This document shows, piece by piece, positions 1 through 64,000 of a stretch of DNA of 64,000 bases. Within the stretch, counting starts at the first letter, position 1, and each line of letters begins with the position of its first letter. The stretch covers positions 124,001-188,000 of the forward strand of contig DASXVE010000025.1 of the NCBI GenBank assembly GCA_036504445.1, written 5' to 3'. The notes beneath the pieces were generated by a model. It worked only from the letters and a program-made list of their open reading frames with translations. It had not been told where the DNA came from and searched no databases. The translations under genes were made by a program, and so were the position numbers. The DNA comes from Candidatus Aquicultor sp. (lineage in GTDB: Bacteria; Actinomycetota; Aquicultoria; Aquicultorales; Aquicultoraceae).

Positions 1-921
1 CTGCTTGAAGATGATCGGTCCCGGGGATGTCACTTTGATCGCAATCGCCGCAATGATCATAAATGGAGCCGTGATAACAAGAACGGCAAGCGCGATAATC
101 ACGTCGAGAATGCGTTTAACCAAGTAAATCCAGCTCGCTACCGGCCCCCGGGTAAGCTCTACCAGCGGAATGTCGCTGAGCATGGTGTGATCGACCTTAC
201 CGATGTATATCTCATAAAAATCCGGAATAACTTCAAGGCGCACGTTCTTTGCGGCCGAGCGCGCGAGCTCCTCAAGCGTCTCGCGGTGCGCAGCCGGAGA
301 AGCCACAACCACCCTATCGACATTTTGTGCGTGAATGACCGGCACCAGATCGTCGAGTGTGCCGATGACCCGCGTCCCGTCGCAGTCAACCGATGTGCCG
401 AGGGATTGCTTATCGTTACAGATAACGCCGACAATCTCGTAGCCCCAAGCTGCTCGGTTCTTAAACTCCTGAATGATCTCGTTGGCGGCCTCGCCTTTGC
501 CGACGATAAGCACGCGCTGCGTCGGCCACTTAATCTTAAAGACACGCGCCGCAATAATTCGCCAGCCGCTTAAGAACAGGATTTGCGTAACCCACGTAAT
601 AATAAAGACCGGGCGGGGAAATGAGAAGAACCGGCTAAAGAAGGTCAAGAATACGTTTAAGACCAGGCCAAGCGTGACCGATTTGGATATCGCCATAAAG
701 ATATCCCAGCTGTCGCCCATCGACTCGGCCTCATAGACATCGTATACGTAAAAGACGATGAGCTGCACAATCGTAATGATGATGGCAAGGCTCGTATACG
801 CCTGGAAATTGAAGCGCGGCAGAGTTCCCTCAAAGCGGATAAGAAACGCCGCGATGATCGCCAGGTTGATAAAGACTGCATCGATTATGATTGACAGAAC
901 AGCCCATTGTTTACGGTTCAG
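1..921 (-). CDS. Undecaprenyl-phosphate sugar-1-phosphate transferase (WbaP/PHPT family), 3' end outside window
   Basis: Partial gene; 307 codons are visible and the C-terminus lies beyond base 1. Reading the minus strand from a CTG at 919-921 gives about four N-terminal hydrophobic segments, then a nucleotide-binding-like middle domain (RVLIVGKGEAANEII). After that comes the start of the bacterial sugar transferase domain, a membrane segment followed by TSPGPIIFKQ, which matches the (S/T)SGPxFFKQxRVG entry to the catalytic core. This family moves a hexose-1-phosphate from a nucleotide sugar onto undecaprenyl phosphate at the inner membrane and so starts repeat-unit synthesis. No ATG, GTG or TTG lies in frame near the N-terminus. 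CTG has an AGGGAGG sequence 6 nt upstream, so a CTG start is the best reading. It overlaps the stop of the upstream GT4 gene by 11 nt, which suggests translational coupling. Family assignment is firm; the sugar is unknown. Confidence 0.88.
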   Translation of the reverse strand, partial: MNRKQWAVLSIIIDAVFINLAIIAAFLIRFEGTLPRFNFQAYTSLAIIITIVQLIVFYVYDVYEAESMGDSWDIFMAISKSVTLGLVLNVFLTFFSRFFSFPRPVFIITWVTQILFLSGWRIIAARVFKIKWPTQRVLIVGKGEAANEIIQEFKNRAAWGYEIVGVICNDKQSLGTSVDCDGTRVIGTLDDLVPVIHAQNVDRVVVASPAAHRETLEELARSAAKNVRLEVIPDFYEIYIGKVDHTMLSDIPLVELTRGPVASWIYLVKRILDVIIALAVLVITAPFMIIAAIAIKVTSPGPIIFKQ

Positions 922-2023
922 CTGAAACCTCCCTGTAGAGAGCTAATAACTTCTCGATCATAACATCTATTGAAAACTCGGTTTCAAACCGCTGCTTCGC
1001 TTGACACCCAAGCCGTTCGCAAAGCGCATCGTCTTCGAATAGTTTTTGGATGGCGCCTGCAAGCGCCGGTACATCTTTCGGCGGAACAACAAGCCCTGAG
1101 ACGCCGTCTTTGTTAACGAACGGCACGCCGGTCGGCAGATTCGTGCTTACTACCGGCTTGCCGCATGCATGCGCCTCGAGCTGTACCAGACCGTATGCCT
1201 CGCTCGACTCAACCGACGGCAAAACGAATACATCACACGCATGGTAATAAGCTGCAAGCTCCTCGCTTGAAAGGGTGCCGACAAACGCGATTTTATCGGT
1301 TATGCCAAGCTCCCTGGCCAACTTCCTAAGCTCGGGGCCGAGTTCGCCGTCGCCGGCGATGATGAGCTTACCGTCGATATCCTTCCAGGCGCGTACCAGG
1401 CACTCGACACCCTTATAGTAGATGAGACGCCCAAGAAAGAGCGCGATTTTCGAGCCGTGCTCTTTGCGCAGCTCGTCGGCCCGTGCCTGTATTTTAGGCG
1501 TAAGCTTGAGCCAATCGGTCGGGACGCTAAACGGTATAACCGTGCACTTCTCTTTTACCTTTCGCAGGTAAGGTGAGCTCGCAATTAAATTCGGCGAGCT
1601 CGTGATGATGCGATCGGCTCTATCGAGAAATCTCTCGAGAAACGGATTATAGAACTTTAGGAGTACCTTTTGGCGAATGATGTCGCTGTGGTACGTTACC
1701 ACCAGTTTACCCTTCGGCCGGGCAATCAAGAACGCTATCTCCCCTGTGGGGTTTGGAAAATGCAGGTGGTAAATATCGCTTCCGCTTGCTTTGAGCTGCC
1801 CGATAAACCCCGGAGCCATCGGCGTCGAACGAAGCCTGCCCAAGCTCGCGACTTTGGTCACCTTAATGCCGTCGATATACTCGGTTACCGCTTTCGGCGC
1901 CTCGTTTGCGACCAACACTTCCACATCAATGCTATCCTGCAAGCCCGTAGCGTACATACGCACCACGTTTTCGACGCCGCCAATATGGGGGTAGTACAAT
2001 TTATTTACTTGCAGAACTTTCAT
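911..2023 (-). CDS. GT4 family glycosyltransferase
   Basis: 370 aa, the normal length for a GT-B retaining transferase. The N-terminus MKVLQVNKLYYPHIGGVENV is the glycine-rich acceptor-side loop of GT4 enzymes. The C-terminal half has the GKLIIAGDGELG strand and the EX7E-type donor site (SSEAYGLVQLEAHACGKPVV, residues about 270-290). It probably adds a sugar to a lipid-linked intermediate on the cytoplasmic face; donor and linkage cannot be read from sequence. It lies just upstream of the sugar transferase and overlaps it by 11 nt, so the two are probably co-translated. The Shine-Dalgarno is weak (GGTG). Codon use is GC-richer than in the middle of the locus. Confidence 0.9.
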   Translation of the reverse strand: MKVLQVNKLYYPHIGGVENVVRMYATGLQDSIDVEVLVANEAPKAVTEYIDGIKVTKVASLGRLRSTPMAPGFIGQLKASGSDIYHLHFPNPTGEIAFLIARPKGKLVVTYHSDIIRQKVLLKFYNPFLERFLDRADRIITSSPNLIASSPYLRKVKEKCTVIPFSVPTDWLKLTPKIQARADELRKEHGSKIALFLGRLIYYKGVECLVRAWKDIDGKLIIAGDGELGPELRKLARELGITDKIAFVGTLSSEELAAYYHACDVFVLPSVESSEAYGLVQLEAHACGKPVVSTNLPTGVPFVNKDGVSGLVVPPKDVPALAGAIQKLFEDDALCERLGCQAKQRFETEFSIDVMIEKLLALYREVSAEP

Positions 2024-2157
2024 TTACACCAGCTCAAAAACCGCGCACGGTTTTCTTCAAAATATTTAAGCAGTTTTTCACCTGCCCCTCTATTATATAG
2101 GATGCTCGATTATTTAGGAATGTACGAATTTAATAAAGCGCAGATAAGGGTGAAAGT

Positions 2158-2202
2158 CATAAGGCTGAACGTTGCTACTAGGCGGCAACGTTCAGCCTTA
2201 TG
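2158..2202. repeat. Perfect 18-bp inverted repeat (hairpin), possible terminator
   Basis: Arms 2158-2175 and 2185-2202 are exact reverse complements, separated by a 9-base loop. It lies about 117 bases past the stop of the secreted Ig-like protein and 135 bases before the GT4 start. That position suits a transcript end for the former. No T-run follows on either strand, so it is not a classical intrinsic terminator. It could be an RNA-stabilising hairpin or a protein-binding palindrome. Confidence 0.75.
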
Positions 2203-2318
2203 ATGTGTGCTTTGGGTAAGTATGTTTTGGTATTCTAATGCGCTAGCGTGAGAGATTACCACTGCATTTTGATCTCACGGCCCCGTCCAGGCGCTTGCCT
2301 CGCTTCTGCAAAACACCC

Positions 2319-4868
2319 CTAGCGAAGGCTAAGGGCAACGCGGCCTATCAGTGCATCTCCCCTCCCGCCTGCATATACCGAGACCGAATACGTGCCGCCG
2401 GGCTTCATCCACGGATAGCTTTTCGGCGTTATATTGAGCAGATATTTCTCGTCACATTGGTTTATCCGTATCAGTTGTTTTGTCTTGCCATAGCCGAACA
2501 CAGCGGTGTTTTGATTATCGGATACTACGACACGCACGGTTTTGTCGGTAATAAATAAACCGGCACTATCGAAGACGGCAAAGTTTATTGGGACAGTTGA
2601 GCTGTAACATGCGGTATACGAGGCATCAACCGGATCGCCCGGTCGTTTAACCGGCCTTAACCAGGCAAAATTATAGCCCACCGTAAACGTTTGCGTTTGT
2701 GTCGTTATGTTGCCGGCGTTGTCCTGTGCGGCAATAGCAAGTGTATGAGTGCCCGGCTTATTGAATATGCGTGTTTCATTTTCTGCAATTAGAGCACCAT
2801 CTAAAGTTACTATGGGCGTACTGAGGGCGGAGATTGAGTCTGTTGCCGTGCACGAAAAAGTAATTGGCTCACCGATAATATAATAATTATTGGGCCGTTG
2901 AGGCAGAATGTTGACTTCAAGTTGCGATCCGCTGCTGTCGACCTTAAACTGCCTGGATTGCTCCGGTTCTTTGTTGCCTGCGGCATCTGTGGAGTAAAAA
3001 CTCAATGTATGGATGCCTTCGGAGATGGTAACCGGCGATTGGTAAGATTGGTGCTCGCCCATATCGAACTTGTAATATGTGGTGCTTGATTGTTCACTGG
3101 ATGTGAGTGTGATTATTGGTAGGCTTTTATACCATCCCGAATTTCCATCCGGTAAATCGGGGCTTGCTGTCAATACGGTTGTTGGTGGTGCGGTATCGAT
3201 AGTAAATGCATGGGTAACTGAATCCGAGTAATTGCCAGCGACATCGTATGCCCTGATCGACCAAGTATGCTCTCCTTGCGCTAGATCGGACATCATGATG
3301 CTGGTGGCTGCTGAGCTTAAATTTGGTATTGCTAATGTTCCATCGATATAGGGCTCGTAGTGTGATATGCCAGACACACTATCCGTGCTGTCCCAATACA
3401 GAATTGGTGATGTTGTTTTTAGTGTGGAATCATTTAGGGGATCAAGCAGTGATGGCGTGACTGGTGGCGTTATATCTACGTTGAACGTTGCAGTTTTCTG
3501 GGTTTCTGTATTCCCAAGAGCGTCGATTGAGTAATACGAGAGTTTGTGACGTCCTTCTGGAATGGTGATAGGACTCTGGTAAGTTGCGGTTTCGGTGCTA
3601 TCGAGCTTGAAGTAAATTGTGGCTGTCTCGTCAGCTGAGAGTATGGCAATAGGTTGAGTTTTATACCATCCGTTTTGGCCACTTGGCGTTGGTGGTGTGG
3701 TCGAAATGCTTGTCACTGGCGGCGTATTATCAATCAGCATCTCTACTTGTAGGAGGTTGAGCACCTGTTTTGATAGATTGCTAATGCCATCATAATTGTT
3801 CGATGTGTCAGCGTACCAATAGATTTTGGCATCAGGCCTGTTGGAGCTATTCTCAAAACTGATAATTCGTTCCCAGGCAGCTGAGGTCTTAGTTACTGCA
3901 TACCAACGATCGATATCAACACCTATGCCGCCTATAACTTGCTTGTTAACTGGATTACGAAGTGCTAGATATTGAGGATTTACGGTCCAACTGTCATATA
4001 TAAGCTGATAGCTATCAATATCTCCAGAACCATTGTTGGGTATGAAAGCCTCGCTTCTTGACCCCACTTTAATATATTGATAATCACGGCAATAAACCAC
4101 CATATTCTGCGCAAATGAATTCGCTAAAACCCATTTCTGGCCCTTATAGGAACTAATTCTAGCACTACCAATAGCGATTTCAGAGAATATAGGGCCGCTT
4201 TGTACTAACCTTGCCACAGAAGAACCTAAGCTACCAGGACTGGCTTGTGAAGACGAAGACCCGATGAATCCATAAAACCAATCCCAGCAATGCTCATCAG
4301 TTAAGCAATCGTAGTCGTTTGTCGGAATTCCATCTCCATTAGTGTCAAACTTAAGTGTAGTCAGCACATTTGAGACTGTTTTGCAGTAGCCCGCCAATCC
4401 TCCCCATTGGATGAAGACTCCATCTGTTTGCCACGTTTTGGCTTGATTATCTACTATTGATTTCATAATTCCATAGTCAGGCTGCTGAGCGTTAGGATTG
4501 CCATAGTAGAGATAATACGTGCTAACGGCATTAGGTTCTGCCTGGGCAAAGAACGTGACCTTATAGGTACCTGGACTATCAACACTTACTTGGCACGGAG
4601 TCTCAGTGCTAGAACTATCTGTTATCCTGATATCCTCACCCTGTGGCTTTACTTCAGTTGAGCTAAATACAACCTCAACGGGCTCATTGGCGCGTCTGAA
4701 CCCAATCGGTTCTGTTAGTTTAATAACGCCTCGATGTGCCCACGAACCTCCACCAGATGCTGAAAGTACAGGTTGCTCAGCAGCATACGCAGTTTGCAAA
4801 GTCCCAAGTAGCATAATTGATAAAATAAATACAATCAGTGCTGATAATAATCGCTTTGATCCCTTCAT
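2319..4868 (-). CDS. Secreted multidomain protein with OmpL47/Ig-like repeats
   Basis: 849 aa. Residues 1-29 form a classical signal peptide (basic start, long hydrophobic stretch, cleavage near AYA-AE). Residues about 30-375 are a beta-rich N-terminal region I cannot assign to a family; it contains several cysteines and an NGDG turn. Two related OmpL47-type repeats follow at about 380-466 and 558-645, each running TPP-TSI, GWYK, YQSPITI-EG and DA-GN. A fibronectin/Ig-like unit lies between them (467-557), another Ig-like unit at 650-730, and a unique C-terminal domain at 735-849. No lipobox, LPXTG or C-terminal membrane anchor is visible, so it is probably exported and either released or held by glycan binding. 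GGAGGG lies 4 nt before the ATG. It stands alone between an AT-rich 246-bp upstream gap and a hairpin. Function unknown. Confidence 0.85.
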   Translation of the reverse strand: MKGSKRLLSALIVFILSIMLLGTLQTAYAAEQPVLSASGGGSWAHRGVIKLTEPIGFRRANEPVEVVFSSTEVKPQGEDIRITDSSSTETPCQVSVDSPGTYKVTFFAQAEPNAVSTYYLYYGNPNAQQPDYGIMKSIVDNQAKTWQTDGVFIQWGGLAGYCKTVSNVLTTLKFDTNGDGIPTNDYDCLTDEHCWDWFYGFIGSSSSQASPGSLGSSVARLVQSGPIFSEIAIGSARISSYKGQKWVLANSFAQNMVVYCRDYQYIKVGSRSEAFIPNNGSGDIDSYQLIYDSWTVNPQYLALRNPVNKQVIGGIGVDIDRWYAVTKTSAAWERIISFENSSNRPDAKIYWYADTSNNYDGISNLSKQVLNLLQVEMLIDNTPPVTSISTTPPTPSGQNGWYKTQPIAILSADETATIYFKLDSTETATYQSPITIPEGRHKLSYYSIDALGNTETQKTATFNVDITPPVTPSLLDPLNDSTLKTTSPILYWDSTDSVSGISHYEPYIDGTLAIPNLSSAATSIMMSDLAQGEHTWSIRAYDVAGNYSDSVTHAFTIDTAPPTTVLTASPDLPDGNSGWYKSLPIITLTSSEQSSTTYYKFDMGEHQSYQSPVTISEGIHTLSFYSTDAAGNKEPEQSRQFKVDSSGSQLEVNILPQRPNNYYIIGEPITFSCTATDSISALSTPIVTLDGALIAENETRIFNKPGTHTLAIAAQDNAGNITTQTQTFTVGYNFAWLRPVKRPGDPVDASYTACYSSTVPINFAVFDSAGLFITDKTVRVVVSDNQNTAVFGYGKTKQLIRINQCDEKYLLNITPKSYPWMKPGGTYSVSVYAGGRGDALIGRVALSLR

Positions 4869-5114
4869 TTTGCCCTCCGGTTTATCTCGTTGCTATCTTT
4901 GCTCTCAGCTACCCCTTGCTACAAATTACAATGCAAGCGCTATGTGACTAAATGCGTATTTCGACATTTGCACATTTATACCTTTTATTAATTTGAATAA
5001 ATTCTTGATTTTCTTGAATAGAAAGTCGGCACTAACCTCTATGCTGGGCATGCATACTCACACTATTTAGGTGAAGGTTCTTTATGGGCTAGATTGATAC
5101 GCTTGCGCAAGAGC

Positions 5115-5822
5115 TTACGCGTGTGGGGCGAAGTATTTCTGGGCTATCGTTAAGCCCTCGTTAGTGGTGATGTCGATGGGGTATCCGTCAGAGATATAGC
5201 CGAAGACTGATCTATTATCAATAAGACCAGCGGCAACATCCTCAAAAGAAGCATGACTATTCGGCGCAATTTCGCCAAGTACTGCAGGTTCAACAGCATA
5301 AGCGCCACCGTTTGCATAACCGAAGTCAAAACTCTCAGCACTGTCCGAGCCTTCGATGAAGCGCGTAATCCGGTGATTAATATCGAGGCTCACAGAACCA
5401 TACCGTGAGGCAGTATCCGAGCTACCACCCGCAATAGCGAGCGTCATACTTAAGGCTGCCTCTTTCCCTTCGTGAAAATCGATAAGACCCTGGTAATCAA
5501 CATCGAAAAACGTTGTGGCGTGAAGCAGTAGAAACGTGCCATCGACGAGGTCGCTCGCAGCTAACACAGCGCTGGCTGTGCCGCTCTCGTCGTCGGCAAT
5601 TGCATAATCGATATCAAGGTCGAGCTTCGAGCCGTCACCAAAATGTGTGGCTAGCTCGTCGGCTCCTTCGTTAACGCACAGCACAATATCGTTGAAGCCC
5701 TGTGCTTTTAGTACCAGTAGCTGCCATTCCAAAAACGGACGACCGGCAACAATGGTCATCGATTGTGAGGCGGCTTGTGGTTGGTTATGAAAATCGTCGG
5801 CGAGCATTAGTGCTTTTACCAA
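5115..5822 (-). CDS. Nucleotidyltransferase-like protein with a degenerate active site
   Basis: 235 aa. The fold is that of sugar-1-phosphate nucleotidyltransferases such as HddC/GmhC: PFLEWQLLVLKAQGF, HFGDGSKL, RYGSVSLD near the middle, and SDGYPIDI near the end all align with that family. The catalytic parts are gone. The G-x-G-T-R-L loop expected near residue 10 reads ADDFHNQPQA, the following Lys-Pro is SMT, and the metal-binding NGDTFFD segment reads HATTFFD. The frame is otherwise intact and full length. It lies 4 nt downstream of the phosphomannomutase, so it is made with the GDP-mannose enzymes. It may be a regulatory or scaffolding paralogue of a nucleotidyltransferase rather than an enzyme. 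Fold confidence is high; function is unknown. Confidence 0.82.
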   Translation of the reverse strand: MVKALMLADDFHNQPQAASQSMTIVAGRPFLEWQLLVLKAQGFNDIVLCVNEGADELATHFGDGSKLDLDIDYAIADDESGTASAVLAASDLVDGTFLLLHATTFFDVDYQGLIDFHEGKEAALSMTLAIAGGSSDTASRYGSVSLDINHRITRFIEGSDSAESFDFGYANGGAYAVEPAVLGEIAPNSHASFEDVAAGLIDNRSVFGYISDGYPIDITTNEGLTIAQKYFAPHA

Positions 5823-5826
5823 GCCG

Positions 5827-7278
5827 CTATACCTCGCATACCGATTTCAAGTTGCTCTCGATGAACTCTCGTAGATAGTCGAGGCGCTCTTGAGAATTTG
5901 CCTCGAAGCGCAACACCAGAATCGGCTGGGTATTGGATGCTCGAACGAGGCCCCAGCCATCGTCAAAGATAACGCGCAGTCCGTCAATCGTGATAATGTC
6001 TTTGATTCTTGGCGCTTGCCCGCTCGCACGATGCGCTTCAAACACCTTGCCAAGCTCAGCGATAACTACTTTCTTTTGCATTTCCGGGCAATCGGAACGC
6101 AGCTCCGGCGTCGCAAATGTGTGGGGCAATCCTTCAAACAAGCTGCTCACACCGCTAAAACCTTGATCAGCTACCTTTTTCTTTTTAATAATTTCGATAA
6201 GCCTGCTTGCCGCGTAAAGCGCATCATCATAGCCGAAATACCGATCGGCAAAAAAGAAATGCCCGCTCATCTCACCTGCCAGCGCTGCATGCTCTATCTT
6301 AATCTTATCCTTAATAAGCGAATGCCCGGTCCTCCACATAATGGGCATGCCGCCTAAGCGGGCGATCTCGTCATATAAAACCTGTGAGCACTTAACCTCG
6401 CCGATGAACTTCTCGCCCGGGCGGTTTTGCAAAATATCCGTCGCATACAAGATCATCAGCTTATCTCCCCAGAGGACAGTCCCCTTCTCGTCGATGGCAC
6501 CGATACGGTCGACATCGCCGTCAAAGGCTACACCAAAATCGCAGCCTTCATTTATAACTGTTGTTATAAGGTCTTGCAGGTTTTCCTCAACGGTCGGGTC
6601 GGGGTGGTGATTTGGAAAATGCCCGTCGACGTCGCAGTAAAGTTCGACCACCTCGCAGCCAAGCCGCCTAAAGAGTTCCGGCGCAAACAAGCTCGCAGCC
6701 CCGTTTCCGGCATCGACGGCGATTTTTAATCGAGGCAAGTCTTTGCAATCCTTGAATGCTTCAATCAGATACGCCAAATACGGCGGGATAATCTCGTAGC
6801 GCTCAACGCAGCCCATCCCGGTATCCGTCAATTCAGCTTCATAGAAAACCTGTTTAAGCTGCTGGATATCTTGCCCGTGGATGGTGTCTTTGCCAATGCA
6901 AATTTTAAAACCGTTATACTCGGCCGGGTTATGGCTGCCGGTAATCATGATGCCGCCATCAACATCCAAACTGAACAGCGAATAGTACAGAAGCGGTGTC
7001 GGGCACGGCCCCAGGTCGTACACTTTTACGCCCTGGCTTACCATACCCTCGATAAGCGCTGCGGCCAGGTCGTCCGAGCTCAAGCGTACGTCTCGACCCA
7101 CGCTTAACACAAGCGCATCTTTGCCGAGCTTAGCCTGGGCATATTCGCAGTAAACGGCGCCGAGGCGCCGTGCAAACTCTACTGTTAACTCTTTCCCGAA
7201 GATGCCCCGCAAGTCGTATTCGCGAAACATGGTCTCCTCAAGCGAGCGCATATTATTCATGCTGCTAGTGTCTAGCAT
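5827..7278 (-). CDS. manB: Phosphomannomutase/phosphoglucomutase
   Basis: About 483 aa. It interconverts mannose-6-phosphate and mannose-1-phosphate (often also the glucose phosphates) for GDP-mannose synthesis in the cytoplasm. All four alpha-D-phosphohexomutase signatures are present: the phosphoserine loop ITGSHNP near residue 115, the magnesium loop DGDVDR, the sugar-binding GEMSG, and the phosphate-binding RASNTQP near the C-terminus. Several starts are possible. I chose the ATG at 7276-7278 because GAGG lies 6 nt upstream; an in-frame GTG at 7290 has no ribosome site. The gene start overlaps the end of manC. It supplies GDP-sugar genes across the locus (two GMD-type enzymes and fcl). 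Confidence 0.93.
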   Translation of the reverse strand: MLDTSSMNNMRSLEETMFREYDLRGIFGKELTVEFARRLGAVYCEYAQAKLGKDALVLSVGRDVRLSSDDLAAALIEGMVSQGVKVYDLGPCPTPLLYYSLFSLDVDGGIMITGSHNPAEYNGFKICIGKDTIHGQDIQQLKQVFYEAELTDTGMGCVERYEIIPPYLAYLIEAFKDCKDLPRLKIAVDAGNGAASLFAPELFRRLGCEVVELYCDVDGHFPNHHPDPTVEENLQDLITTVINEGCDFGVAFDGDVDRIGAIDEKGTVLWGDKLMILYATDILQNRPGEKFIGEVKCSQVLYDEIARLGGMPIMWRTGHSLIKDKIKIEHAALAGEMSGHFFFADRYFGYDDALYAASRLIEIIKKKKVADQGFSGVSSLFEGLPHTFATPELRSDCPEMQKKVVIAELGKVFEAHRASGQAPRIKDIITIDGLRVIFDDGWGLVRASNTQPILVLRFEANSQERLDYLREFIESNLKSVCEV

Positions 7279-8707
7279 AATCATCCTCACTTCGAACGAT
7301 ATCGTCTTCTTCTAAGTATTCGCCGTTTTGCACCTCAATAATGCGAAGCGGTATCAAGCCTGGGTTCTCAAGACGGTGCACTGTTGACGGTGGTATAAAC
7401 GTGCTTTCGTTAATGTGGACGTTGAATTCCTCATCGCCCCGCATTACCCGAGCAGTTCCTGAGATTACCACCCAATGCTCGCTGCGGTGATGGTGCATCT
7501 GCAAGCTCAGACGCTCACCCGGGCGCACCTCGATTATCTTTATCTTGTAGCCTGGGCCCCGCTCAAGAAGCGTATAGCAGCCCCACGGCCGGTACATCGT
7601 GCGGTGAACCAGATATTCTTCTGCATCTCGGGCTTTGAGCACATCGACCACTTTTCGCACGTCCTGTGCCCTATCCTTCGGGCACACGAGTGTTGCGTCA
7701 TGCGTGTCGATAACGATCATATCCTTAAGGCCGAGTGTTGCCACCAGGCGGTTCTCACCGTACACAATGGAATCCTCAGATTCAACATCGATTACGTTTC
7801 CATGAATAGCGTTGCCGTTATCATCTGCCTCGAGAAAATCGCCGATAGCGATAAGGCTTCCGACATCGCTCCAGTCGAGTGCAACCGGTATGACCGCGAC
7901 CTTCTCCGACTTCTCCATAATGCCGTAATCGATCGATACGGCATCAGCTTTACCAAATAGCGATTTGGCGGTACCCAACATCCATTCATCAAGCGGGATA
8001 TCTTTTAGCTTCACGAGAAGCTCGTAAAGACCCGGCATCAAACTCTTGATTTCAGCCAGCACCGTGGCAGCTTTGAATACGAACATACCGCTGTTCCAGA
8101 AATAGTTGCCGCTGGCAACGTATTCTTCAGCTGTTGCCCGATCGGGTTTTTCTACAAACCGCTCAACCTGATATGAAATATGCGATCCGTTATGCTGCTT
8201 GAGCTCATTTCCAAGCTTGATGTAGCCAAAACCGGTTTCGGGTTTACTTGGCTTTAGGCCAAGTGTGACGAGGTAGTTGGCCTCAGCTAGTTCAACCGCA
8301 TACCGTAACGCGGCAATAAACTCATCGGTGTTGCGGATAAGGTGATCGGACGGAAGAACCGCCATAACCGCGTCCGGATTGATGCCGGCAAGATATGCTG
8401 CAGCCAGGCCGATTGCCGGGGCGGTGTTTCGAGCTAGCGGCTCAATAAGGTATCCGATCTGCATAAACGGTTCGCTTGCGGTAAGAAGGCTCGTCCGTAT
8501 CTCGTCCGCAAGCTTATTATTCGTGACCACATAGGTTTGTTCTTGAGCGATGATGGGCTCAAGACGTTTAATCGTTTGCCAGATGAGGCTTTCGGTGCCG
8601 AACACCTTGAGTAATTGTTTCGGGTTCATCTCGCGGCTCAGCGGCCAAAATCTGGTGCCGGCGCCCCCGGCCAATATCACACCGTAAAGGTTATTAATCG
8701 TGGTCAT
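7265..8707 (-). CDS. manC: Mannose-1-phosphate guanylyltransferase / mannose-6-phosphate isomerase
   Basis: 480 aa bifunctional type II PMI/GMP. The N-terminal two thirds carry the pyrophosphorylase signature LAGGAGTRFWPLSR and the NPKQ lysine. The C-terminal cupin domain carries the isomerase motifs (PWG, LQMHHHRSEHW, FIPPSTVHRL). It makes mannose-6-phosphate from fructose-6-phosphate and GDP-mannose from mannose-1-phosphate. The start is the ATG at 8705-8707, preceded by AGGGAG; an upstream in-frame extension of 11 codons lacks a ribosome site. It is first in a manC-manB-nucleotidyltransferase-like cluster with its own candidate promoter at 8756-8785. Confidence 0.95.
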   Translation of the reverse strand: MTTINNLYGVILAGGAGTRFWPLSREMNPKQLLKVFGTESLIWQTIKRLEPIIAQEQTYVVTNNKLADEIRTSLLTASEPFMQIGYLIEPLARNTAPAIGLAAAYLAGINPDAVMAVLPSDHLIRNTDEFIAALRYAVELAEANYLVTLGLKPSKPETGFGYIKLGNELKQHNGSHISYQVERFVEKPDRATAEEYVASGNYFWNSGMFVFKAATVLAEIKSLMPGLYELLVKLKDIPLDEWMLGTAKSLFGKADAVSIDYGIMEKSEKVAVIPVALDWSDVGSLIAIGDFLEADDNGNAIHGNVIDVESEDSIVYGENRLVATLGLKDMIVIDTHDATLVCPKDRAQDVRKVVDVLKARDAEEYLVHRTMYRPWGCYTLLERGPGYKIKIIEVRPGERLSLQMHHHRSEHWVVISGTARVMRGDEEFNVHINESTFIPPSTVHRLENPGLIPLRIIEVQNGEYLEEDDIVRSEDDYARH

Positions 8708-8755
8708 AAAAACTCCCTGTATAAATGGGCATACGTACAAATATGCTCTATTTGC

Positions 8756-8785
8756 ATTCTACCTGCTCTGAAAGACAATAATCAA
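8756..8785 (-). promoter_or_regulatory. Candidate sigma70-type promoter for manC
   Basis: On the minus strand, TTGATT (8780-8785) and TAGAAT (8756-8761) are separated by 18 bp. The expected transcript start is about 42 nt before the manC ATG. This lies in the 138-bp gap after the GT gene at 8846-10015, so it could begin the GDP-mannose transcript. Confidence 0.45.
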
Positions 8786-8845
8786 GTTGGCAGGCTGCAT
8801 GCCGGACTCGTTGTAGGATGTTCGAATCACATATACAAGTATCGG

Positions 8846-10015
8846 TTATTTAGGCAAATGCTCAATCTCATTGAGGATTATCTCAACCCTGGCAGACCAG
8901 TCTGCTGCTGCAGCATATCGGATAAGGCTATCTCTGTCCTGGGGCTTTGCAACCGCTGCTTGAAGCTGCTGTAAGAATTGCTCTCGCGAATTATACAGGT
9001 ACGCGGGGCTGTTGATGTTTTTAATCTCATCCCATTCAGCTGAAACAACCGGTAAGCCACATGCCATATACTCGTAAAGCTTGAGCGGATGAATGCTGTT
9101 GACAAGATCGGCGTGCTCGCGCGCATTAAACGGGATTATACCAACATCGGCATTATGCAAATACGCCGGAAGATCATCATACGAACGCTTTCCAAGAACA
9201 TGGATATTGGATAGCTCTGCGATTTTACTACGGGCGCCTTCGTCGGGGCCGATTATTGCAAACGATACCTGAGGAAGTTGCTCTGCGGCCCAATTAATCA
9301 GCGTGTGGTCAAACCACGAATTAAGCGCCCCGACATAGATTGCAATCGGCCTCGGTGTAGTTGCAAGGTCGGTGGGTTGCGCTTTCGACCCCTCGGCAAA
9401 ATGTTTAAAGTTCACGCCGTTTGGCACGTGAAGCATTGCTTTTGGCTGCATCTCCTCTACATGTTCTTTCAGGCTCTCGGCAGTATAGATGACCAAGCCA
9501 ACCGAGCGTGCAAGTTCGCTCTCCATCGCGAGCACAGCGTGTGTCGCACGTTCGTAGCCCGAATTGTTGTCCACAATGCGGAAAATCGCTGTTTTATACT
9601 TGATCGCTTCCAGCAAAAACAGCTGGTTAGGATTATCGAAGTACAGAAGATCGACGTCGCCGAAACCAGCATCATATATTTTCTTTATCACATTTGGATA
9701 TGTGAGCGACGCCCAGTTGCGGTGTACCCATTCACTTCGCAGGATATGCTTGTTATGTGGTGCGAGCAATGCGCCTGGCACATACGTCCAGAGATGGCCG
9801 TCGAGATAATATTGGCCTCCGGAGCGGTAAATCTCTAATCTCTCGGAAAGTTCACGGCTCGTGGTTCCCATAAAATGCAACGGCGATATCGGGTGTGAGA
9901 TAAATGCAACGTCCCAACCGGCAGCAACAAAACCGCGTGCGAGGTGGTGACTGCCGACCTGGCACGGTGAATTCCAGTAATTACTGCAAGCAATCAAAGC
10001 TTTTTTACGTACCAT
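8846..10015 (-). CDS. GT4-like glycosyltransferase
   Basis: 389 aa, GT-B fold. The N-terminus has ALIACSNYW and SHHLARGFVAAGWDV, typical of an acceptor-domain Rossmann start. The C-terminal donor domain has PIAIYVGALNSWFD and the conserved HPLKLYEYMACGLPVVS block. It probably transfers one sugar in repeat-unit assembly; the substrate is not predictable. It follows the heparinase-like gene by 3 nt and ends before the manC promoter region, so it is probably last in that transcript. Confidence 0.87.
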   Translation of the reverse strand: MVRKKALIACSNYWNSPCQVGSHHLARGFVAAGWDVAFISHPISPLHFMGTTSRELSERLEIYRSGGQYYLDGHLWTYVPGALLAPHNKHILRSEWVHRNWASLTYPNVIKKIYDAGFGDVDLLYFDNPNQLFLLEAIKYKTAIFRIVDNNSGYERATHAVLAMESELARSVGLVIYTAESLKEHVEEMQPKAMLHVPNGVNFKHFAEGSKAQPTDLATTPRPIAIYVGALNSWFDHTLINWAAEQLPQVSFAIIGPDEGARSKIAELSNIHVLGKRSYDDLPAYLHNADVGIIPFNAREHADLVNSIHPLKLYEYMACGLPVVSAEWDEIKNINSPAYLYNSREQFLQQLQAAVAKPQDRDSLIRYAAAADWSARVEIILNEIEHLPK

Positions 10016-10018
10016 TGC

Positions 10019-12373
10019 TTACTCTACCTCAATTCGCCAGGAGATCTTATCGGTATCCGTTGAAAGTCGCACCACTTGAGTTTTCTGCAACCAACCGTAT
10101 GCCGGTGAATACAGGCTCTCTACAATAGACCACATGCCGGGCTTACCGGCTAGTTTGATGTTAACCTTGTCGACGCTTAACTCAATTGTACTACCATCAG
10201 CAGATAATTTCGCAGCAACTTCAGGCGCGAAGTGGAACGAAACTTGCTTTTTCCCTCCACTTTCACATTCATCAATGCCACTAATAGTGGTTCTGCCAAC
10301 TTCGAGCGTGCGGCGATGCAATGCACTGAACCCGTAATGCTCACCTATAAACCGGCTAGCACTTACTTCGATTGTCCTTGCCTTTGCCTGGTCGTACATG
10401 CTAAATAGCCCGGCCGTCCCGTCATTCCAACGGTTTTGCTCCTTGCCTTCGATAGACAAAGTATTATGCATGGCAGTTGAGCGGAATAGGTTGCGCTTCT
10501 CCGGCATAGGCGTGTAGAGATACGTGCCTGGGTCAACAAAGATCGGCCTGCCATCCACACTTAACACTATCGAGAGCTGATCGTTGTGGGCGTGCCCCCC
10601 ATTGCCGTTCTGCCCGTTCGAGCCACAGCGAACAACCAGATGCAAGCGTGGTGAGTCGTAAATATAGAGACCGAAGTCGGGATATTCATAGTGCACTATG
10701 TCCTGACCAGGTGTTTTATCTTTACAGGCAGGCGAATTTTCCGCAGCTTTAGCATTTGAGTTTCCAGCCTTGTAGGGCACCTTCATCCCTCCGGCGAGAT
10801 TTCTTATAATTTCGGTTTCAAACGATTGATCGCCAACGAACTCGGCAAAGTCATCACGATTAAAGAACCCATTGATCGCCGCCACCAGATGACGGTGATC
10901 GAGCTGATCTTCCAGTAAGTACTCCGCATCATCGGGCAACCCGTCATAATCTGCTAAGTTAAGATATTTAGCTTTAGCCTTAGCAACACTTATACTTTTA
11001 TGCGATGGCATCAGTTTTAAAAACCGGCCGCTATCATTATCACCGATCTGGCAGATGTGCTCGGCCGAGCCTGAGGTACGCATCGTAAACTCGGCCATCT
11101 TTTCCAAACGTTCAAAATACCAGCTTGGAAATGGCGTAAGCTGGTCAGTTCCCGGTAAAGGATAGAGTTTTAAAGGTGCTGGTTCTAGTGGCGGATTGAC
11201 TTTGTGCAGGTTGTTGTCATACCGGCGCAGTGCCTCTTTTTTATCCTCCGGTAGCGCCAAGACCAGAGCTGTTGCATACGTCACGAGTTCGGCCGAAAGC
11301 CTATGATAGCTAGTCGACCCTTCGAAGTTTGAACCGTCCTCATTGAACTCTGATCCCACTTCGTTTACGAGTTCTTGCATTGCAAAAGCAAGCCAAACAT
11401 CGGTTTCAGATGTTCGCGGAAGATTCACAGCAACAAACAGTAGGCCAACTATATCAGAGAGGTAATGGTTACTCCTGAGCATTTGCGACCATTCGAGGTT
11501 GTTGGTTATGTAGAGCCCATGCTCATATGCACTGTGCTTGAAAACAACCTCAAACTCATCGTCGAACGACATACCTTGCGCCTTGAAAAGGTCATACGTA
11601 AAAAGCCAGTTTGCTATACGGATACCGACGTCCATAGTACAGCGCCAATTCGCACCGAAGCGCGGTGGATTTGTGGCAATAAAGTCAAGCACCTGGTTAC
11701 GGAATTCGTTGGGATACGTTTCGGCATCATTCATCCGGTTATGAGCGCCCTGTCCCTTTGCTACCGCGTATGCCCATGCCAACTGCGGTAGGTGCTGCAT
11801 ACGAGCAAGCTCCCACGGTACTTTGATGTCAGCACCCGGTTTATACGCATACTGGGTATCAAGATACCAGGTGTTTTCAAGCCAGCGATAGCCAGATTTG
11901 AAATCAAGATGCCAATCCATTGGGGTGTAGCTGGGATCAATCTGGCGCCATATGTGCTGCGACTCTTTGAGGTTTGGGATATTAATGCGGCTGGATAACC
12001 AATTTCCGCTCGTATCGGGGTTAACTTGTGAGCCATCATCATAAACAATGCCATCGATGCCTTTGCATTGCATGCCGTGCTTTTCTATAACATAACCTGA
12101 ACCAAGTAGATCAAAGCAATGCTTAAGTATGTTGGTCGTTAAGCAAGCGATCTGATCAGCGTAGGGAACCAAGATGCTTGCTGATATCGGCGAGATAATC
12201 CTTAAAAGGCTGCCATTGGGGATATCAGTATTTATTGCATAGGTCGGGCGCTTAATGTCCCGCTTCCGGCGCTGATACGATGCAACCTCTTGCTTGATTC
12301 GCCCGGCGAGTTTTTGGGCTACGACGTGTGGCGGTAATGAGATAGCTCGGCGAACGTAGTGTTTTACGCTCAT
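10019..12373 (-). CDS. Heparinase II/III-like (alginate lyase superfamily) protein
   Basis: 784 aa. The N-terminal region (from about residue 120) is an alpha/alpha toroid rich in Trp, as in bacterial heparinase II/III and alginate lyases. The C-terminal beta domain has the family block GNGGHAHNDQLSIVLSV followed by FVDPGTYLYTP and MHNTLSIEG. No signal peptide is apparent, so it may act in the cytoplasm. Proteins of this type often sit in exopolysaccharide operons next to GT4 genes; their reaction is unsettled (lyase, or a uronyl-modifying role). It overlaps the upstream GT4 gene by 4 nt (ATGA) and is followed 3 nt later by another GT, so it belongs to the assembly operon. Confidence 0.85.
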   Translation of the reverse strand: MSVKHYVRRAISLPPHVVAQKLAGRIKQEVASYQRRKRDIKRPTYAINTDIPNGSLLRIISPISASILVPYADQIACLTTNILKHCFDLLGSGYVIEKHGMQCKGIDGIVYDDGSQVNPDTSGNWLSSRINIPNLKESQHIWRQIDPSYTPMDWHLDFKSGYRWLENTWYLDTQYAYKPGADIKVPWELARMQHLPQLAWAYAVAKGQGAHNRMNDAETYPNEFRNQVLDFIATNPPRFGANWRCTMDVGIRIANWLFTYDLFKAQGMSFDDEFEVVFKHSAYEHGLYITNNLEWSQMLRSNHYLSDIVGLLFVAVNLPRTSETDVWLAFAMQELVNEVGSEFNEDGSNFEGSTSYHRLSAELVTYATALVLALPEDKKEALRRYDNNLHKVNPPLEPAPLKLYPLPGTDQLTPFPSWYFERLEKMAEFTMRTSGSAEHICQIGDNDSGRFLKLMPSHKSISVAKAKAKYLNLADYDGLPDDAEYLLEDQLDHRHLVAAINGFFNRDDFAEFVGDQSFETEIIRNLAGGMKVPYKAGNSNAKAAENSPACKDKTPGQDIVHYEYPDFGLYIYDSPRLHLVVRCGSNGQNGNGGHAHNDQLSIVLSVDGRPIFVDPGTYLYTPMPEKRNLFRSTAMHNTLSIEGKEQNRWNDGTAGLFSMYDQAKARTIEVSASRFIGEHYGFSALHRRTLEVGRTTISGIDECESGGKKQVSFHFAPEVAAKLSADGSTIELSVDKVNIKLAGKPGMWSIVESLYSPAYGWLQKTQVVRLSTDTDKISWRIEVE

Positions 12374-13974
12374 CCACAGCGCTCCTTGAGCTTCTCGATG
12401 ATTTTTCGAGTGTGCTCTTTCCAGGTATATTTGGCAACTACTTCTTCGCGAGCAGCCTTGCCTAGGTGAGCACGAAGGTCCTTATCGTCAATCAATATCT
12501 TCAAGCCCCCTACGAGCGAATCAACATCACCCGGCTTTACCATCCAGGCTGTTTTATTGTGTTCAAGAATCTCGCCGATCTGGTCCAGGTCAGAAGCAAC
12601 GATCCCCTTCCCCATTGCCATGTACTCAAAAAGCTTGGTCGGCGAACCAAAGAAAGGCGAACCGTCGGGGTTAGGCACGTGCGGTGATGCCAATATATCG
12701 CAGGCAGCGAGATAAGATGGGCCCTCTTCTTGTGGGATAATACCGGTTAGTGTGCAGATGCCCTTCACCCCATATTTGGAAAGATTCTCCCTTACTTGCA
12801 TCATGGTTACCCCATCGCCGATCATTAGGAGATGCACTTTTACTCTGTACTCAGGATATGTCTGCAACAATTTACCAAATGCCTCAGCTAACACCTCAGC
12901 GCCATGCCATTTACCGAATGTGCCAATAAAACCGATGACAGTTTTGTCATCAAGAGCATAATTAGTACGGATAGCTGAGCCATCAACCTGTGGAGAATAC
13001 TTATCCGGATCTACTCCATTAGGATTAACAAGAACTTTTTCAGGCTCAATTCCTCGTGCAACCAGCTCATCTTTTATGGCTTGGCTAACGACAACCACAA
13101 CATCCGCAGCTTTAAGATTGAGCAGCTCGATTCGTTCAGATAAGGTTTCATACTTTAGGGGCTGGCCCCAGTTGCGATTTACCCAGATCTCAGAACCATT
13201 GTATTCAAGCACAAAGGGAAGGCCATAATAATTTGATAATTCTGCTCCTGAGTAGTTGTTAAGACCATATCTCTGGTAGATAAATGATAGCTTTTTGTTG
13301 CTAAGAAGAGTTTTCGCTTCCCTATTCAAAACGCGATTATAATTAAAAGTTGGTAGTTCCTTGAAGTCCCAAAGACTAACCTCTGGTTTTATGCGATACG
13401 TTTCTATGTCGTGCCTTACAGTCGGAATCATATCAGACGTTAAAAAAATCGGCTTTTCTAAAAAACTGTCGAGATTGTTTAAGACCCCCGCGATATGCCC
13501 GACCGAACCACCCGAGCGAACACCAAACAATAAATCGCTTCTAACATATACTGGTGTGCCTGATAGCCCCAGATTACGCTGGGATTTTAAGGTTTGGTCA
13601 TTAGCCTCTAATAGACTGAGCTCTTGTTGAACCAAGGCCAGTAGCGATGATTTTCGCCTGGAGTCGCGTAGCATCCGATACAGATACTTGACTAACACAG
13701 AAACCGTAATATCCTGTCGATTACCTAGCTCATCTTCAATAAAGCTATGACCTCGACTCAGCATCCGTAGCAGAAGCGCCGTAACAAGCGGTTTGGATAA
13801 TAGATCGAGTTCATAGGTTAGAAGCTGCGATTCACGGTATCGAAAAATATTCGAAACGATTTTCCTATTCTTGACCCACCCCGCAAGCTCTTCAAATGTT
13901 ATAACGTTGGAAGAACAATTAGCATCAGGATCTAAGATTGTGTTTTTTAGAATCGTAATCTCCGAACTGGCCAT
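12370..13974 (-). CDS. GT4 family glycosyltransferase with N-terminal extension
   Basis: About 534 aa, which is 120-150 residues longer than a usual GT4. The first 130 residues are extra and of unknown role. The GT-B core starts near the segment containing LGLSGTPVYVRSDLLFGVRSG. The donor domain has VIGFIGTFGKWHGAEVLAEA and the EX7E-type block SPTKLFEYMAMGKGIVASD. The ATG at 13972-13974 is preferred because it lies just after the upstream methyltransferase stop; an in-frame TTG at 14037 would overlap that gene by 59 nt. The gene overlaps the heparinase-like gene by 4 nt. Confidence 0.88.
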   Translation of the reverse strand: MASSEITILKNTILDPDANCSSNVITFEELAGWVKNRKIVSNIFRYRESQLLTYELDLLSKPLVTALLLRMLSRGHSFIEDELGNRQDITVSVLVKYLYRMLRDSRRKSSLLALVQQELSLLEANDQTLKSQRNLGLSGTPVYVRSDLLFGVRSGGSVGHIAGVLNNLDSFLEKPIFLTSDMIPTVRHDIETYRIKPEVSLWDFKELPTFNYNRVLNREAKTLLSNKKLSFIYQRYGLNNYSGAELSNYYGLPFVLEYNGSEIWVNRNWGQPLKYETLSERIELLNLKAADVVVVVSQAIKDELVARGIEPEKVLVNPNGVDPDKYSPQVDGSAIRTNYALDDKTVIGFIGTFGKWHGAEVLAEAFGKLLQTYPEYRVKVHLLMIGDGVTMMQVRENLSKYGVKGICTLTGIIPQEEGPSYLAACDILASPHVPNPDGSPFFGSPTKLFEYMAMGKGIVASDLDQIGEILEHNKTAWMVKPGDVDSLVGGLKILIDDKDLRAHLGKAAREEVVAKYTWKEHTRKIIEKLKERCG

Positions 13975-13978
13975 ACAA

Positions 13979-14791
13979 TCACTTTTTTCGCGCTTGAGCA
14001 ATAACATACCAGCCGAAATATCTTCCGATGAGATCAAGCCATTTTTGAGACATAGCGGGGTAAAGTCTTTGGATGCTCGAAGGGAAATCTTCCTTCACAA
14101 GTTTTCTGACACATAACGATTCAACAGAAAAGCCCACTTTTCTTAGCATATGTTTTAGCTGCCTACGGCTATAAACGTTTACTAAAGGCAGTTTAGCGCT
14201 CGTGGTATACTCAATCATTGATCGACGTTCCCTAAGGCTACGCTTCAAGAACCCTAAACCTAGAATATGGTCAGCCAATGTAACAGTAAGTCGATAGAAA
14301 ACCGAGTTTTTGTGGTATATGATCACCCAAAACTCGCCACCATGTTTGGCTACTCGATAAGCTTCTTTAAAACTCTTTTCTATATCCGGCGTATGGTGTA
14401 ACACACCGTTAGAAAACACAACGTCGAAGGTCTCATCGTTAAACTGAAGGTTTTCCGCATCTCCTACTGCTAGTTCAACCGCATAACCATAAAAGCTAAG
14501 ATGGGCTTTAGTTCGGTCGGGATTCTCAGGTGTTAGATCAATCCCAGTATATTCCGCCTCGTGTTTGCAAAACTGGTATGCATCATAGCCGGCACCGCAA
14601 CCTAATTCAAGCACATGTTTACCAGCAAAAGAAGCAAACGGAACCAGCTCTAAAAGCCAAGGCTGCTCGTATGTAAATCTTTTATCTAAAACGTTTTCGA
14701 AAAATTCCTTTGTCCCAGGCTCAGCGCTACCGCTAAACGCAGTTCCAGCTGGAGTTGCCCCCCAGACCACACGAGACGATTCTTTATCCAC
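13979..14791 (-). CDS. Class I SAM-dependent methyltransferase
   Basis: 270 aa. Motif I VLELGCGAGYDAYQF binds S-adenosylmethionine. Motif IV/post-motif is VVFSNGVLHHTPDIEKSF, typical of the small-molecule Methyltransf_11 group. The GTG start at 14791 has GAGGG 7 nt upstream. It resembles the methyltransferase at 51740-52507 in its N-terminal pattern (a GSAEPGTKEFFE-type segment versus GNVEPGTLAWFE), so the two may act on similar substrates. It probably methylates a sugar of the glycan or a lipid-linked intermediate; the target is unknown. Confidence 0.87.
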   Translation of the reverse strand: MDKESSRVVWGATPAGTAFSGSAEPGTKEFFENVLDKRFTYEQPWLLELVPFASFAGKHVLELGCGAGYDAYQFCKHEAEYTGIDLTPENPDRTKAHLSFYGYAVELAVGDAENLQFNDETFDVVFSNGVLHHTPDIEKSFKEAYRVAKHGGEFWVIIYHKNSVFYRLTVTLADHILGLGFLKRSLRERRSMIEYTTSAKLPLVNVYSRRQLKHMLRKVGFSVESLCVRKLVKEDFPSSIQRLYPAMSQKWLDLIGRYFGWYVIAQARKK

Positions 14792-14900
14792 TAATATGCC
14801 CTCGTATACTCGTCAAACAACATTTCATTTTTAATTTACGAAACTTATTGACGTCGATTGACCAAGCTGGCTCGCTACATAAATATGATGATAGATCGCA

Positions 14901-15869
14901 CTAATTTAGCTCTTCTTCATGAAGGTTTTCATGAAGAAGACCCCAGTCATTATTGTTGCGTAATTCCGGAACCTTGCCTTGGGCAATGCTATCATTTACG
15001 TCATTAATAAAACTATAATCCAACCACGGCTTTTGAGCAAAAAACTGGAGTTGTTCTCTAAACGAGAGAGAAGCCCAACCTAAGCCATGATCTATATGAT
15101 ACAAGCACATAGGTTCTTCTAAAACTTGCTCCTTGACACCATGACCTATCGCCATCAAGCAAAGCAACCCATCGAGATGTAGACAGAAATACGGTATCTC
15201 AAGATAACCGCGAACTCGCTCCCAGGCATCTTTTGCCATTAATGTGAAATCGCCAGAACCATTTGTGTGGGCTATAAGCTGACTGGGTAGCTTTCTAATC
15301 TTCTCTTTCCTACGCCTCGAGTCGCTCCTGTTAATTGTACCACCGTTTCGAATGTGCGTGCGTATGACGTTATTCTGGCACCATTGAAGTTGATTTTCAA
15401 TATCTGCCTCCGGAATGGCAGCTGGTACATCCAGCCGATCAATACGGTACATGCAACTATCATCGAGCGGAGATTGCGCTAAGAATTGTATTAGCTCTTC
15501 GGAAAACAACAGGTCCATGTTGGTAGCCAGCACGAAGGGGGCGCGCGCCCTTCGTATTCCAACATTCTTAGCAATCATCTGATGAAGATTTATTACATCA
15601 AAGTTCTTAAGCTTCCTATGTATTTCACCAGGTACCTGTACGAAACGAAATTTTAACGGCCCCTTTGTATCCCAATCGAGCGCTTGGGAAAACGGCGGAC
15701 GGTCTTCAGGTGGGTTCCAATCAACAAAAATAAGCTCTGCTAAGAGATTATATTTACGCGCCAATATAGTTAGCCCATAAACAAAAATACGAGCCCGTTG
15801 TAAAAATTCGCCGCCGTGGTCGTCATTGCGACAAGCAACCACTATGCTAAGCTTACAGTCCTCTGCCAT
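14901..15869 (-). CDS. GT-A-like putative glycosyltransferase (tandem copy 1)
   Basis: 322 aa. The start KLSIVVACRNDDHGG is the opening strand and loop of GT2-like enzymes. AELIFVDWNPPEDR follows, then NVGIRRARAPFVLATNMDLL, which places an acidic residue where the DxD-type metal site is expected. The C-terminal half is unassigned. It is clearly related to the neighbouring gene at 15900-16877 (shared NVGIRRARAPF, DAWE..RGY, DWGL near the end). Family membership is inferred from the fold-like N-terminus; the sugar and acceptor are unknown. The two genes are 30 nt apart. Confidence 0.72.
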   Translation of the reverse strand: MAEDCKLSIVVACRNDDHGGEFLQRARIFVYGLTILARKYNLLAELIFVDWNPPEDRPPFSQALDWDTKGPLKFRFVQVPGEIHRKLKNFDVINLHQMIAKNVGIRRARAPFVLATNMDLLFSEELIQFLAQSPLDDSCMYRIDRLDVPAAIPEADIENQLQWCQNNVIRTHIRNGGTINRSDSRRRKEKIRKLPSQLIAHTNGSGDFTLMAKDAWERVRGYLEIPYFCLHLDGLLCLMAIGHGVKEQVLEEPMCLYHIDHGLGWASLSFREQLQFFAQKPWLDYSFINDVNDSIAQGKVPELRNNNDWGLLHENLHEEELN

Positions 15870-15899
15870 AGTCTCAATTCCTAACTAGACCTTTATAAT

Positions 15900-16877
15900 T
15901 TACTTAAGAACGGTCTCCATAAGTTGATGCTGTGCCAATCCCCAATCTGACTCATTTAACAAAATGGGTTCTCCGCCGCTGATATAGTGGTGCTTTAACT
16001 GACCCCATAGATTAATATCAAGCCATGGCATGCCAATAAACATATCTAACCTCTCCTTGAGCGGAAGATCTAGGACAGACGAATCTTGATCTATGTAGCT
16101 AAGCCGGATTGATTCCTGAAGTACTAATTGCTTGTAGCCAAGACTAACCGCTGTATAAAGGAGAGCTTTATCCAGATATAGTGGATACACAGGTAGCTCG
16201 GGATACCCCCTAGTTTTCTCCCACGCATCCTTTGCCATCAATATGAAATCTGAGCAAACATCATCGTGAATATACTGGCGTGGCCTCGAGAACGGCTTAT
16301 TGATCTGCTGCTTAGCCACATGCTTAGCACGCCTGATTGCTGGCTGAATAGAGAGCCAATTCAAAGCATATCTCCAACGAAACGGGTTTTTTGCCTGCTC
16401 CTGGCATACTGGCTTTTGTATAATCTCAGAACTAGTCTTATGACGGTAGAGCGAATATATGCGATCCGGTTTCAAGTGTTCTTTTGACAAAAAAGCTATT
16501 AACTCTTCAGGCATAACCACATTCAGACTGGTAGCTAGAATAAAAGGTGCTCTAGCCCGGCGTATGCCAACATTTCTTGCTATCATTTCAAAGAAATGCA
16601 TAGTGTCGGAATTTCTGAAGCTGTTGTGAACTTCAGGTGGCACAGTAATGATCCGAACATTTAGCATGGGGCTGGAAGGCCGATCTGGATGCGTTGAACT
16701 TATTCGACTATTTTGCGCATTCCAGTTAACGATAATAAGCTCTGCATCCAAACTATGTCGGTTGCAGAGCTGGGATAGGGTTTCCCTGAAATAATTGATC
16801 TTACGTTTTATGTAGTTGTTATCCTGGTTATTGCCTTGGACGGCGACTACAAAACTTATTCGGGGTTTCTTTTTCAT
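15900..16877 (-). CDS. GT-A-like putative glycosyltransferase (tandem copy 2, acidic site altered)
   Basis: About 325 aa, a paralogue of the preceding gene; both share NVGIRRARAPF, AKDAWE, RGY and a C-terminal SDWGL/NDWGL segment. At the positions where copy 1 has VDWN and NMDLL, this copy has VNWN and SLNVV, so the putative metal-binding acids are replaced by Asn. It may have a changed substrate or be a non-catalytic partner. The ATG at 16875-16877 is chosen; an in-frame TTG lies two codons earlier. The strong promoter at 16927-16955 gives a leader of about 43 nt, and this is the first gene of that unit. Confidence 0.7.
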   Translation of the reverse strand: MKKKPRISFVVAVQGNNQDNNYIKRKINYFRETLSQLCNRHSLDAELIIVNWNAQNSRISSTHPDRPSSPMLNVRIITVPPEVHNSFRNSDTMHFFEMIARNVGIRRARAPFILATSLNVVMPEELIAFLSKEHLKPDRIYSLYRHKTSSEIIQKPVCQEQAKNPFRWRYALNWLSIQPAIRRAKHVAKQQINKPFSRPRQYIHDDVCSDFILMAKDAWEKTRGYPELPVYPLYLDKALLYTAVSLGYKQLVLQESIRLSYIDQDSSVLDLPLKERLDMFIGMPWLDINLWGQLKHHYISGGEPILLNESDWGLAQHQLMETVLK

Positions 16878-16926
16878 TAGCAAATTAACTCGACAAAATG
16901 GCCTTTAGTAAACAACCAACGCTACA

Positions 16927-16955
16927 AATATATATGGCACTTATAATACTGTCAA
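16927..16955 (-). promoter_or_regulatory. Near-consensus sigma70-type promoter
   Basis: On the minus strand the -35 box is TTGACA (16950-16955, perfect) and the -10 box is TATATT (16927-16932, 5 of 6). They are separated by exactly 17 bp, inside the 146-bp gap between two genes. It should drive the tandem GT-A-like genes and the run 16877 down to about 8846. Confidence 0.75.
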
Positions 16956-17029
16956 CCAACAATAGCCCAGCTTTAAGGTCCTAGCTTAGCAGCCACCGAA
17001 TAATTCGGGAGCGGTAGGTTTACTTAAGC

Positions 17030-18226
17030 TCACTGTTCGATAATTTCGAGAAATCTCTGGTTAAACTGGGTCTGCCCCCAGCTTGATACCCGCAGCTTGC
17101 CCTTTTCAGCCAACCCTTTGCATAGTTGATCATTAACCCAAAGTCGGTGAATACTTTCTGCGATTTCCCTGACCGATTCAGGACCAAACAAAATAGCAGC
17201 ATCACCAACCTGCTCTGGCATCGCAAAAATATTGGAGCAGGCTACTGGACACCCAAGAACGAACGCCTCAAGTGGTGGAATATTTGTTGGCCCAAAGTAA
17301 GTAGGCATTATTAACGCTCGCGCCCTTTTATAAAACTCAGGCATATCTTGGTTCGGAACGTACCCCATAAAATAAACAGAATTATTGAGCCCAAGTTCAC
17401 CGACTAATTGCTTTGCTTGCTTATAGCCATTTTTCTCTTGCGAACCAACCAGAACGAGACCAATATCAGGTACTTCGTCCTTTAATAATGCAACTGCTTT
17501 AATAAGGTTTATATGGTTCTTATGTTGCCAAAACTGCGCAGGATAAAAGATGAATTTCTTTGGCAAAGCATATTTCGTATCAAAATCAGGTGCAGCGTTA
17601 TTTTCAAAGATGTAATGTGGTGGAATAAATGGTAGAACATAAATCCGTTCCTTGGGTATGTTATAGCATTCATGTACCTGTTGTCGCCCTAACTCAGAAT
17701 CAACGAGGATTCCTTTAGCAACCCAACACATATTTGAGTATAGCTTCTCACGATACTCATATTGGCCATTTTCAGATACCTCTGGAAAGCAGCTCTGATA
17801 ACGATGCATCAAATCGTGAATGGTGACCAGTACGGGTACTTTTACTTTGTAGCTCCATGCATCCTGGGATGGGAATATCCATAGATGACATTGCTGTACC
17901 ACCAAGGTCCTAGCGACTGGATGGAGATAGTGCGCGATATTGCGCCACCAAGCCACAGGCAAATTATATTTATCCCACCACCGCTCAAGTAGTCTTCCTA
18001 CCTTGGCAAGCGCTCTTCCTCTTAGGCCAGGAAATGTAGATGGGATCATCACAGCCTCAAACGCATAGGGCATGATTATTTCCGACCAGGCTGGGTCGGA
18101 ATAAGCAACGACAATTTCAAAGCGACTTCTTGGTAAAGCGGCTAACGCATGAAGAATCGCTAGATCGTATTGGTATCCTCCCCCATAATAAGGTGCTGCC
18201 TCTAAAAAGATACCTATCTTTTGCAT
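17030..18226 (-). CDS. GT4 family glycosyltransferase
   Basis: 398 aa. The N-terminus QKIGIFLEAAPYYGGGYQYD has the GG loop of GT4 enzymes. The donor domain has FIFYPAQFWQHKNHINLIKA and the block PTYFGPTNIPPLEAFVLGCP, as in mannosyl/rhamnosyl transferases that build repeated chains. The start at 18224-18226 has AGGAG 5 nt upstream; an earlier in-frame codon lies inside the upstream gene and lacks a ribosome site. It overlaps the methyltransferase upstream by 13 nt and is last in its run before the promoter at 16927-16955. Confidence 0.9.
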   Translation of the reverse strand: MQKIGIFLEAAPYYGGGYQYDLAILHALAALPRSRFEIVVAYSDPAWSEIIMPYAFEAVMIPSTFPGLRGRALAKVGRLLERWWDKYNLPVAWWRNIAHYLHPVARTLVVQQCHLWIFPSQDAWSYKVKVPVLVTIHDLMHRYQSCFPEVSENGQYEYREKLYSNMCWVAKGILVDSELGRQQVHECYNIPKERIYVLPFIPPHYIFENNAAPDFDTKYALPKKFIFYPAQFWQHKNHINLIKAVALLKDEVPDIGLVLVGSQEKNGYKQAKQLVGELGLNNSVYFMGYVPNQDMPEFYKRARALIMPTYFGPTNIPPLEAFVLGCPVACSNIFAMPEQVGDAAILFGPESVREIAESIHRLWVNDQLCKGLAEKGKLRVSSWGQTQFNQRFLEIIEQ

Positions 18227-18978
18227 GCTCTCCTGCCTACAAAACAAACGTTCCAGGTATCATAGCTTGGTTTGTCGCCGGTCATATATTCAAAAAACCC
18301 CTCGACATGAAAACCAGTTCGCTCAAGCATTAAATCTATCTCTGGTTTAAAGAGGTACCTCATCCTGTGCGTTTCTCTGAGCTCTTCAATGGTACCATTT
18401 TGCTTATCACGGATTTTTACATAATAATTTACATCCACAACATCTTCATTCGCATGCATAACCGGCTCCGCAAGCCTGGTAACTTCTGCAGCTTCGTCCT
18501 CAAGATGCTTGGTTCTAATAACAGGTCGGTCGCTTAAAACGGCTGGCCCATACCAACAATCGAAGATGAATACACCATCATTATCTAAGTGATTATAAGC
18601 TGTAGCAAATGCATTTAATAAGTCTTCATTGGCGACCTGATAACTCATGACGTGAAAGAGTGAGACTACAACGTCAAACACTTTATTGAGGCGAACAGAC
18701 CTTACATCGCCAAGAGTGAAGGTAAGGCGCTCGCTATCTGCTTGCTCGTTAGCGACGGCAAGCATATCTTCGCTGATATCTACCCCGTGAATCGTATAAC
18801 CTTTATTAGTCAACAGAGCGGCATGTCGCCCCGTGCCACAGCCGAGGTCCAGTATGATCTTAGCATCCGGCTTATATTCTTTTACCAGGCTATCAATATA
18901 GTCAGCCTCGCCAGCGTAATCTTTGTCTCGATATAGCAGGTTATAATAATACGAGTATTTGTTAAAGACGCCCATCAA
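18214..18978 (-). CDS. Class I SAM-dependent methyltransferase
   Basis: 254 aa. IILDLGCGTGRHAALL is the SAM-binding motif I. GVDISEDMLAVA is motif II, and VVSLFHVMSYQVANEDLL is the post-IV region, typical of Methyltransf_25-type small-molecule enzymes. It sits directly after a perosamine-synthase-like aminotransferase (overlap of 4 nt), so an N- or O-methylation of the amino sugar made there is a reasonable inference. Confidence 0.88.
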   Translation of the reverse strand: MMGVFNKYSYYYNLLYRDKDYAGEADYIDSLVKEYKPDAKIILDLGCGTGRHAALLTNKGYTIHGVDISEDMLAVANEQADSERLTFTLGDVRSVRLNKVFDVVVSLFHVMSYQVANEDLLNAFATAYNHLDNDGVFIFDCWYGPAVLSDRPVIRTKHLEDEAAEVTRLAEPVMHANEDVVDVNYYVKIRDKQNGTIEELRETHRMRYLFKPEIDLMLERTGFHVEGFFEYMTGDKPSYDTWNVCFVGRRACKR

Positions 18979-20111
18979 TCTACTCCGTTAGTGATTGTTC
19001 TCAATCTTTCAGCTACACTGTCTATTTGGCCATCGGTTAATGCGAGACCACTTGGGATGTAAAACCCGCGTCGGGCTATGCGCTCTGCCACAGGATAGCG
19101 CTCACCAATAAATAAACCCATCTTATGAAAAACTGGCTGCTCATGCATAGGCCAGAAAAATGGCCTGGTGCCAATTTTGTGATCTGCCAGACGAGACATC
19201 ACCTCATTGGCATCAAAAGGCACCTGATCTTTCAATACAATACCGTAAACCCAATAGATATTCTCCGCATAATCAGTATGCTGCAGCGGGAGCTCAAGCT
19301 GTACTACATCGGCAAGAAGCTCATTATACTTTCTGCCCATGCGACGTTTGCGCTCAACAAACTCATCTAAGCGTTCAAGTTGAGCTAAACCTAGAGCAGC
19401 CTGTAAATTCGTTAGTCGGAAATTAAAGCCAAGCTCCTCATGCAGAAACCGCTTATGCGGTTGAAAACATAAATTGCGAAGAGACCGGCATTTCTCAGCA
19501 AGACCCGCATCATCGGTTACGATCATCCCGCCTTCACCTGTTGTAATGTGCTTGTTTGGATAGAAGCTGAATATGCTAATATCACCGAAGCTTCCGCACG
19601 GTCGCCCTTTATATATCTGCCCGTGCATTTCTGCTGCATCTTCGATTATTTTGAGATCATATTTATCAGCGAGTGCGCTGACTGGGTCCATATCAACCGG
19701 CAGCCCGTAAATATGGACCACCATAATTGCCTTAGTGCGGGGGGTTATTTTCGATTCAATTTGGTTAACATTCATGTTCCATGTTTCAGGATCGCTGTCC
19801 ACAAGAACAGGAACGGCTCCAGCACGTACAATCGCAGCGGCACAAGAGATTATCGTAAATGTAGGCATAATTACTTCGTCGCCCTTACCTAATCCAAGGG
19901 CGACTACGGCTGCCTCTAGTGCCACAGTTCCATTGCTTACAGCTATCCCGTATTTGCGATGGACTTGGGCAGCAAAACGCTCCTCAAACTGTTTTACGAA
20001 CGGACCTTCAGAAGATATCCAACCTGTATCTATGCATTCATTAAGATACCTTTTTTCGTTGCCGTCGAGTAGCGGCTCGTTGACTGGAATCGGCTTATTC
20101 ACTTTCACCAC
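18975..20111 (-). CDS. DegT/DnrJ/EryC1-family sugar aminotransferase, GDP-perosamine-synthase-like
   Basis: 378 aa. The N-terminus PIPVNEPLLDGNEKRYLNEC, then TGWISSEGPFVKQFEERFA, resembles GDP-perosamine synthases (Per/RfbE). The PLP lysine sits in FSFYPNKHITTGEGG, and the segment IIEDAAEMHGQIYKG is the PLP-anchoring Asp block. It would transaminate the 4-keto group of GDP-4-keto-6-deoxymannose using glutamate, and two GMD-type dehydratases are present to supply that substrate. A GTG start at 20111 is used. It overlaps the cupin gene by 17 nt. Aminotransferase identity is firm; the perosamine assignment rests on N-terminal similarity only. Confidence 0.88.
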   Translation of the reverse strand: MVKVNKPIPVNEPLLDGNEKRYLNECIDTGWISSEGPFVKQFEERFAAQVHRKYGIAVSNGTVALEAAVVALGLGKGDEVIMPTFTIISCAAAIVRAGAVPVLVDSDPETWNMNVNQIESKITPRTKAIMVVHIYGLPVDMDPVSALADKYDLKIIEDAAEMHGQIYKGRPCGSFGDISIFSFYPNKHITTGEGGMIVTDDAGLAEKCRSLRNLCFQPHKRFLHEELGFNFRLTNLQAALGLAQLERLDEFVERKRRMGRKYNELLADVVQLELPLQHTDYAENIYWVYGIVLKDQVPFDANEVMSRLADHKIGTRPFFWPMHEQPVFHKMGLFIGERYPVAERIARRGFYIPSGLALTDGQIDSVAERLRTITNGVD

Positions 20112-20535
20112 TCAATTTAGTCTGATCTGATGGGATGCCATCAAATCGAGTTTTGTCTTGTTCGCCGGCATAAGGGCCTTGTTTTACCTCAATCATTTCT
20201 ATCTCTTCTAAAACTTCAAAACCATGGCCACCGGTTGCAAGAAGAATCACGTCGCCGGCTTCCAGAACATGACTCTCTAGATAGCTCTGATCCTCATCGT
20301 AGAAATCAACACGTAGCCTGCCCTTTTTCAAAAAAAGCACTTCTTGTGTATAGAATACCTCTCTATGTACAGAATTGTGAACATGTGGCTGAATGATCTT
20401 ACCTGTTGGATGGCACATATAAGCAAGTTGCTGTGAAAAGTCCTCAGGGGTAAAGAAAGAGATCCCCGGCTCATTATACCTATTACTAATAATGATCGAG
20501 AGAAGCCGATTATTATGGGTAATTTGTTTAATCAT
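20095..20535 (-). CDS. Cupin-domain protein
   Basis: 146 aa, single cupin. The metal-ligand segment is QPHVHNSVHREVFYTQE, followed by VLFLKKGRLRVDFYD and GDVILLATGGHGFEV, which closes the barrel. Such cupins occur beside sugar aminotransferases in capsule loci and may be ketoisomerases, epimerases or sensors. It does not look like the FdtA/QdtA ketoisomerase family by motif. AAAGGGG lies upstream of the ATG. It is the first gene of a five-gene overlapping run (cupin, aminotransferase, methyltransferase, GT4). The reaction is unknown. Confidence 0.8.
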   Translation of the reverse strand: MIKQITHNNRLLSIIISNRYNEPGISFFTPEDFSQQLAYMCHPTGKIIQPHVHNSVHREVFYTQEVLFLKKGRLRVDFYDEDQSYLESHVLEAGDVILLATGGHGFEVLEEIEMIEVKQGPYAGEQDKTRFDGIPSDQTKLSGESE

Positions 20536-20575
20536 CAGTCACCCCTTTCTTTACATATTCGGCCGACACCAGGAA

Positions 20576-21787
20576 TTATAGTACCTCAAGATACCCCAAT
20601 ATCTCCTTTGCCTCTTGAGCCAGCGATTCAACGCTGTAGCGTTCTTGGATCAGGTTCATACACTCCTGTGCTAGTTTTTCGCCTAGCTCTTTATTTTGTA
20701 TAATTTTAATTATACCTGATGCAAACTCCTCTGGCGTATCTGCAATAATAATATCCTGACCATCTGTAACAGGAATGCCTTCGGCGCCTAGCGTTGTAGA
20801 AACAATAGGTATGCCACAAGTACCTGCCTCCATAATTTTAAAGCGTGTGCCCGATTCAAATTTCAGTGGAACCAACGCAACATCTGCATTGAAAAGATAA
20901 GGGAGTACTGAGGGTAGTTTTCCGGTTATTGTTATGTCTGGGTCTTTAACATCGCCAAGTGTTTCTTTTGACCCCCTGCCAACGATGTAGAAATGAATAT
21001 TTGGTATACTTTTCCTTACGATTGGCAATACATGTTCAATTACCCACCGTGCAGCTTTATCCATGGCGCTTTTCGGACCAAAAGACCCCGCAAGATACAT
21101 GCATGGTTTCTTAAATTCTGCAGGTGGTACTTGTGTAGCCTTATAGCTATTTAGGTCGATAACATTCGAGAATATTCTTATTCTACTGGGGTCTATTGCT
21201 AAACCCCTATAATAATCAGCATCAATCTCCGAAACGGCTGTAGTCACCTCGCAAAGATTGACCCATTCCTTTTCCTCTTGTTCTTTCTCTCTTCCTGCCT
21301 TTTCAATCTCCGCCTTACGAGTAGGATCGCTCTCGTATGGAAGCTCCCTTAGAACAAACCTTGACCATACGCTATCGGTGTCACAGACCAGCTTCAGATC
21401 AGGCATTATCTGCTTTATTTCTTTAATAAGCGGAAACGAAATATTGCCGTAACCAAACCAAATTGCGTCTATGTCGTTCTTCCTAATGAAATCAACGATA
21501 AATTGAGCATCACCTTTATTACCAAAGAGTTTCCGATACGCCCTTTGCATTAGTCTTATGTAACGGTTGTTGTGAAACTCCACGGCCGATGGAGCATACA
21601 TGAACTCTTTACTATATTTACGATAGAATCGCTCCGCCTCAACACCGCCTATGTAGTGCCTGGAGATTCTCGATACCACATATAACTCACTAACTCTTGA
21701 GAGAGCCTTGATCGAGTTCTCAATCCGTAGCTGAGGCCCGCCAGCAGCTGGATGTTCTAGAATTGGTGTTGTGAACAGGACTTTCAT
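20576..21787 (-). CDS. GT4-like glycosyltransferase
   Basis: 403 aa. The start MKVLFTTPILEHPAAGGPQL is the GT4 acceptor-side loop. The donor domain contains MYLAGSFGPKSAMDKAARWV and the block VPLKFESGTRFKIMEAGTCG, where the E-x-G-x-R-x-K-I-x-E-A pattern is typical of exopolysaccharide GT4 enzymes. It overlaps the GMD-type dehydratase upstream by 4 nt, suggesting that it uses the GDP-6-deoxysugar made by its neighbour. That donor assignment is inference. Confidence 0.88.
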   Translation of the reverse strand: MKVLFTTPILEHPAAGGPQLRIENSIKALSRVSELYVVSRISRHYIGGVEAERFYRKYSKEFMYAPSAVEFHNNRYIRLMQRAYRKLFGNKGDAQFIVDFIRKNDIDAIWFGYGNISFPLIKEIKQIMPDLKLVCDTDSVWSRFVLRELPYESDPTRKAEIEKAGREKEQEEKEWVNLCEVTTAVSEIDADYYRGLAIDPSRIRIFSNVIDLNSYKATQVPPAEFKKPCMYLAGSFGPKSAMDKAARWVIEHVLPIVRKSIPNIHFYIVGRGSKETLGDVKDPDITITGKLPSVLPYLFNADVALVPLKFESGTRFKIMEAGTCGIPIVSTTLGAEGIPVTDGQDIIIADTPEEFASGIIKIIQNKELGEKLAQECMNLIQERYSVESLAQEAKEILGYLEVL

Positions 21788-22761
21788 TTCGCATCCTTTA
21801 GTAATTTGATTTCAGAGAGCACCATCTCTTCGACAATCTCTTCTATTGTTTTCCTTGGCTTCCAGCCTAAGATAGCCAATGCCTTAGAATAATCACCAAC
21901 TAATGAGACTTTTTCATCGGGCCTGAAAAATGTGGGGTTGATTTTAACAAAATCTTTGTATTTCAAATCAACTACAAAAAATGCAGTGCTTAGAAATTCT
22001 TTTACGCTACGTAACCGCCCCGTCGCAATTACATAATCATCTGGCTTATCGTGGTTTAGCATTCGCCACATCGCTTCTACGTACTCCGGCGAATATCCCC
22101 AGTCACGCTTTGCCTCAATATTGCCAAGCTCGAGCTTATCATCTAGCCCTAAGTAGATTTTAGCTACCGCTGAAGCAATCTTTCTAGTGACAAACTCATA
22201 CCCCCGCCTTGGTGATTCATGGTTGTATAAGATACCAGTACAAGCAAACAAGCCGTGTTGACGCCGATAATTCTTAACTAGATAATGCGCAGATACCTTT
22301 GAAATGCCATATACTGATCTGGGATTAAAGGCAGTACGCTCATTCTGCGGTGAGACATCGGCGTCACCGAACATCTCACTTGAGCTGGCGAAATAGAATT
22401 TACATTCAGGGGCTAATTCTTTAATTGAAGCTAACAAAAAATGAGTTGAATCGAAATTACTTGATAAGACTGATTCTTCATCATCAAAAGCATAGCTAAC
22501 AAAACTCGCAGCTGCCAGATGATAACACTCATCTGGCTTCACTTGACCTATGGTCTTATATATAAATAGATGATTATCGACCGCACCAACATGAAGCGTT
22601 ATCCTATCAAGAATATGAGCAATATTTCTTAATCTGTGAGCCGAATCCTCGATAGCCTCACGCCTGACTATGCCGTGTACTTTATAGCCTTTTGCAAGTA
22701 ACAGCTCCGCTAAATAGGACCCATCCTGACCGTTTATACCTGTGATAAGCGCTTTTTTCAT
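21784..22761 (-). CDS. GDP-mannose 4,6-dehydratase-like SDR (second copy)
   Basis: 325 aa, extended short-chain dehydrogenase. It has the glycine-rich NADP loop TGINGQDGSYLAELLL, the FASSSEMFG catalytic Ser/Thr-Glu strand, and YGISKVSAHYLVKNYR (YxxxK). ILYNHESPRRGYEFVTRKI and KRDWGYSPEYVEAMW are hallmarks of GDP-mannose 4,6-dehydratases. It is shorter than, and diverged from, the 359-aa gmd at 47105-48184. It probably makes GDP-4-keto-6-deoxymannose for the adjacent aminotransferase branch. Alternatives are a GDP-mannose dehydratase variant, or an enzyme acting on GDP-heptose as in some Campylobacter/Yersinia loci. SDR class is sure; exact substrate less so. Confidence 0.87.
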   Translation of the reverse strand: MKKALITGINGQDGSYLAELLLAKGYKVHGIVRREAIEDSAHRLRNIAHILDRITLHVGAVDNHLFIYKTIGQVKPDECYHLAAASFVSYAFDDEESVLSSNFDSTHFLLASIKELAPECKFYFASSSEMFGDADVSPQNERTAFNPRSVYGISKVSAHYLVKNYRRQHGLFACTGILYNHESPRRGYEFVTRKIASAVAKIYLGLDDKLELGNIEAKRDWGYSPEYVEAMWRMLNHDKPDDYVIATGRLRSVKEFLSTAFFVVDLKYKDFVKINPTFFRPDEKVSLVGDYSKALAILGWKPRKTIEEIVEEMVLSEIKLLKDAK

Positions 22762-22854
22762 TTAAACTTTCTAACTCTTATTGCCTAATGGCAGTCACAA
22801 AGACATATATCGTGGCTGCTTCTAGAAGTAGGTTCTAGGCTAGCCCCTGTAGCT

Positions 22855-23751
22855 TTACACTTCAATCCAATTATAATCCATTACACTTTGCAGTCTCGCC
22901 TCTCTCCTCTGCTCTAAATCGAGTGGCGCGAAATGGAAACACTCCTCTACTGATATTTCAGGGAGCATCTCTGTTCCGATATCATCGCGAACAAAAAATA
23001 TATTATAACCGAAGCGGTTCGAAGCAACTAGACGATATCCCTTCTCGCGACTAAGTTTAACAAACGCCGATATTGAGGCACCCATGTAATCAGGATGGGT
23101 ATCAAAACGATTGAATTTTGGCTCGTATGGAACTGTTACGGACCTCTGCTTTCCCCAGAATGTTGCAGCTTCTATAACAACAACTCTTGGTTGTATGATA
23201 GATAGATTCTTCCAAAGCCAATAATCGACCCCATCGACATCAAGCGAAAGTAAGTCGATCTCACCAGAGATACCATTGCAATACAAAATATCGTTAATAT
23301 TTTCTGCAGTTACCCACGAACACTCCACCTTAGGTGGAAATATATAGGTATCCGGATGTGATGCGAAAAATCTTCTTGTCGTTTCTACGTTTTCCTCGCT
23401 TCCTTCAACTAATAATCCCGTAAAACCCCAGTTGCAGATTAGGTTAGTTGTATTCGCCCCGTATGGTGTCCCACAAGCTATATCGACTAATACTTTGTTC
23501 GTAAATCCTATTAAAGAGAAAACGTAAAGCAGGAGCCCGTCCTCATCGGTTTGGGAATAAACCCTAAACCCGGTATCTTGAAATTTCGGAAGTTGTTGTT
23601 CATTCTCACAGAGCATTTTGTAGTGCAGATACAAACGCCTCTGTGCCGCTTGCTGATTGTATGCCTGTAAAGAGGGATTATTCATTTCTGCGCTGATCTT
23701 CTGCGTTACTTTGCCTAGCAATTTTCCCATAACTCTACCCAAGATGCCCAT
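22855..23751 (-). CDS. FkbM-like methyltransferase
   Basis: 298 aa. The core has YSQTDEDGLLLYV, then VLVDIACGTPYGANTTNLI (SAM motif I), LLVEGSEENVETTRRFF (motif II) and EIDLLSLDVDGVDYWLWKNL. The latter is the conserved DVDG block of FkbM-related methyltransferases in glycan loci. It probably O-methylates a sugar hydroxyl. GGAGAGG lies just upstream of the ATG. A 93-bp gap separates it from the dehydratase, so it may end or begin a transcription unit. Confidence 0.83.
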   Translation of the reverse strand: MGILGRVMGKLLGKVTQKISAEMNNPSLQAYNQQAAQRRLYLHYKMLCENEQQLPKFQDTGFRVYSQTDEDGLLLYVFSLIGFTNKVLVDIACGTPYGANTTNLICNWGFTGLLVEGSEENVETTRRFFASHPDTYIFPPKVECSWVTAENINDILYCNGISGEIDLLSLDVDGVDYWLWKNLSIIQPRVVVIEAATFWGKQRSVTVPYEPKFNRFDTHPDYMGASISAFVKLSREKGYRLVASNRFGYNIFFVRDDIGTEMLPEISVEECFHFAPLDLEQRREARLQSVMDYNWIEV

Positions 23752-23865
23752 GAACCTCTCCTATGAAAGAAATCTACTCAAACTTACATTTTTATGTCGA
23801 TCTCAGCACAAAGTTGCTGAAATCCTCAAAGACCCACTTGTTCTTTATTTACTTTGGCTCCTGCT

Positions 23866-25359
23866 TCAACTAAAAATCAGCAACTTTCTTGTTTCGGGGT
23901 GCGAATCCAATACCTGAACATCCTTAAAATATTGCTTTCCGGCATTAATCATTACTTCTATATTATAATTGGTTTCCGTATATTTGCTTAAATTTTTAAA
24001 GAAAGAGGGCTCGTTCTTAATCAGCTCATCGTTCAGATCGACATATTCTAATACGAGAACCTTTTGGCTCAACTTCGACAGGATCTTGAATGTTTCACTT
24101 ATCTCTTTCCCCTCACCTAAAACTAAGTGATGAATGAGGCCTAAACACAATACTAAGTCTGACCTAAATCGTGCCGTGGCTGGCATAAACAACGGATTGG
24201 TTTTGAAATCCCGCCCTTTATAGCCAGTTTCGTCGTAAGTAACGCCAAAAATCTCTTTGGTCAAATCATCAAATGATAATACCAGAGGAAGTATTTTCAG
24301 TTTATTGTCTCTCGAATATAAGTAGAGAGAATCAACTGAAGACTCATCTATATCGGTTGAAATAACCTCGGCCCCTAGCTTCTCGGCAAGGATTGAGAAC
24401 CATCCTGTATTTGCACCCAAATCCAGAACTCGTTTCGGTTTAGCATTAGCTACTACAGAATAGACATTCTTGTGCTTGTTCTCCCATCTCGATTGATTAG
24501 TAATGTCAAAGGCCTCACTCTTATTCTCGTAATATGATACGTAGGCGCTTTTAGGTGGAGTGACCTCTGTATCCGCAACAAACTCCAGCATTTTGCGCGT
24601 AAAATCGGCAAAGCTAAGCCTCTCTTTCGTGCTGATAAGCTGGCGTACCTCTGCAACCCTGCGGTAATTAATATTAGGTTCTACGCTACGCCCAAGAGCA
24701 CGCTTGGGCAGGTTCTTTGCTAACATTTTGAGCGAGCTTAAGGCAGAGCTTGGATACAGATCATCCCACCGGGGTGCGGTGCCACTACAATTACATGCTC
24801 TCTCAGAGAGCATGCTCCGTGCCGAGGCGTAATCATTCTTGGCTATTTCCATCAAAGGAACCAGCATAAACGGATTAAACATTCTATCAAACACTGCAAA
24901 CCTTGGATCGGAATAATTTGTGCCATCTAGGAGCCAGGATTCATTTTGTAGCTTATCTTTACGAACAATAGACAAGAAATCGACAAAAATCGGCTTGCAG
25001 AAATCAAAAACAATATTACTAGGCAGTGCATCCTTAAGCGTTAAACTGTGCTTTTCTAACTCAAGTAATAAGTTCAAGTGGAACATGATTGCATCCTTAA
25101 ACATATTCGCCGTCCACTCAAAGGGATATGAGATAATATACTTTCTGTGGTGAAACAATCTGTCCGTTTCAATAAAGTCGGTGTCAACAATACCGTACCG
25201 CTTTAAATCCAATTCTTTATATAGGTCGAAGATACCCTTTGCGATGTCTAGATACCCAGGGGCTAGTTTTCTTACTATAAATCCTCCACCGTCGTAAACG
25301 GTGCCATTATTGTCATAACCAACTATGGGTATTAGAGTATTATGCTCCTCAGACAGCAT
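23866..25359 (-). CDS. Two-domain protein with C-terminal class I methyltransferase
   Basis: About 497 aa. The first 290 residues are unassigned; they contain YDGGGFIVRKLAPGYL and DALPSNIVFDFCKPIFVDFL, with a kinase-like 'HxDxxxxNI' flavour that is too weak to call. The C-terminal part has RVLDLGANTGWFSILAEKLG (SAM motif I), VISTDIDESSVD and LVLCLGLIHHLVLGEG, a clear methyltransferase. The start at 25357-25359 has GAGG 7 nt upstream and overlaps the KpsC/S-like gene by 11 nt. A longer in-frame reading would run 137 nt into that gene and is rejected. Such proteins occur in nodulation and capsule loci; the role is unknown. Confidence 0.82.
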   Translation of the reverse strand: MLSEEHNTLIPIVGYDNNGTVYDGGGFIVRKLAPGYLDIAKGIFDLYKELDLKRYGIVDTDFIETDRLFHHRKYIISYPFEWTANMFKDAIMFHLNLLLELEKHSLTLKDALPSNIVFDFCKPIFVDFLSIVRKDKLQNESWLLDGTNYSDPRFAVFDRMFNPFMLVPLMEIAKNDYASARSMLSERACNCSGTAPRWDDLYPSSALSSLKMLAKNLPKRALGRSVEPNINYRRVAEVRQLISTKERLSFADFTRKMLEFVADTEVTPPKSAYVSYYENKSEAFDITNQSRWENKHKNVYSVVANAKPKRVLDLGANTGWFSILAEKLGAEVISTDIDESSVDSLYLYSRDNKLKILPLVLSFDDLTKEIFGVTYDETGYKGRDFKTNPLFMPATARFRSDLVLCLGLIHHLVLGEGKEISETFKILSKLSQKVLVLEYVDLNDELIKNEPSFFKNLSKYTETNYNIEVMINAGKQYFKDVQVLDSHPETRKLLIFS

Positions 25360-27058
25360 TATTTTCCTCAACCGTTTCAAGAGCTTGTATGTCCAGACCA
25401 GCGTTTTCAGCCAGTATGATGGCTGCCTCATCGCGTAATTCAGATAACTTAACCAGCTCCTCATCCATAACGAAATCTTTGCCATCTATTATTCTACTAC
25501 ATATGAAATCGATAAAAGGGTCTTCTTTAGGCAACAATAAATTACTCTTACTGAATTGAAATTGCCACCAGGCAGATTCCGGATCATCGACAATGGCTAG
25601 CGGAATCTGCCTCTGGATAAAATAGCAATAAGCATAATTACGTGCTAACCTTTGCTGTTCTTTACTTAGTGGTTTTAATGACGCCGCTTCCCTTAGTAGC
25701 CGTCGATAAGATTCAGGGCTAAGGCCATCATACGTAAAACCTTTGCCACCATAATGAGCTTCACCGGCTAAAACTACAGGTTTGCCTTGGAGCGCTAGCT
25801 CCAAGCCCGGTGTGCCATAAACCGTAATGCCACCATCTATCAACTCGAAAAAATCGAGAGGACTGATTTCATCTTCAGCATTAATTACTCTTACATGGGG
25901 AGGAAGCGTTGGGAAATGCTTTTGTATCAACTGCTGAACCCCATTTTCTGGACTATCCCATGCCTCAGCTGGATGTATCTTAATAAGCCATTGCACACCT
26001 GGAATCTCTACGACCTCGTTAAGCGTATCGAGAATCCATTCATCAAAAGTTTCATATGCCATGGGAGCGTAATCGGCAACAGCATCCCAATTGATATGTG
26101 ACATGATCCCCCATATGGGCTTAGTATCTAGTAGGCCATATTGCCTACGCAAAAGATCGACTTCGCCCTTATATTCTTTGAAATGTTTCATGTCAAAGCT
26201 GATTTGCTTTTGGTAGCGATCGTTTAAGAACTTATCTAACCGGGCATCCTGAAATTGTGTCATACTAAGGCTTCTCTGTTCTCTCCATACATTCTCACCG
26301 AGATTATGGAAGTCGATTCGTGCAATATCCTCTACGTGGCAAAAATAAAAACGCGCTCGCAAATACGATGCCATCCACGCTATTACTGGAATATTGCCAG
26401 CTAACGCTTCTTGCAAAGCAGGACCCCAATCTATATACGTACCGTGAGACATAAATATCTGAGAAGGCTTAATGCACTCAATCGCTGAAAGGGCTGCTGT
26501 AGCTGCCACGAGCCCGCTATATCCATATTCTTGGACTACTAACTCATGGCCTGCGAGATTTCCACCTTTGAGGTAGCGCATTATAGATGAACGGACGTTT
26601 TTGCCAATATTAATACTGTCACATGTAAGACTATCAAGCGACTCCCACGTTAAAGATTTAGCCTCATCTAACAATCTTGAGCGCACATGTTGTGGTACAA
26701 AATCGCCAATATAGGAAAAGCCAATATTTAGCTTATCAAGGACCAGGCTGTTTTGAGTACGACATTCCTTGCATGCATGTTTCCAAACATTAATTGGGAT
26801 ACCATCGCTAGCCTCCCGTTTGACGCAAGCTTGGAGGGCACCATCACAAATGACTGCATGAACATTATAGCCTCTCAACTTGAGAGCTAACGCTATGGCA
26901 CCCTCGATGTGCAGCATCAAAGGCATACCGCCAGGTACCCAAAATAATATTGTGTTGGTAGTATCCGACGAGATATCCGCCTGCTTTATTAGGCTTTTTA
27001 TACGCTGCTTCTCTTCATCCTTCTTAAAGGTATTTCGGATAACGCCTAGAAGACCCAT
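25349..27058 (-). CDS. KpsC/KpsS-like (capsule biosynthesis) GT-B protein
   Basis: 569 aa. An N-terminal Rossmann-like start (TTNTILFWVPGGMPLMLHIE) leads to a GT-B architecture. The second domain has PIWGIMSHINWDA, WLIKIHPAEAWDSP and ITVYGTPGLELALQGKPVVL, the HP and G-T-x-G-x-E-A patterns of the capsule_synth (KpsC/S) and glycerophosphotransferase-like groups. KpsC/S enzymes attach beta-Kdo linkers to lipid in ABC-exported capsules, and the ABC exporter at 43876-46098 would match; whether this protein does so is inference. No membrane segment. The methyltransferase gene downstream overlaps it by 11 nt. Confidence 0.75.
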   Translation of the reverse strand: MGLLGVIRNTFKKDEEKQRIKSLIKQADISSDTTNTILFWVPGGMPLMLHIEGAIALALKLRGYNVHAVICDGALQACVKREASDGIPINVWKHACKECRTQNSLVLDKLNIGFSYIGDFVPQHVRSRLLDEAKSLTWESLDSLTCDSINIGKNVRSSIMRYLKGGNLAGHELVVQEYGYSGLVAATAALSAIECIKPSQIFMSHGTYIDWGPALQEALAGNIPVIAWMASYLRARFYFCHVEDIARIDFHNLGENVWREQRSLSMTQFQDARLDKFLNDRYQKQISFDMKHFKEYKGEVDLLRRQYGLLDTKPIWGIMSHINWDAVADYAPMAYETFDEWILDTLNEVVEIPGVQWLIKIHPAEAWDSPENGVQQLIQKHFPTLPPHVRVINAEDEISPLDFFELIDGGITVYGTPGLELALQGKPVVLAGEAHYGGKGFTYDGLSPESYRRLLREAASLKPLSKEQQRLARNYAYCYFIQRQIPLAIVDDPESAWWQFQFSKSNLLLPKEDPFIDFICSRIIDGKDFVMDEELVKLSELRDEAAIILAENAGLDIQALETVEENNAV

Positions 27059-27158
27059 TTTAATCCTTAATACATCGTAAGCTATTCCGTCCCCAGTGTT
27101 ACTACTATAGGGCTAGATCGTAATACTAAGATTATCTACAAACAGACGCACGAGTATC

Positions 27159-28571
27159 TCATGCTAAAGTGGATGTGATGCTTAGTTTGTTCTTAATAGT
27201 ATCCTTCATGCCAGTAAGTCTATCTACATTTGCTGGAACATGATTCAATAAACGTAGATAATCAGCAAACTTAAATAGTAGATAGTCATTATACCTTCTC
27301 GCCACTAATTGCACACCAAACGGTAGACCGTTCGGCGACGTAAAAACTGGCGCACTAATAACGGGCAGATGAGTCATTGTCCACATCAAGGCCGGGTCTG
27401 GGCTCTCAACCTCTTCCCGTATTGGCGCCTCACCTGCTGTACTTAGCGAAATCAGAATATCGTAATCATTGAAAAACTCATCCATCACATGCGCAAGCTC
27501 ATTCTGATCCTCTAATGCCTGGTGATATTGGGCAACTGTTATCTCATTCCCTTGCTTGATCAGGTCATTCATTATTGGCGAGACAAGCTCAGATTTCTTA
27601 AACTCTTCTCTAAAATAGTAAGATAAAGTCTTATTGTAAATTGTAGCGTGCACCAAATGTGCGCGTTCCATAATCACAGGTAAATCCACGTCAACAATCT
27701 CAATGTCATGGTCACAATCCAAGGCTTTCGCCCAATTCAACAAACCTTCTTTTGCGTAATTATCAGCATATTCCCAGGTGTGAGTTCGGACCAATGCGAC
27801 TTTCCATGGACGATTTGCTGGTTTATTCTGACGCTCCGTATCTCGTAAAGCATTATAACTCATAGGGTAGTTAGGACCATGAACTCGTAGGGCTTCAAAA
27901 ACTCGCTGCAGATCTTCGAAGTAAGCTGCAAAAAACCCTATGGTGTCTAAACTATCGGTCGTCTTTAGCATACCTGTGCGTGGGATAAGCCCAAATGAAG
28001 GCTTACATCCGTATACCCCGCAAAAGCTTGCTGGGCGGACAATCGACCCCGCAGTCTGAGTGCCGAGCGCTACAGGAACCATGCCGAGCGCTATTGCCAC
28101 GGCAGAACCACTGGATGATGTGCCGGGTGTACGTAGTGGGTCAAATGGGTTTAAAGTGTTGCCAAGCGTATGAACAGCAAATTCTGCAGTCTCAGTTTTG
28201 CCCGGAATGATTGCACCTGCGTTTCTTGCATAATACACCACGCGTGCATCGTTGCCGGGTGTGAAATCCTTCCACAGAGGGCTCCCCATTTGAGTTGGGA
28301 ACTCTTGGGTGTTCATAATATCTTTAATGGCTATCGGTATGCCTTCAAGCGGCCGTATTACATCACCTTTTAGGGCACAACAGCTTACTTCTGCCGCCTG
28401 CTGCATGAGCTTGTTCTTATCGAAGCAAACCCATGCATGATAATAGCAATCAAGCTCCTCAATCCTGTTTATACATATGTTGGCGATCTCTATTGGATCG
28501 ATTGATTTTTCTCTATAGCCTTCATGTATTTGGGCGATACTCTTATCTAAGAAGATACTCTCTGTCAACAT
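27159..28571 (-). CDS. Amidase-signature (GatA-like) amidase
   Basis: 470 aa. The Ser-Ser-Lys catalytic set is complete: Lys83 in GIPIAIKDIMN, the cis-Ser in GTSSSGSAVAIALG (residues 150-163), and the nucleophile Ser176 in TQTAGSIVRPASFCG. Family members hydrolyse amides (GatA frees ammonia from Gln; others cleave aryl or alkyl amides). No GatB or GatC is nearby. It lies 20 nt from a PseA/WbpG-like sugar amidotransferase and precedes a KpsC/S-like gene, so it may feed ammonia to that enzyme or deacylate a sugar. AGGAAAG lies upstream of the ATG. It is unusual for this kind of locus. Family certain, role speculative. Confidence 0.9.
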   Translation of the reverse strand: MLTESIFLDKSIAQIHEGYREKSIDPIEIANICINRIEELDCYYHAWVCFDKNKLMQQAAEVSCCALKGDVIRPLEGIPIAIKDIMNTQEFPTQMGSPLWKDFTPGNDARVVYYARNAGAIIPGKTETAEFAVHTLGNTLNPFDPLRTPGTSSSGSAVAIALGMVPVALGTQTAGSIVRPASFCGVYGCKPSFGLIPRTGMLKTTDSLDTIGFFAAYFEDLQRVFEALRVHGPNYPMSYNALRDTERQNKPANRPWKVALVRTHTWEYADNYAKEGLLNWAKALDCDHDIEIVDVDLPVIMERAHLVHATIYNKTLSYYFREEFKKSELVSPIMNDLIKQGNEITVAQYHQALEDQNELAHVMDEFFNDYDILISLSTAGEAPIREEVESPDPALMWTMTHLPVISAPVFTSPNGLPFGVQLVARRYNDYLLFKFADYLRLLNHVPANVDRLTGMKDTIKNKLSITSTLA

Positions 28572-28590
28572 GGCTCTTTCCTAACAATCC

Positions 28591-29805
28591 TCAATCTTGC
28601 TCTCTCGGGTCTTTCTTACTTCTCATCTTTTCTATCAGTTGCTCCACAAAAGGCATAATAGTTTCCCTATTTGGACCATTCTTAGGCTCAACTGGCAAGT
28701 CTAGATCCCTTATCGGCCCAACTCGGTGCTTTTTCATTGCCTCAAAGAACTCTTCTTCAGTTACACCGGTTATTTGTAGATAGTAGTCTAACGCCTCCGG
28801 CCTTTCCGTATCATACCTTTTTGAAAGCTCAAAGCCTTCTTCTCTCGTTAAGAGTCCATTTCTGACATCAATACTTGCGTGGAAGGTTGATCTTCCGTAC
28901 CCCCGCTTTAGATAGCATGTAAAATCATGCATGCCGGGCATCATACACTCCGCACTTTTGTAGCCTTTATATGTGCCCTCTATCTCAGTTTCCTTCCACC
29001 CGTATGTATCGCGGACAAATTCTGTCTGCCTCTCGTCATCCCAAAAAATATAATCACCCAAGTGAATTCCGTATATGCCTGCAGTATCTAATTCCTCCGG
29101 TGTAGGCATGTTGAAGGGATACAAATCCCTTTCAGTGAGGTAATCGCAGATCATTTCTTCTGGCTTTAGCTTTACTGAAACCTTTAACGCATAATCTTTG
29201 TCAAACTTATGGACAGGGCATTGGTAAGACGCACGGCCTGAGGATTCCGCAATTGATTCACCCCATATTAGGAGCGGAATATTGAACTTGGCTGCAATAT
29301 GTAAAGGAAAGGATGCGACACCTGCATGGCAATGCCAACATGAATCCCCGATACCTTCAACGGATCTCTTCGCAAGTCGATTAACAAGATTTCTATTAGG
29401 TGTGAACATCATATGATCAAGGTTAAACTGCTCGATTGTGTTTTGGAGATTGTACCAACCAGTTTCGCTGAACCAGTTATGACTGAATGTTACTGCCAGC
29501 GGTTTCATGCCATATACTTTAACCAATACATGCAATTGAAAAGTACTGTCTTTGCCGCCGCTGATTGGCACTATGCAATCATAATTATTACCTGCCTTAG
29601 CCTTGGCATCCTGCAATATCTTTCTCAACTGCTTTTCCCTTTGCGCCCAATCAATATGAATCTTTTGTTCTGAGGATTGGCATGCTTGGCATATCCCCAT
29701 TTCATCGAACTTAATACCCTCTTGTGTCTCTGGAATGCAACAGCGTATACAGTACTGAACCTTATCCTCTAATAAGGATTTTCCAAAACTCGAATCATTC
29801 GACAT
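28591..29805 (-). CDS. N-acetyl sugar amidotransferase (PseA/WbpG family)
   Basis: 404 aa. An N-terminal Cys cluster (YCIRCC at 18-23, CQAC at 39-42) probably binds zinc. The PP-loop ATP-pyrophosphatase motif SGGKDST lies at 82-88, and CWHCHAG is a further Cys/His site. The family adenylates an N-acetyl group of a nucleotide sugar or nonulosonate and exchanges oxygen for ammonia to give an acetamidino group. It needs an ammonia donor, which in Pseudomonas is HisH/HisF-like; none is seen here, whereas an amidase-signature gene follows 20 nt downstream. In a locus with pseB, C, I and F the natural reading is PseA-like, forming an acetamidino pseudaminic acid. Confidence 0.87.
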   Translation of the reverse strand: MSNDSSFGKSLLEDKVQYCIRCCIPETQEGIKFDEMGICQACQSSEQKIHIDWAQREKQLRKILQDAKAKAGNNYDCIVPISGGKDSTFQLHVLVKVYGMKPLAVTFSHNWFSETGWYNLQNTIEQFNLDHMMFTPNRNLVNRLAKRSVEGIGDSCWHCHAGVASFPLHIAAKFNIPLLIWGESIAESSGRASYQCPVHKFDKDYALKVSVKLKPEEMICDYLTERDLYPFNMPTPEELDTAGIYGIHLGDYIFWDDERQTEFVRDTYGWKETEIEGTYKGYKSAECMMPGMHDFTCYLKRGYGRSTFHASIDVRNGLLTREEGFELSKRYDTERPEALDYYLQITGVTEEEFFEAMKKHRVGPIRDLDLPVEPKNGPNRETIMPFVEQLIEKMRSKKDPREQD

Positions 29806-29809
29806 GAAC

Positions 29810-30364
29810 TTAATTACCTAACCTTTTAACAAACTCATCCTTGAGTACACTATACTCAATAGTATCTATATACCTGCCATGTTTAAATAGGGCCTCGCGT
29901 TTTCGTCCTTCTTCGATCATCCCTAGATATATTGCCAACCTTTGCATGGGAATATTCTCGATAGATGTTCCGCAGTAAATTCTGTGTAAATTCAATTCCA
30001 TGAACCCATGGCTCAATACCAGGAGGGCGGCCTCTTTCGAATAGCCCTTGCCCCAATAGTCTTTTTCGCCTATAAGAATCGCAAATTCTGCGCTTCTGCT
30101 AACAAAATCAATATTCTGTAATGCTACATTGCCGATATGCAAATCGTTCTCCTGCAAAACTATAGCTAACACAAGGGCATTTTGGGAATTAAAGGTGCTC
30201 TTGATATAAGCCTCAGCACTCCCCTCAGAATACGGGAAAGTGTGGTGAGAGTTGTATTTACACACCTCACTGTCATTCAGCCATTGGATATAGTTGCCTT
30301 CTAAGTCATCCTCACGAAGACTCCTAATATAAATGTTTTGTCCTATTAAAAATGGATGCTTCAT
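29810..30364 (-). CDS. GNAT N-acetyltransferase (RimJ/RimL-like)
   Basis: 184 aa. The acetyl-CoA binding segment is EKDYWGKGYSKEAALLVLSH (the Q/RxxGxG/A loop in variant form), followed by LHRIYCGTSIENIPMQRLAI, the conserved Asn-x-x-S/M helix. Typical full length. In pseudaminic acid synthesis PseH N-acetylates the 4-amino sugar made by PseC; this is the only GNAT in the module and the best candidate for that step, though its motifs look more like RimJ/RimL than like known PseH. It starts inside the stop of the upstream DegT gene (4-nt overlap). Confidence 0.85.
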   Translation of the reverse strand: MKHPFLIGQNIYIRSLREDDLEGNYIQWLNDSEVCKYNSHHTFPYSEGSAEAYIKSTFNSQNALVLAIVLQENDLHIGNVALQNIDFVSRSAEFAILIGEKDYWGKGYSKEAALLVLSHGFMELNLHRIYCGTSIENIPMQRLAIYLGMIEEGRKREALFKHGRYIDTIEYSVLKDEFVKRLGN

Positions 30365-31665
30365 CTTAGCTCATCCCTATATTTCCAAACTTTACTAAAG
30401 GCGTTAACGACATCATCCAAGTCGTCTCTCGCCATCGGCGGCCGCATTAGCTCATGGGTAATCAATATATCATCATACATGTGCTCGGCTACTGGGCAAA
30501 TTCCCTTGTCGTAGCTTACGTAGCCTTGGTACTTCGCACAGCTCCAAGGGCACCCGTCACTTCCGTACGCAATTTTATTCTGATAGATAGGTTGAAGATA
30601 TAACGGTTTAACATAGCCTGATCCAACCTTTACGCCTTCAATCTCTCTAAGCTCAATTGGCATCAATTCTGCTTTTACAGCCTCTACGAATCTATCCCTA
30701 TGAATGCCAGCAATTCGCCGATCATATTTTATGGGATGAACATAAAATGCATGTTTACTTCCAGGTCGAACTTTTGCAGGCTCTAGGCAGGGAATTTTCA
30801 CTAGCTCCTGCGTTAGATATTCTATATTAGCTAATCTTTTTTCCAATAGGTCAGGTAGCTTCTTTAATTGCTCTCGACCAATAGCAGCTTCGATTTCAGT
30901 CATCCGATAATTGAAACCTACCATGTTTACAAGTGTGCTAAATCCTTTACCATCTATTACTGCTTCTGCATGATTCCTTATCAATCGAACTTTTTCAGCT
31001 AGGTCGTCATTGTTTGTCACGACGACACCGCCTTCACCCGTGTGTATATGCTTGTGGTAATTCAGCGAGAATATCCCTATATCGCCCAAGGTTCCAGCGT
31101 ATTCACCTTTAAATGTAGCGCAAGGTGCTTGGGCGCAATCTTCGATCACAAAAAGATTATGTCTCTTTGCGATAGCATTTATCTTATCTGCATCATAAGG
31201 CTGCCCCATAATATCCACTACAATAATGGCTTTCGTTCGCTCCGTTATCCTCTCTTCTGTCGATTCGGGCGATAAGCAAAAATAGTCCTCCTCGATATCT
31301 GCAAACACTGGTATTGCATTATATATTAGTGGGGCAGAAGCTGAGACTGACATTGAATACGGCGTCACAATCACTTCATCTCCAGGACCAACCCCCGTTG
31401 CACCAACAGCGCAAAAAATCCCAGCAGTTGCAGAATTAACCGCTATTGCATGTTTCACGCCATAGAACTTCGACCACTCTTCTTCGAAAGCTCTAACTTC
31501 AGCGCCACCATAAAAATCCTCATGCCAACAGCCCAGGAATCTCGAAAGAGACCCCGATTTTATGACCCTTAACGCCGCACCTTCCTCTTCTTCTCCAACA
31601 GTAATATAGGCCGGAAACTTATGTGTCCTTACTTTCTTCCCACCATTAATCGCTAACTTTGGCAT
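30361..31665 (-). CDS. DegT/DnrJ/EryC1-family aminotransferase
   Basis: 434 aa, longer than the usual 370-390. The PLP-Lys lies in FSLNYHKHIHTGEGG and the PLP-anchoring block is VIEDCAQAPCATFKG. The substrate-side segment KYQGYVSYDKGICPVAEHMY near the C-terminus is extra compared with PseC. The Lys is present, so it is a true transaminase and not an RfbH-type 3-dehydrase, which has His. It may act on a second keto sugar in the module. It overlaps the gene upstream by 13 nt and the GNAT gene by 4 nt. The substrate is unknown. Confidence 0.88.
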   Translation of the reverse strand: MPKLAINGGKKVRTHKFPAYITVGEEEEGAALRVIKSGSLSRFLGCWHEDFYGGAEVRAFEEEWSKFYGVKHAIAVNSATAGIFCAVGATGVGPGDEVIVTPYSMSVSASAPLIYNAIPVFADIEEDYFCLSPESTEERITERTKAIIVVDIMGQPYDADKINAIAKRHNLFVIEDCAQAPCATFKGEYAGTLGDIGIFSLNYHKHIHTGEGGVVVTNNDDLAEKVRLIRNHAEAVIDGKGFSTLVNMVGFNYRMTEIEAAIGREQLKKLPDLLEKRLANIEYLTQELVKIPCLEPAKVRPGSKHAFYVHPIKYDRRIAGIHRDRFVEAVKAELMPIELREIEGVKVGSGYVKPLYLQPIYQNKIAYGSDGCPWSCAKYQGYVSYDKGICPVAEHMYDDILITHELMRPPMARDDLDDVVNAFSKVWKYRDELR

Positions 31666-32795
31666 AGATACTTCTCCATCTGCTGGATGACATTGCTCAC
31701 CGGGTTTTCAATTACGCTAAAGCTCTTTTCTGGGAGCTTGCCCGCGATAATAATTGATCGTAGTTCCTCCAGAAGCGTTTCTTTGTCAACAATACTCTTT
31801 AAGATTTCGCGTCTGTCTAATACAAAGGGGCTCACCCTGTTCAGACCTATCAAAACACTCAAGACGGGCTTACTTAAAACCACCGCTTCAATTAAAAACA
31901 TGGATGACATGCCCACAACAAGATCTGACATGAGAATTAGGTCCGACGAACTTAGCTCTCTATCTACTATAAATCTTAGCTCCTTTTTTCTTAAAGAGGG
32001 CAAAATACCTTCATAGGTATCAGTATCGTCTCGTGGGTGAAGCTTGATAACCATAAAAAGGGGCCTTTCAGATTCAGAAGAAACCGTATTTAGACTATCA
32101 ATAAGCTCTTTAAAAACACTCCGTTCGGTATAGCCCCAGAAACTCCCAGAGTCACTTACATCATAATCCTTTGAAACCGGCTCTGATGCAAAAGTTACGA
32201 CAAAATCAGATGCGCCTATGCCTAATTTTTCTCGTAACACAGTAATGCCTTCAGCCGATAACGTGTCTCTAGCTCTTACCAGCGCCTCAAAATAAGGGTG
32301 CCCCGTGACTAAAATCCTTGAATCCTCTAGGCCTTCTTGAATCGCCTCCTGCTTCGCATACTCATCCATAACCAAAATTTTTGAAGGAAAACAGAAGTCG
32401 GCTCTATTAATGTGCTGCACGCTGGCTTCGAAATGGTTGCCTTTTAAGAACCTGCTTGCGTAGTTTATCCACTGGTCAATTATGGCAAACGATGGAATCC
32501 CAAGCTGTTCTCCAACTTCCCAGAGGTATTTCTCAGTATCTTCCGTACTAGTGCCCGTGACAATAACATCTGGTTCTTCGGTTTTCAGCAATCCTTTAAT
32601 GCTCTCAGGGTTAACCTCTTTAATGGCGCTCATTATGTCAACACCAGCAATACCGGCCTTCAAATATTTTTCGAGTGCCGAATCTTTACCAAAAACTCTC
32701 GCTTTATAACCGCTATCCTCAAGAGGCTTGACGAGAGGGATTATCGTATTTGCGCCACCAGGATCTCTTGAGAATAAGAGTATTTTTTTACTCAT
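31653..32795 (-). CDS. GT-B-fold protein of the nonulosonate module (candidate PseG replacement or glycosyltransferase)
   Basis: 380 aa. The start KKILLFSRDPGGANTIIPLV is a Rossmann-like strand and loop. The C-terminal domain has MVIKLHPRDD and DLVVGMSSMFLIEAVVLSKP, the HP and S-S-x-x-x-E-A signatures shared by glycerophosphotransferase-like and epimerase-like GT-B proteins. It does not carry PseG motifs. It lies two genes downstream of pseF and overlaps neighbours on both sides (13 and 4 nt). PseG is absent from the window and also has a MurG-like GT-B fold, so this protein could fill the hydrolase step. A nonulosonyl transferase is equally possible. Fold inferred, function unknown. Confidence 0.72.
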   Translation of the reverse strand: MSKKILLFSRDPGGANTIIPLVKPLEDSGYKARVFGKDSALEKYLKAGIAGVDIMSAIKEVNPESIKGLLKTEEPDVIVTGTSTEDTEKYLWEVGEQLGIPSFAIIDQWINYASRFLKGNHFEASVQHINRADFCFPSKILVMDEYAKQEAIQEGLEDSRILVTGHPYFEALVRARDTLSAEGITVLREKLGIGASDFVVTFASEPVSKDYDVSDSGSFWGYTERSVFKELIDSLNTVSSESERPLFMVIKLHPRDDTDTYEGILPSLRKKELRFIVDRELSSSDLILMSDLVVGMSSMFLIEAVVLSKPVLSVLIGLNRVSPFVLDRREILKSIVDKETLLEELRSIIIAGKLPEKSFSVIENPVSNVIQQMEKYLCQS

Positions 32796-33766
32796 CGTTT
32801 TGCACTTTCCTTAATTTGCAAACAGGTCTGCAACGTTTTATACGCATCCTCAGCACTGCACTTGAGATCTTGTCCTTGCGATAAGTGAGCGTATATGTTG
32901 TCCGCTGCGTTATATAAAGCGTTGCTAAAAGATGTATTGCTTTCGGTGGTTCTAACAATGTTCTTGAAGCCCTTAAATACCTTACTCTCCTTGACATCGT
33001 ACTCTTCCACCTTAAAACCTAAATCAGAGATCCTGATTCTTTTCATCTTAAAAAACATATCTAGCTCGAACATCGTGTAGTTATTACAGTCGGCGTATTG
33101 AAGGAAGAACGACTTGTCTTTCTTAATGGTTAGAATTGCGGCGACACTCTCATCGTCTGGGTAGAAATCCGATATGGAACTAACATATCCTACCGAGTCT
33201 ATCTCGCCAATAAAATACCTCACCAAATCTACAAGGTGTGAGCCGTTATGTACGATTCCCTTTCCATAATAACCAGTTCCTGTTAGGAATTCGCCATATG
33301 TTCCATCTTCAATAGCGTGTCTTATTTTCTCGAACTCAGGCACAAAGCGCCGGGTATAATTAACGACTGTACTAATCCTTCTATCGTTGAGAACTTGAAC
33401 AATATCTTTAGCTTGGTCTAACGTCTTAGTAATAGGCTTCTCTGCAAAAATAACTTGTAACGGAAGTGTTGAGAGCTTTTTCAAGATAGCATAATGGTGC
33501 TCATCTGGAACAGCAACACATACTACATCGATTTTCTCTTTAGAGAAAGCTTCTTCAACACTTGGATATGACTTGCTTCCCCACAGCAAGCTCGCCGATC
33601 GAGCCTTCTCCTCATTAGCGTCAACAAAACCTAAGAGCTTAAACCTCTCATGCTTTTTAAAAGCATGGGCGTGGGTCAAGACCTCGACCGTCTCAGGTGT
33701 GTCAAAACTTGCGCCAATGTTGCCGGCTCCGATTATTAAAACATTATACTTTGAATTCACATGCAA
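32792..33766 (-). CDS. Gfo/Idh/MocA-family sugar oxidoreductase
   Basis: 324 aa. The NAD(P) loop is VLIIGAGNIGASFDTPE, then LGFVDANEEKARSAS, and the EKPI motif is QVIFAEKPITKTLDQA. These mark the family, which oxidises or reduces sugar or nucleotide-sugar hydroxyls. It overlaps the GT-B gene by 4 nt. Because pseI and pseF are immediately upstream, it may reshape the nonulosonate or a precursor. AGAGGG lies 5 nt before the ATG. The substrate cannot be read. Confidence 0.88.
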   Translation of the reverse strand: MHVNSKYNVLIIGAGNIGASFDTPETVEVLTHAHAFKKHERFKLLGFVDANEEKARSASLLWGSKSYPSVEEAFSKEKIDVVCVAVPDEHHYAILKKLSTLPLQVIFAEKPITKTLDQAKDIVQVLNDRRISTVVNYTRRFVPEFEKIRHAIEDGTYGEFLTGTGYYGKGIVHNGSHLVDLVRYFIGEIDSVGYVSSISDFYPDDESVAAILTIKKDKSFFLQYADCNNYTMFELDMFFKMKRIRISDLGFKVEEYDVKESKVFKGFKNIVRTTESNTSFSNALYNAADNIYAHLSQGQDLKCSAEDAYKTLQTCLQIKESAKR

Positions 33767-33874
33767 CCCTCTTGATCGTTCTCGCTATGCCCTTCCCTGG
33801 ATCAACCAGCTATTTCATAGACCAGCATCAACATGTCTTATGCTATATGGGCTTTTGCGAGTCTAATAAAACTA

Positions 33875-33890
33875 GCGTTTGTTTAAACGC
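33875..33890 (-). terminator. Weak hairpin at the end of pseF, possible terminator
   Basis: Arms GCGTTT and AAACGC (6 bp, 4-base loop) overlap the pseF stop codon. On the minus strand they are followed within 4 bases by a short T-rich run (TAGTTTTATT). The stem is short, so any termination is likely partial. It precedes a 116-bp gap before the Gfo/Idh gene. Confidence 0.25.
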
Positions 33891-34578
33891 CCCTTAATAT
33901 CCTGTACTTCATCTCTGCGATTTTCCAGTCTTCTTCATTGTCGATATCCTGCACTTCCGATTCCGGAACCTCTACCGCATATGTATTGTCCATAAAAAGC
34001 TTCTTTTGCCTAAGAAAGCTTCCGACTTTTAACCAATAAAACTGTCCGGCGTCGTGATACGTGGACATTAAATCTTGCGACCTCGAGTCCATATTCTCTG
34101 GCCAAATCATCGATAGACGGCCATTTTCAATCTTTAAAGCTCGCTGGATAGGATAGCTGAAACGCACAACAGGTAAAACCGAATCTGCGCTCGTTGTTTT
34201 CAAAGTAGAAAACCCGTCCTTTAAGTTATCCAACGAAATAAAGGGTGCAGTAGGATATATGCAGCAACAATAGCTAAAAACTTCGTCCCGCTTTTTGTAC
34301 TCTAAAAGCACCTCTTCTATAACATCAGCGGTTGTTGCAAGATCACTAGAGCTAGCTTCCGACCTTAGAAAAGGAACTTCGGCGCCTAACTCTTTCGCAA
34401 CACCTGCAATCTCTTCATCATCGGTCGAGACCATAACTTCATCAAAACACCCTGCGCTCATAGCCGCATCTATAGAATATTTAATTATGGGGTACCCAAG
34501 AAAAGCTCGGATGTTCTTTCTTGGAATTCTCTTGCTCCCACCACGAGCAGTAATAATTGCTAGACTCCTACCGCTCAT
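33883..34578 (-). CDS. pseF: Pseudaminic acid cytidylyltransferase (acylneuraminate cytidylyltransferase family)
   Basis: 231 aa. The N-terminus LAIITARGGSKRIPRKNIRA is the CTP-binding signature of CMP-nonulosonate synthases, and the following FLGYPIIKYSI fits PseF better than NeuA. It activates the free nonulosonic acid to its CMP form for transfer. The MVSTDDEEIA and CCCIYPTAPF blocks complete the family pattern. It overlaps pseI by 11 nt. Specificity for a pseudaminic-type acid is inferred from the neighbours pseI, pseB and pseC. Confidence 0.9.
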   Translation of the reverse strand: MSGRSLAIITARGGSKRIPRKNIRAFLGYPIIKYSIDAAMSAGCFDEVMVSTDDEEIAGVAKELGAEVPFLRSEASSSDLATTADVIEEVLLEYKKRDEVFSYCCCIYPTAPFISLDNLKDGFSTLKTTSADSVLPVVRFSYPIQRALKIENGRLSMIWPENMDSRSQDLMSTYHDAGQFYWLKVGSFLRQKKLFMDNTYAVEVPESEVQDIDNEEDWKIAEMKYRILRGV

Positions 34579-35650
34579 TTATATCTTCAACTCCATGTAC
34601 CAAATCCCAACTCATTGGTGTGCCCTTCTTAATATCTTTAGAGACCTTCTTACCTAATAGCGTTTCGTAGTACTTTGGCAAAAGACCGAACCCGGGTCTT
34701 ATAACCCGGAGGTTATCGCGTGTAAACACCTCGCCTGCCTTCATATCTTGCGTAACATAAAGCGACCGCCTGAAAAGCATTGACTTCTTCTCTTCATCTG
34801 TTGGCCCATCTTGTACCTTACCTAACGATTGCCAAGCCTTTTCAGACTCTGCAACAAGAACTTTCATCTCATCGGGTTCCATAGAAAAGACCGAATCAAC
34901 CCCACCATCAGCCCTTGAAAGAGTAAAATGTTTCTCTATTACTGTCGCTCCCAATGCCACACTTGCAACGGCCACTCCAATCCCAAGCGAATGATCTGAT
35001 AACCCTACTTCGCATTTAAACAATTCTCTTAAATAAGGGATTGTTAGGATATTAGAATTTATAGGGGTCGTCGGATATGAACTTGTGCATTTAAGTAAGA
35101 CAATATCTTTGCAGTCATTTTGTTGCGCTGCTTCAATCGATTCGGATATCTCTGCCATGCTTGCCAAGCCCGTTGATAAGATTATCGGCTTACCCGTTTT
35201 AACTACCTTTTTAATGAGTGGGATATGGATATTTTCAAAAGATGCGATCTTATAGCATGGAACATCAAGTTCTTCGAGGAAATCAACAGCCGTTTCATCG
35301 AAGGGAGTGCTGAAACCTATGATGCCTAGCTCCCGGCACCTATCAAATATAGGCTTATGCCATTCCCAAGGTGTGTACGCTTTCTTGTAAAGATCATATA
35401 AAGATGACCCTGCCCAAAGACTATCCGGATCGTCAATGTAAAAGTCAGCCCCGTTAGCATCGATCGTTATAGTATCTGCGGTGTAAGTCTGAAGCTTTAA
35501 GGCATGAGCGCCTGAAGCTGCCGCTGCCTCAACAATCGCTAATGCCCGCTCGATGGAATGATTGTGATTCCCAGACATCTCAGCAATGATAAACGGTCGA
35601 TAGTTTTTTCCTATTCTTTTATCCGCTACTTGTATAAATTTTTCCGCCAT
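34568..35650 (-). CDS. pseI: Pseudaminic acid synthase
   Basis: 360 aa, NeuB/PseI family: a TIM-barrel synthase and a C-terminal SAF (antifreeze-like) domain (about 295-360). FIIAEMSGNHNHSIERALAI at the start is typical of PseI rather than NeuB. KLQTYTADTITID and DLYKKAYTPWEWH also fit PseI. It condenses phosphoenolpyruvate with a 6-deoxy-2,4-diamino hexose to give the nonulosonic acid. It needs PseG to release the sugar from UDP; no PseG is seen. It lies 5 nt after the PIG-L gene and overlaps pseF. Confidence 0.93.
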   Translation of the reverse strand: MAEKFIQVADKRIGKNYRPFIIAEMSGNHNHSIERALAIVEAAAASGAHALKLQTYTADTITIDANGADFYIDDPDSLWAGSSLYDLYKKAYTPWEWHKPIFDRCRELGIIGFSTPFDETAVDFLEELDVPCYKIASFENIHIPLIKKVVKTGKPIILSTGLASMAEISESIEAAQQNDCKDIVLLKCTSSYPTTPINSNILTIPYLRELFKCEVGLSDHSLGIGVAVASVALGATVIEKHFTLSRADGGVDSVFSMEPDEMKVLVAESEKAWQSLGKVQDGPTDEEKKSMLFRRSLYVTQDMKAGEVFTRDNLRVIRPGFGLLPKYYETLLGKKVSKDIKKGTPMSWDLVHGVEDINER

Positions 35651-35654
35651 TGAT

Positions 35655-36353
35655 TTACTTCACTATATTTCGTCCTAAAATAAAGGCTTCAGCCGCTTCA
35701 ACACCGACACTCGCCCCTCGCCAGCCAGCTAAATACTCAGCAGCCCTTAGAGAGCGAGGATGCGGCCAATCACGCATCTCAGAATTATAGGCCGCTAAAG
35801 CCTCTAACTTCAAGCTTAAAACGCCTGTAATATCCACAAACCAATTAGGCATAAAATACGATACCGACCCCGGAACCTGCCATTCGGTGCTAGAGGGAAT
35901 CTCAAAAAACAAGAGCTGTTTCACAGTGCATCCAGGAACTGGCCTGCATGCAGTTATCACAGCATTGTGAACAATGCTGTGATCTATATTTAGATCCCCA
36001 GCATGATGAGTATAAACAACGTCCGATCGAGTTTTCTCTACGAGTGTCTCTACCGTCTTAACAACGTCTAACACATCAATCGAATCCATTCTATTATCTG
36101 GAAGATTAAGGAGCGTGAGCGATGAGACGCCTATGATTTCGTTTGCTCTTTGCGCAAACGCAGCCAGCTCGGATAACTTATCCCTGTATGCCTCTCTGTC
36201 TCTTTTATCGCTGCGGCTGGTTAGACCCTCAGCTAAAATGGCAACGTGAACCACATCGCCTTGCTTAGTGTGGCGTGCGATGGTTCCGCCGCAACCCAAG
36301 ATTTCATCATCCGGATGAGCAACAACTACAAGGATATTCACTCTTCTAATCAC
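35655..36353 (-). CDS. PIG-L-family sugar deacetylase
   Basis: 232 aa. The zinc-binding signature is LVVVAHPDDEILGCGGTIAR and the third ligand is in THHAGDLNIDHSIVHNAVI. The family removes N-acetyl groups from GlcNAc-containing lipids, mycothiol/bacillithiol precursors and some nucleotide sugars. Here it lies between an IMPase-like gene (8-nt overlap) and pseI, so deacetylation of a nonulosonate precursor or product is a possibility. A 13-bp inverted repeat lies in its coding sequence at 35956-35983. Confidence 0.9.
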   Translation of the reverse strand: MIRRVNILVVVAHPDDEILGCGGTIARHTKQGDVVHVAILAEGLTSRSDKRDREAYRDKLSELAAFAQRANEIIGVSSLTLLNLPDNRMDSIDVLDVVKTVETLVEKTRSDVVYTHHAGDLNIDHSIVHNAVITACRPVPGCTVKQLLFFEIPSSTEWQVPGSVSYFMPNWFVDITGVLSLKLEALAAYNSEMRDWPHPRSLRAAEYLAGWRGASVGVEAAEAFILGRNIVK

Positions 36354-37122
36354 CTTTCGTAAAAGCCTTATGCCAGACGACTATCTCTTCGTTGGCTTCC
36401 TTAGATTGTGTTGCGATAATGCCTGCATGCTCATAACTACCTCGATATTCGGGGCGATTGCCATAAGCGTCGGTAAGAAAGCCGCCTGACTCCTCCAAAA
36501 CTAGATGCGGCGCAGCAATATCCCAATCCCTGATAGTAACACTTTTGAAAAAGACATCGGCTACACCATCAGCAATCTTACATATTTTTAGTGAAATGCT
36601 TCCACATTCGATATATGCTTTAAAGTCCAGACTTCTATACAATTCAGCGGTTACACCTCTTGGCTCTGGATAATTATCGATCAAGGTCTCGAACATATTT
36701 GTGCCGGTTACCCGGAGCGTGTTACCGTTTAAGTAAGCCCCTTTGCCAGATACCGCAGTGTAAAGTTCGTTCAACACGGGCGCATATATAGCTGCCAACC
36801 TCGGTCTATAGTTCTCAATCAAAGCTACTTGTGTCACAAATCCAGGATACCCCGTTGCGAAGCTAGCTGTACCGTCAATAGGATCAATGAGCCAGTAGCA
36901 TTCCGGTCGTTTATCTACTATTGAGGATGCATCTTCTTCACTGATTACTGGTATTTCCGGCGCAAGTTTATATAGCCGATCAACTAAAGCCTCATGGGCC
37001 ATCAGATCAACCTTGGCTTTATACTGCGGCCCATCCCAAACTCCTTCAAAGAGCTCGGAGCTACGCCACTCCAGCATAATGATACCAACCTCTTTAACGA
37101 CCCTCGTTAATTCATTAATCAC
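36346..37122 (-). CDS. Inositol monophosphatase-family phosphatase
   Basis: 258 aa. The metal-binding motifs are WLIDPIDGTASFATGYP and IRDWDIAAPHLVLEESGG; the upstream Glu lies in VISEEDAS. All three fit the lithium-sensitive Mg phosphatase fold (IMPase, CysQ, fructose-1,6-bisphosphatase class). Possible substrates are a sugar phosphate, or 3'-phosphoadenosine 5'-phosphate. In this location it may dephosphorylate a sugar-phosphate intermediate of the nonulosonate pathway. It overlaps the neighbouring genes by 8 nt on each side. Confidence 0.88.
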   Translation of the reverse strand: MINELTRVVKEVGIIMLEWRSSELFEGVWDGPQYKAKVDLMAHEALVDRLYKLAPEIPVISEEDASSIVDKRPECYWLIDPIDGTASFATGYPGFVTQVALIENYRPRLAAIYAPVLNELYTAVSGKGAYLNGNTLRVTGTNMFETLIDNYPEPRGVTAELYRSLDFKAYIECGSISLKICKIADGVADVFFKSVTIRDWDIAAPHLVLEESGGFLTDAYGNRPEYRGSYEHAGIIATQSKEANEEIVVWHKAFTKGD

Positions 37123-38068
37123 TTAAAACATGCTCCAAAAATGATAGTTCTCGCTCAAGTAGCTCAGATACACCAGTGTCCACTGGCTGCTTGGCCAGAT
37201 TACACAGCCATGAAGCTTGTGGCGTCGGTGTTATATCTGCTGCCTTGAAAATATTGTTATCCGTTACGTTTATGGCTACTTCACGCCATAACGGCTCGAT
37301 TTCTAAATAATCTGGCAGTTCGTCTAACAAACGCTCTGATGGTATATCAACTAAGACTGGCTGCTTACCCATCCCAGCAGCAATTAATTTAATGATATCT
37401 CTAACTTTCGTTCCTTCATCCGGCAAAGCCTCCCAGATAGGACGTTCAGAGGCCTTATGAAGCCAATGGATGAACGCGTGAGCTACGTCCTCAACCCACA
37501 CAAGCTGAGCGTAATTACTCCCCCCATTAACGCAAATTACGGGTGCGCCATCAGCAATCCGCTGGCGATAAAAATCCAACCGACCGGTATGCTCTTGATG
37601 GCCCCAAAAAATAGGTAAGCGTAAAACTGTTGCCTTACCATTTCTCTTTCGCATCTCCAATACAGATGTTTCGGCACTCATTTTACCTATAAGATATGAG
37701 AAAGTAATATCAGGTAGCACTTTCGCATAAGCATCATCTATAAGATTAATTGCCTGGTCTGCAGCTACTGTGGGAGCAAGGCGCACTAACCAAGTTGACG
37801 AGATAAGCACATACGTGCCAGGATCAAGCTTGCCAAATACCTGTTCCGGCGCAGCTTTATCGTAGCCGAGAAAATCTATCGTCGCGTCGAAAGTGCGTCC
37901 TGATAGTCGGTTTAAGCCGTCTATGCGATCTGCCCCAATGCACTCGACGCCACCTGGGCATCTCTTAGGCTGTCGAGACAACACGGTGATACTATGGCCA
38001 GCTGCTGCAAGCTGCTTTACTACGGCTAGACCTAATAGACGAGTACCACCAATTACAAGGATATTCAC
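37115..38068 (-). CDS. NAD-dependent epimerase/dehydratase-family protein (SDR)
   Basis: 317 aa. The start MNILVIGGTRLLGLAVVKQL is an extended-SDR coenzyme loop, in a slightly altered G-x-x-x-x-x-G form. TYVLISSTWLV provides a Ser-rich catalytic strand, and SYLIGKMSAET supplies YxxxK. It probably epimerises or reduces a nucleotide sugar. It overlaps the IMPase gene by 8 nt and lies 9 nt from the methyltransferase. Exact substrate unknown. Confidence 0.82.
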   Translation of the reverse strand: MNILVIGGTRLLGLAVVKQLAAAGHSITVLSRQPKRCPGGVECIGADRIDGLNRLSGRTFDATIDFLGYDKAAPEQVFGKLDPGTYVLISSTWLVRLAPTVAADQAINLIDDAYAKVLPDITFSYLIGKMSAETSVLEMRKRNGKATVLRLPIFWGHQEHTGRLDFYRQRIADGAPVICVNGGSNYAQLVWVEDVAHAFIHWLHKASERPIWEALPDEGTKVRDIIKLIAAGMGKQPVLVDIPSERLLDELPDYLEIEPLWREVAINVTDNNIFKAADITPTPQASWLCNLAKQPVDTGVSELLERELSFLEHVLSD

Positions 38069-38077
38069 AGTTGCTCC

Positions 38078-39235
38078 CTACACTCCCAAATCGCCAAGCT
38101 TATGCACCCTGATGCTACTTGGTATCCTAATTTCTCTAGAAAGAAATTGGAGAATGGCATCAAAATAATGGTCCTTGCAAACGATTAAATCATCAAGAGG
38201 ATTTGCCCTAAGGACTTCTGGAGATTCGATTGCTGGCAGACCAAATAGCCAAGATTGCCCCTGTTTAAAAGAATCTCCGTCAAAATAGCGGACATTACCT
38301 ACCTCTTTTAGATAGTAGCTATACTCAAAGCCCCCTGCGTAAAAACCTATTGAGTCCATATTCTTGAGCGCTGTAATGATTCTTTCGGTACGCTCTGTAA
38401 TTTTATCTGAATATTCTTTGAGCTTTCTGGATTCCGCTTGAACTAATCGTATATCATCGCCAGGCCACACTGGTAAGGCCGAGCTATCGTAATAGCCCCA
38501 AAGATATAGCTCATTGCCAGCGCTTGATGTACATGCTTGCCCAGACCGAAAACCCTGCAATTCAAACAAACGAACGCCGTTCTGCGTAGTAAAATAATTA
38601 ACATGCTCGTGAACTAAGTGATCAATATATCCCACGCTAAACTGCAACTCGCTATAAGGAACAACATGAAAGAATAGCCCGTTTTCCTTTAAGCACTTTC
38701 TACTAGCTGCAAAAAACTTATCAAGCTCTACTATGTGTTCAAGGCATGCATATGAATAGATGCAATCGAATCTCTCGGTAATCGCAGCTGATTCAAGAGG
38801 CTTATCTATAACTTTAATTCCGTATTTCCTTGCACCCTCCTGTCCTTGAGGACCGATCTCGACACCCATTACCTCGGCGCCCCTTACCTTCAATTCATTC
38901 AACAGCGCACCGCTACCGCAACCGATCTCTAAGAACTTTACCTTCTCAACATTTCCATCATATATGGACAAGAGCCTACCCAGTACCTCTGACATACGCT
39001 CATTAGATAAGAAGCTCTCGCCCAACGGCGTAGATAGCATACTTCCCAAAGAATATGCCGCCGCTAGTGCGTGGCGTATTTCATCCGTTAGAATCAGAAC
39101 CGGCATAGCGTATTTCGGATGAATGCCGAGTTCAAACGGGAGCCTAGTGGGAAGTTCTAAATTGGATCCAACCGGAACTGGTCCTAAAAAGAATGGATGT
39201 GATGTAATCTTTAGTATGGGATCTATCATGCGCAT
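38078..39235 (-). CDS. Class I SAM-dependent methyltransferase with N- and C-terminal extensions
   Basis: 385 aa, longer than simple sugar methyltransferases. The core has VKFLEIGCGSGALLNELKVR, VMGVEIGPQGQEGARKYG and FDCIYSYACLEHIVELDKFF. The C-terminal 120 residues (IGFYAGGFEYSYYL onward) resemble the C-methyltransferase tail domain seen in sugar C-methyltransferases, but no N-terminal Cys cluster is present. AAGGA lies 8 nt before the ATG. It lies between the SDR and the ATP-grasp gene. Confidence 0.82.
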   Translation of the reverse strand: MRMIDPILKITSHPFFLGPVPVGSNLELPTRLPFELGIHPKYAMPVLILTDEIRHALAAAYSLGSMLSTPLGESFLSNERMSEVLGRLLSIYDGNVEKVKFLEIGCGSGALLNELKVRGAEVMGVEIGPQGQEGARKYGIKVIDKPLESAAITERFDCIYSYACLEHIVELDKFFAASRKCLKENGLFFHVVPYSELQFSVGYIDHLVHEHVNYFTTQNGVRLFELQGFRSGQACTSSAGNELYLWGYYDSSALPVWPGDDIRLVQAESRKLKEYSDKITERTERIITALKNMDSIGFYAGGFEYSYYLKEVGNVRYFDGDSFKQGQSWLFGLPAIESPEVLRANPLDDLIVCKDHYFDAILQFLSREIRIPSSIRVHKLGDLGV

Positions 39236-39253
39236 GCCCGTGTCCTTTTTACC

Positions 39254-40258
39254 TTAATTATGCTTTGCGCTATTCCTGGCGCTGCAAGCTTGGAAATCCG
39301 CCTCATCAATAAACTGATCTAGCGTCTGACGTAACAAAACAATACCTTCCTGCCACTTTCCAAATTGATAACTTTCTCTTCCATCAAAAGCCTGATTTAA
39401 TATACCATCAAGCTCATCAATACCAGCAGCTATTGTTAATGAGATCGTGGTTGAAAAGCGTGGGTTTATCTCGAATATTAACGGTTCGCTACGACGCGCA
39501 TCCACCCGCAATTGCACATTAAATGGTCCATCGGCGTGCAGATGATGTTGAACTTTGCAGCACAGTTCCTCAATTCCAGCATCATGCCGTGTAACAGCCA
39601 ATCGTGTAATCCCCTTTTTTGAAATAATTTCCTTGGGGACGACGGCCTGAACTTCCCCATCCCTCCAAACAACAACGGAGATGGTATACTCCGTGCCTTC
39701 GATATACTCCTGCAATATAAGTGCATCTAAGGGGTAGTTGGTTTTCTCAAGTTGAGCTACCAACTCTTGCTCAGAGCCTACGATGTGTAGACCACGGCTC
39801 CCCCTGCCCGTACGTGGTTTAACAACAACAGGAAACAGTAATCCCTCATGGCCGTTAGAAGCTAGTTTTGTTTTCGGAACCGGGATATTGGCTTCTTTGA
39901 GGTTATTAGTAAGCACATACTTATCCAAGCATGCCTTTATGAATTCGTATTTAGGAAGGACCACGGCAATGTTATGGCTTTCCAGTTCAGCGCATTTCAA
40001 GAGTTCTTCATCCACAAGTGGTATAACAGCATCGACCTTCTCTTCTCTGCAAATCCTCAATATGACAGGTAAAAACTCTACTGAATCGCCAGGTGGAATA
40101 ACAAAGCTCTTGTCGGCATAATAAAGCCCTACGGCTAGAGGGTCCATATCTGCAGCTATTACAAAGTAGCCTTGGTTCTTCAGCCTTTTGATTAGACCTG
40201 GAACCGCGGCTCCGCCTGCTCCTGTCAAAAATATAGTCTTGCCATTGCCTGTGGACAT
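39254..40258 (-). CDS. ATP-grasp ligase (carbamoyl-phosphate-synthase-like)
   Basis: 334 aa. FLTGAGGAAVPGLIKRLKNQ is the N-terminal Rossmann domain. VVVKPRTGRGSRGLHIV is the ATP-grasp nucleotide loop, LILQEYIEGTEYTISVVV binds ATP, and PLIFEINPRFSTT gives the metal-binding Glu-Asn. These ligases join an acid to an amine or other nucleophile through an acyl-phosphate. In this locus it could add an amino acid or acyl group to an amino sugar. The ATG at 40256-40258 is preferred over an in-frame GTG four codons earlier, because GGTGAGG lies 6 nt ahead of it. Confidence 0.87.
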   Translation of the reverse strand: MSTGNGKTIFLTGAGGAAVPGLIKRLKNQGYFVIAADMDPLAVGLYYADKSFVIPPGDSVEFLPVILRICREEKVDAVIPLVDEELLKCAELESHNIAVVLPKYEFIKACLDKYVLTNNLKEANIPVPKTKLASNGHEGLLFPVVVKPRTGRGSRGLHIVGSEQELVAQLEKTNYPLDALILQEYIEGTEYTISVVVWRDGEVQAVVPKEIISKKGITRLAVTRHDAGIEELCCKVQHHLHADGPFNVQLRVDARRSEPLIFEINPRFSTTISLTIAAGIDELDGILNQAFDGRESYQFGKWQEGIVLLRQTLDQFIDEADFQACSARNSAKHN

Positions 40259-40299
40259 TTCTAACCTCACCTTTCTAGGCCATTAAGCATCTCGCCTAG

Positions 40300-40956
40300 C
40301 TATATAGGCTCTTTATTCTCAATCCTCAAAATATAGGTCGTCCCATCTATCTTAAAAAACGCCGGGTATCTTTGGTTATCGACAACCCGCAGAAGATTAA
40401 ACTGCTCCCTAATAGTCCTGTCGGGATTGAGCCTGCTATCATCCGGCTCACGTTTTTTGTAATAAGTAGACTCGCCCTCTTGCTCAAAGCCATTTGTTAT
40501 AACGCTGGGATAGTTTCGAACAAACGTCAGACAAATCTTAATCGAGGTGTTCGCTTGAACATACCGTAATTCATCAATTAACTCTGTTCCTTTGAATTCC
40601 ATAGTGCCTTTGAGGTATATTCTCCCGCTATCTATAGATTCAGCTGCTTCAAAAAGGCATATGGGTATGTTGTTCTTGCCCTCTAGTATCTGCCATGTTA
40701 GAGGTGACCAACCCTTGCCCTTAGGAAGATCGCTTTCATGAACAACCAAATTGTGGGCGTTTCTTGCAAGTATTGGTGGTTTGACCAGCTGCCCGCAGCC
40801 TAAGTAAAATGCAAAATCACCGATCATAATCTCATCTACTGCATGAACCCAAAAGACCTCGTTTCCTTCTGATTCCAACTTTTCGATTAAAAGAGGAATA
40901 TACTGATTAATCCAGCTATCCTGATCAGACGCGATCGTTATCTTATACTTTGGCAT
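40300..40956 (-). CDS. Formyltransferase-family protein (sugar N-formyltransferase-like)
   Basis: 218 aa. NLVVHESDLPKGKGWSPLTW carries the His and Asp of the N-H-D formyl transfer site seen in methionyl-tRNA and sugar formyltransferases. GDFAFYLGCGQLV is the preceding strand. The family uses 10-formyl-tetrahydrofolate to formylate an amino sugar. It lies near pseC, whose product is a 4-amino sugar, so N-formylation in place of, or in addition to, PseH acetylation is plausible. The first Asn of the motif is present (N-A-H-N-L). The protein is short for the family but complete. Confidence 0.84.
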   Translation of the reverse strand: MPKYKITIASDQDSWINQYIPLLIEKLESEGNEVFWVHAVDEIMIGDFAFYLGCGQLVKPPILARNAHNLVVHESDLPKGKGWSPLTWQILEGKNNIPICLFEAAESIDSGRIYLKGTMEFKGTELIDELRYVQANTSIKICLTFVRNYPSVITNGFEQEGESTYYKKREPDDSRLNPDRTIREQFNLLRVVDNQRYPAFFKIDGTTYILRIENKEPI

Positions 40957-41708
40957 TTTCGACCTCTCAAGAAAGTAATGTCCGCTCTAAAATCATCTAG
41001 ACTTACATTTGAATTTTTAGCAGTTTCCACAGTAATTGCAGCCTCTTCAGGTAAAAGGGCTAGGATTTCCGTAATTCGGAAATCGCCCTCACCGAAATGG
41101 TAGTGCTTATCATATATGCCATCGTTTTTGCCATCAGTTAAATGAAATATCTTCGGTTTTAGCTCCAAAAACCGCTTTAGATCTGCCATGGGATCAACCC
41201 TGCGCGCATTAGCTGAATATATACAATGTCCAATATCTAGGCAAAACCCAGCGTTTGTGTTACGTAAAAGGAACTCGATTTCGTCAGGGTTATTACCATT
41301 GCAGATACTACCATCACTAAAAACCGTATAGTAAGGTTTGTTCTCAATTATTGTGCATCCTTCTATTTTGTTAATTTGGTTAACTGTTTCTTCTATATCC
41401 CCTGATATTCCAGGGTGCAAGATTATCATTTCAGCGTGTAGTGTATCTGCAAACTGTTGAGCCTCTTTTACTAAAACCATGTTATGTGCAAAGCTCTCCC
41501 TCCTAGCAAGGTTCATTCCATCCAAAGAATGGGATGCATGTATCACGTATGGGACGGTCATGCCTTTCCATACGTTTATATATTGTTCGTAGCTGCCTGA
41601 GACGACATATAGCTCGATATAATCGTAATAGCCTTCCTCATGAAGTTTGATGGCCTCATCTACGTAGTATTCGTTTGTCGACCAGAGCTTTAAGCCAAAT
41701 TTAAACAT
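40938..41708 (-). CDS. Sugar phosphate isomerase/epimerase-like TIM-barrel protein
   Basis: 256 aa. The pattern FGLKLWSTNEYYVDEAIKLH, YIELYVVSG, VIHASHS, MIILHPG, FCLDIGHCIYSA, IFHLTDG and AAITVETAKNS follows the eight strands of xylose-isomerase-like (AP endonuclease 2 family) barrels, with His and Glu metal ligands. It probably isomerises or epimerises a sugar-related molecule. It starts 1 nt before the pseC stop and overlaps the formyltransferase gene by 19 nt, so it is part of the pse operon. Its role is unknown. Confidence 0.82.
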   Translation of the reverse strand: MFKFGLKLWSTNEYYVDEAIKLHEEGYYDYIELYVVSGSYEQYINVWKGMTVPYVIHASHSLDGMNLARRESFAHNMVLVKEAQQFADTLHAEMIILHPGISGDIEETVNQINKIEGCTIIENKPYYTVFSDGSICNGNNPDEIEFLLRNTNAGFCLDIGHCIYSANARRVDPMADLKRFLELKPKIFHLTDGKNDGIYDKHYHFGEGDFRITEILALLPEEAAITVETAKNSNVSLDDFRADITFLRGRKCQSIR

Positions 41709-42869
41709 CTACCTTACGATTTCCTTTATCGCCTTAACGACGAAATCTTGTTCTTCTTCAGTAAGTGTATAGAAAAGAGGAATAGATATCGCTTCTTTGT
41801 AATATTGTTCGGCCTTTGGGTAAGTGCCCTGCTTAAAACCTAGCTCACGATAATAGGGCTGGGTATGAACTGGTATATAGTGAACATTAACATTAATCCC
41901 TGATTCCCTTAGCTCATTGAAAACCTGTTGTCGTGACTTAGAAACCTTATTAAGTTTCAACCTTATAGGATAAATGTGATAGGCTGAAGAAGCATCAGGG
42001 TGCTGGTATGGACAAACTAACGGTAAGTCTTTTAGCAGATCGTTATACCTTTCTGCAAGGTACCGCCGTCTGTCTATGAAGCTATCTAGCTTTTGCAACT
42101 GGCTAAATCCTAGCGCAGCCTGAATGTCGGTTATTCTATAATTAAAACCAAGCTCAACCTGCTCATAATACCAGGGGCCATGAGATTCGTCTTGTATACA
42201 ACTGGGGTTACGGGTTATACCGTGGGTTCTTAGTCTCAGTAGCCTCTGATAGAGGTCTTCGTTATTAGTTATTATCATACCGCCTTCGCCCGTGGTAATG
42301 CTTTTTACCGGATGAAAGCTAAAAACAACCATATCAGAATATATACAGGCACCGATTTTGTGACCCTTGTAACTGCCACCAAGTGCGTGACAAGCATCCT
42401 CAATAATCGTAAGACCGTACTTTTTGCCGAGGTCGTTTATCCGTTCCATTTCACAGGACTGCCCGGCAAAATGAACAGGCATTAGAATTTTTGGAAGGCG
42501 CTCTGCTTCTGTTGTAGACAACTTGGCTTCTAGCTCATCAACACTCAAGTTGTAGGTTAGGGGATCAATATCTACGAAATTGGGTGTGGCCCCGCAATAC
42601 AAAGCGCAATTTGCTGAAGCAACAAAGGTATTCGGCGATGTCCATAAGATATCACCCTCTTTAAGGCCTGCGGCAAGACATGCGAGGTGAAGCGCTGCCG
42701 TGCCACTTGAGACGGCTATTGCATAATTTACTCCGCAGTATTCGGCAACGGCACGTTCAAATCGCTCAATAGCCGGTCCTTGCGTTATCCAGTCGCTTTT
42801 AAGAACGGCTATGACAGCTTCGATATCTTCTTCATTGATACTTTGTTTTCCATAAGGAATAGGGATCAT
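41709..42869 (-). CDS. pseC: UDP-4-amino-4,6-dideoxy-N-acetyl-L-altrosamine transaminase
   Basis: 386 aa, DegT family. The PLP lysine lies in FSFHPVKSITTGEGGMI. PYGKQSINEEDIEAVI and SDWITQGPAIERFERAVAEY at the start, with CALYCGATPNFVDID, match PseC. It transfers an amino group from glutamate to the 4-keto sugar made by PseB. It overlaps pseB by 4 nt (ATGA) and directly precedes the TIM-barrel gene. Second enzyme of the pseudaminic acid pathway. Confidence 0.93.
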   Translation of the reverse strand: MIPIPYGKQSINEEDIEAVIAVLKSDWITQGPAIERFERAVAEYCGVNYAIAVSSGTAALHLACLAAGLKEGDILWTSPNTFVASANCALYCGATPNFVDIDPLTYNLSVDELEAKLSTTEAERLPKILMPVHFAGQSCEMERINDLGKKYGLTIIEDACHALGGSYKGHKIGACIYSDMVVFSFHPVKSITTGEGGMIITNNEDLYQRLLRLRTHGITRNPSCIQDESHGPWYYEQVELGFNYRITDIQAALGFSQLQKLDSFIDRRRYLAERYNDLLKDLPLVCPYQHPDASSAYHIYPIRLKLNKVSKSRQQVFNELRESGINVNVHYIPVHTQPYYRELGFKQGTYPKAEQYYKEAISIPLFYTLTEEEQDFVVKAIKEIVR

Positions 42870-43846
42870 AGCGTTTTTACTACTTCCTTTAACTCTTCGG
42901 TAGTCAACCAGTGGGTATTTGTCCCTGAATTATATTCAAATTCAGCTGTGACCGGCTGCCCACCGTTATTAATAAAACGTTGGCCCCAGTAATTAAAATC
43001 AGGTTGAATTAAATAATAGGAATCAAATTCCAGCGTTCTTCGGGCATCATCTTTAGGAACCATAACCTCATGCAGCTTTTCGCCTGGTCGAATACCAACT
43101 ATCTCAGTCTTACATTCCGGGGCAATGGCTTTAGCTAAATCCATGATGTTCATGCTAGGTATCTTAGGGATAAATAGCTCACCACCAACCATCCGTTCAA
43201 GGCAATCTAAAACAAATTGAACACCCTGTTCAAGGGTAAGCCAGAATCGTGTCATACGGGGGTCCGTGATCGGTAACACGCCAGTCTCCCTCCGTTTAAG
43301 AAAAAATGGTATGACGCTTCCCCTGCTACCAACAACGTTTCCATAGCGAACGACACTGAAACGAGTATCATCTTCACCAACGTAGGAGTTACCCGCTATG
43401 AACAACTTATCTGAGCATAATTTTGTAGCACCATAAAGATTTATAGGATTTGCTGCTTTATCTGTGCTTAATGCTATAACTCGCTTAATATTTTGATCAA
43501 TGGCAACATTAATTACATTTTCAGCCCCGAGTATGTTGGTTTTGACCGCTTCGAACGGATTGTACTCTGCGGCAGGAACTTGTTTTAATGCCGCTGCATG
43601 TATAATGTAATCGACACCACGGAAAGCACGATACAGCCGTTCCTTATCCCGAACATCACCTATAAAATAACGTAAACAAGGATATTCTTTTTCTGAAAAG
43701 ACTTGCGCCATCTCAAACTGCTTAAGCTCGTCACGGCTGAAAATTATTAATCGCTTCGGCTTATATCTCTTTAAAATTGTTTCTGTACATTTCTTGCCGA
43801 AGGAGCCAGTCCCACCCGTGATCAAAATCGACTTTCCATTAAACAT
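42866..43846 (-). CDS. pseB: UDP-GlcNAc 4,6-dehydratase (inverting)
   Basis: 326 aa. GGTGSFGKKCTETILKRYKP is the NADP loop. AALKQVPAAEYNPFEAVKTN and STDKAANPINLYGATKL carry the Asp-Lys and Tyr-x-x-x-Lys catalytic set of inverting (PseB-type) dehydratases. It makes UDP-2-acetamido-2,6-dideoxy-L-arabino-hexos-4-ulose, the first committed step to pseudaminic acid. The ATG at 43844-43846 is preferred (AGGAG 8 nt upstream); a TTG one codon earlier is possible. Confidence 0.95.
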   Translation of the reverse strand: MFNGKSILITGGTGSFGKKCTETILKRYKPKRLIIFSRDELKQFEMAQVFSEKEYPCLRYFIGDVRDKERLYRAFRGVDYIIHAAALKQVPAAEYNPFEAVKTNILGAENVINVAIDQNIKRVIALSTDKAANPINLYGATKLCSDKLFIAGNSYVGEDDTRFSVVRYGNVVGSRGSVIPFFLKRRETGVLPITDPRMTRFWLTLEQGVQFVLDCLERMVGGELFIPKIPSMNIMDLAKAIAPECKTEIVGIRPGEKLHEVMVPKDDARRTLEFDSYYLIQPDFNYWGQRFINNGGQPVTAEFEYNSGTNTHWLTTEELKEVVKTL

Positions 43847-43875
43847 CAACTGCTCTCCTTATATAGTTAGCTTTA

Positions 43876-45204
43876 TTACGAACTAGATCTTTCATAAATC
43901 TCGTTCAATACCACATGCGATGGTATCGAAAAATAACCAATGGGCTGTGCTGGATTGAAATTTGAATGTCTTGCTATGTTGCCTGCGCTAATGACAAGCG
44001 GTGGAGTTAAATCATCAAGAACATCAATACTGGTTGATGACATATTAGCATCACTAAGATGTAAGTACAGAGGATACTCTCCCGGTCGTATGAATATATC
44101 AGGCAATTCAATGATAATTGTTCCATTAGTGCCAATATCAACCGTATCAGATGTTACTAAATGCTGAGCTGATGTTACGATATCTCTTGTAGCGCCGGAA
44201 CGCAATCCTACATAAATAATTAAACCTTGCATCCGCTTAAAAACCTTGTAAGATATCTTAATTCGTATGGTTTCGCCCATTTGGAAACTAAACCGTTTCT
44301 GTCCCATTATGTCTTCCGCTTCGGCCGAGGTAAAGCGAACCACGCCCAGCCCACGCCTATTTAATTCATTGGAAATGTCAGTCTCAGCATCAATTTCGAT
44401 ACTGCGTAGAAGTTGATTATAAGTATTTAACACCGTATCAGTCGCGCCCTCAGAAGCTATTGATCCTTTATTTAAAAGTATGCTCTTGGGGCATAAGTTA
44501 CGTATCGCCTGCATATTATGACTTACAAAAAGGACCGTTCTACCTTCCTTGCTTACATCCTCCATTTTGCCCAAGCACTTCTTCTGAAACTGTGTATCAC
44601 CAACTGCTAGCACCTCATCAACAATCAATATCTCTGGTTCAAGGTGTGCAGCTACAGCAAACGCGAGGCGCACATACATACCGCTAGAATAACGCTTGAC
44701 TGGGGTGTCAATAAACTTTTCGACTTCAGCAAATGAGATAATCTCTTCAAATTTTTTGGTTATCTCGTGCTTGGTCATCCCAAGAATTGCACCATTAAGA
44801 TAGACATTTTCTCTACCGGTTAATTCAGGATGAAAACCCGTGCCTACTTCAAGAAGACTTGCAACTCTACCCCTAATCTTAACCATGCCCTTAGTAGGCG
44901 TCGTAACCCTGGAGAGAATCTTTAGTAAAGTAGATTTGCCAGCTCCGTTGCGGCCGATGATGCCTAAAACCTCCCCAGGTGCGACATCAAATGAGACATC
45001 GCTTAATGCCCAAAATCTTTCGTTGAAACCATCAGCTTGCTTTGAAGAATCTGCAGCATTTATATTGATTTTTGAGTTAGGATCTACTTTGCCCGTGAAT
45101 CTAGCCCACCAGCTTTGAATATCATGTGTTAGCGTACCGTGACCTATTACGCCCAGCCTATATTGCTTAAATAAATTTTCAATACTTATCGAGATATCAC
45201 TCAT
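43876..45204 (-). CDS. wzt: Polysaccharide ABC transporter ATP-binding protein with C-terminal carbohydrate domain
   Basis: 442 aa. Residues about 1-250 are the ATPase: Walker A GRNGAGKST at 84-92, the signature YSSGMYVRLAFAV, and Walker B EILIVDEVLAVGD. Residues about 270-425 form a Wzt-type beta-sandwich (PSF-like FSFQMGETIRIKISY, FIRPGEYPLYLHLSD) that recognises the finished glycan terminus. It drives export of a lipid-linked chain with the permease 28 nt upstream. The Wzt C-domain implies chain-end modification (methyl or phosphate cap), consistent with the many methyltransferases here. Confidence 0.94.
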   Translation of the reverse strand: MSDISISIENLFKQYRLGVIGHGTLTHDIQSWWARFTGKVDPNSKININAADSSKQADGFNERFWALSDVSFDVAPGEVLGIIGRNGAGKSTLLKILSRVTTPTKGMVKIRGRVASLLEVGTGFHPELTGRENVYLNGAILGMTKHEITKKFEEIISFAEVEKFIDTPVKRYSSGMYVRLAFAVAAHLEPEILIVDEVLAVGDTQFQKKCLGKMEDVSKEGRTVLFVSHNMQAIRNLCPKSILLNKGSIASEGATDTVLNTYNQLLRSIEIDAETDISNELNRRGLGVVRFTSAEAEDIMGQKRFSFQMGETIRIKISYKVFKRMQGLIIYVGLRSGATRDIVTSAQHLVTSDTVDIGTNGTIIIELPDIFIRPGEYPLYLHLSDANMSSTSIDVLDDLTPPLVISAGNIARHSNFNPAQPIGYFSIPSHVVLNEIYERSSS

Positions 45205-45231
45205 CTTAGCCCATTTCCCATGTTAAACTAG

Positions 45232-46098
45232 CTAAATTGTATCCATAAAAGATTTTTCGATACGGGTAAATAATACAAGCCCACCCACTAAGATCAATGC
45301 CGTCATTCCCAGACTCACAGCTAATTGCCAAAGTTTTATTGAACCGGCTCCAAGAAAGGCATACCGAAAGGTCTCAATAACAGCCGTCATAGGATTTAAC
45401 GCATATAGCATCTGCCACTTAACCGGTATCTGGGACAACGGATAGACAACAGGTGTCGCATACATCCAAAGCTGAACACCAAATGTTACAAGAAATGTAA
45501 GATCTCGATATTTCGTAGTTAGGGACGAAACTAGTATGCCACCACCAAGCCCAAGAGCAGCCATTTGGATTAGCAAAACAGGTGCTAGAAGTAGCCAACA
45601 GTTTGGCTTAATAGGCGCGCCTTTTAAGTAAAAGAACAGCATAAAAACCAAAAACAGGCAAAACTGAATAGCAAATGCAAAAAGATTAGTTATGACTACT
45701 GATATCGGTACGGCAAGACGCGGAAAGTATACTTTGCCGAAAATCGGAGCATTTGTCGCAAAAGTATCTGAAGTCTTAGTTAAACAAGTGGCGAAATAGT
45801 TCCAGGTAATAATTCCGGACATATAAAACAGGATTTGAGGTAAACCATCGGTTGGAATATGCGCAATATTACCAAAGACAATCGTAAAAACCACGGTTGT
45901 AAATAATGGCTGTAGCAAAAACCAGGTCGGGCCCAAAACCGTTTGCTTGTAAAGAGCAACAAAGTCACGACGTACGAATAGTAAGATCAGATCTCTGTAA
46001 TGCCATAGTTCGGCTAAGTTGATGTCAAACCACCCAGTGCGAGGTTCTATAATCGTAGTCCAATCATCAGGGCTTACCTTATGTTTTATAGCATCCAT
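45232..46098 (-). CDS. wzm: Polysaccharide ABC transporter permease
   Basis: 288 aa ABC-2 type permease. A cytoplasmic N-terminal helix (ELWHYRDLILLFVRRDFVAL) is followed by about six membrane segments and ends with VLFTRIEKSFMDTI. GPTWFLLQPLFTTVVFTIVF is the conserved first segment of Wzm/TagG/RfbA permeases. It forms the channel for the Wzt ATPase 28 nt downstream and lies 38 nt after fcl. Confidence 0.93.
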   Translation of the reverse strand: MDAIKHKVSPDDWTTIIEPRTGWFDINLAELWHYRDLILLFVRRDFVALYKQTVLGPTWFLLQPLFTTVVFTIVFGNIAHIPTDGLPQILFYMSGIITWNYFATCLTKTSDTFATNAPIFGKVYFPRLAVPISVVITNLFAFAIQFCLFLVFMLFFYLKGAPIKPNCWLLLAPVLLIQMAALGLGGGILVSSLTTKYRDLTFLVTFGVQLWMYATPVVYPLSQIPVKWQMLYALNPMTAVIETFRYAFLGAGSIKLWQLAVSLGMTALILVGGLVLFTRIEKSFMDTI

Positions 46099-46135
46099 CT
46101 TTAACCCTCATGTCTCAATATATTTAAATGACAGA

Positions 46136-47101
46136 TCATGCTATCTCAGCAGTATTATTATCGCAGCACCACCGATAAGTATCTTCAATCCCTTGGCGCA
46201 AACCAATTTTCGCCTGCCAGCCTAAGCCCTTCAGCTTACTAACGTCCAACAATTTGCGAGCCATGCCATCCGGTTTAGAACTATCAAAAACTAGTTCTCC
46301 CTTAAATCCCACTATATCTTTTATTAAAAGAGCTAGTTCCCCAATCGTTAAATCCTCACCCACGCCTATGTTAATAAGCTCGCTGTCATTGTAGTTTTGC
46401 ATTAAAAACAAACAAGCATCGGCTAAATCATCTACGTGTAAAAACTCCCGACGTGGGTTTCCTGTTCCCCACACCACCGCTGAAGGTATGCCATTTACCT
46501 TTGCCTCATGGAATCTGCGAATTAGCGTTGGCAAGACATGTGAGTTCATAAGATCAAAATTGTCGTTTGGTCCATATAGATTGGTTGGCATAACTGAGAT
46601 AAAGTTAGCTCCATATTGCCGACTATATGCCTCACACATCTTAATTCCTGCTATCTTAGCAACAGCATAGGGTTCATTGGTCGGCTCAAGAATCCCTGTT
46701 AATAGGTGTTCTTCCTTCATTGGTTGCGATGCAAATTTCGGATAAATGCAAGAACTTCCCAGGAAAAGAAGCTTTTTCACACCATATAGGTATGCGTTAT
46801 GGATTATATTTACTTGAATAGCAAGGTTACTATAGATAAACTCTGCCGGATAATGGCTATTAGCCCAAATACCACCGACTTTCGCCGCAGCTAAGAAAAC
46901 GTATTCGGGCTTCTCAATCTTAAAAAACCTCTCTACGGCAGCGCCGTCACATAAATCTAGCTCAGCGTGTGTGCGCAGAATTAGATTGCTAAAACCTTCT
47001 ATTTCAAGCTTCCGAACAATCGCTGAGCCTACGAGACCCTTGTGCCCAGCAATATATATCTTAGAACCCTTGGCTATGATGTTAGCGCCTACTTGATTCA
47101 T
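46136..47101 (-). CDS. fcl: GDP-L-fucose synthase
   Basis: 321 aa. [20 protein letters not shown] is the NADP loop. [20 protein letters not shown] and [20 protein letters not shown] give the Ser-Tyr-Lys triad with the Cys conserved in GMER enzymes. It epimerises at C3 and C5 and reduces the Gmd product to GDP-L-fucose. It is 3 nt downstream of gmd. It is the second gene of a transcription unit that begins at 48259 or so. Confidence 0.95.
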
Positions 47102-47104
47102 GAG

Positions 47105-48184
47105 CTACTCCACAACCAGCGATTTTTCAGGTGATGCAGCTAGCTGTTTTCGTGCCTCTTCTAAATCGGCTTTCGCCATAATCCTAACTAGCTCATGGAA
47201 AGTAACGCCTGGCCTCCAGCCGAGTTTCCCATAGGCTTTTGAGGGATCACCGATAAGCAACTCAACTTCGGTCGGACGGAAGTAACGAGGATCAACCTCG
47301 ATTAATACTTTGCCTGTAGCACTGTCAATGCCCTTTTCGTTGACGCCGGTCCCTTGCCACTCTAGCTCTATACCAACCTCTTTAAAGGCTTCTTCACAAA
47401 ATTCCCTCACTGAATGAGTCTCGCCTGTAGCAATTACGTAATCATCGGGCTCATCTTGTTGGAGCATCAACCACATCGCCTCAACATAATCCTTCGCGTA
47501 ACCCCAGTCTCTCTTGGCATTCATGTTTCCAAGAAAAATCTTATCTTGCAGGCCAAGTTTTATGCGAGCTGCCGCCATTGTAATTTTCCTAGTCACGAAT
47601 GTCTCGCCTCGCATCGGCGATTCGTGATTAAAAAGAATGCCGTTGCTCGCGCATATTCCGTACGCCTCACGGTAATTTGTCGTTATCCAGTAGCTATAGA
47701 GTTTTGCCACCGCATACGGGCTCCTAGGATAGAACGGGGTTTTCTCCGTTTGCGGCACTTCTTGCACAAGACCGTATAGCTCACTCGTTGCAGCATTATA
47801 AAAGCGGACCTTCTCGATCATGCCAAGTATGCGTATAGCCTCAAGGAGGCGTAATGTCCCTAGCGCATCAGCGTTCGCAGTATATTCCGGTGATTCGAAG
47901 GAAACCTGGACATGGCTCTGAGCGGCCAGATGATAAATCTCATCTGGCTGAGTCTCCTGCATGAGACGAATTATATTAGTAGCATCGGTAACATCGCCGT
48001 AGTGCAAGAAGAACCTCGGGTGACCTTCATGCGGGTCCGCATAGAGGTGATCCACTCGCTGCGTATTAAATAGTGATGCACGTCGTTTGATACCATGGAC
48101 GACGTAGCCTTTGGCTAATAATGACTCGGCCAAATAGGCGCCGTCCTGGCCTGTAATGCCGGTAATAAATGCTGTTTTTGCCAT
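47105..48184 (-). CDS. gmd: GDP-mannose 4,6-dehydratase
   Basis: 359 aa. [69 protein letters not shown] and [20 protein letters not shown] are diagnostic of Gmd. It uses bound NADP to convert GDP-mannose to GDP-4-keto-6-deoxymannose for fcl. It is the first gene after the strong promoter at 48266-48294, with AGGAAAG ahead of the ATG and a leader of about 75 nt. Confidence 0.96.
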
Positions 48185-48265
48185 GCGTCTTTCCTTTAAT
48201 TAGATAACAAGTACAATCTACTATACTTCCGCTCCAGCGAACCAATATTCATCTTACGAACATTA

Positions 48266-48294
48266 ATTATACGAGGTCTAGGCATTAAAATCAA
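48266..48294 (-). promoter_or_regulatory. Strong sigma70-type promoter before gmd
   Basis: On the minus strand, TTGATT (48289-48294) and TATAAT (48266-48271, perfect) are separated by exactly 17 bp, in the 226-bp gap after wzx. It should start the gmd-fcl-wzm-wzt-pseB transcript, which may continue into the nonulosonate module. Confidence 0.72.
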
Positions 48295-48410
48295 ACATCA
48301 TGGGCTGTGGGAGCTTTGGTTTTCATATATAACTAGCAGACTATTTGCATTAATTACTGATCTCGAATACCGTCATACCGGTACCGCTTCAGAGCCACTG
48401 AAATCAGTTT

Positions 48411-49730
48411 TTAGCCTGCTCTCAAAGCAACCAATTTGTTGCGCCACATAGCAACAAATTCACCAAACTCACCTGGTTTGAGAATCAAGATATCAGAATA
48501 TGAAGAACCTGATGTGGCTTTAAGGTAGACAAGATTTACTACAAACATTAAGAAATAAGCCATGCTAGACGTTACTGAGGCAGCAAGCAGGCCATATCGC
48601 GGAATTAGCACTAGATTGAGAGCAATATTTACTAGAAAACCTAAAGCAGGGCTAATATACCCTATTGGCGGCATGCCTCTGGCTGCAAAATCCTGCATGT
48701 AAATCATCTCTAGAGATAGAAAGAAAATCCCCGGTAGAAGAAGTAAGAGAGAGCCCGCCGATGGGGCAAAAGCCTGGCCAAAGACAAAGACGATTACCGG
48801 TTTAATTACAATAGCCACCGCTATACATAAAAAGACCATTAAAACAACGATGTGGCGACTCACCTTTCTGGTCAGCTCGCTCGTTTCATCGGCTATAGCA
48901 GTAGCCTTAGGAAAGAGCATGGCTCCAACGGTAGCGGGAACCAACAATAACCAATCAGCAGAGCCTACTGCTAGCGAATATAAGCCGGCGGCCTTTGTTC
49001 CTAGAAAATAATTAATCAAGATCATGTCAGAGCGAATTACGAGAAAAGCGAAAAGCGCTGATAAGTAAGCTTTAAAACCATACCGCAACATGCCCCGAAA
49101 CACCGAACGATCAAATTTCAATGTAAGGTGAACCTGCTGTTTAATAAGACTGAGGAATGCCAGACAAGTCAGGATGGCAATTAGAGTTGTGAGCCCCAGC
49201 AAGGTCAAAACACCCTTCCTAAAGAAAAAGAAGAGTATAATGATGCCTCCTAATGATGCAAATTTCGCAGCTAAGTCAACAAAGTTATACTCGTATATTC
49301 GCTGCATCCCAAGGAATAGGTTCTGTAGGAACTGAGCCACAAAAGCAAACGGCAACCCTATTAAAGCGACGAGAAGAAAGAGCCGTGGAATATCCCCTAA
49401 TATCGCTTTAGGAAATATATAGCTCAGCAAAAACATCCCGAGACCGGAAGCAAGACCGATGCTCGCGCCAAATAGTATTAAAATACTTGCAATCGACGAG
49501 GTCTTTTCATTATATTTTGCTGCAAAATATACGCTGGAAGAATGAAACCCCAGGTTGCCAAGCTGCAGGACTATACCGGTTACCGTCATCAATACGGCAA
49601 ATACGCCTTTTCCTGAAGGCCCTAGATACCGAGCGACAATAATACTTGTTGGAATCGCTATAATGAAACCGATTAATTTCGCAATAAGACTTATGGACGC
49701 ACTTTTAGCTAGACGCATGCTATCTGCCAC
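48411..49730 (-). CDS. wzx: Polysaccharide flippase (Wzx/MATE-like)
   Basis: 439 aa with about 12-14 hydrophobic segments. The start SASISLIAKLIGFIIAIPTS, then RYLGPSGKGVFAVLMTV, is the polysacc_synt N-terminus of Wzx flippases, and TLKFDRSVFRGMLRYGFKAY is the conserved central block. It moves lipid-linked oligosaccharides across the membrane. A GTG start at 49730 is used. No Wzy polymerase is recognised with certainty; the membrane protein at 52765-53946 is a candidate but looks more like GT-C. Confidence 0.9.
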   Translation of the reverse strand: MADSMRLAKSASISLIAKLIGFIIAIPTSIIVARYLGPSGKGVFAVLMTVTGIVLQLGNLGFHSSSVYFAAKYNEKTSSIASILILFGASIGLASGLGMFLLSYIFPKAILGDIPRLFLLVALIGLPFAFVAQFLQNLFLGMQRIYEYNFVDLAAKFASLGGIIILFFFFRKGVLTLLGLTTLIAILTCLAFLSLIKQQVHLTLKFDRSVFRGMLRYGFKAYLSALFAFLVIRSDMILINYFLGTKAAGLYSLAVGSADWLLLVPATVGAMLFPKATAIADETSELTRKVSRHIVVLMVFLCIAVAIVIKPVIVFVFGQAFAPSAGSLLLLLPGIFFLSLEMIYMQDFAARGMPPIGYISPALGFLVNIALNLVLIPRYGLLAASVTSSMAYFLMFVVNLVYLKATSGSSYSDILILKPGEFGEFVAMWRNKLVALRAG

Positions 49731-49840
49731 TATGCGTTACATCTCCCGTTCTTAATAAATCCAGATCAAGCCGGCGACTCGCAACCGAAACTCTGGAACT
49801 CGTGGACTCAGGGGTTAAACAGAGGTCTGCAGAAGTTGGT

Positions 49841-51739
49841 CTAGGCGACATAATGTTTCATCCACAAAGCAAAATTCAACAAATACCATACCTGTGGCCC
49901 TGCCCCTTGGTCCATGAGTCGCACAACTTCAGACCAATTAAGGAAATCGGTTTGCTCGCAGAAATCTTTTAGCTCTTTTTTGGTTTGCTCGCCGAGCTTA
50001 TCGAAGAACCACTCGTAGACAGGCACGCCAAAACCCTGCTTCTTACGATCAATAAGCTCATCGGGGATAAGCCCCCGGACGGACTTTTTGAGAATATACT
50101 TTAACGTACCATTCTTTGTTTTCATGGCTTGGGGAATGCTCATCGCAAGCTCGACAAACTTATGGTCGAGAAACGGCACCCGTCCCTCAAGGCTTACGCC
50201 CATACTCATTTTATCCACACGCATCAGAAGAAGTTCAGGCAACCGCATATTTAAATCGATATAGCTCATCCAGTTTAGGTGCGATTTCTCCCAAGCTTTG
50301 TCTTCAAACCGTTGCCGAATTGGCTTCAGGGCTTCCCATGAAGTGTAACTCGAAAACTCTTTTTTTAGACGAGGTGAAAGCAATTTTTGCTTCTGGGTTT
50401 CAGTAAACGCTTCTGCCCCTCCCCAAAACACAGGTTGTCCGAGAGCTCCCCTGCGAAGCCACTCATATGGTAAAGAGTCCTCTTTGCCCCACATGTTTAA
50501 GCCTTTTAGACCTAACCTCTTTAGCGCGCGCGGTACAGGTAAATCATCATAATTTTGAAGGTCAAGTGCGGTTTTCCAACTAGGATATCCCCAGAATAGC
50601 TCATCCGACCCCTCACCCACCTGACACACGATTACGCCATTATCGCGCGCTAGTTTCGATACGTAATACACCGGCACACACACAGGATCGGCTATCGGTT
50701 CGTCCTGCAAATGTACCATCTGAGGCAAGAAATCCAGCAGATCGTCTTGGGTTAAGAGCAGTTCGTGATGATCTGCCTTTACCAATTCAGCCATCTGGCG
50801 GGCGTAATGCAATTCGTTCTGGTAACTTTGATATTCGCCCTGATAACCAATGGAGAATGTCTTAACGGGGCCGCCCTCGCCCTCGGAGAATAACGCTGCA
50901 TTCGTGCTGGAATCTATACCACCCGATAAGAAAACGCCAACGGGCACGTCACTGACTTTGCGCAGTTTTACAGCAATGCGGAGTTCTTCAAGGAGCTGTT
51001 CAGCAATCTCGTCTTCAGAAAGCTTGCCTAAAGATTTCGCATTATCCCAGACATCCCAGTAACGATGCTCCCGTATCTGGCCATCTTCGCTGATCCGCAG
51101 CCAGGTGCCGCTCGGGAGTTTCTTAATTCCATCAAAAAGCGTCTGCGGAGCTGGCGTGGTTAGAAATGAAAGATAATGATAGAACGCTTCCTCATTGACC
51201 CCGCGTTTCTGCTCCGGGTCTTCAAGCAAGGCCTTAATTTCTGACGCAAAGGTAATTCGCCCGTTGTGGATACTGTAATACACCGGCTTAATACCAATGC
51301 GATCGCGGACCAGCCAAAGTTCACGCGCTTTGGCATCCCAAAGCGCGATACCGAACATACCCCTGAACTTATGCAGGCAATCTATCCCCCACTGCTCGAA
51401 CGCATGCAGGATTACCTCGGTATCGGAGTGATCGGTTTTCCAGGTGTGCCCGCCGATTTGCTCCAGCTCAGCACGAATATCGGCATGGTTGTAGATTTCG
51501 CCATTAAACGAAATCCAGAGGGCGCCATCTTCGTTACACATAGGTTGAGTTGCGGCTTCAGATAGGTCGATAATAGAGAGCCGCCGGTGGCCTAGGCCAA
51601 TTCGGTGGTCATCCGATACCCAAACACCCGCCCCGTCCGGGCCGCGGTGCCGCATGGTATCACGCATTTTAACTATATATGGTTCGGTTATCTGAAACCC
51701 TGTATTCTTAAAAGAAAGTGCGCCGACTATTCCACACAC
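49841..51739 (-). CDS. asnB: Asparagine synthase-like glutamine amidotransferase
   Basis: 632 aa. MCGIVGAL gives the N-terminal nucleophile Cys2 of class II glutaminases. RHRGPDGAGVWVSD, LGHRRLSIIDLSEAATQPMC and SFNGEIYNHADIRAELEQIG complete that domain, and VFLSGGIDSSTNAALFSEG is the synthetase PP-loop. In glycan loci such proteins often amidate the carboxyl group of a uronic or amino-acid substituent instead of making asparagine. The wecC-type dehydrogenase at 61527 makes a uronate that could be its target. It adjoins a methyltransferase 1 nt upstream. Confidence 0.92.
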   Translation of the reverse strand: MCGIVGALSFKNTGFQITEPYIVKMRDTMRHRGPDGAGVWVSDDHRIGLGHRRLSIIDLSEAATQPMCNEDGALWISFNGEIYNHADIRAELEQIGGHTWKTDHSDTEVILHAFEQWGIDCLHKFRGMFGIALWDAKARELWLVRDRIGIKPVYYSIHNGRITFASEIKALLEDPEQKRGVNEEAFYHYLSFLTTPAPQTLFDGIKKLPSGTWLRISEDGQIREHRYWDVWDNAKSLGKLSEDEIAEQLLEELRIAVKLRKVSDVPVGVFLSGGIDSSTNAALFSEGEGGPVKTFSIGYQGEYQSYQNELHYARQMAELVKADHHELLLTQDDLLDFLPQMVHLQDEPIADPVCVPVYYVSKLARDNGVIVCQVGEGSDELFWGYPSWKTALDLQNYDDLPVPRALKRLGLKGLNMWGKEDSLPYEWLRRGALGQPVFWGGAEAFTETQKQKLLSPRLKKEFSSYTSWEALKPIRQRFEDKAWEKSHLNWMSYIDLNMRLPELLLMRVDKMSMGVSLEGRVPFLDHKFVELAMSIPQAMKTKNGTLKYILKKSVRGLIPDELIDRKKQGFGVPVYEWFFDKLGEQTKKELKDFCEQTDFLNWSEVVRLMDQGAGPQVWYLLNFALWMKHYVA

Positions 51740-52507
51740 TTATTTCTTTGCCTCCATAGTTATATACCAACCCCATTTGTCTGGAAAGAAACCGCTAACC
51801 CACCTTGGGAATTTGTTTTTATCATAAATCGTTATTACTGAATTAGCAGAAAATCCACCAAATTCTGAGAATATTTCTTTTAGTTCACGAGTAGTGTGTG
51901 CCTTTGTCCCAATACTCTCCATGTGATGCCAGATGACATCAGCAAAGCTGTGCCAAGGTTTACCTTTAAGAAGGGCATATTTAACCCATAGTTTAAATGC
52001 CAGAACAGAGTGCCTGCCATACATCATGCCGATAAAGATACCGTTACTTTTCAACACCCTTCTAATTTCTTGAACAATCAGCTCGGGCTTTTCCGAATGG
52101 TGAATGACACCCCAGGAATAAACAATGTCAAATGTGTCGTCATCGAATGGCAATCGCTCAGCATCAACTCTCTGCAATTGCGAGTGTAATCCGTATAAGG
52201 CGAGCCGGTCTCGCGTGGTCTGTATCGCAGCATCCGTTAAATCAACACCATAGCACTCGGCCCCTGCACGTGCCCATTGCAAATGGTCAGTTCCAGCTCC
52301 AACCCCAATTTCTAAGACTTTCTTACCATGATGCCGCGTAAACTGAGCAACTGCATGGATCATCGGCTCAGCTGTATAACGATGCTCTTCAATGCGCTCG
52401 AACCATGCTAACGTACCTGGTTCCACATTCCCAGTAATAGATTGGCCAGAACCGCAAGGTTCCTGTTCCCAATAGAGACGAACTTGTTCCTGAATATTGT
52501 CAACCAT
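51740..52507 (-). CDS. Class I SAM-dependent methyltransferase
   Basis: 255 aa. KVLEIGVGAGTDHLQWARAG is motif I. GVDLTDAAIQTTRDRLALYG follows, and FDIVYSWGVIHHSEKPELIV is the post-IV region. The N-terminal pattern CGSGQSITGNVEPGTLAWFE parallels the methyltransferase at 13979-14791, so the two may have diverged from a common enzyme. GAGGG lies 6 nt before the ATG, and the stop abuts asnB. Confidence 0.87.
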   Translation of the reverse strand: MVDNIQEQVRLYWEQEPCGSGQSITGNVEPGTLAWFERIEEHRYTAEPMIHAVAQFTRHHGKKVLEIGVGAGTDHLQWARAGAECYGVDLTDAAIQTTRDRLALYGLHSQLQRVDAERLPFDDDTFDIVYSWGVIHHSEKPELIVQEIRRVLKSNGIFIGMMYGRHSVLAFKLWVKYALLKGKPWHSFADVIWHHMESIGTKAHTTRELKEIFSEFGGFSANSVITIYDKNKFPRWVSGFFPDKWGWYITMEAKK

Positions 52508-52539
52508 TCCTACCCTCGATTTATTGATGCAAGAAAGAT

Positions 52540-52740
52540 CTACTGCGTAAAATATATATGACCTAAACTGCAGTCGCTGGCATCAAGGTTATCAGTCGTG
52601 TTGTTGAACATGCACCAAAGCTGTAATCCTTTTTGCATATCATGGCTGAGGAAATCAATTAGCCTTGAATCTAAGTGCCATAACACATGCTCTCTTGGCA
52701 TTCTAAAATGTTGATCCTGTGTAACAGTATTTTGAGACAT
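52540..52740 (-). CDS. Small hypothetical protein
   Basis: 66 aa, soluble, with no recognised domain; it contains EHVLWHLDSRLIDFLSHDMQ and ends CSLGHIYFTQ. It fills most of the 257-bp gap between the membrane protein and the methyltransferase, on the same strand as both. AAAGG lies 4 nt before its ATG. It may be a real small protein or the remnant of a larger gene; nothing upstream continues the frame. Confidence 0.4.
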   Translation of the reverse strand: MSQNTVTQDQHFRMPREHVLWHLDSRLIDFLSHDMQKGLQLWCMFNNTTDNLDASDCSLGHIYFTQ

Positions 52741-52764
52741 GTTGCCTTTAAAAACAAATAAAAT

Positions 52765-53946
52765 CTATGTTGCAAGTTTTGCCATATTCCTCAAATTAGC
52801 TAATAGCCTCATAATATCATGGTAGAGGCCATTCTCCATAGCATAATTGATGCTCATAATGCTATAAAGCATTGCTAGTGCAATAAATCCTGAAACATAA
52901 CCAGGAATCGGCACTACTAATAACCCGGAAATTGAGCTGAAGGCTAGCCCAACCCAAAAAGCTAGCTCCAGAGAGCAGCGCTTGCGATATATTGCTGCAG
53001 CAAGCAATCCTAAATTTGCAAATATTAATAAATAGCCCTGCATAACGCCTAGCTTAGCAAGTACCGTCTTTATTATAAAGGTTGGATGATTCATCGCAAG
53101 ACTAACGACTTCCTTCCGCAAGATTGCTTCGTATTCAGGCGAGAGGTAGGCTACACTGGCTGAGATCGATTTTACTTTGGCAAACGCTACTTCATCTTTA
53201 TAGCGAATGTCGTATTCATTATTTAAGAAACCTAGCCCAATATAAATGGAATGCCAGATAACATGTTGCCTCGGTGCACAATTATTTGTTGCTACGGTAC
53301 GCAAATAATCATCTCTATGATTAAGCAGCAAGCTAAAAAAGGCTGAAGGGATCAAGGTTCCGATAATAAGCATACTTAAAAGAATTAACTTTACCCTGCG
53401 CGGAACCCTCATGTAAAAAGCTAGCAGTATTAAAAGAAAGATCATCACAGTGGTGCCTGCGTTGCTCCGCATGGCATTAGCAATACCGATTATAGAACCC
53501 GCAAAAAAGAGAGTTACCAATAAAGACCAACATAGTTTGTTTTGTTGGATAAAATACAGGCAAATCGGAACCACTGAGAGTATTGCAAACGGGGCAGCCA
53601 CGTAAACATCTGAGAGCTTCAACATGGTAAACGCCAAAACTGATACACCTAGCAGGCTAACAATTATGCTTGCGGGCCGTTTAAATAAAAGGAATAAACC
53701 TACGAGAGCAAGCACCACTGAAATTAACGTAAGGCCAATGATAAATATATCAAAACTTCTATCAATAGGCATATTGAAAACCTGTGCAATTTTCGGCACA
53801 AAATAGTAAATACCTACGTCATCACCAAACGCTGGGGGATGCAGGCTGTGCCCGTCGTAAGCGATAAGCGACATTCCCGTTTTCTTGTAGCCCGCTAGTG
53901 TTTCAAGCAAAGCTTGATATCTCGTAGGCATTATATCGACCAGCAA
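52765..53946 (-). CDS. Multi-spanning membrane protein (GT-C-like glycosyltransferase or polymerase)
   Basis: 393 aa, about 9-10 membrane segments from residue 65 on. A periplasm-facing first loop has LHPPAFGDDVGIYYFVPKIA, where the paired Asp resembles the acidic motif of GT-C enzymes that use polyprenyl-phosphate sugars. The GT2 gene at 54875 (a polyprenyl-phosphate sugar synthase type) would supply such a donor. The TTG start at 53946 has GGAGG 9 nt upstream, whereas the next ATG is 15 nt further in. An O-antigen polymerase (Wzy) is the alternative. Confidence 0.7.
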   Translation of the reverse strand: MLVDIMPTRYQALLETLAGYKKTGMSLIAYDGHSLHPPAFGDDVGIYYFVPKIAQVFNMPIDRSFDIFIIGLTLISVVLALVGLFLLFKRPASIIVSLLGVSVLAFTMLKLSDVYVAAPFAILSVVPICLYFIQQNKLCWSLLVTLFFAGSIIGIANAMRSNAGTTVMIFLLILLAFYMRVPRRVKLILLSMLIIGTLIPSAFFSLLLNHRDDYLRTVATNNCAPRQHVIWHSIYIGLGFLNNEYDIRYKDEVAFAKVKSISASVAYLSPEYEAILRKEVVSLAMNHPTFIIKTVLAKLGVMQGYLLIFANLGLLAAAIYRKRCSLELAFWVGLAFSSISGLLVVPIPGYVSGFIALAMLYSIMSINYAMENGLYHDIMRLLANLRNMAKLAT

Positions 53947-53985
53947 TATAGAGAACCTCCACCGTAACGAATGCTTAGCTGACCT

Positions 53986-54816
53986 TTACTTATCTTTTCT
54001 GCAAATTATTGTTTGCAAGTAGGTTCGGCCTAAAGCCTGACCTAGTATGAACGTACCTAATACACCAATTTTAAAGACGATGTTGGTGATTTGTGAGGAT
54101 GCTGCAAAATCTATAGCATTTAGGGGTGCATTATGGTGTAGCACCTTTGTCACTGAAAAACCGTTGCTTATAACCAATCGCCTTAGTGATGATGTATTAA
54201 AGTGGTTAACGTGATGTTTGCTGTATAGGCGCTCAAATGGCACACCAAAACCTAGACGATTAAGCATCCGAGCAGCACTATAGAGGACGCTTCTATCATC
54301 GAGGGTCATAATAATAACTAAACCACCGGGGTTGCATAACTCTCCTAAGCGTTTAACAAAACCCTGAACGTCGGCGATATGTTCAATTACTGCAAAGCTT
54401 GTAATTACATCGAACTTACGGTCAAAGTCGGCAGCAAGCGCATCGCCTTGGATAATCGTAATTCCATCAATCGGCTGGTTCTCGCTTAAATCTATCCCAA
54501 ATAAATGTAAAGACATATCTTTCCGCTTAATACATTTTAGGAAATCCCCTTTACCGCAACCGATATCCAGAACCGATAGATTTGAGCCAGCTTCCCTAAT
54601 GAACCCATAGGCGGTGTTGAACAGGGCTAAGTTTGGATTATTGAACCAATTCTTGTGGTCAGCCTCATAGTATTCTTGGCTATATTCCTCCTGCTTTATA
54701 ATCGAGGTAGGTTCGCTGAAACAATGGTCGCAATCAGGACACCTATATAAGTCAACTTCAGGATGACGATATTCAAAGATACTTATGGTCTTGCAAACCG
54801 GACATGAAGCCCCCAT
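53986..54816 (-). CDS. Zinc-ribbon class I methyltransferase
   Basis: 276 aa. The N-terminus has a Cys pair CPVC (residues about 5-8) and CPDC (about 24-27), a likely zinc ribbon. Then come LSVLDIGCGKGDFLKCIKRK (motif I) and FDVITSFAVIEHIADVQGFV. Zinc-ribbon methyltransferases are common in glycan loci and include sugar C-methyltransferases, but the C-terminal tail domain of those is absent here. The ATG at 54814-54816 has GGAGGG 7 nt upstream. A longer frame would overlap the GT2 gene by 38 nt. Confidence 0.85.
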   Translation of the reverse strand: MGASCPVCKTISIFEYRHPEVDLYRCPDCDHCFSEPTSIIKQEEYSQEYYEADHKNWFNNPNLALFNTAYGFIREAGSNLSVLDIGCGKGDFLKCIKRKDMSLHLFGIDLSENQPIDGITIIQGDALAADFDRKFDVITSFAVIEHIADVQGFVKRLGELCNPGGLVIIMTLDDRSVLYSAARMLNRLGFGVPFERLYSKHHVNHFNTSSLRRLVISNGFSVTKVLHHNAPLNAIDFAASSQITNIVFKIGVLGTFILGQALGRTYLQTIICRKDK

Positions 54817-54874
54817 GCCTCTACCCTCCAAGTTTTTGCCAAACCGACAGAGCCCAATCCTAGCAATATCACCG

Positions 54875-55891
54875 TTAAGCCTTTTCACGTTGCGGCGCTT
54901 GCGGTCGTACATTCCAATCGGTCTCGTTTACGTCAGTTTTGGCTTGTGGATTTATCTCGCTCTCAATTATAGTCATCGGCCGTTTTTTAACCTGTTGGTA
55001 AATACGACCCAAGTATTCACCAATTATACCAAGAAAGAGCGCATTAAGACTTAACGATAAAAGAATTAAAGTGGTGGTTGTAGCAAAACCTGCCGGCCAC
55101 TCTTTTCCTAAAAACAGCTTACCGAAGAAATAGCCGAGTATGCCGAGAAACGTCAAAAGAGATATCGTTAAACCGGTAAAAGTAGAGATTCTTAAAGGTA
55201 TGATTGAATGGTTGAGAATACCATCGGTAGCTAGCTTAAAAAGACCACCCAATGAGAACTTGCTTTTACCGTGCATGCGCTCGGCTCTATCATAGGGAAT
55301 GCCTATCTGCTTGAATCCCATTGCCGCAATTGTTCCCCGCAGATATGGCTGGTAATCATCGATTTTTCTGAGCTCGTTAATGACCCTTCTGTCAACGAGC
55401 CGGAAATCACCGGCATCGCGAGGCAGGATATCCTCGCTGAGGATGTCGATCAACCAGTAGAAAACATTACGTATGCGATTGATTACCCAACCTTCTTTTC
55501 TGGTCTGACGAATGCCATAGACAACCTGATATCCTTCTTCCCAGTAACGAACGAACTCTGTTATTAATTCTGGAGGGTCCTGTAAGTCACAATCTAGTTG
55601 AATAGCTGCATGGCCTTTTGCGTTATAGTACCCGGTATAAATGGACCGCTGAAACCCAAAGTTGCGGGAAAACCGGTATACGTGTACGCGTTTATCCAGT
55701 TTACTTAGTTTCTCTAGTCGTTCAAATGTCCGGTCGGTGCTATGGTTATCGGTAAAGACGAACTCATAGTCATAGCGATCAACCAGTTGCGCCATGACAT
55801 CCAAAACCCGAGTATACAGCGGAATTATGTTATCCTCTTCATTAAATACAGGTACTAGGATTGAAATTAGCTTCTTGTTTACCTTATCCAT
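54875..55891 (-). CDS. GT2 glycosyltransferase (polyprenyl-phosphate sugar synthase type)
   Basis: 338 aa. SILVPVFNEEDNIIPLYTRV is the GT2 nucleotide-binding start. HAAIQLDCDLQDPPELITEF holds the DxD-like motif, and GDFRLVDRRV the acceptor loop. Two C-terminal membrane segments (STFTGLTISLLTFLGILGYF, and one ending LGEYLGRIYQQ) match ArnC/DPM1-type enzymes that charge undecaprenyl phosphate with a sugar. It may feed the GT-C-like protein two genes downstream. The start at 55889-55891 is chosen; a GTG four codons earlier is possible. Confidence 0.9.
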   Translation of the reverse strand: MDKVNKKLISILVPVFNEEDNIIPLYTRVLDVMAQLVDRYDYEFVFTDNHSTDRTFERLEKLSKLDKRVHVYRFSRNFGFQRSIYTGYYNAKGHAAIQLDCDLQDPPELITEFVRYWEEGYQVVYGIRQTRKEGWVINRIRNVFYWLIDILSEDILPRDAGDFRLVDRRVINELRKIDDYQPYLRGTIAAMGFKQIGIPYDRAERMHGKSKFSLGGLFKLATDGILNHSIIPLRISTFTGLTISLLTFLGILGYFFGKLFLGKEWPAGFATTTTLILLSLSLNALFLGIIGEYLGRIYQQVKKRPMTIIESEINPQAKTDVNETDWNVRPQAPQREKA

Positions 55892-56558
55892 GCTTCTCAC
55901 CAACTAATGCATATTGGGCACCGAGCGAACACCAGGAAATTAATGGTTCTAAAGGCCGAAACAGCTTTAGGAAATGTGGGAAAAACACTATATAATCGCT
56001 CTGCCCTATCCCTAGACCGGCTTTTGACATGTGCGCGACGGTTTCTCTCAGCGGCAGTAATTCAACACCCTCATCGAAAGGACACTTATCTACAACCTTC
56101 CTTGTGAGATGGTTGGCAGGATTATGCTCAAACACAATTAGTTTTCCACCTGACGATAAGCGCTCTCGCAACGCTAAAATCGTACCCTCGCGATTCTTGG
56201 GCTCAATATGATGCAAAACATTTGAGACGATGATTGCGTCGTAATCGTTATCGAGTTTTGACTGATCAGAAGTGAACATGCCTCTTGCTGTTAGATCAGG
56301 ATCTATTCTCTCGATGCTAGCGCTTGAAACGTCATACCCATGCAAAGTACAGGTTGGCATGTACTGTTTCAAGTAAGATGAAAGCAGACCAACACCGCAA
56401 CCAAAATCTAGAAGCTTTCCAGGGGAATTCGTTGGCACCAGCTTAGCAATATAGCAGGCTTTATACTCAGTAAAATATTCCGAGCTTTCTCCAGACACAG
56501 AAATATGTTGATCGAGAATATCTTTGTAATTCTCAGAGAACTGATCGAACCGCCCCAC
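55884..56558 (-). CDS. Class I SAM-dependent methyltransferase
   Basis: 224 aa. KLLDFGCGVGLLSSYLKQYM is motif I, LHGYDVSSASIERIDPD motif II, and DAIIVSNVLHHIEPKNREGT the post-IV block. The GTG start at 56558 has GGAGG close upstream. It overlaps the GT2 gene by 8 nt. The last 40 residues include a hydrophobic tail (FLKLFRPLEPLISW). Confidence 0.86.
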   Translation of the reverse strand: MGRFDQFSENYKDILDQHISVSGESSEYFTEYKACYIAKLVPTNSPGKLLDFGCGVGLLSSYLKQYMPTCTLHGYDVSSASIERIDPDLTARGMFTSDQSKLDNDYDAIIVSNVLHHIEPKNREGTILALRERLSSGGKLIVFEHNPANHLTRKVVDKCPFDEGVELLPLRETVAHMSKAGLGIGQSDYIVFFPHFLKLFRPLEPLISWCSLGAQYALVGEKHG

Positions 56559-56606
56559 TTTTGCCTCCGGGTTTCATTGAATAAGTAGCTACTATCGCTT
56601 GTTTCT

Positions 56607-57530
56607 TCAAATCATGCGATTAATGCCATCAGCAAGGATGATTTGTGGCCGCCATCCGGCCACGGATTTGAATCGCCGGTTATCTCCGACAATCCATAGG
56701 GGCTCATCCACGCGATAAGACCTTATCCCAAATTGTAGTAGATTTCGAGGTTTATTCATAGCGTCCGCGACGCTTTCCGCTACCTCTCTGATTCTCACAG
56801 GTTGGCTGGAACAAATGTTGTATATGGTATTAATACTGATACTGCTACTTTCAGCAGCCGCTATAAAAGCATCCACAATATCATCGATGTACAGCAGGTC
56901 TCGCACCTGCTCGCCAGGCGTAAGATCGACAGTCTCATTATTATTTAGTTTGTTGATAAGGTACGGAATTAGTCTGTGAGGCCCCTCTCCCCGGCCGTAA
57001 ACTCCGAATAATCTTAGTGTAATAAATGGAACGGCCAGCTGTTGAGCTAGCGCCGTACCATAAAGAACCGATGCTGCTTTAGCGGCTCCATAAAGCGATG
57101 TCGGCTCTAACAAACGGTCCTCGGAGATATACTCATGCGGCGATGGGTTGCCACCATATTCAGAACAGCTTCCCGTATGTATGAAACGCTTAAGCGGCCA
57201 TTGGGATGTAGCACAAATAAGACGAGCCACAAGATCAATATTGCCTTCTATCATTGCTTCTGGGTCTCGGTCTTGAGGGCTTACACCATATGAGGCAAGG
57301 TTAAATACAACTTCCGCCGATATACCTGCTAAGGATCGTTCTAACTCAGCGGTCTCAAAAGATTGGACTTTGATTGGGCTGATATTGTCTACACCGTTTA
57401 GCCGGGAGCAATCGGCGCTTGAGCGAATTAGCGCATGTACTGTCACGCCATCGATGGCAAGACGACGTGCGAGAGACGATCCTATGAATCCGTTTGCGCC
57501 AGTTATAAGTGCAGAGCTAAATTGTATCAT
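56607..57530 (-). CDS. NAD-dependent epimerase/dehydratase-family sugar reductase
   Basis: 307 aa extended SDR. ALITGANGFIGSSLARRLAI is the coenzyme loop, FIHTGSCSEYGGNPSPHEYI the Ser strand, and SLYGAAKAASVLYG the YxxxK. Directly after rfbG (14-nt overlap), it is placed to reduce or epimerise CDP-4-keto-6-deoxyglucose, as CDP-abequose/paratose-type reductases do. No 3-dehydrase (RfbH) is in the window, so the product may keep its 3-hydroxyl. Confidence 0.85.
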   Translation of the reverse strand: MIQFSSALITGANGFIGSSLARRLAIDGVTVHALIRSSADCSRLNGVDNISPIKVQSFETAELERSLAGISAEVVFNLASYGVSPQDRDPEAMIEGNIDLVARLICATSQWPLKRFIHTGSCSEYGGNPSPHEYISEDRLLEPTSLYGAAKAASVLYGTALAQQLAVPFITLRLFGVYGRGEGPHRLIPYLINKLNNNETVDLTPGEQVRDLLYIDDIVDAFIAAAESSSISINTIYNICSSQPVRIREVAESVADAMNKPRNLLQFGIRSYRVDEPLWIVGDNRRFKSVAGWRPQIILADGINRMI

Positions 57531-58596
57531 TTAAAGTCAGCTTCATATAGTCGTTAATCTGGCCAGTAGTCATGTCCGGCACGGATGCAGGATCTTTCAG
57601 ATAAGCACGATACCATGCAACAGTTAGTTTAAGACAATCATCTATGGTGAGTTCTGGTTTCCAGCCAAGCTTTGCTCTTGCTTTACTGCAATCCAATTTG
57701 AGATAGTTAGCCTCATGTAAGTTATCCAATTTATCAATAATAAACTCGCCGGATCCCCAGTAGGAAATCATGCGCTCAACAATATCCCCCACAGGTGTAG
57801 CATCATCATCGCTGGGGCCAAAGTTCCAGCCCGCTGCAAATAAAGCACCTTTTTTGTAAAGCTGCTCGCCAAGCATGAGATAGCCGTGGAGTGGTTCGAG
57901 CACGTGCTGCCATGGCCGAATGGCCTCGGGATGTCGAATGATTATGGGCTCATCGCTAGCAAGGGCTCGAATGATATCAGGCACAAGGCGATCCTCAGCC
58001 CAATCGCCCCCACCGAGAACATTACCCGCGCGTGCAGTCGCAACACCAACACGGCCTTCAGCGTTGAAGAACGAGCTGCGATAAGCCTTAACAATAAGCT
58101 CGGCACAGCCTTTGCTAGAGCTGTATGGATCATAGCCGCCCATAGGGTCATGCTCGCGGTAGCCCCATATCTGTTCACGGTTTTCATAGCATTTATCGCT
58201 GGTAATCACGACGACAGCCCGCACCGACGGAGTATGTCGCACCGCTTCGAGAATATTGGCGGTGCCCATAATATTCGTCGCATAGGTCTCAATCGGCTCA
58301 CGATACGACCGCCTTACAAGGGGTTGGGCAGCCAAATGAAAAACAATATCAGGAGAGTATCGGCCTATTACTCTGGTAAACTCTGAAAGGTCACGTATAT
58401 CGCCGAGGATCGAGGTCATGCCTTGCGCAACATTCGCAGCTTCAAACAAGTTTGGCCTTCCCTGCTCGGGGGGGAGTGCAAATCCAATTACTTTGGCACC
58501 CAACTGCTTAAGCCATGTTGTGAGCCATCCCCCTTTAAAGCCAGTATGACCTGTTACTAAAACTGTTTTATCTAAGTAGAAAGATGATAATGCCAT
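57517..58596 (-). CDS. rfbG: CDP-glucose 4,6-dehydratase
   Basis: 359 aa, the normal length. TGHTGFKGGWLTTWLKQLGA is the NAD loop. FHLAAQPLVRRSYREPIETY, VVITSDKCYENREQIWGYRE and YDPYSSSKGCAELIVKAY are diagnostic. It forms CDP-4-keto-6-deoxyglucose from CDP-glucose. The start at 58594-58596 is used; an upstream in-frame extension of 44 codons runs into rfbF and is rejected. The gene is 1 nt downstream of rfbF. Confidence 0.94.
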   Translation of the reverse strand: MALSSFYLDKTVLVTGHTGFKGGWLTTWLKQLGAKVIGFALPPEQGRPNLFEAANVAQGMTSILGDIRDLSEFTRVIGRYSPDIVFHLAAQPLVRRSYREPIETYATNIMGTANILEAVRHTPSVRAVVVITSDKCYENREQIWGYREHDPMGGYDPYSSSKGCAELIVKAYRSSFFNAEGRVGVATARAGNVLGGGDWAEDRLVPDIIRALASDEPIIIRHPEAIRPWQHVLEPLHGYLMLGEQLYKKGALFAAGWNFGPSDDDATPVGDIVERMISYWGSGEFIIDKLDNLHEANYLKLDCSKARAKLGWKPELTIDDCLKLTVAWYRAYLKDPASVPDMTTGQINDYMKLTLNDTI

Positions 58597-58597
58597 G

Positions 58598-59368
58598 TTA
58601 TTCCCATATCTTCCAAGGTGCGTTACCGCTTGTCCAAAGAGTTTCAAGTAGTTGTTTTTCACGCAGTGTATCCATAGGTTGCCAGAACCCTTCATGGCGA
58701 AATGCCATAAGCTGGTTGTCGGCTGCAAGGCGCTCTAAGGGATCACGTTCGAGGATTGTCTCATCTCCGCTTAAATAATCAAATATTCCTGGCTCAAATA
58801 CAAAAAATCCGCCATTAATCCAACCTTCACCGGTTTGCGGTTTTTCAGAAAACTCTTGTACCTTGCCATCATCTAAAACAAGACCTCCGAAACGAGCCGG
58901 CGGACGCACTGCAGTTATAGTGGCTAACTTACCGTGAGCTTGGTGAAAAGCAACAAGATCCTTGATATTTACATTGCTTAGGCCATCGCCATACGTAAGC
59001 ATAAAAGTTGTATCGCCAATTAGGCCTTTTAGGCGTTGAAGACGCCCGCCTGTCATAGTATTTAGGCCCGTATCGATAACTCCTACTTTCCAATCGAGGC
59101 AACAGGGGTTGATTATCTCGTAGCGACCATTGCTTAAATCAATGCCGAAATCGCTATTATGGAAAAAGAAGTTATGGAAGTATTCTTTTATGACCTCGCC
59201 TTTATAGCCGCAAGCAATTAAAAAATCATTAAAGCCATAACTTGCATAGACATTCATAATATGCCAAAGTATGGGCTTGCCACCAATCTCGACCATGGGC
59301 TTTGGCCGAATCGATGACTCCTCAGCTAATCGTGTGCCAAACCCACCTGCTAGGATAATAACCTTCAT
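58598..59368 (-). CDS. rfbF: Glucose-1-phosphate cytidylyltransferase
   Basis: 256 aa. ILAGGFGTRLAEESSIRPKP is the nucleotidyltransferase signature; FHNFFFHNSDFGIDLSNG and LMAFRHEGFWQPMDTLREKQ are specific to RfbF. It makes CDP-glucose from CTP and glucose-1-phosphate. The start MKVIIL at 59366-59368 has AAGGA about 9 nt upstream; the 73-codon in-frame extension overlaps the next gene and is rejected. It is the first gene of the CDP-sugar trio. Confidence 0.95.
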   Translation of the reverse strand: MKVIILAGGFGTRLAEESSIRPKPMVEIGGKPILWHIMNVYASYGFNDFLIACGYKGEVIKEYFHNFFFHNSDFGIDLSNGRYEIINPCCLDWKVGVIDTGLNTMTGGRLQRLKGLIGDTTFMLTYGDGLSNVNIKDLVAFHQAHGKLATITAVRPPARFGGLVLDDGKVQEFSEKPQTGEGWINGGFFVFEPGIFDYLSGDETILERDPLERLAADNQLMAFRHEGFWQPMDTLREKQLLETLWTSGNAPWKIWE

Positions 59369-59390
59369 GAATTCGTGTCCTTGTCTTTTC

Positions 59391-61526
59391 TTACCGGAAG
59401 CTTTCTTCCACCGCAAACGCAATCTGCATTGCCTGTACCTGCTGCCACAAAGAAATCGGCCATTCGCCGCCTGCTTTGACGGCTTTGCAGAAGGCTTCAA
59501 GCTCTTCTCTTTGGCCTTTGTCAGACAGCTTGGTTTCAACACCGGTAACATTTGCACCGGTAACCGTGAGCTTCTTGTAATCGTCAAGCGTAATTACTTT
59601 GCCGTCGACAAATACTTCGAGCTGCTCCTTCGGATGGTCTTTGCTGCCAAGCGCCGTATAGGTAAGCGTGGCAACGGAGCCGTCTTCAAACGATATTGTA
59701 GCAACAAAGTTATCGTTCTTGCCATAGTAACCGGTAGCCGGGCTAACGGCTTTCGCATCTACAGCGACTACTTTGCTGCCGACAAGGAAGGTAAACAAAT
59801 CGTAGATATGGCACGCCTCGCCGATATTGCGTCCACCGCCTTCTTCGGTATGCACCCAGTGATTAAGCGGAATATAGCCGGCATTCATGCGGTAATTGAG
59901 AATCATGGGGTTGCTTCGATTCTTGGTCAGCTCATAAATCCGCTGCCCGTACTTTGAGAACCGGCGGTTAAAGCCGGTAAGAAGAATCGGTGACGGGCCG
60001 GAAGCCGCAGAATAAAACGCCTCGATCTCCTTCAATTCGCCTTCGTTAAGTGCCAGCGGCTTCTCAACGAGAACATGTTTACCCGCCTTAAGTGCTTGAA
60101 ACACCATCGGTGTGTGCAAGTTATGCCTGGTTGCAATGAGAATCGCGTCCACCTCGGGGTCGCGCAACACTTCACTATAATCGGTCGTCGCGTACTTCGC
60201 GCCGAACTGCGTTGCGGTTGCAATTGCGTTCTGGCCGGTACGACTCATGACCGCATGCAGCTGCACGAGATCGGAAAGCTCTTTCATGTTTGGAAGATGC
60301 ATACCCTTGGCAAAACCACCGGCGCCAACGAGCGCCAATTTCACCTGGGTTTTGCCGGATGGTTGCGCATGTGGGTTTACAACCGTTCGCGTAAGGCGCT
60401 CATCAACCGGGCGCGGGTACGATAAAAGTACCATAAGCGGCCTATCGGTATCGCTTTTAAGCGCCGCATATGCCTCCCCTGCCTTATCGACCGGATAGAT
60501 GGCAGCGATCATAGGGTCGACACTAACTTTTCCCTCCGCAAGCAAGCGCAGGTATTCGGTCATATTGCGATTCTCGGTCCACCGTACGAACGCGACCGGA
60601 TAATCGAGTCCCTTTTCCTCGTAATTATTGTCGTAGCGGCCGGGGCCGTATGATGATGAGATAAAAAAATCGAGCTCTTTCTGGTAGAAATCCTCGCGAT
60701 TTAGACTAAGGCCTACGTCGCCGACCAACACAACGCGCCCTTTCTTGCGACACATCTTAAACGCGGTGGAGACCACAGCATCGGATGGTGTGGCGGCGGT
60801 TATGATAACGCCATCGGCGCCGTAACCGTCAGTCAGCCTTGCAACGGCTTCGATATCATCCTCTTCCTGCGGGATTATACCGACATCCATGCCCAACCCT
60901 CTCGCCTGCTCGATGCGCGTGCGATCAAGGTCGGTGCCGATCACGCGGCATCCGTTGGCTTTCAGAAGTTGTATGGTAAGCTGCCCCAGAATACCGAGGC
61001 CGAGAACGACAAACGTCTCACCAAGCGTCGGTGTAGCACGTCGCACGCCCTGCATAGCAATTGCACCAAGCGTTACCGTACTTGCCGCAGGGAAACCGAG
61101 CTCATCCGGAACAAGAACCGTTAGATTGCGTGGCACGCGAATAATCTCAGCGTGGTGCGCGCATTGTGCTCCCGCGCACGCAACACGGTCCCCAGGTTGA
61201 ATATCGTCGATACCCTCACCTACCTCTAAGACGATGCCGGTGGCTGAGTAACCGGTCGGGCTACCTGCAGAAAGCTTCCCCTCAACCACGCTTCTCGTGT
61301 GAGCTAAACCCTGCGTAGCTACCATCTGAAAAGCCTTTTTCACATTTTGCGGCTGTTTTAGGGCGCGTTTCCAGAGCGGCATCGCGCTCACTTTGACACC
61401 GCTCATCTCGGTACCGACCGAAATACAGGAATGATCGACCTGTACCAGTACTGTACCTGGTTCAACTTGGGGGGCGGGGATTTCCTCGACGATTGCCTGA
61501 CCCTGCTTGATAAGAACCTGCTTCAA
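59391..61526 (-). CDS. Fused Zn-alcohol-dehydrogenase/Gfo-Idh-MocA oxidoreductase
   Basis: 711 aa, two domains. Residues about 1-350 are a medium-chain dehydrogenase: GTVLVQVDHSCISVGTEMSG, PTGYSATGIVLEVGEGIDDI and VLGLGILGQLTIQLLKANGC for NAD. Residues about 385-711 are a Gfo/Idh/MocA enzyme: LALVGAGGFAKGMHLPNMKE and HVLVEKPLALNEGELKEIEA. Such bi-domain proteins sit in polysaccharide loci beside heparinase-like genes and UDP-sugar dehydrogenases. The reaction is not settled; modification of a nucleotide sugar acid is likely. It adjoins the wecC-type gene with no gap. GC-rich and better conserved than the central genes. Confidence 0.88.
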   Translation of the reverse strand: MKQVLIKQGQAIVEEIPAPQVEPGTVLVQVDHSCISVGTEMSGVKVSAMPLWKRALKQPQNVKKAFQMVATQGLAHTRSVVEGKLSAGSPTGYSATGIVLEVGEGIDDIQPGDRVACAGAQCAHHAEIIRVPRNLTVLVPDELGFPAASTVTLGAIAMQGVRRATPTLGETFVVLGLGILGQLTIQLLKANGCRVIGTDLDRTRIEQARGLGMDVGIIPQEEDDIEAVARLTDGYGADGVIITAATPSDAVVSTAFKMCRKKGRVVLVGDVGLSLNREDFYQKELDFFISSSYGPGRYDNNYEEKGLDYPVAFVRWTENRNMTEYLRLLAEGKVSVDPMIAAIYPVDKAGEAYAALKSDTDRPLMVLLSYPRPVDERLTRTVVNPHAQPSGKTQVKLALVGAGGFAKGMHLPNMKELSDLVQLHAVMSRTGQNAIATATQFGAKYATTDYSEVLRDPEVDAILIATRHNLHTPMVFQALKAGKHVLVEKPLALNEGELKEIEAFYSAASGPSPILLTGFNRRFSKYGQRIYELTKNRSNPMILNYRMNAGYIPLNHWVHTEEGGGRNIGEACHIYDLFTFLVGSKVVAVDAKAVSPATGYYGKNDNFVATISFEDGSVATLTYTALGSKDHPKEQLEVFVDGKVITLDDYKKLTVTGANVTGVETKLSDKGQREELEAFCKAVKAGGEWPISLWQQVQAMQIAFAVEESFR

Positions 61527-62747
61527 TTACCACATCCCCCTTGTGTCGATTACAATTTTATCTTTTATAATGTCGCGGTCTACGTTCTTAAATGCTTTAT
61601 GATCGACTAGAAGCAGCACGATATCTGCGCGCTGCAACGCTTCAGTGAAACCCACAAACTCAACATCAGTAAAGCGCTCAAGCTTGGCAGGTAGTTTTTG
61701 GATATGCGGTTCAACCGCAAGGATCGTGCCGATATTGTCAGCCGCAAGATGTTTGACAATCTCAAGCGCAGGGCTCTCGCGAAGATCGTCGATATTTGCT
61801 TTAAATGCGAGCCCTAAGCACGCGATAACCGGCTCTTTAATCCGCCCGGCTTTCTCCTTAACACGATTGATAACATGATACGGCTTGCTGTCGTTTACAT
61901 CACGCGCGGTCCTGATAAGGCGCGCTTTCTCCGGCGCCGAATCGACGATAAACCAGGGGTCAACCGCAATGCAGTGCCCACCCACACCGGGGCCCGGCTG
62001 CAGAATATTAACTCTGGGGTGTTTGTTGGCAAGCTCGATGACCTCCCACACACTAACGCCGAGGTCGTGACAGATAATCGAGAGTTCGTTGGCAAACGCG
62101 ATATTCACATCGCGGAACGAGTTTTCGGTTAACTTGGTAAGTTCGGCGGTCTTGGCCGCCGTAACAAATATCTGCCCGCTGACAAACGTCTCATAAAAGC
62201 CTTGCGCTTCTTCGGCAGATATGGGATCGACGCCTCCGATTATACGGTCGTTGTTGACCAATTCTTTAAGTATTTGACCAGGCAGAACACGCTCCGGGCA
62301 GTGCGCTACAAAAAGATTTTCTTGAAGCTCCGGGCGCGCGACAAATATTTGAGCAGCTATGCCGTCTGTCGTGCCGACCGGTGAAGTTGACTCTAAGATA
62401 ACAAGGTTCCCTTCAGCTAGAAACGGGATAATGGTGTTTGTGGCCGACTCAACATACGAAAGATCGGGTTTGTGGCCTTCTTTAAAAGGCGTCGGAACAG
62501 CAAGGATAAAGACATCCGCCCTCTCAGGCGTAAGACTTGCTTTTAGATTACCTGAGTGAACAGCCGATTTTACAAGAATATCTAGATCCGGCTCGACGAT
62601 ATGGATTTTTCCGTCATTAATCATCGCCACAGCATTTTCGTTTACATCTACACCTAAGACCTTGTAGCCCTTAGTAGCCAGGATACTCGCCGTCGGCAGA
62701 CCGATATAGCCGAGGCCGACGACACATACGTTTTGCCACTTACCCAT
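61527..62747 (-). CDS. wecC: UDP-N-acetyl-D-mannosamine dehydrogenase-type nucleotide-sugar dehydrogenase
   Basis: 406 aa. VCVVGLGYIGLPTASILATK is the NAD loop, ILAVPTPF and LESTSPVGTTD continue the family pattern, and GPGVGGHCIAVDPWFIV contains the catalytic Cys. The latter reads as WecC rather than UDP-glucose dehydrogenase. It oxidises UDP-ManNAc to UDP-ManNAcA in two steps. The epimerase WecB that makes UDP-ManNAc is not in the window. It is the first gene of the minus-strand locus, with a candidate promoter at 62847-62876. Confidence 0.92.
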   Translation of the reverse strand: MGKWQNVCVVGLGYIGLPTASILATKGYKVLGVDVNENAVAMINDGKIHIVEPDLDILVKSAVHSGNLKASLTPERADVFILAVPTPFKEGHKPDLSYVESATNTIIPFLAEGNLVILESTSPVGTTDGIAAQIFVARPELQENLFVAHCPERVLPGQILKELVNNDRIIGGVDPISAEEAQGFYETFVSGQIFVTAAKTAELTKLTENSFRDVNIAFANELSIICHDLGVSVWEVIELANKHPRVNILQPGPGVGGHCIAVDPWFIVDSAPEKARLIRTARDVNDSKPYHVINRVKEKAGRIKEPVIACLGLAFKANIDDLRESPALEIVKHLAADNIGTILAVEPHIQKLPAKLERFTDVEFVGFTEALQRADIVLLLVDHKAFKNVDRDIIKDKIVIDTRGMW

Positions 62748-62846
62748 TGCTTAACGTTCCCCTTTCGGAATGTGCGCACTTGCAACGGACGCAGGCTTAG
62801 GCTGTTCCGCTAAGATACCAAGCGTCCTCTATGCTCACCTGCAACT

Positions 62847-62876
62847 ATTGTACTTGAATTCTGATACGGTAAGCAA
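62847..62876 (-). promoter_or_regulatory. Candidate promoter for the minus-strand locus
   Basis: On the minus strand, TTGCTT (62871-62876) and TACAAT (62847-62852, 5 of 6) have an 18-bp spacer. This gives a leader of about 93 nt before the wecC ATG. It shares the 247-bp divergent region with the plus-strand gene's -10 box. Confidence 0.4.
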
Positions 62877-62982
62877 ATTGCGATACTATATTCTACGTAA
62901 CATGAATGTGACATACACCGCTATGAAGCAGACCTTCCACTATAACCAAACGCTATTGCTTTATGATGAAATGAGTGCGTAG

Positions 62983-62988
62983 TATAAT
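62983..62988 (+). promoter_or_regulatory. -10 box placed for leaderless transcription
   Basis: A perfect TATAAT ends 6 bases before the ATG at 62995, so the expected first transcribed base is the A of the start codon. The -35 region (62960-62965, TTTATG) is a weak match. No Shine-Dalgarno precedes the gene. This pattern is typical of leaderless mRNAs. Confidence 0.55.
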
Positions 62989-62994
62989 CCAACC

Positions 62995-64000
62995 ATGACC
63001 TCGAATTCTTTAAAGGAACCGCATATCGTAGTTGCCTACTCCGGCGCTCATCCGGCGCATCAAAAGATGCTCGAAGATTGCTGCAGCGAGCGCATCTTCA
63101 TGCTCGGGGAATGGAGCATCGCTAAGGATATACCGGCCAAGGATAAGCTCCAGGCATATTTGAAGTCTGCGTTCAAACTTCGAAGAAGTGCGTCCAAAAT
63201 TATAGTCATCGAGGGTACAACACCTGCAATGGTAATGGCCCCTGTAATTAATTGGATTAACAGGCGGCCTAAAGCAATCATAGTCTTAAGCGCCGATGAT
63301 GCACTTTACCGGGCATTTGTAGATAATCGTCGAATCAACAGAGCGCTGGCGCGTATCGGGTTTCGCTTTATCTGCGGCGCTATCGCAATCGGCGACATGG
63401 TGGCAACATTGATCAAGAAGAACTTGCCCGGAACACAAGTAGTCATTAGATATCCGCAGGTAACTGAAGCGCGGTTGCATTCACTCAGTGCTTTAGAACC
63501 TTCACTTGGTTCGCATAACATGGTGCTCATAGGAGGCGGGAGCGCATATTATAAAGGCATCGATATTGCCACGAAAAGCCTTGGGGTGATTAAGAAAGAG
63601 TTCCCAGATGCTCAACTAACAATGTTGGGCCGTACGGATATTCAAGAGCAGCCTGACTTGAAGTCCCCCGGTTTAGTAAAAGATATAACACCGTTCTTGT
63701 CTTCATCCTCGATACTCATTCACCCCGGGCGAGGTGATTCTTATCCAGTGGCAGTAATTGAGGCCATGCTAGCTGGGGTAGTTCCCTTTGTATCACAATG
63801 GACTGGAACGGCAAGCTTGGTACGAGAAGTCGACCCTAATCTTGTTATTCCGCTTGATGCCGAAGAATTCGCCAAACGCATGGCGGCATTTTGGAATATG
63901 GCCGCTGAGCAGCGGCAGGCTTTATCGGTTGGATGCAGGCAGGTAGCACTAGGATTCGCGCAACAAGCCGCTGAACAGCTATCAGTAAAACCATTTTTAG
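62995..64000 (+). CDS. GT4-like glycosyltransferase, 3' end outside window
   Basis: Open from ATG 62995 to the window end (335 codons, no stop), the only plus-strand gene. The donor domain has HNMVLIGGGSAYYKGIDIAT, FPDAQLTMLGRTDIQ, and SILIHPGRGDSYPVAVIEAM, a clear GT4 EX7E-type block, then AGVVPFVSQWTGTASLVREV. The N-terminal half (IVVAYSGAHPAHQKMLEDCC) looks like an acceptor domain. It probably transfers a sugar in glycan assembly, but belongs to the next transcription unit. The promoter has a -10 box 6 nt from the ATG, so its mRNA may be leaderless. Confidence 0.85.
   Translation, partial: MTSNSLKEPHIVVAYSGAHPAHQKMLEDCCSERIFMLGEWSIAKDIPAKDKLQAYLKSAFKLRRSASKIIVIEGTTPAMVMAPVINWINRRPKAIIVLSADDALYRAFVDNRRINRALARIGFRFICGAIAIGDMVATLIKKNLPGTQVVIRYPQVTEARLHSLSALEPSLGSHNMVLIGGGSAYYKGIDIATKSLGVIKKEFPDAQLTMLGRTDIQEQPDLKSPGLVKDITPFLSSSSILIHPGRGDSYPVAVIEAMLAGVVPFVSQWTGTASLVREVDPNLVIPLDAEEFAKRMAAFWNMAAEQRQALSVGCRQVALGFAQQAAEQLSVKPFL

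Follow-up and report, generated by a model that had tools for sequence, protein, structure and literature searches.

The window, by which is meant the whole 64,000-nucleotide stretch of Candidatus Aquicultor DNA that was analysed, contains an amidotransferase gene of the WbuX/WbpG/PseA type and, immediately downstream of it, a gene for an amidase-signature protein (Table 1). Both reading frames were confirmed at the coordinates listed there, on the minus strand and with WbuX first. The first-pass annotation had placed the amidase 20 nt downstream; the direction was right, but the gap is 19 nt. In relatives of the pair, the spacing lies between -35 and +23 nt in most loci and is often exactly -4, an overlap of stop and start. 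Such short or overlapping spacing suggests that the two genes are translationally coupled. The order of genes running downstream along the operon is PseB, PseC, then PseI, PseF, the Gfo/Idh dehydrogenase, the GT-B-like protein, DegT, GNAT, WbuX and the amidase.

Table 1. Features of the WbuX-amidase locus and its surroundings, in window coordinates.
Feature	Position	Strand	Basis
Capsule_synth-like protein	25349..27058	-	Weak PF05159
Amidase-signature protein, 470 aa, malonamidase-E2-like; proposed ammonia source	27159..28571	-	PF01425, WbuX-adjacent amidase clade, triad
Intergenic gap WbuX/amidase, 19 nt	28572..28590	-	Sequence
WbuX/WbpG/PseA-type N-acetyl-sugar amidotransferase, 404 aa	28591..29805	-	TIGR03573, PP-loop SGGKDS, Zn-binding CxxC...CxxC
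GNAT acetyltransferase; proposed maker of the N-acetyl group later turned acetamidino	29810..30364	-	PF13302
DegT-family sugar aminotransferase	30361..31665	-	PF01041, E 6.7e-88
Surface-carbohydrate protein, GT-B/Glyphos_transf type, often in cassette	31653..32795	-	Weak TIGR04396/PF04464; neighbourhood
Gfo/Idh/MocA dehydrogenase of cassette	32792..33766	-	PF01408; neighbourhood
PseF, pseudaminic acid cytidylyltransferase	33883..34578	-	TIGR03584, 304.2 bits (cut-off 205.7)
PseI, pseudaminic acid synthase	34568..35650	-	TIGR03586, 494.8 bits (cut-off 340.25)
PseC	41709-42869		Well above NCBIfam cut-off
PseB	42866-43849		Well above NCBIfam cut-off

Most of the CMP-pseudaminic acid pathway is thus encoded in the window, by PseB, PseC, PseI and PseF. 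PseI is adjoined by a gene for a PIG-L/LmbE-type deacetylase (35655-36353), homologues of which occur in loci L037, L062 and L110; a further N-deacetylation step of the same pathway is possible. Next to the PseB/PseC region (41709-43849) lie genes for Wzt/Wzm-like ABC export (43876-46098) and for GDP-fucose (46136-48184). Most relatives likewise have a GNAT gene immediately before WbuX, and most are also adjoined by DegT orthologues, which are 37-69% identical. In the WbpB-WbpE-WbpD-WbpG route, a dehydrogenase, an aminotransferase, an acetyltransferase and an amidotransferase act in sequence. By analogy, the dehydrogenase of the cassette, DegT, GNAT and WbuX may convert a sugar hydroxyl into a keto, an amino, an acetamido and lastly an acetamidino group. 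Beyond the amidase, orthologues of the Capsule_synth-like protein occupy the same position, directly after the amidase, in L039, L040, L042, L044-L046, L050 and L062. The reading frame of this protein overlaps the downstream one at 23866-25485 (539 aa) by 137 nt (25349-25485), and the start of the downstream frame was probably called too early.

The WbuX/NASAT family has been defined by a PP-loop, SGGxDS, and a tetracysteine CxxC...CxxC motif (PMC10607449). Both are present in the window protein, as SGGKDS at S82-S87 and as C19/C22/C39/C42, and these residues are invariant or nearly so. An NCBIfam profile search gave 351.6 bits for TIGR03573 (WbuX) against a cut-off of 203.2, which bears out the initial call of a WbpG/PseA-like amidotransferase. 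The AlphaFold model has a pLDDT of 94.2, and the closest solved structure is 8WEX LpNASAT. On these features the product is classed as an N-acetyl-sugar amidotransferase, which is predicted to convert an acetamido to an acetamidino group.

The neighbouring protein belongs to the amidase-signature family by its profile match (Pfam PF01425, E 2.7e-77) and by its Lys-cisSer-Ser triad, Lys83, Ser152 and Ser176, which is invariant across 39 aligned sequences. It had been described at first as a GatA-like amidase with a complete Ser-Ser-Lys set. The set is indeed complete, but "GatA-like" holds only loosely: the protein scores 197.7 bits with TIGR00132 where 481.1 are required and falls outside the GatA clade, and it was rejected as a GatA for these reasons and for its lack of the glutamine-binding Arg and Asp. 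Yeast GatA binds glutamine through Arg334 and Asp418 (PMC4027206), and no counterpart of either residue was found in the window amidase by residue alignment. Thus, hydrolysis of glutamine by this amidase is not predicted by homology.

Among solved structures, malonamidase E2 of Bradyrhizobium japonicum (PDB 1OBI/1OCK) comes closest both in sequence (E 8.9e-54) and in fold (TM 0.79/0.90). The AlphaFold model of the window amidase (pLDDT 92.9) had this enzyme, an R158Q mutant of which has been crystallised, as its best fold match. Lys83, Ser152 and Ser176 align with Lys62, Ser131 and Ser155 of malonamidase E2, the two proteins have the Gln-Thr-x-Gly-Ser nucleophile motif in common, and Arg179 of the window amidase is the equivalent of Arg158. 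This arginine, three residues past the nucleophile, is Arg in 94% of the WbuX-paired amidases and otherwise mostly Lys; in GatA and most other amidases the corresponding Arg sits one position earlier. Although all four of these malonamidase residues are conserved, the two enzymes share only about 30% identity and the window amidase belongs to a separate, supported clade. In its motif, PGTSSSGS, Thr replaces the Gly of other aligned amidases. Throughout the paired clade, Thr (in one case Ser) precedes the cis-Ser, whereas malonamidase E2 and every GatA or other amidase that was read have Gly at this position. By the same residue, the nine free-standing amidases that were read from the phylum of the window, at about 39% identity or less, were rejected as members of the clade, since all nine have Gly there. 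To our knowledge, malonamidase E2 has no amidotransferase partner. Taken at sequence level, the window protein is likely an amidase that releases ammonia from a small amide bearing a carboxylate.

The first-pass annotation had remarked that HisH and HisF are missing from the window, and none was found there or elsewhere on its contig. The search it proposed for copies outside the his operon also returned none: the genome, with an estimated completeness of 100%, carries hisH once and a single hisA/hisF pair, and all three genes belong to the his operon, which lies on a different contig (C23). An extra hisH/hisF set elsewhere is thus ruled out for this genome by its single his-operon set, and for relatives by position. 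The same genome encodes two amidases, GatA and the one adjacent to WbuX.

To follow the pair across genomes, about 85,000 species genomes were scanned with the WbuX alignment and the best 80 loci were kept. Sixty-seven of them have a WbuX 51-76% identical to that of the window, and 13 have one at 38-40%. Three of the 67 (L052, L057 and L098) end inside WbuX and were left out, which leaves 64 informative loci. A homologous amidase adjoins WbuX in 63 of these: 59 in which tblastn found the amidase within 5 kb and four that at first appeared to be exceptions but were dismissed as such. In two of the four (L060 and L092), the start of an amidase reading frame follows WbuX directly before masked sequence or the end of the contig; in the others (L061 and L099) the contig breaks, and its other half carries the end of WbuX and then the amidase. 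In the sole bacterial exception, L095, an amidase of the clade type is encoded at another place in the genome. The two genes share a strand in each of the 59 tblastn loci, and in most of these the amidase comes directly after WbuX.

HisH or HisF was not found as a neighbour of the window-clade WbuX in any of the 67 loci; the HisH/HisF on the L098 contig adjoin a second, distant WbuX. In the sister clade, all 13 loci have HisH and/or HisF and none has the amidase. Nor was a clade-type amidase found elsewhere in those 13 genomes, where the best matches were GatA or local matches. A pattern of HisH/HisF neighbours without the amidase had been named in advance as evidence against the pairing. The clade of the window has the reverse pattern, and the HisH/HisF neighbours belong to its sister clade. 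Hosts of the window-clade WbuX span about 18 phyla of bacteria and archaea. At the level of the order, WbuX was found only in the genome of the window, and a survey of the phylum gave seven distant WbuX loci, four with HisH/HisF and three in which neither partner was found. Among the open-access papers that were searched, none reported a WbuX-amidase pairing.

In the amidase tree, the paired amidases (56 full-length sequences, including that of the window) form one clade with an SH-aLRT of 99. Apart from it stand 31 GatA sequences and 29 other amidases (malonamidase E2 and 28 encoded by the hosts of the paired amidases), and the rows nearest to the clade from outside are malonamidase E2 and a few relatives. 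In the WbuX tree, the amidase-partnered and HisHF-partnered rows separate with support of 97 and 97. Two changes of partner were counted, one of which is a labelling artefact of L098. One partner switch therefore suffices, so that, strictly, the exclusivity between amidase and HisHF rests on one evolutionary event and the loci cannot be counted as independent cases. The recurrent feature is that the pair has been kept despite long divergence, horizontal movement and a scrambled order of the other cassette genes, as in L036, L065 and L088. The distance matrices of WbuX and amidase give a mirror-tree correlation of r = 0.88; the next highest pair, Gfo/Idh with the GT-B protein, reaches 0.72, and no other cassette pair exceeds that value.

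One locus in Verrucomicrobia (L104) has the order DegT-GNAT-WbuX-HisH-HisF, and its DegT nests inside the DegTs of the amidase-type cassettes. L104 is one locus only, and it has a GNAT that shares just 24% identity with that of the window. The exchange of partners together with the nesting of DegT indicates that the same sugar chemistry can be combined with a different ammonia partner.

These results were read as follows. A dedicated ammonia-releasing amidase has probably displaced HisH/HisF for one clade of WbuX, giving a two-gene sugar-amidination module; we put the probability of this at roughly 0.7. WbuX would activate the N-acetyl group of the sugar with ATP through its PP-loop, and ammonia would displace the oxygen of the activated group to give the acetamidino group. 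The amidase would free that ammonia from a small carboxylate-bearing amide by means of its Lys-cisSer-Ser triad, and so do for the window-clade WbuX what HisH, the glutaminase, and HisF do for other WbuX-type enzymes. The displacement would have been non-homologous and have happened once, in the ancestor of the WbuX clade of the window, after which the pair would have spread as a unit. We infer that the amidase makes ammonia for WbuX and that the donor would be Gln, Asn or a malonamate-like amide. Functional replacement is supported by the adjacency in 63 of 64 loci, the exclusivity, the shared descent (r = 0.88) and the exact swap at L104, which also speak for the original suggestion that the amidase is the ammonia source of the amidotransferase. 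The conservation of the triad and of Arg179 adds to this support.

On a different reading, the amidase would carry out a sugar step of its own, such as hydrolysing an N-acyl or carboxamide group of the nonulosonic or amino sugar that is also amidinated, either before that step or afterwards, and WbuX would take free ammonia from the cell. Amidase-signature enzymes act on a broad range of substrates, the nearest characterised relative hydrolyses malonamate rather than glutamine, and the glutamine-binding residues of GatA are absent. In addition, the conserved Arg179 fits a substrate bearing a carboxylate, and a nonulosonic acid could be one. However, a separate step leaves the strict exclusion with HisH/HisF unexplained, and L104, with HisH/HisF in the place of the amidase in the same DegT/GNAT/Gfo cassette, counts against it. 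The amidase also tracks WbuX (0.88) far better than it tracks the sugar-pathway genes (0.59 or less), and it stays beside WbuX in loci that lack those genes in the vicinity (L036, L065 and L088). We therefore regard a separate sugar step as improbable.

It is less probable still that the housekeeping HisH/HisF or free ammonium supply WbuX with its ammonia, and that the amidase only clears a toxic by-product or edits a wrong amide. The ability of related PP-loop enzymes, NadE for one, to work with free ammonia favours this explanation, as do two phage contigs with a WbuX of the window type and no amidase nearby. However, no HisH was found (E 1e-20) in 16 of the 50 host genomes of the window-clade WbuX, and HisF over the cut-off was found in none of these 16, some of which are incomplete. 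Six Ignavibacteria/Bacteroidetes genomes, the hosts of L039, L040, L042 and L044-L046, are consistently without both. Thus, HisH/HisF apparently cannot be borrowed in many hosts, which removes that version of the explanation there. Nine genomes have more than one type of WbuX (G397, G406, G417, G420, G421, G426, G435, G441 and G443), and in these the extra or only HisH adjoins the other WbuX, never the amidase-paired one. The near-universal adjacency of the pair in cells also argues against this explanation.

The phage contigs belong to a set of eight WbuX loci of the window type on viral contigs, of which five have the amidase, one is cut off and two are without a nearby amidase. The latter two, L207 (with terminase- and portal-like genes) and L209 (with an HNH-type gene), have a DegT-GNAT-WbuX cassette without the amidase. 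An amidase gene next to WbuX is thus not obligatory, perhaps because the host provides the enzyme or because free ammonia is enough. From their gene content, phages seem to carry sugar-amidination genes. The more distant WbuX loci of the viral set (n=72) include 53 with HisH/HisF and none with the amidase, and searches of plasmid and phage records returned no clade-type WbuX-amidase pair.

Points against the displacement of HisH/HisF by the amidase are the missing glutamine-binding residues of GatA, the exceptions L095, L207 and L209, and the existence of more distant WbuX loci with neither partner. For example, on a plasmid of Alistipes indistinctus (L200, 3004-4149) WbuX lies within a NeuA-NeuB-NeuC operon, and neither HisH/HisF nor the amidase is present in the stretch shown. 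On plasmid p5 of Azospirillum brasilense (NZ_CP032350.1; L198, 2166-5125), genes for an asnB-type glutamine-hydrolysing asparagine synthase and NeuB directly precede a distant WbuX, and no HisH/HisF or amidase was found in the 9 kb shown. The asnB-type enzyme is possibly a third kind of ammonia partner.

Lastly, a linkage in which the two genes travel together only as passengers of a shared, horizontally moved polysaccharide cassette is highly improbable: the cassette clearly moves between phyla, but the pair persists even where the genes around it are rearranged or absent, and the distance correlation of WbuX with the amidase tops that of every other cassette pair.

The displacement of HisH/HisF by an amidase can be compared with two known systems. 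The first is the WbpG/PseA/WbuX system with HisH/HisF, of the type known from the B-band O-antigen of P. aeruginosa. Its amidotransferase belongs to the same family (TIGR03573), with the same PP-loop and Zn tetracysteine, and has the same place in a cassette of dehydrogenase, DegT aminotransferase, acetyltransferase and amidotransferase. However, in the window one amidase-signature protein occupies the position of HisH/HisF, neither of which adjoins WbuX, and the window-type WbuX forms its own clade, with 40% identity or less to the HisHF clade. The second is GatCAB, in which GatA is likewise a triad amidase paired with an ATP-using amidating enzyme; it is the closest precedent for a possible mode of action. 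It differs in that the partner in the window is a PP-loop sugar enzyme, not GatB, and in that there is no GatC.

A more specific version, that the two proteins are physically joined in a complex and that the amidase hands ammonia from a non-glutamine donor (Asn or a malonamate-like amide) to the PP-loop enzyme, is tentative and, in our estimate, rather unlikely. It would be a second, independently evolved solution of the GatA/GatB kind and, if true, a new way of making acetamidino sugars. The pairing, if it functions as proposed, would explain the N-acetyl-sugar amidotransferases of many bacteria and archaea that are without HisH/HisF, and would be the second known instance, GatA being the first, in which an amidase-signature enzyme has been recruited to supply ammonia to an ATP-driven amidation. 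It would also define a recognisable pair of genes from which amidino sugars in surface glycans could be predicted.
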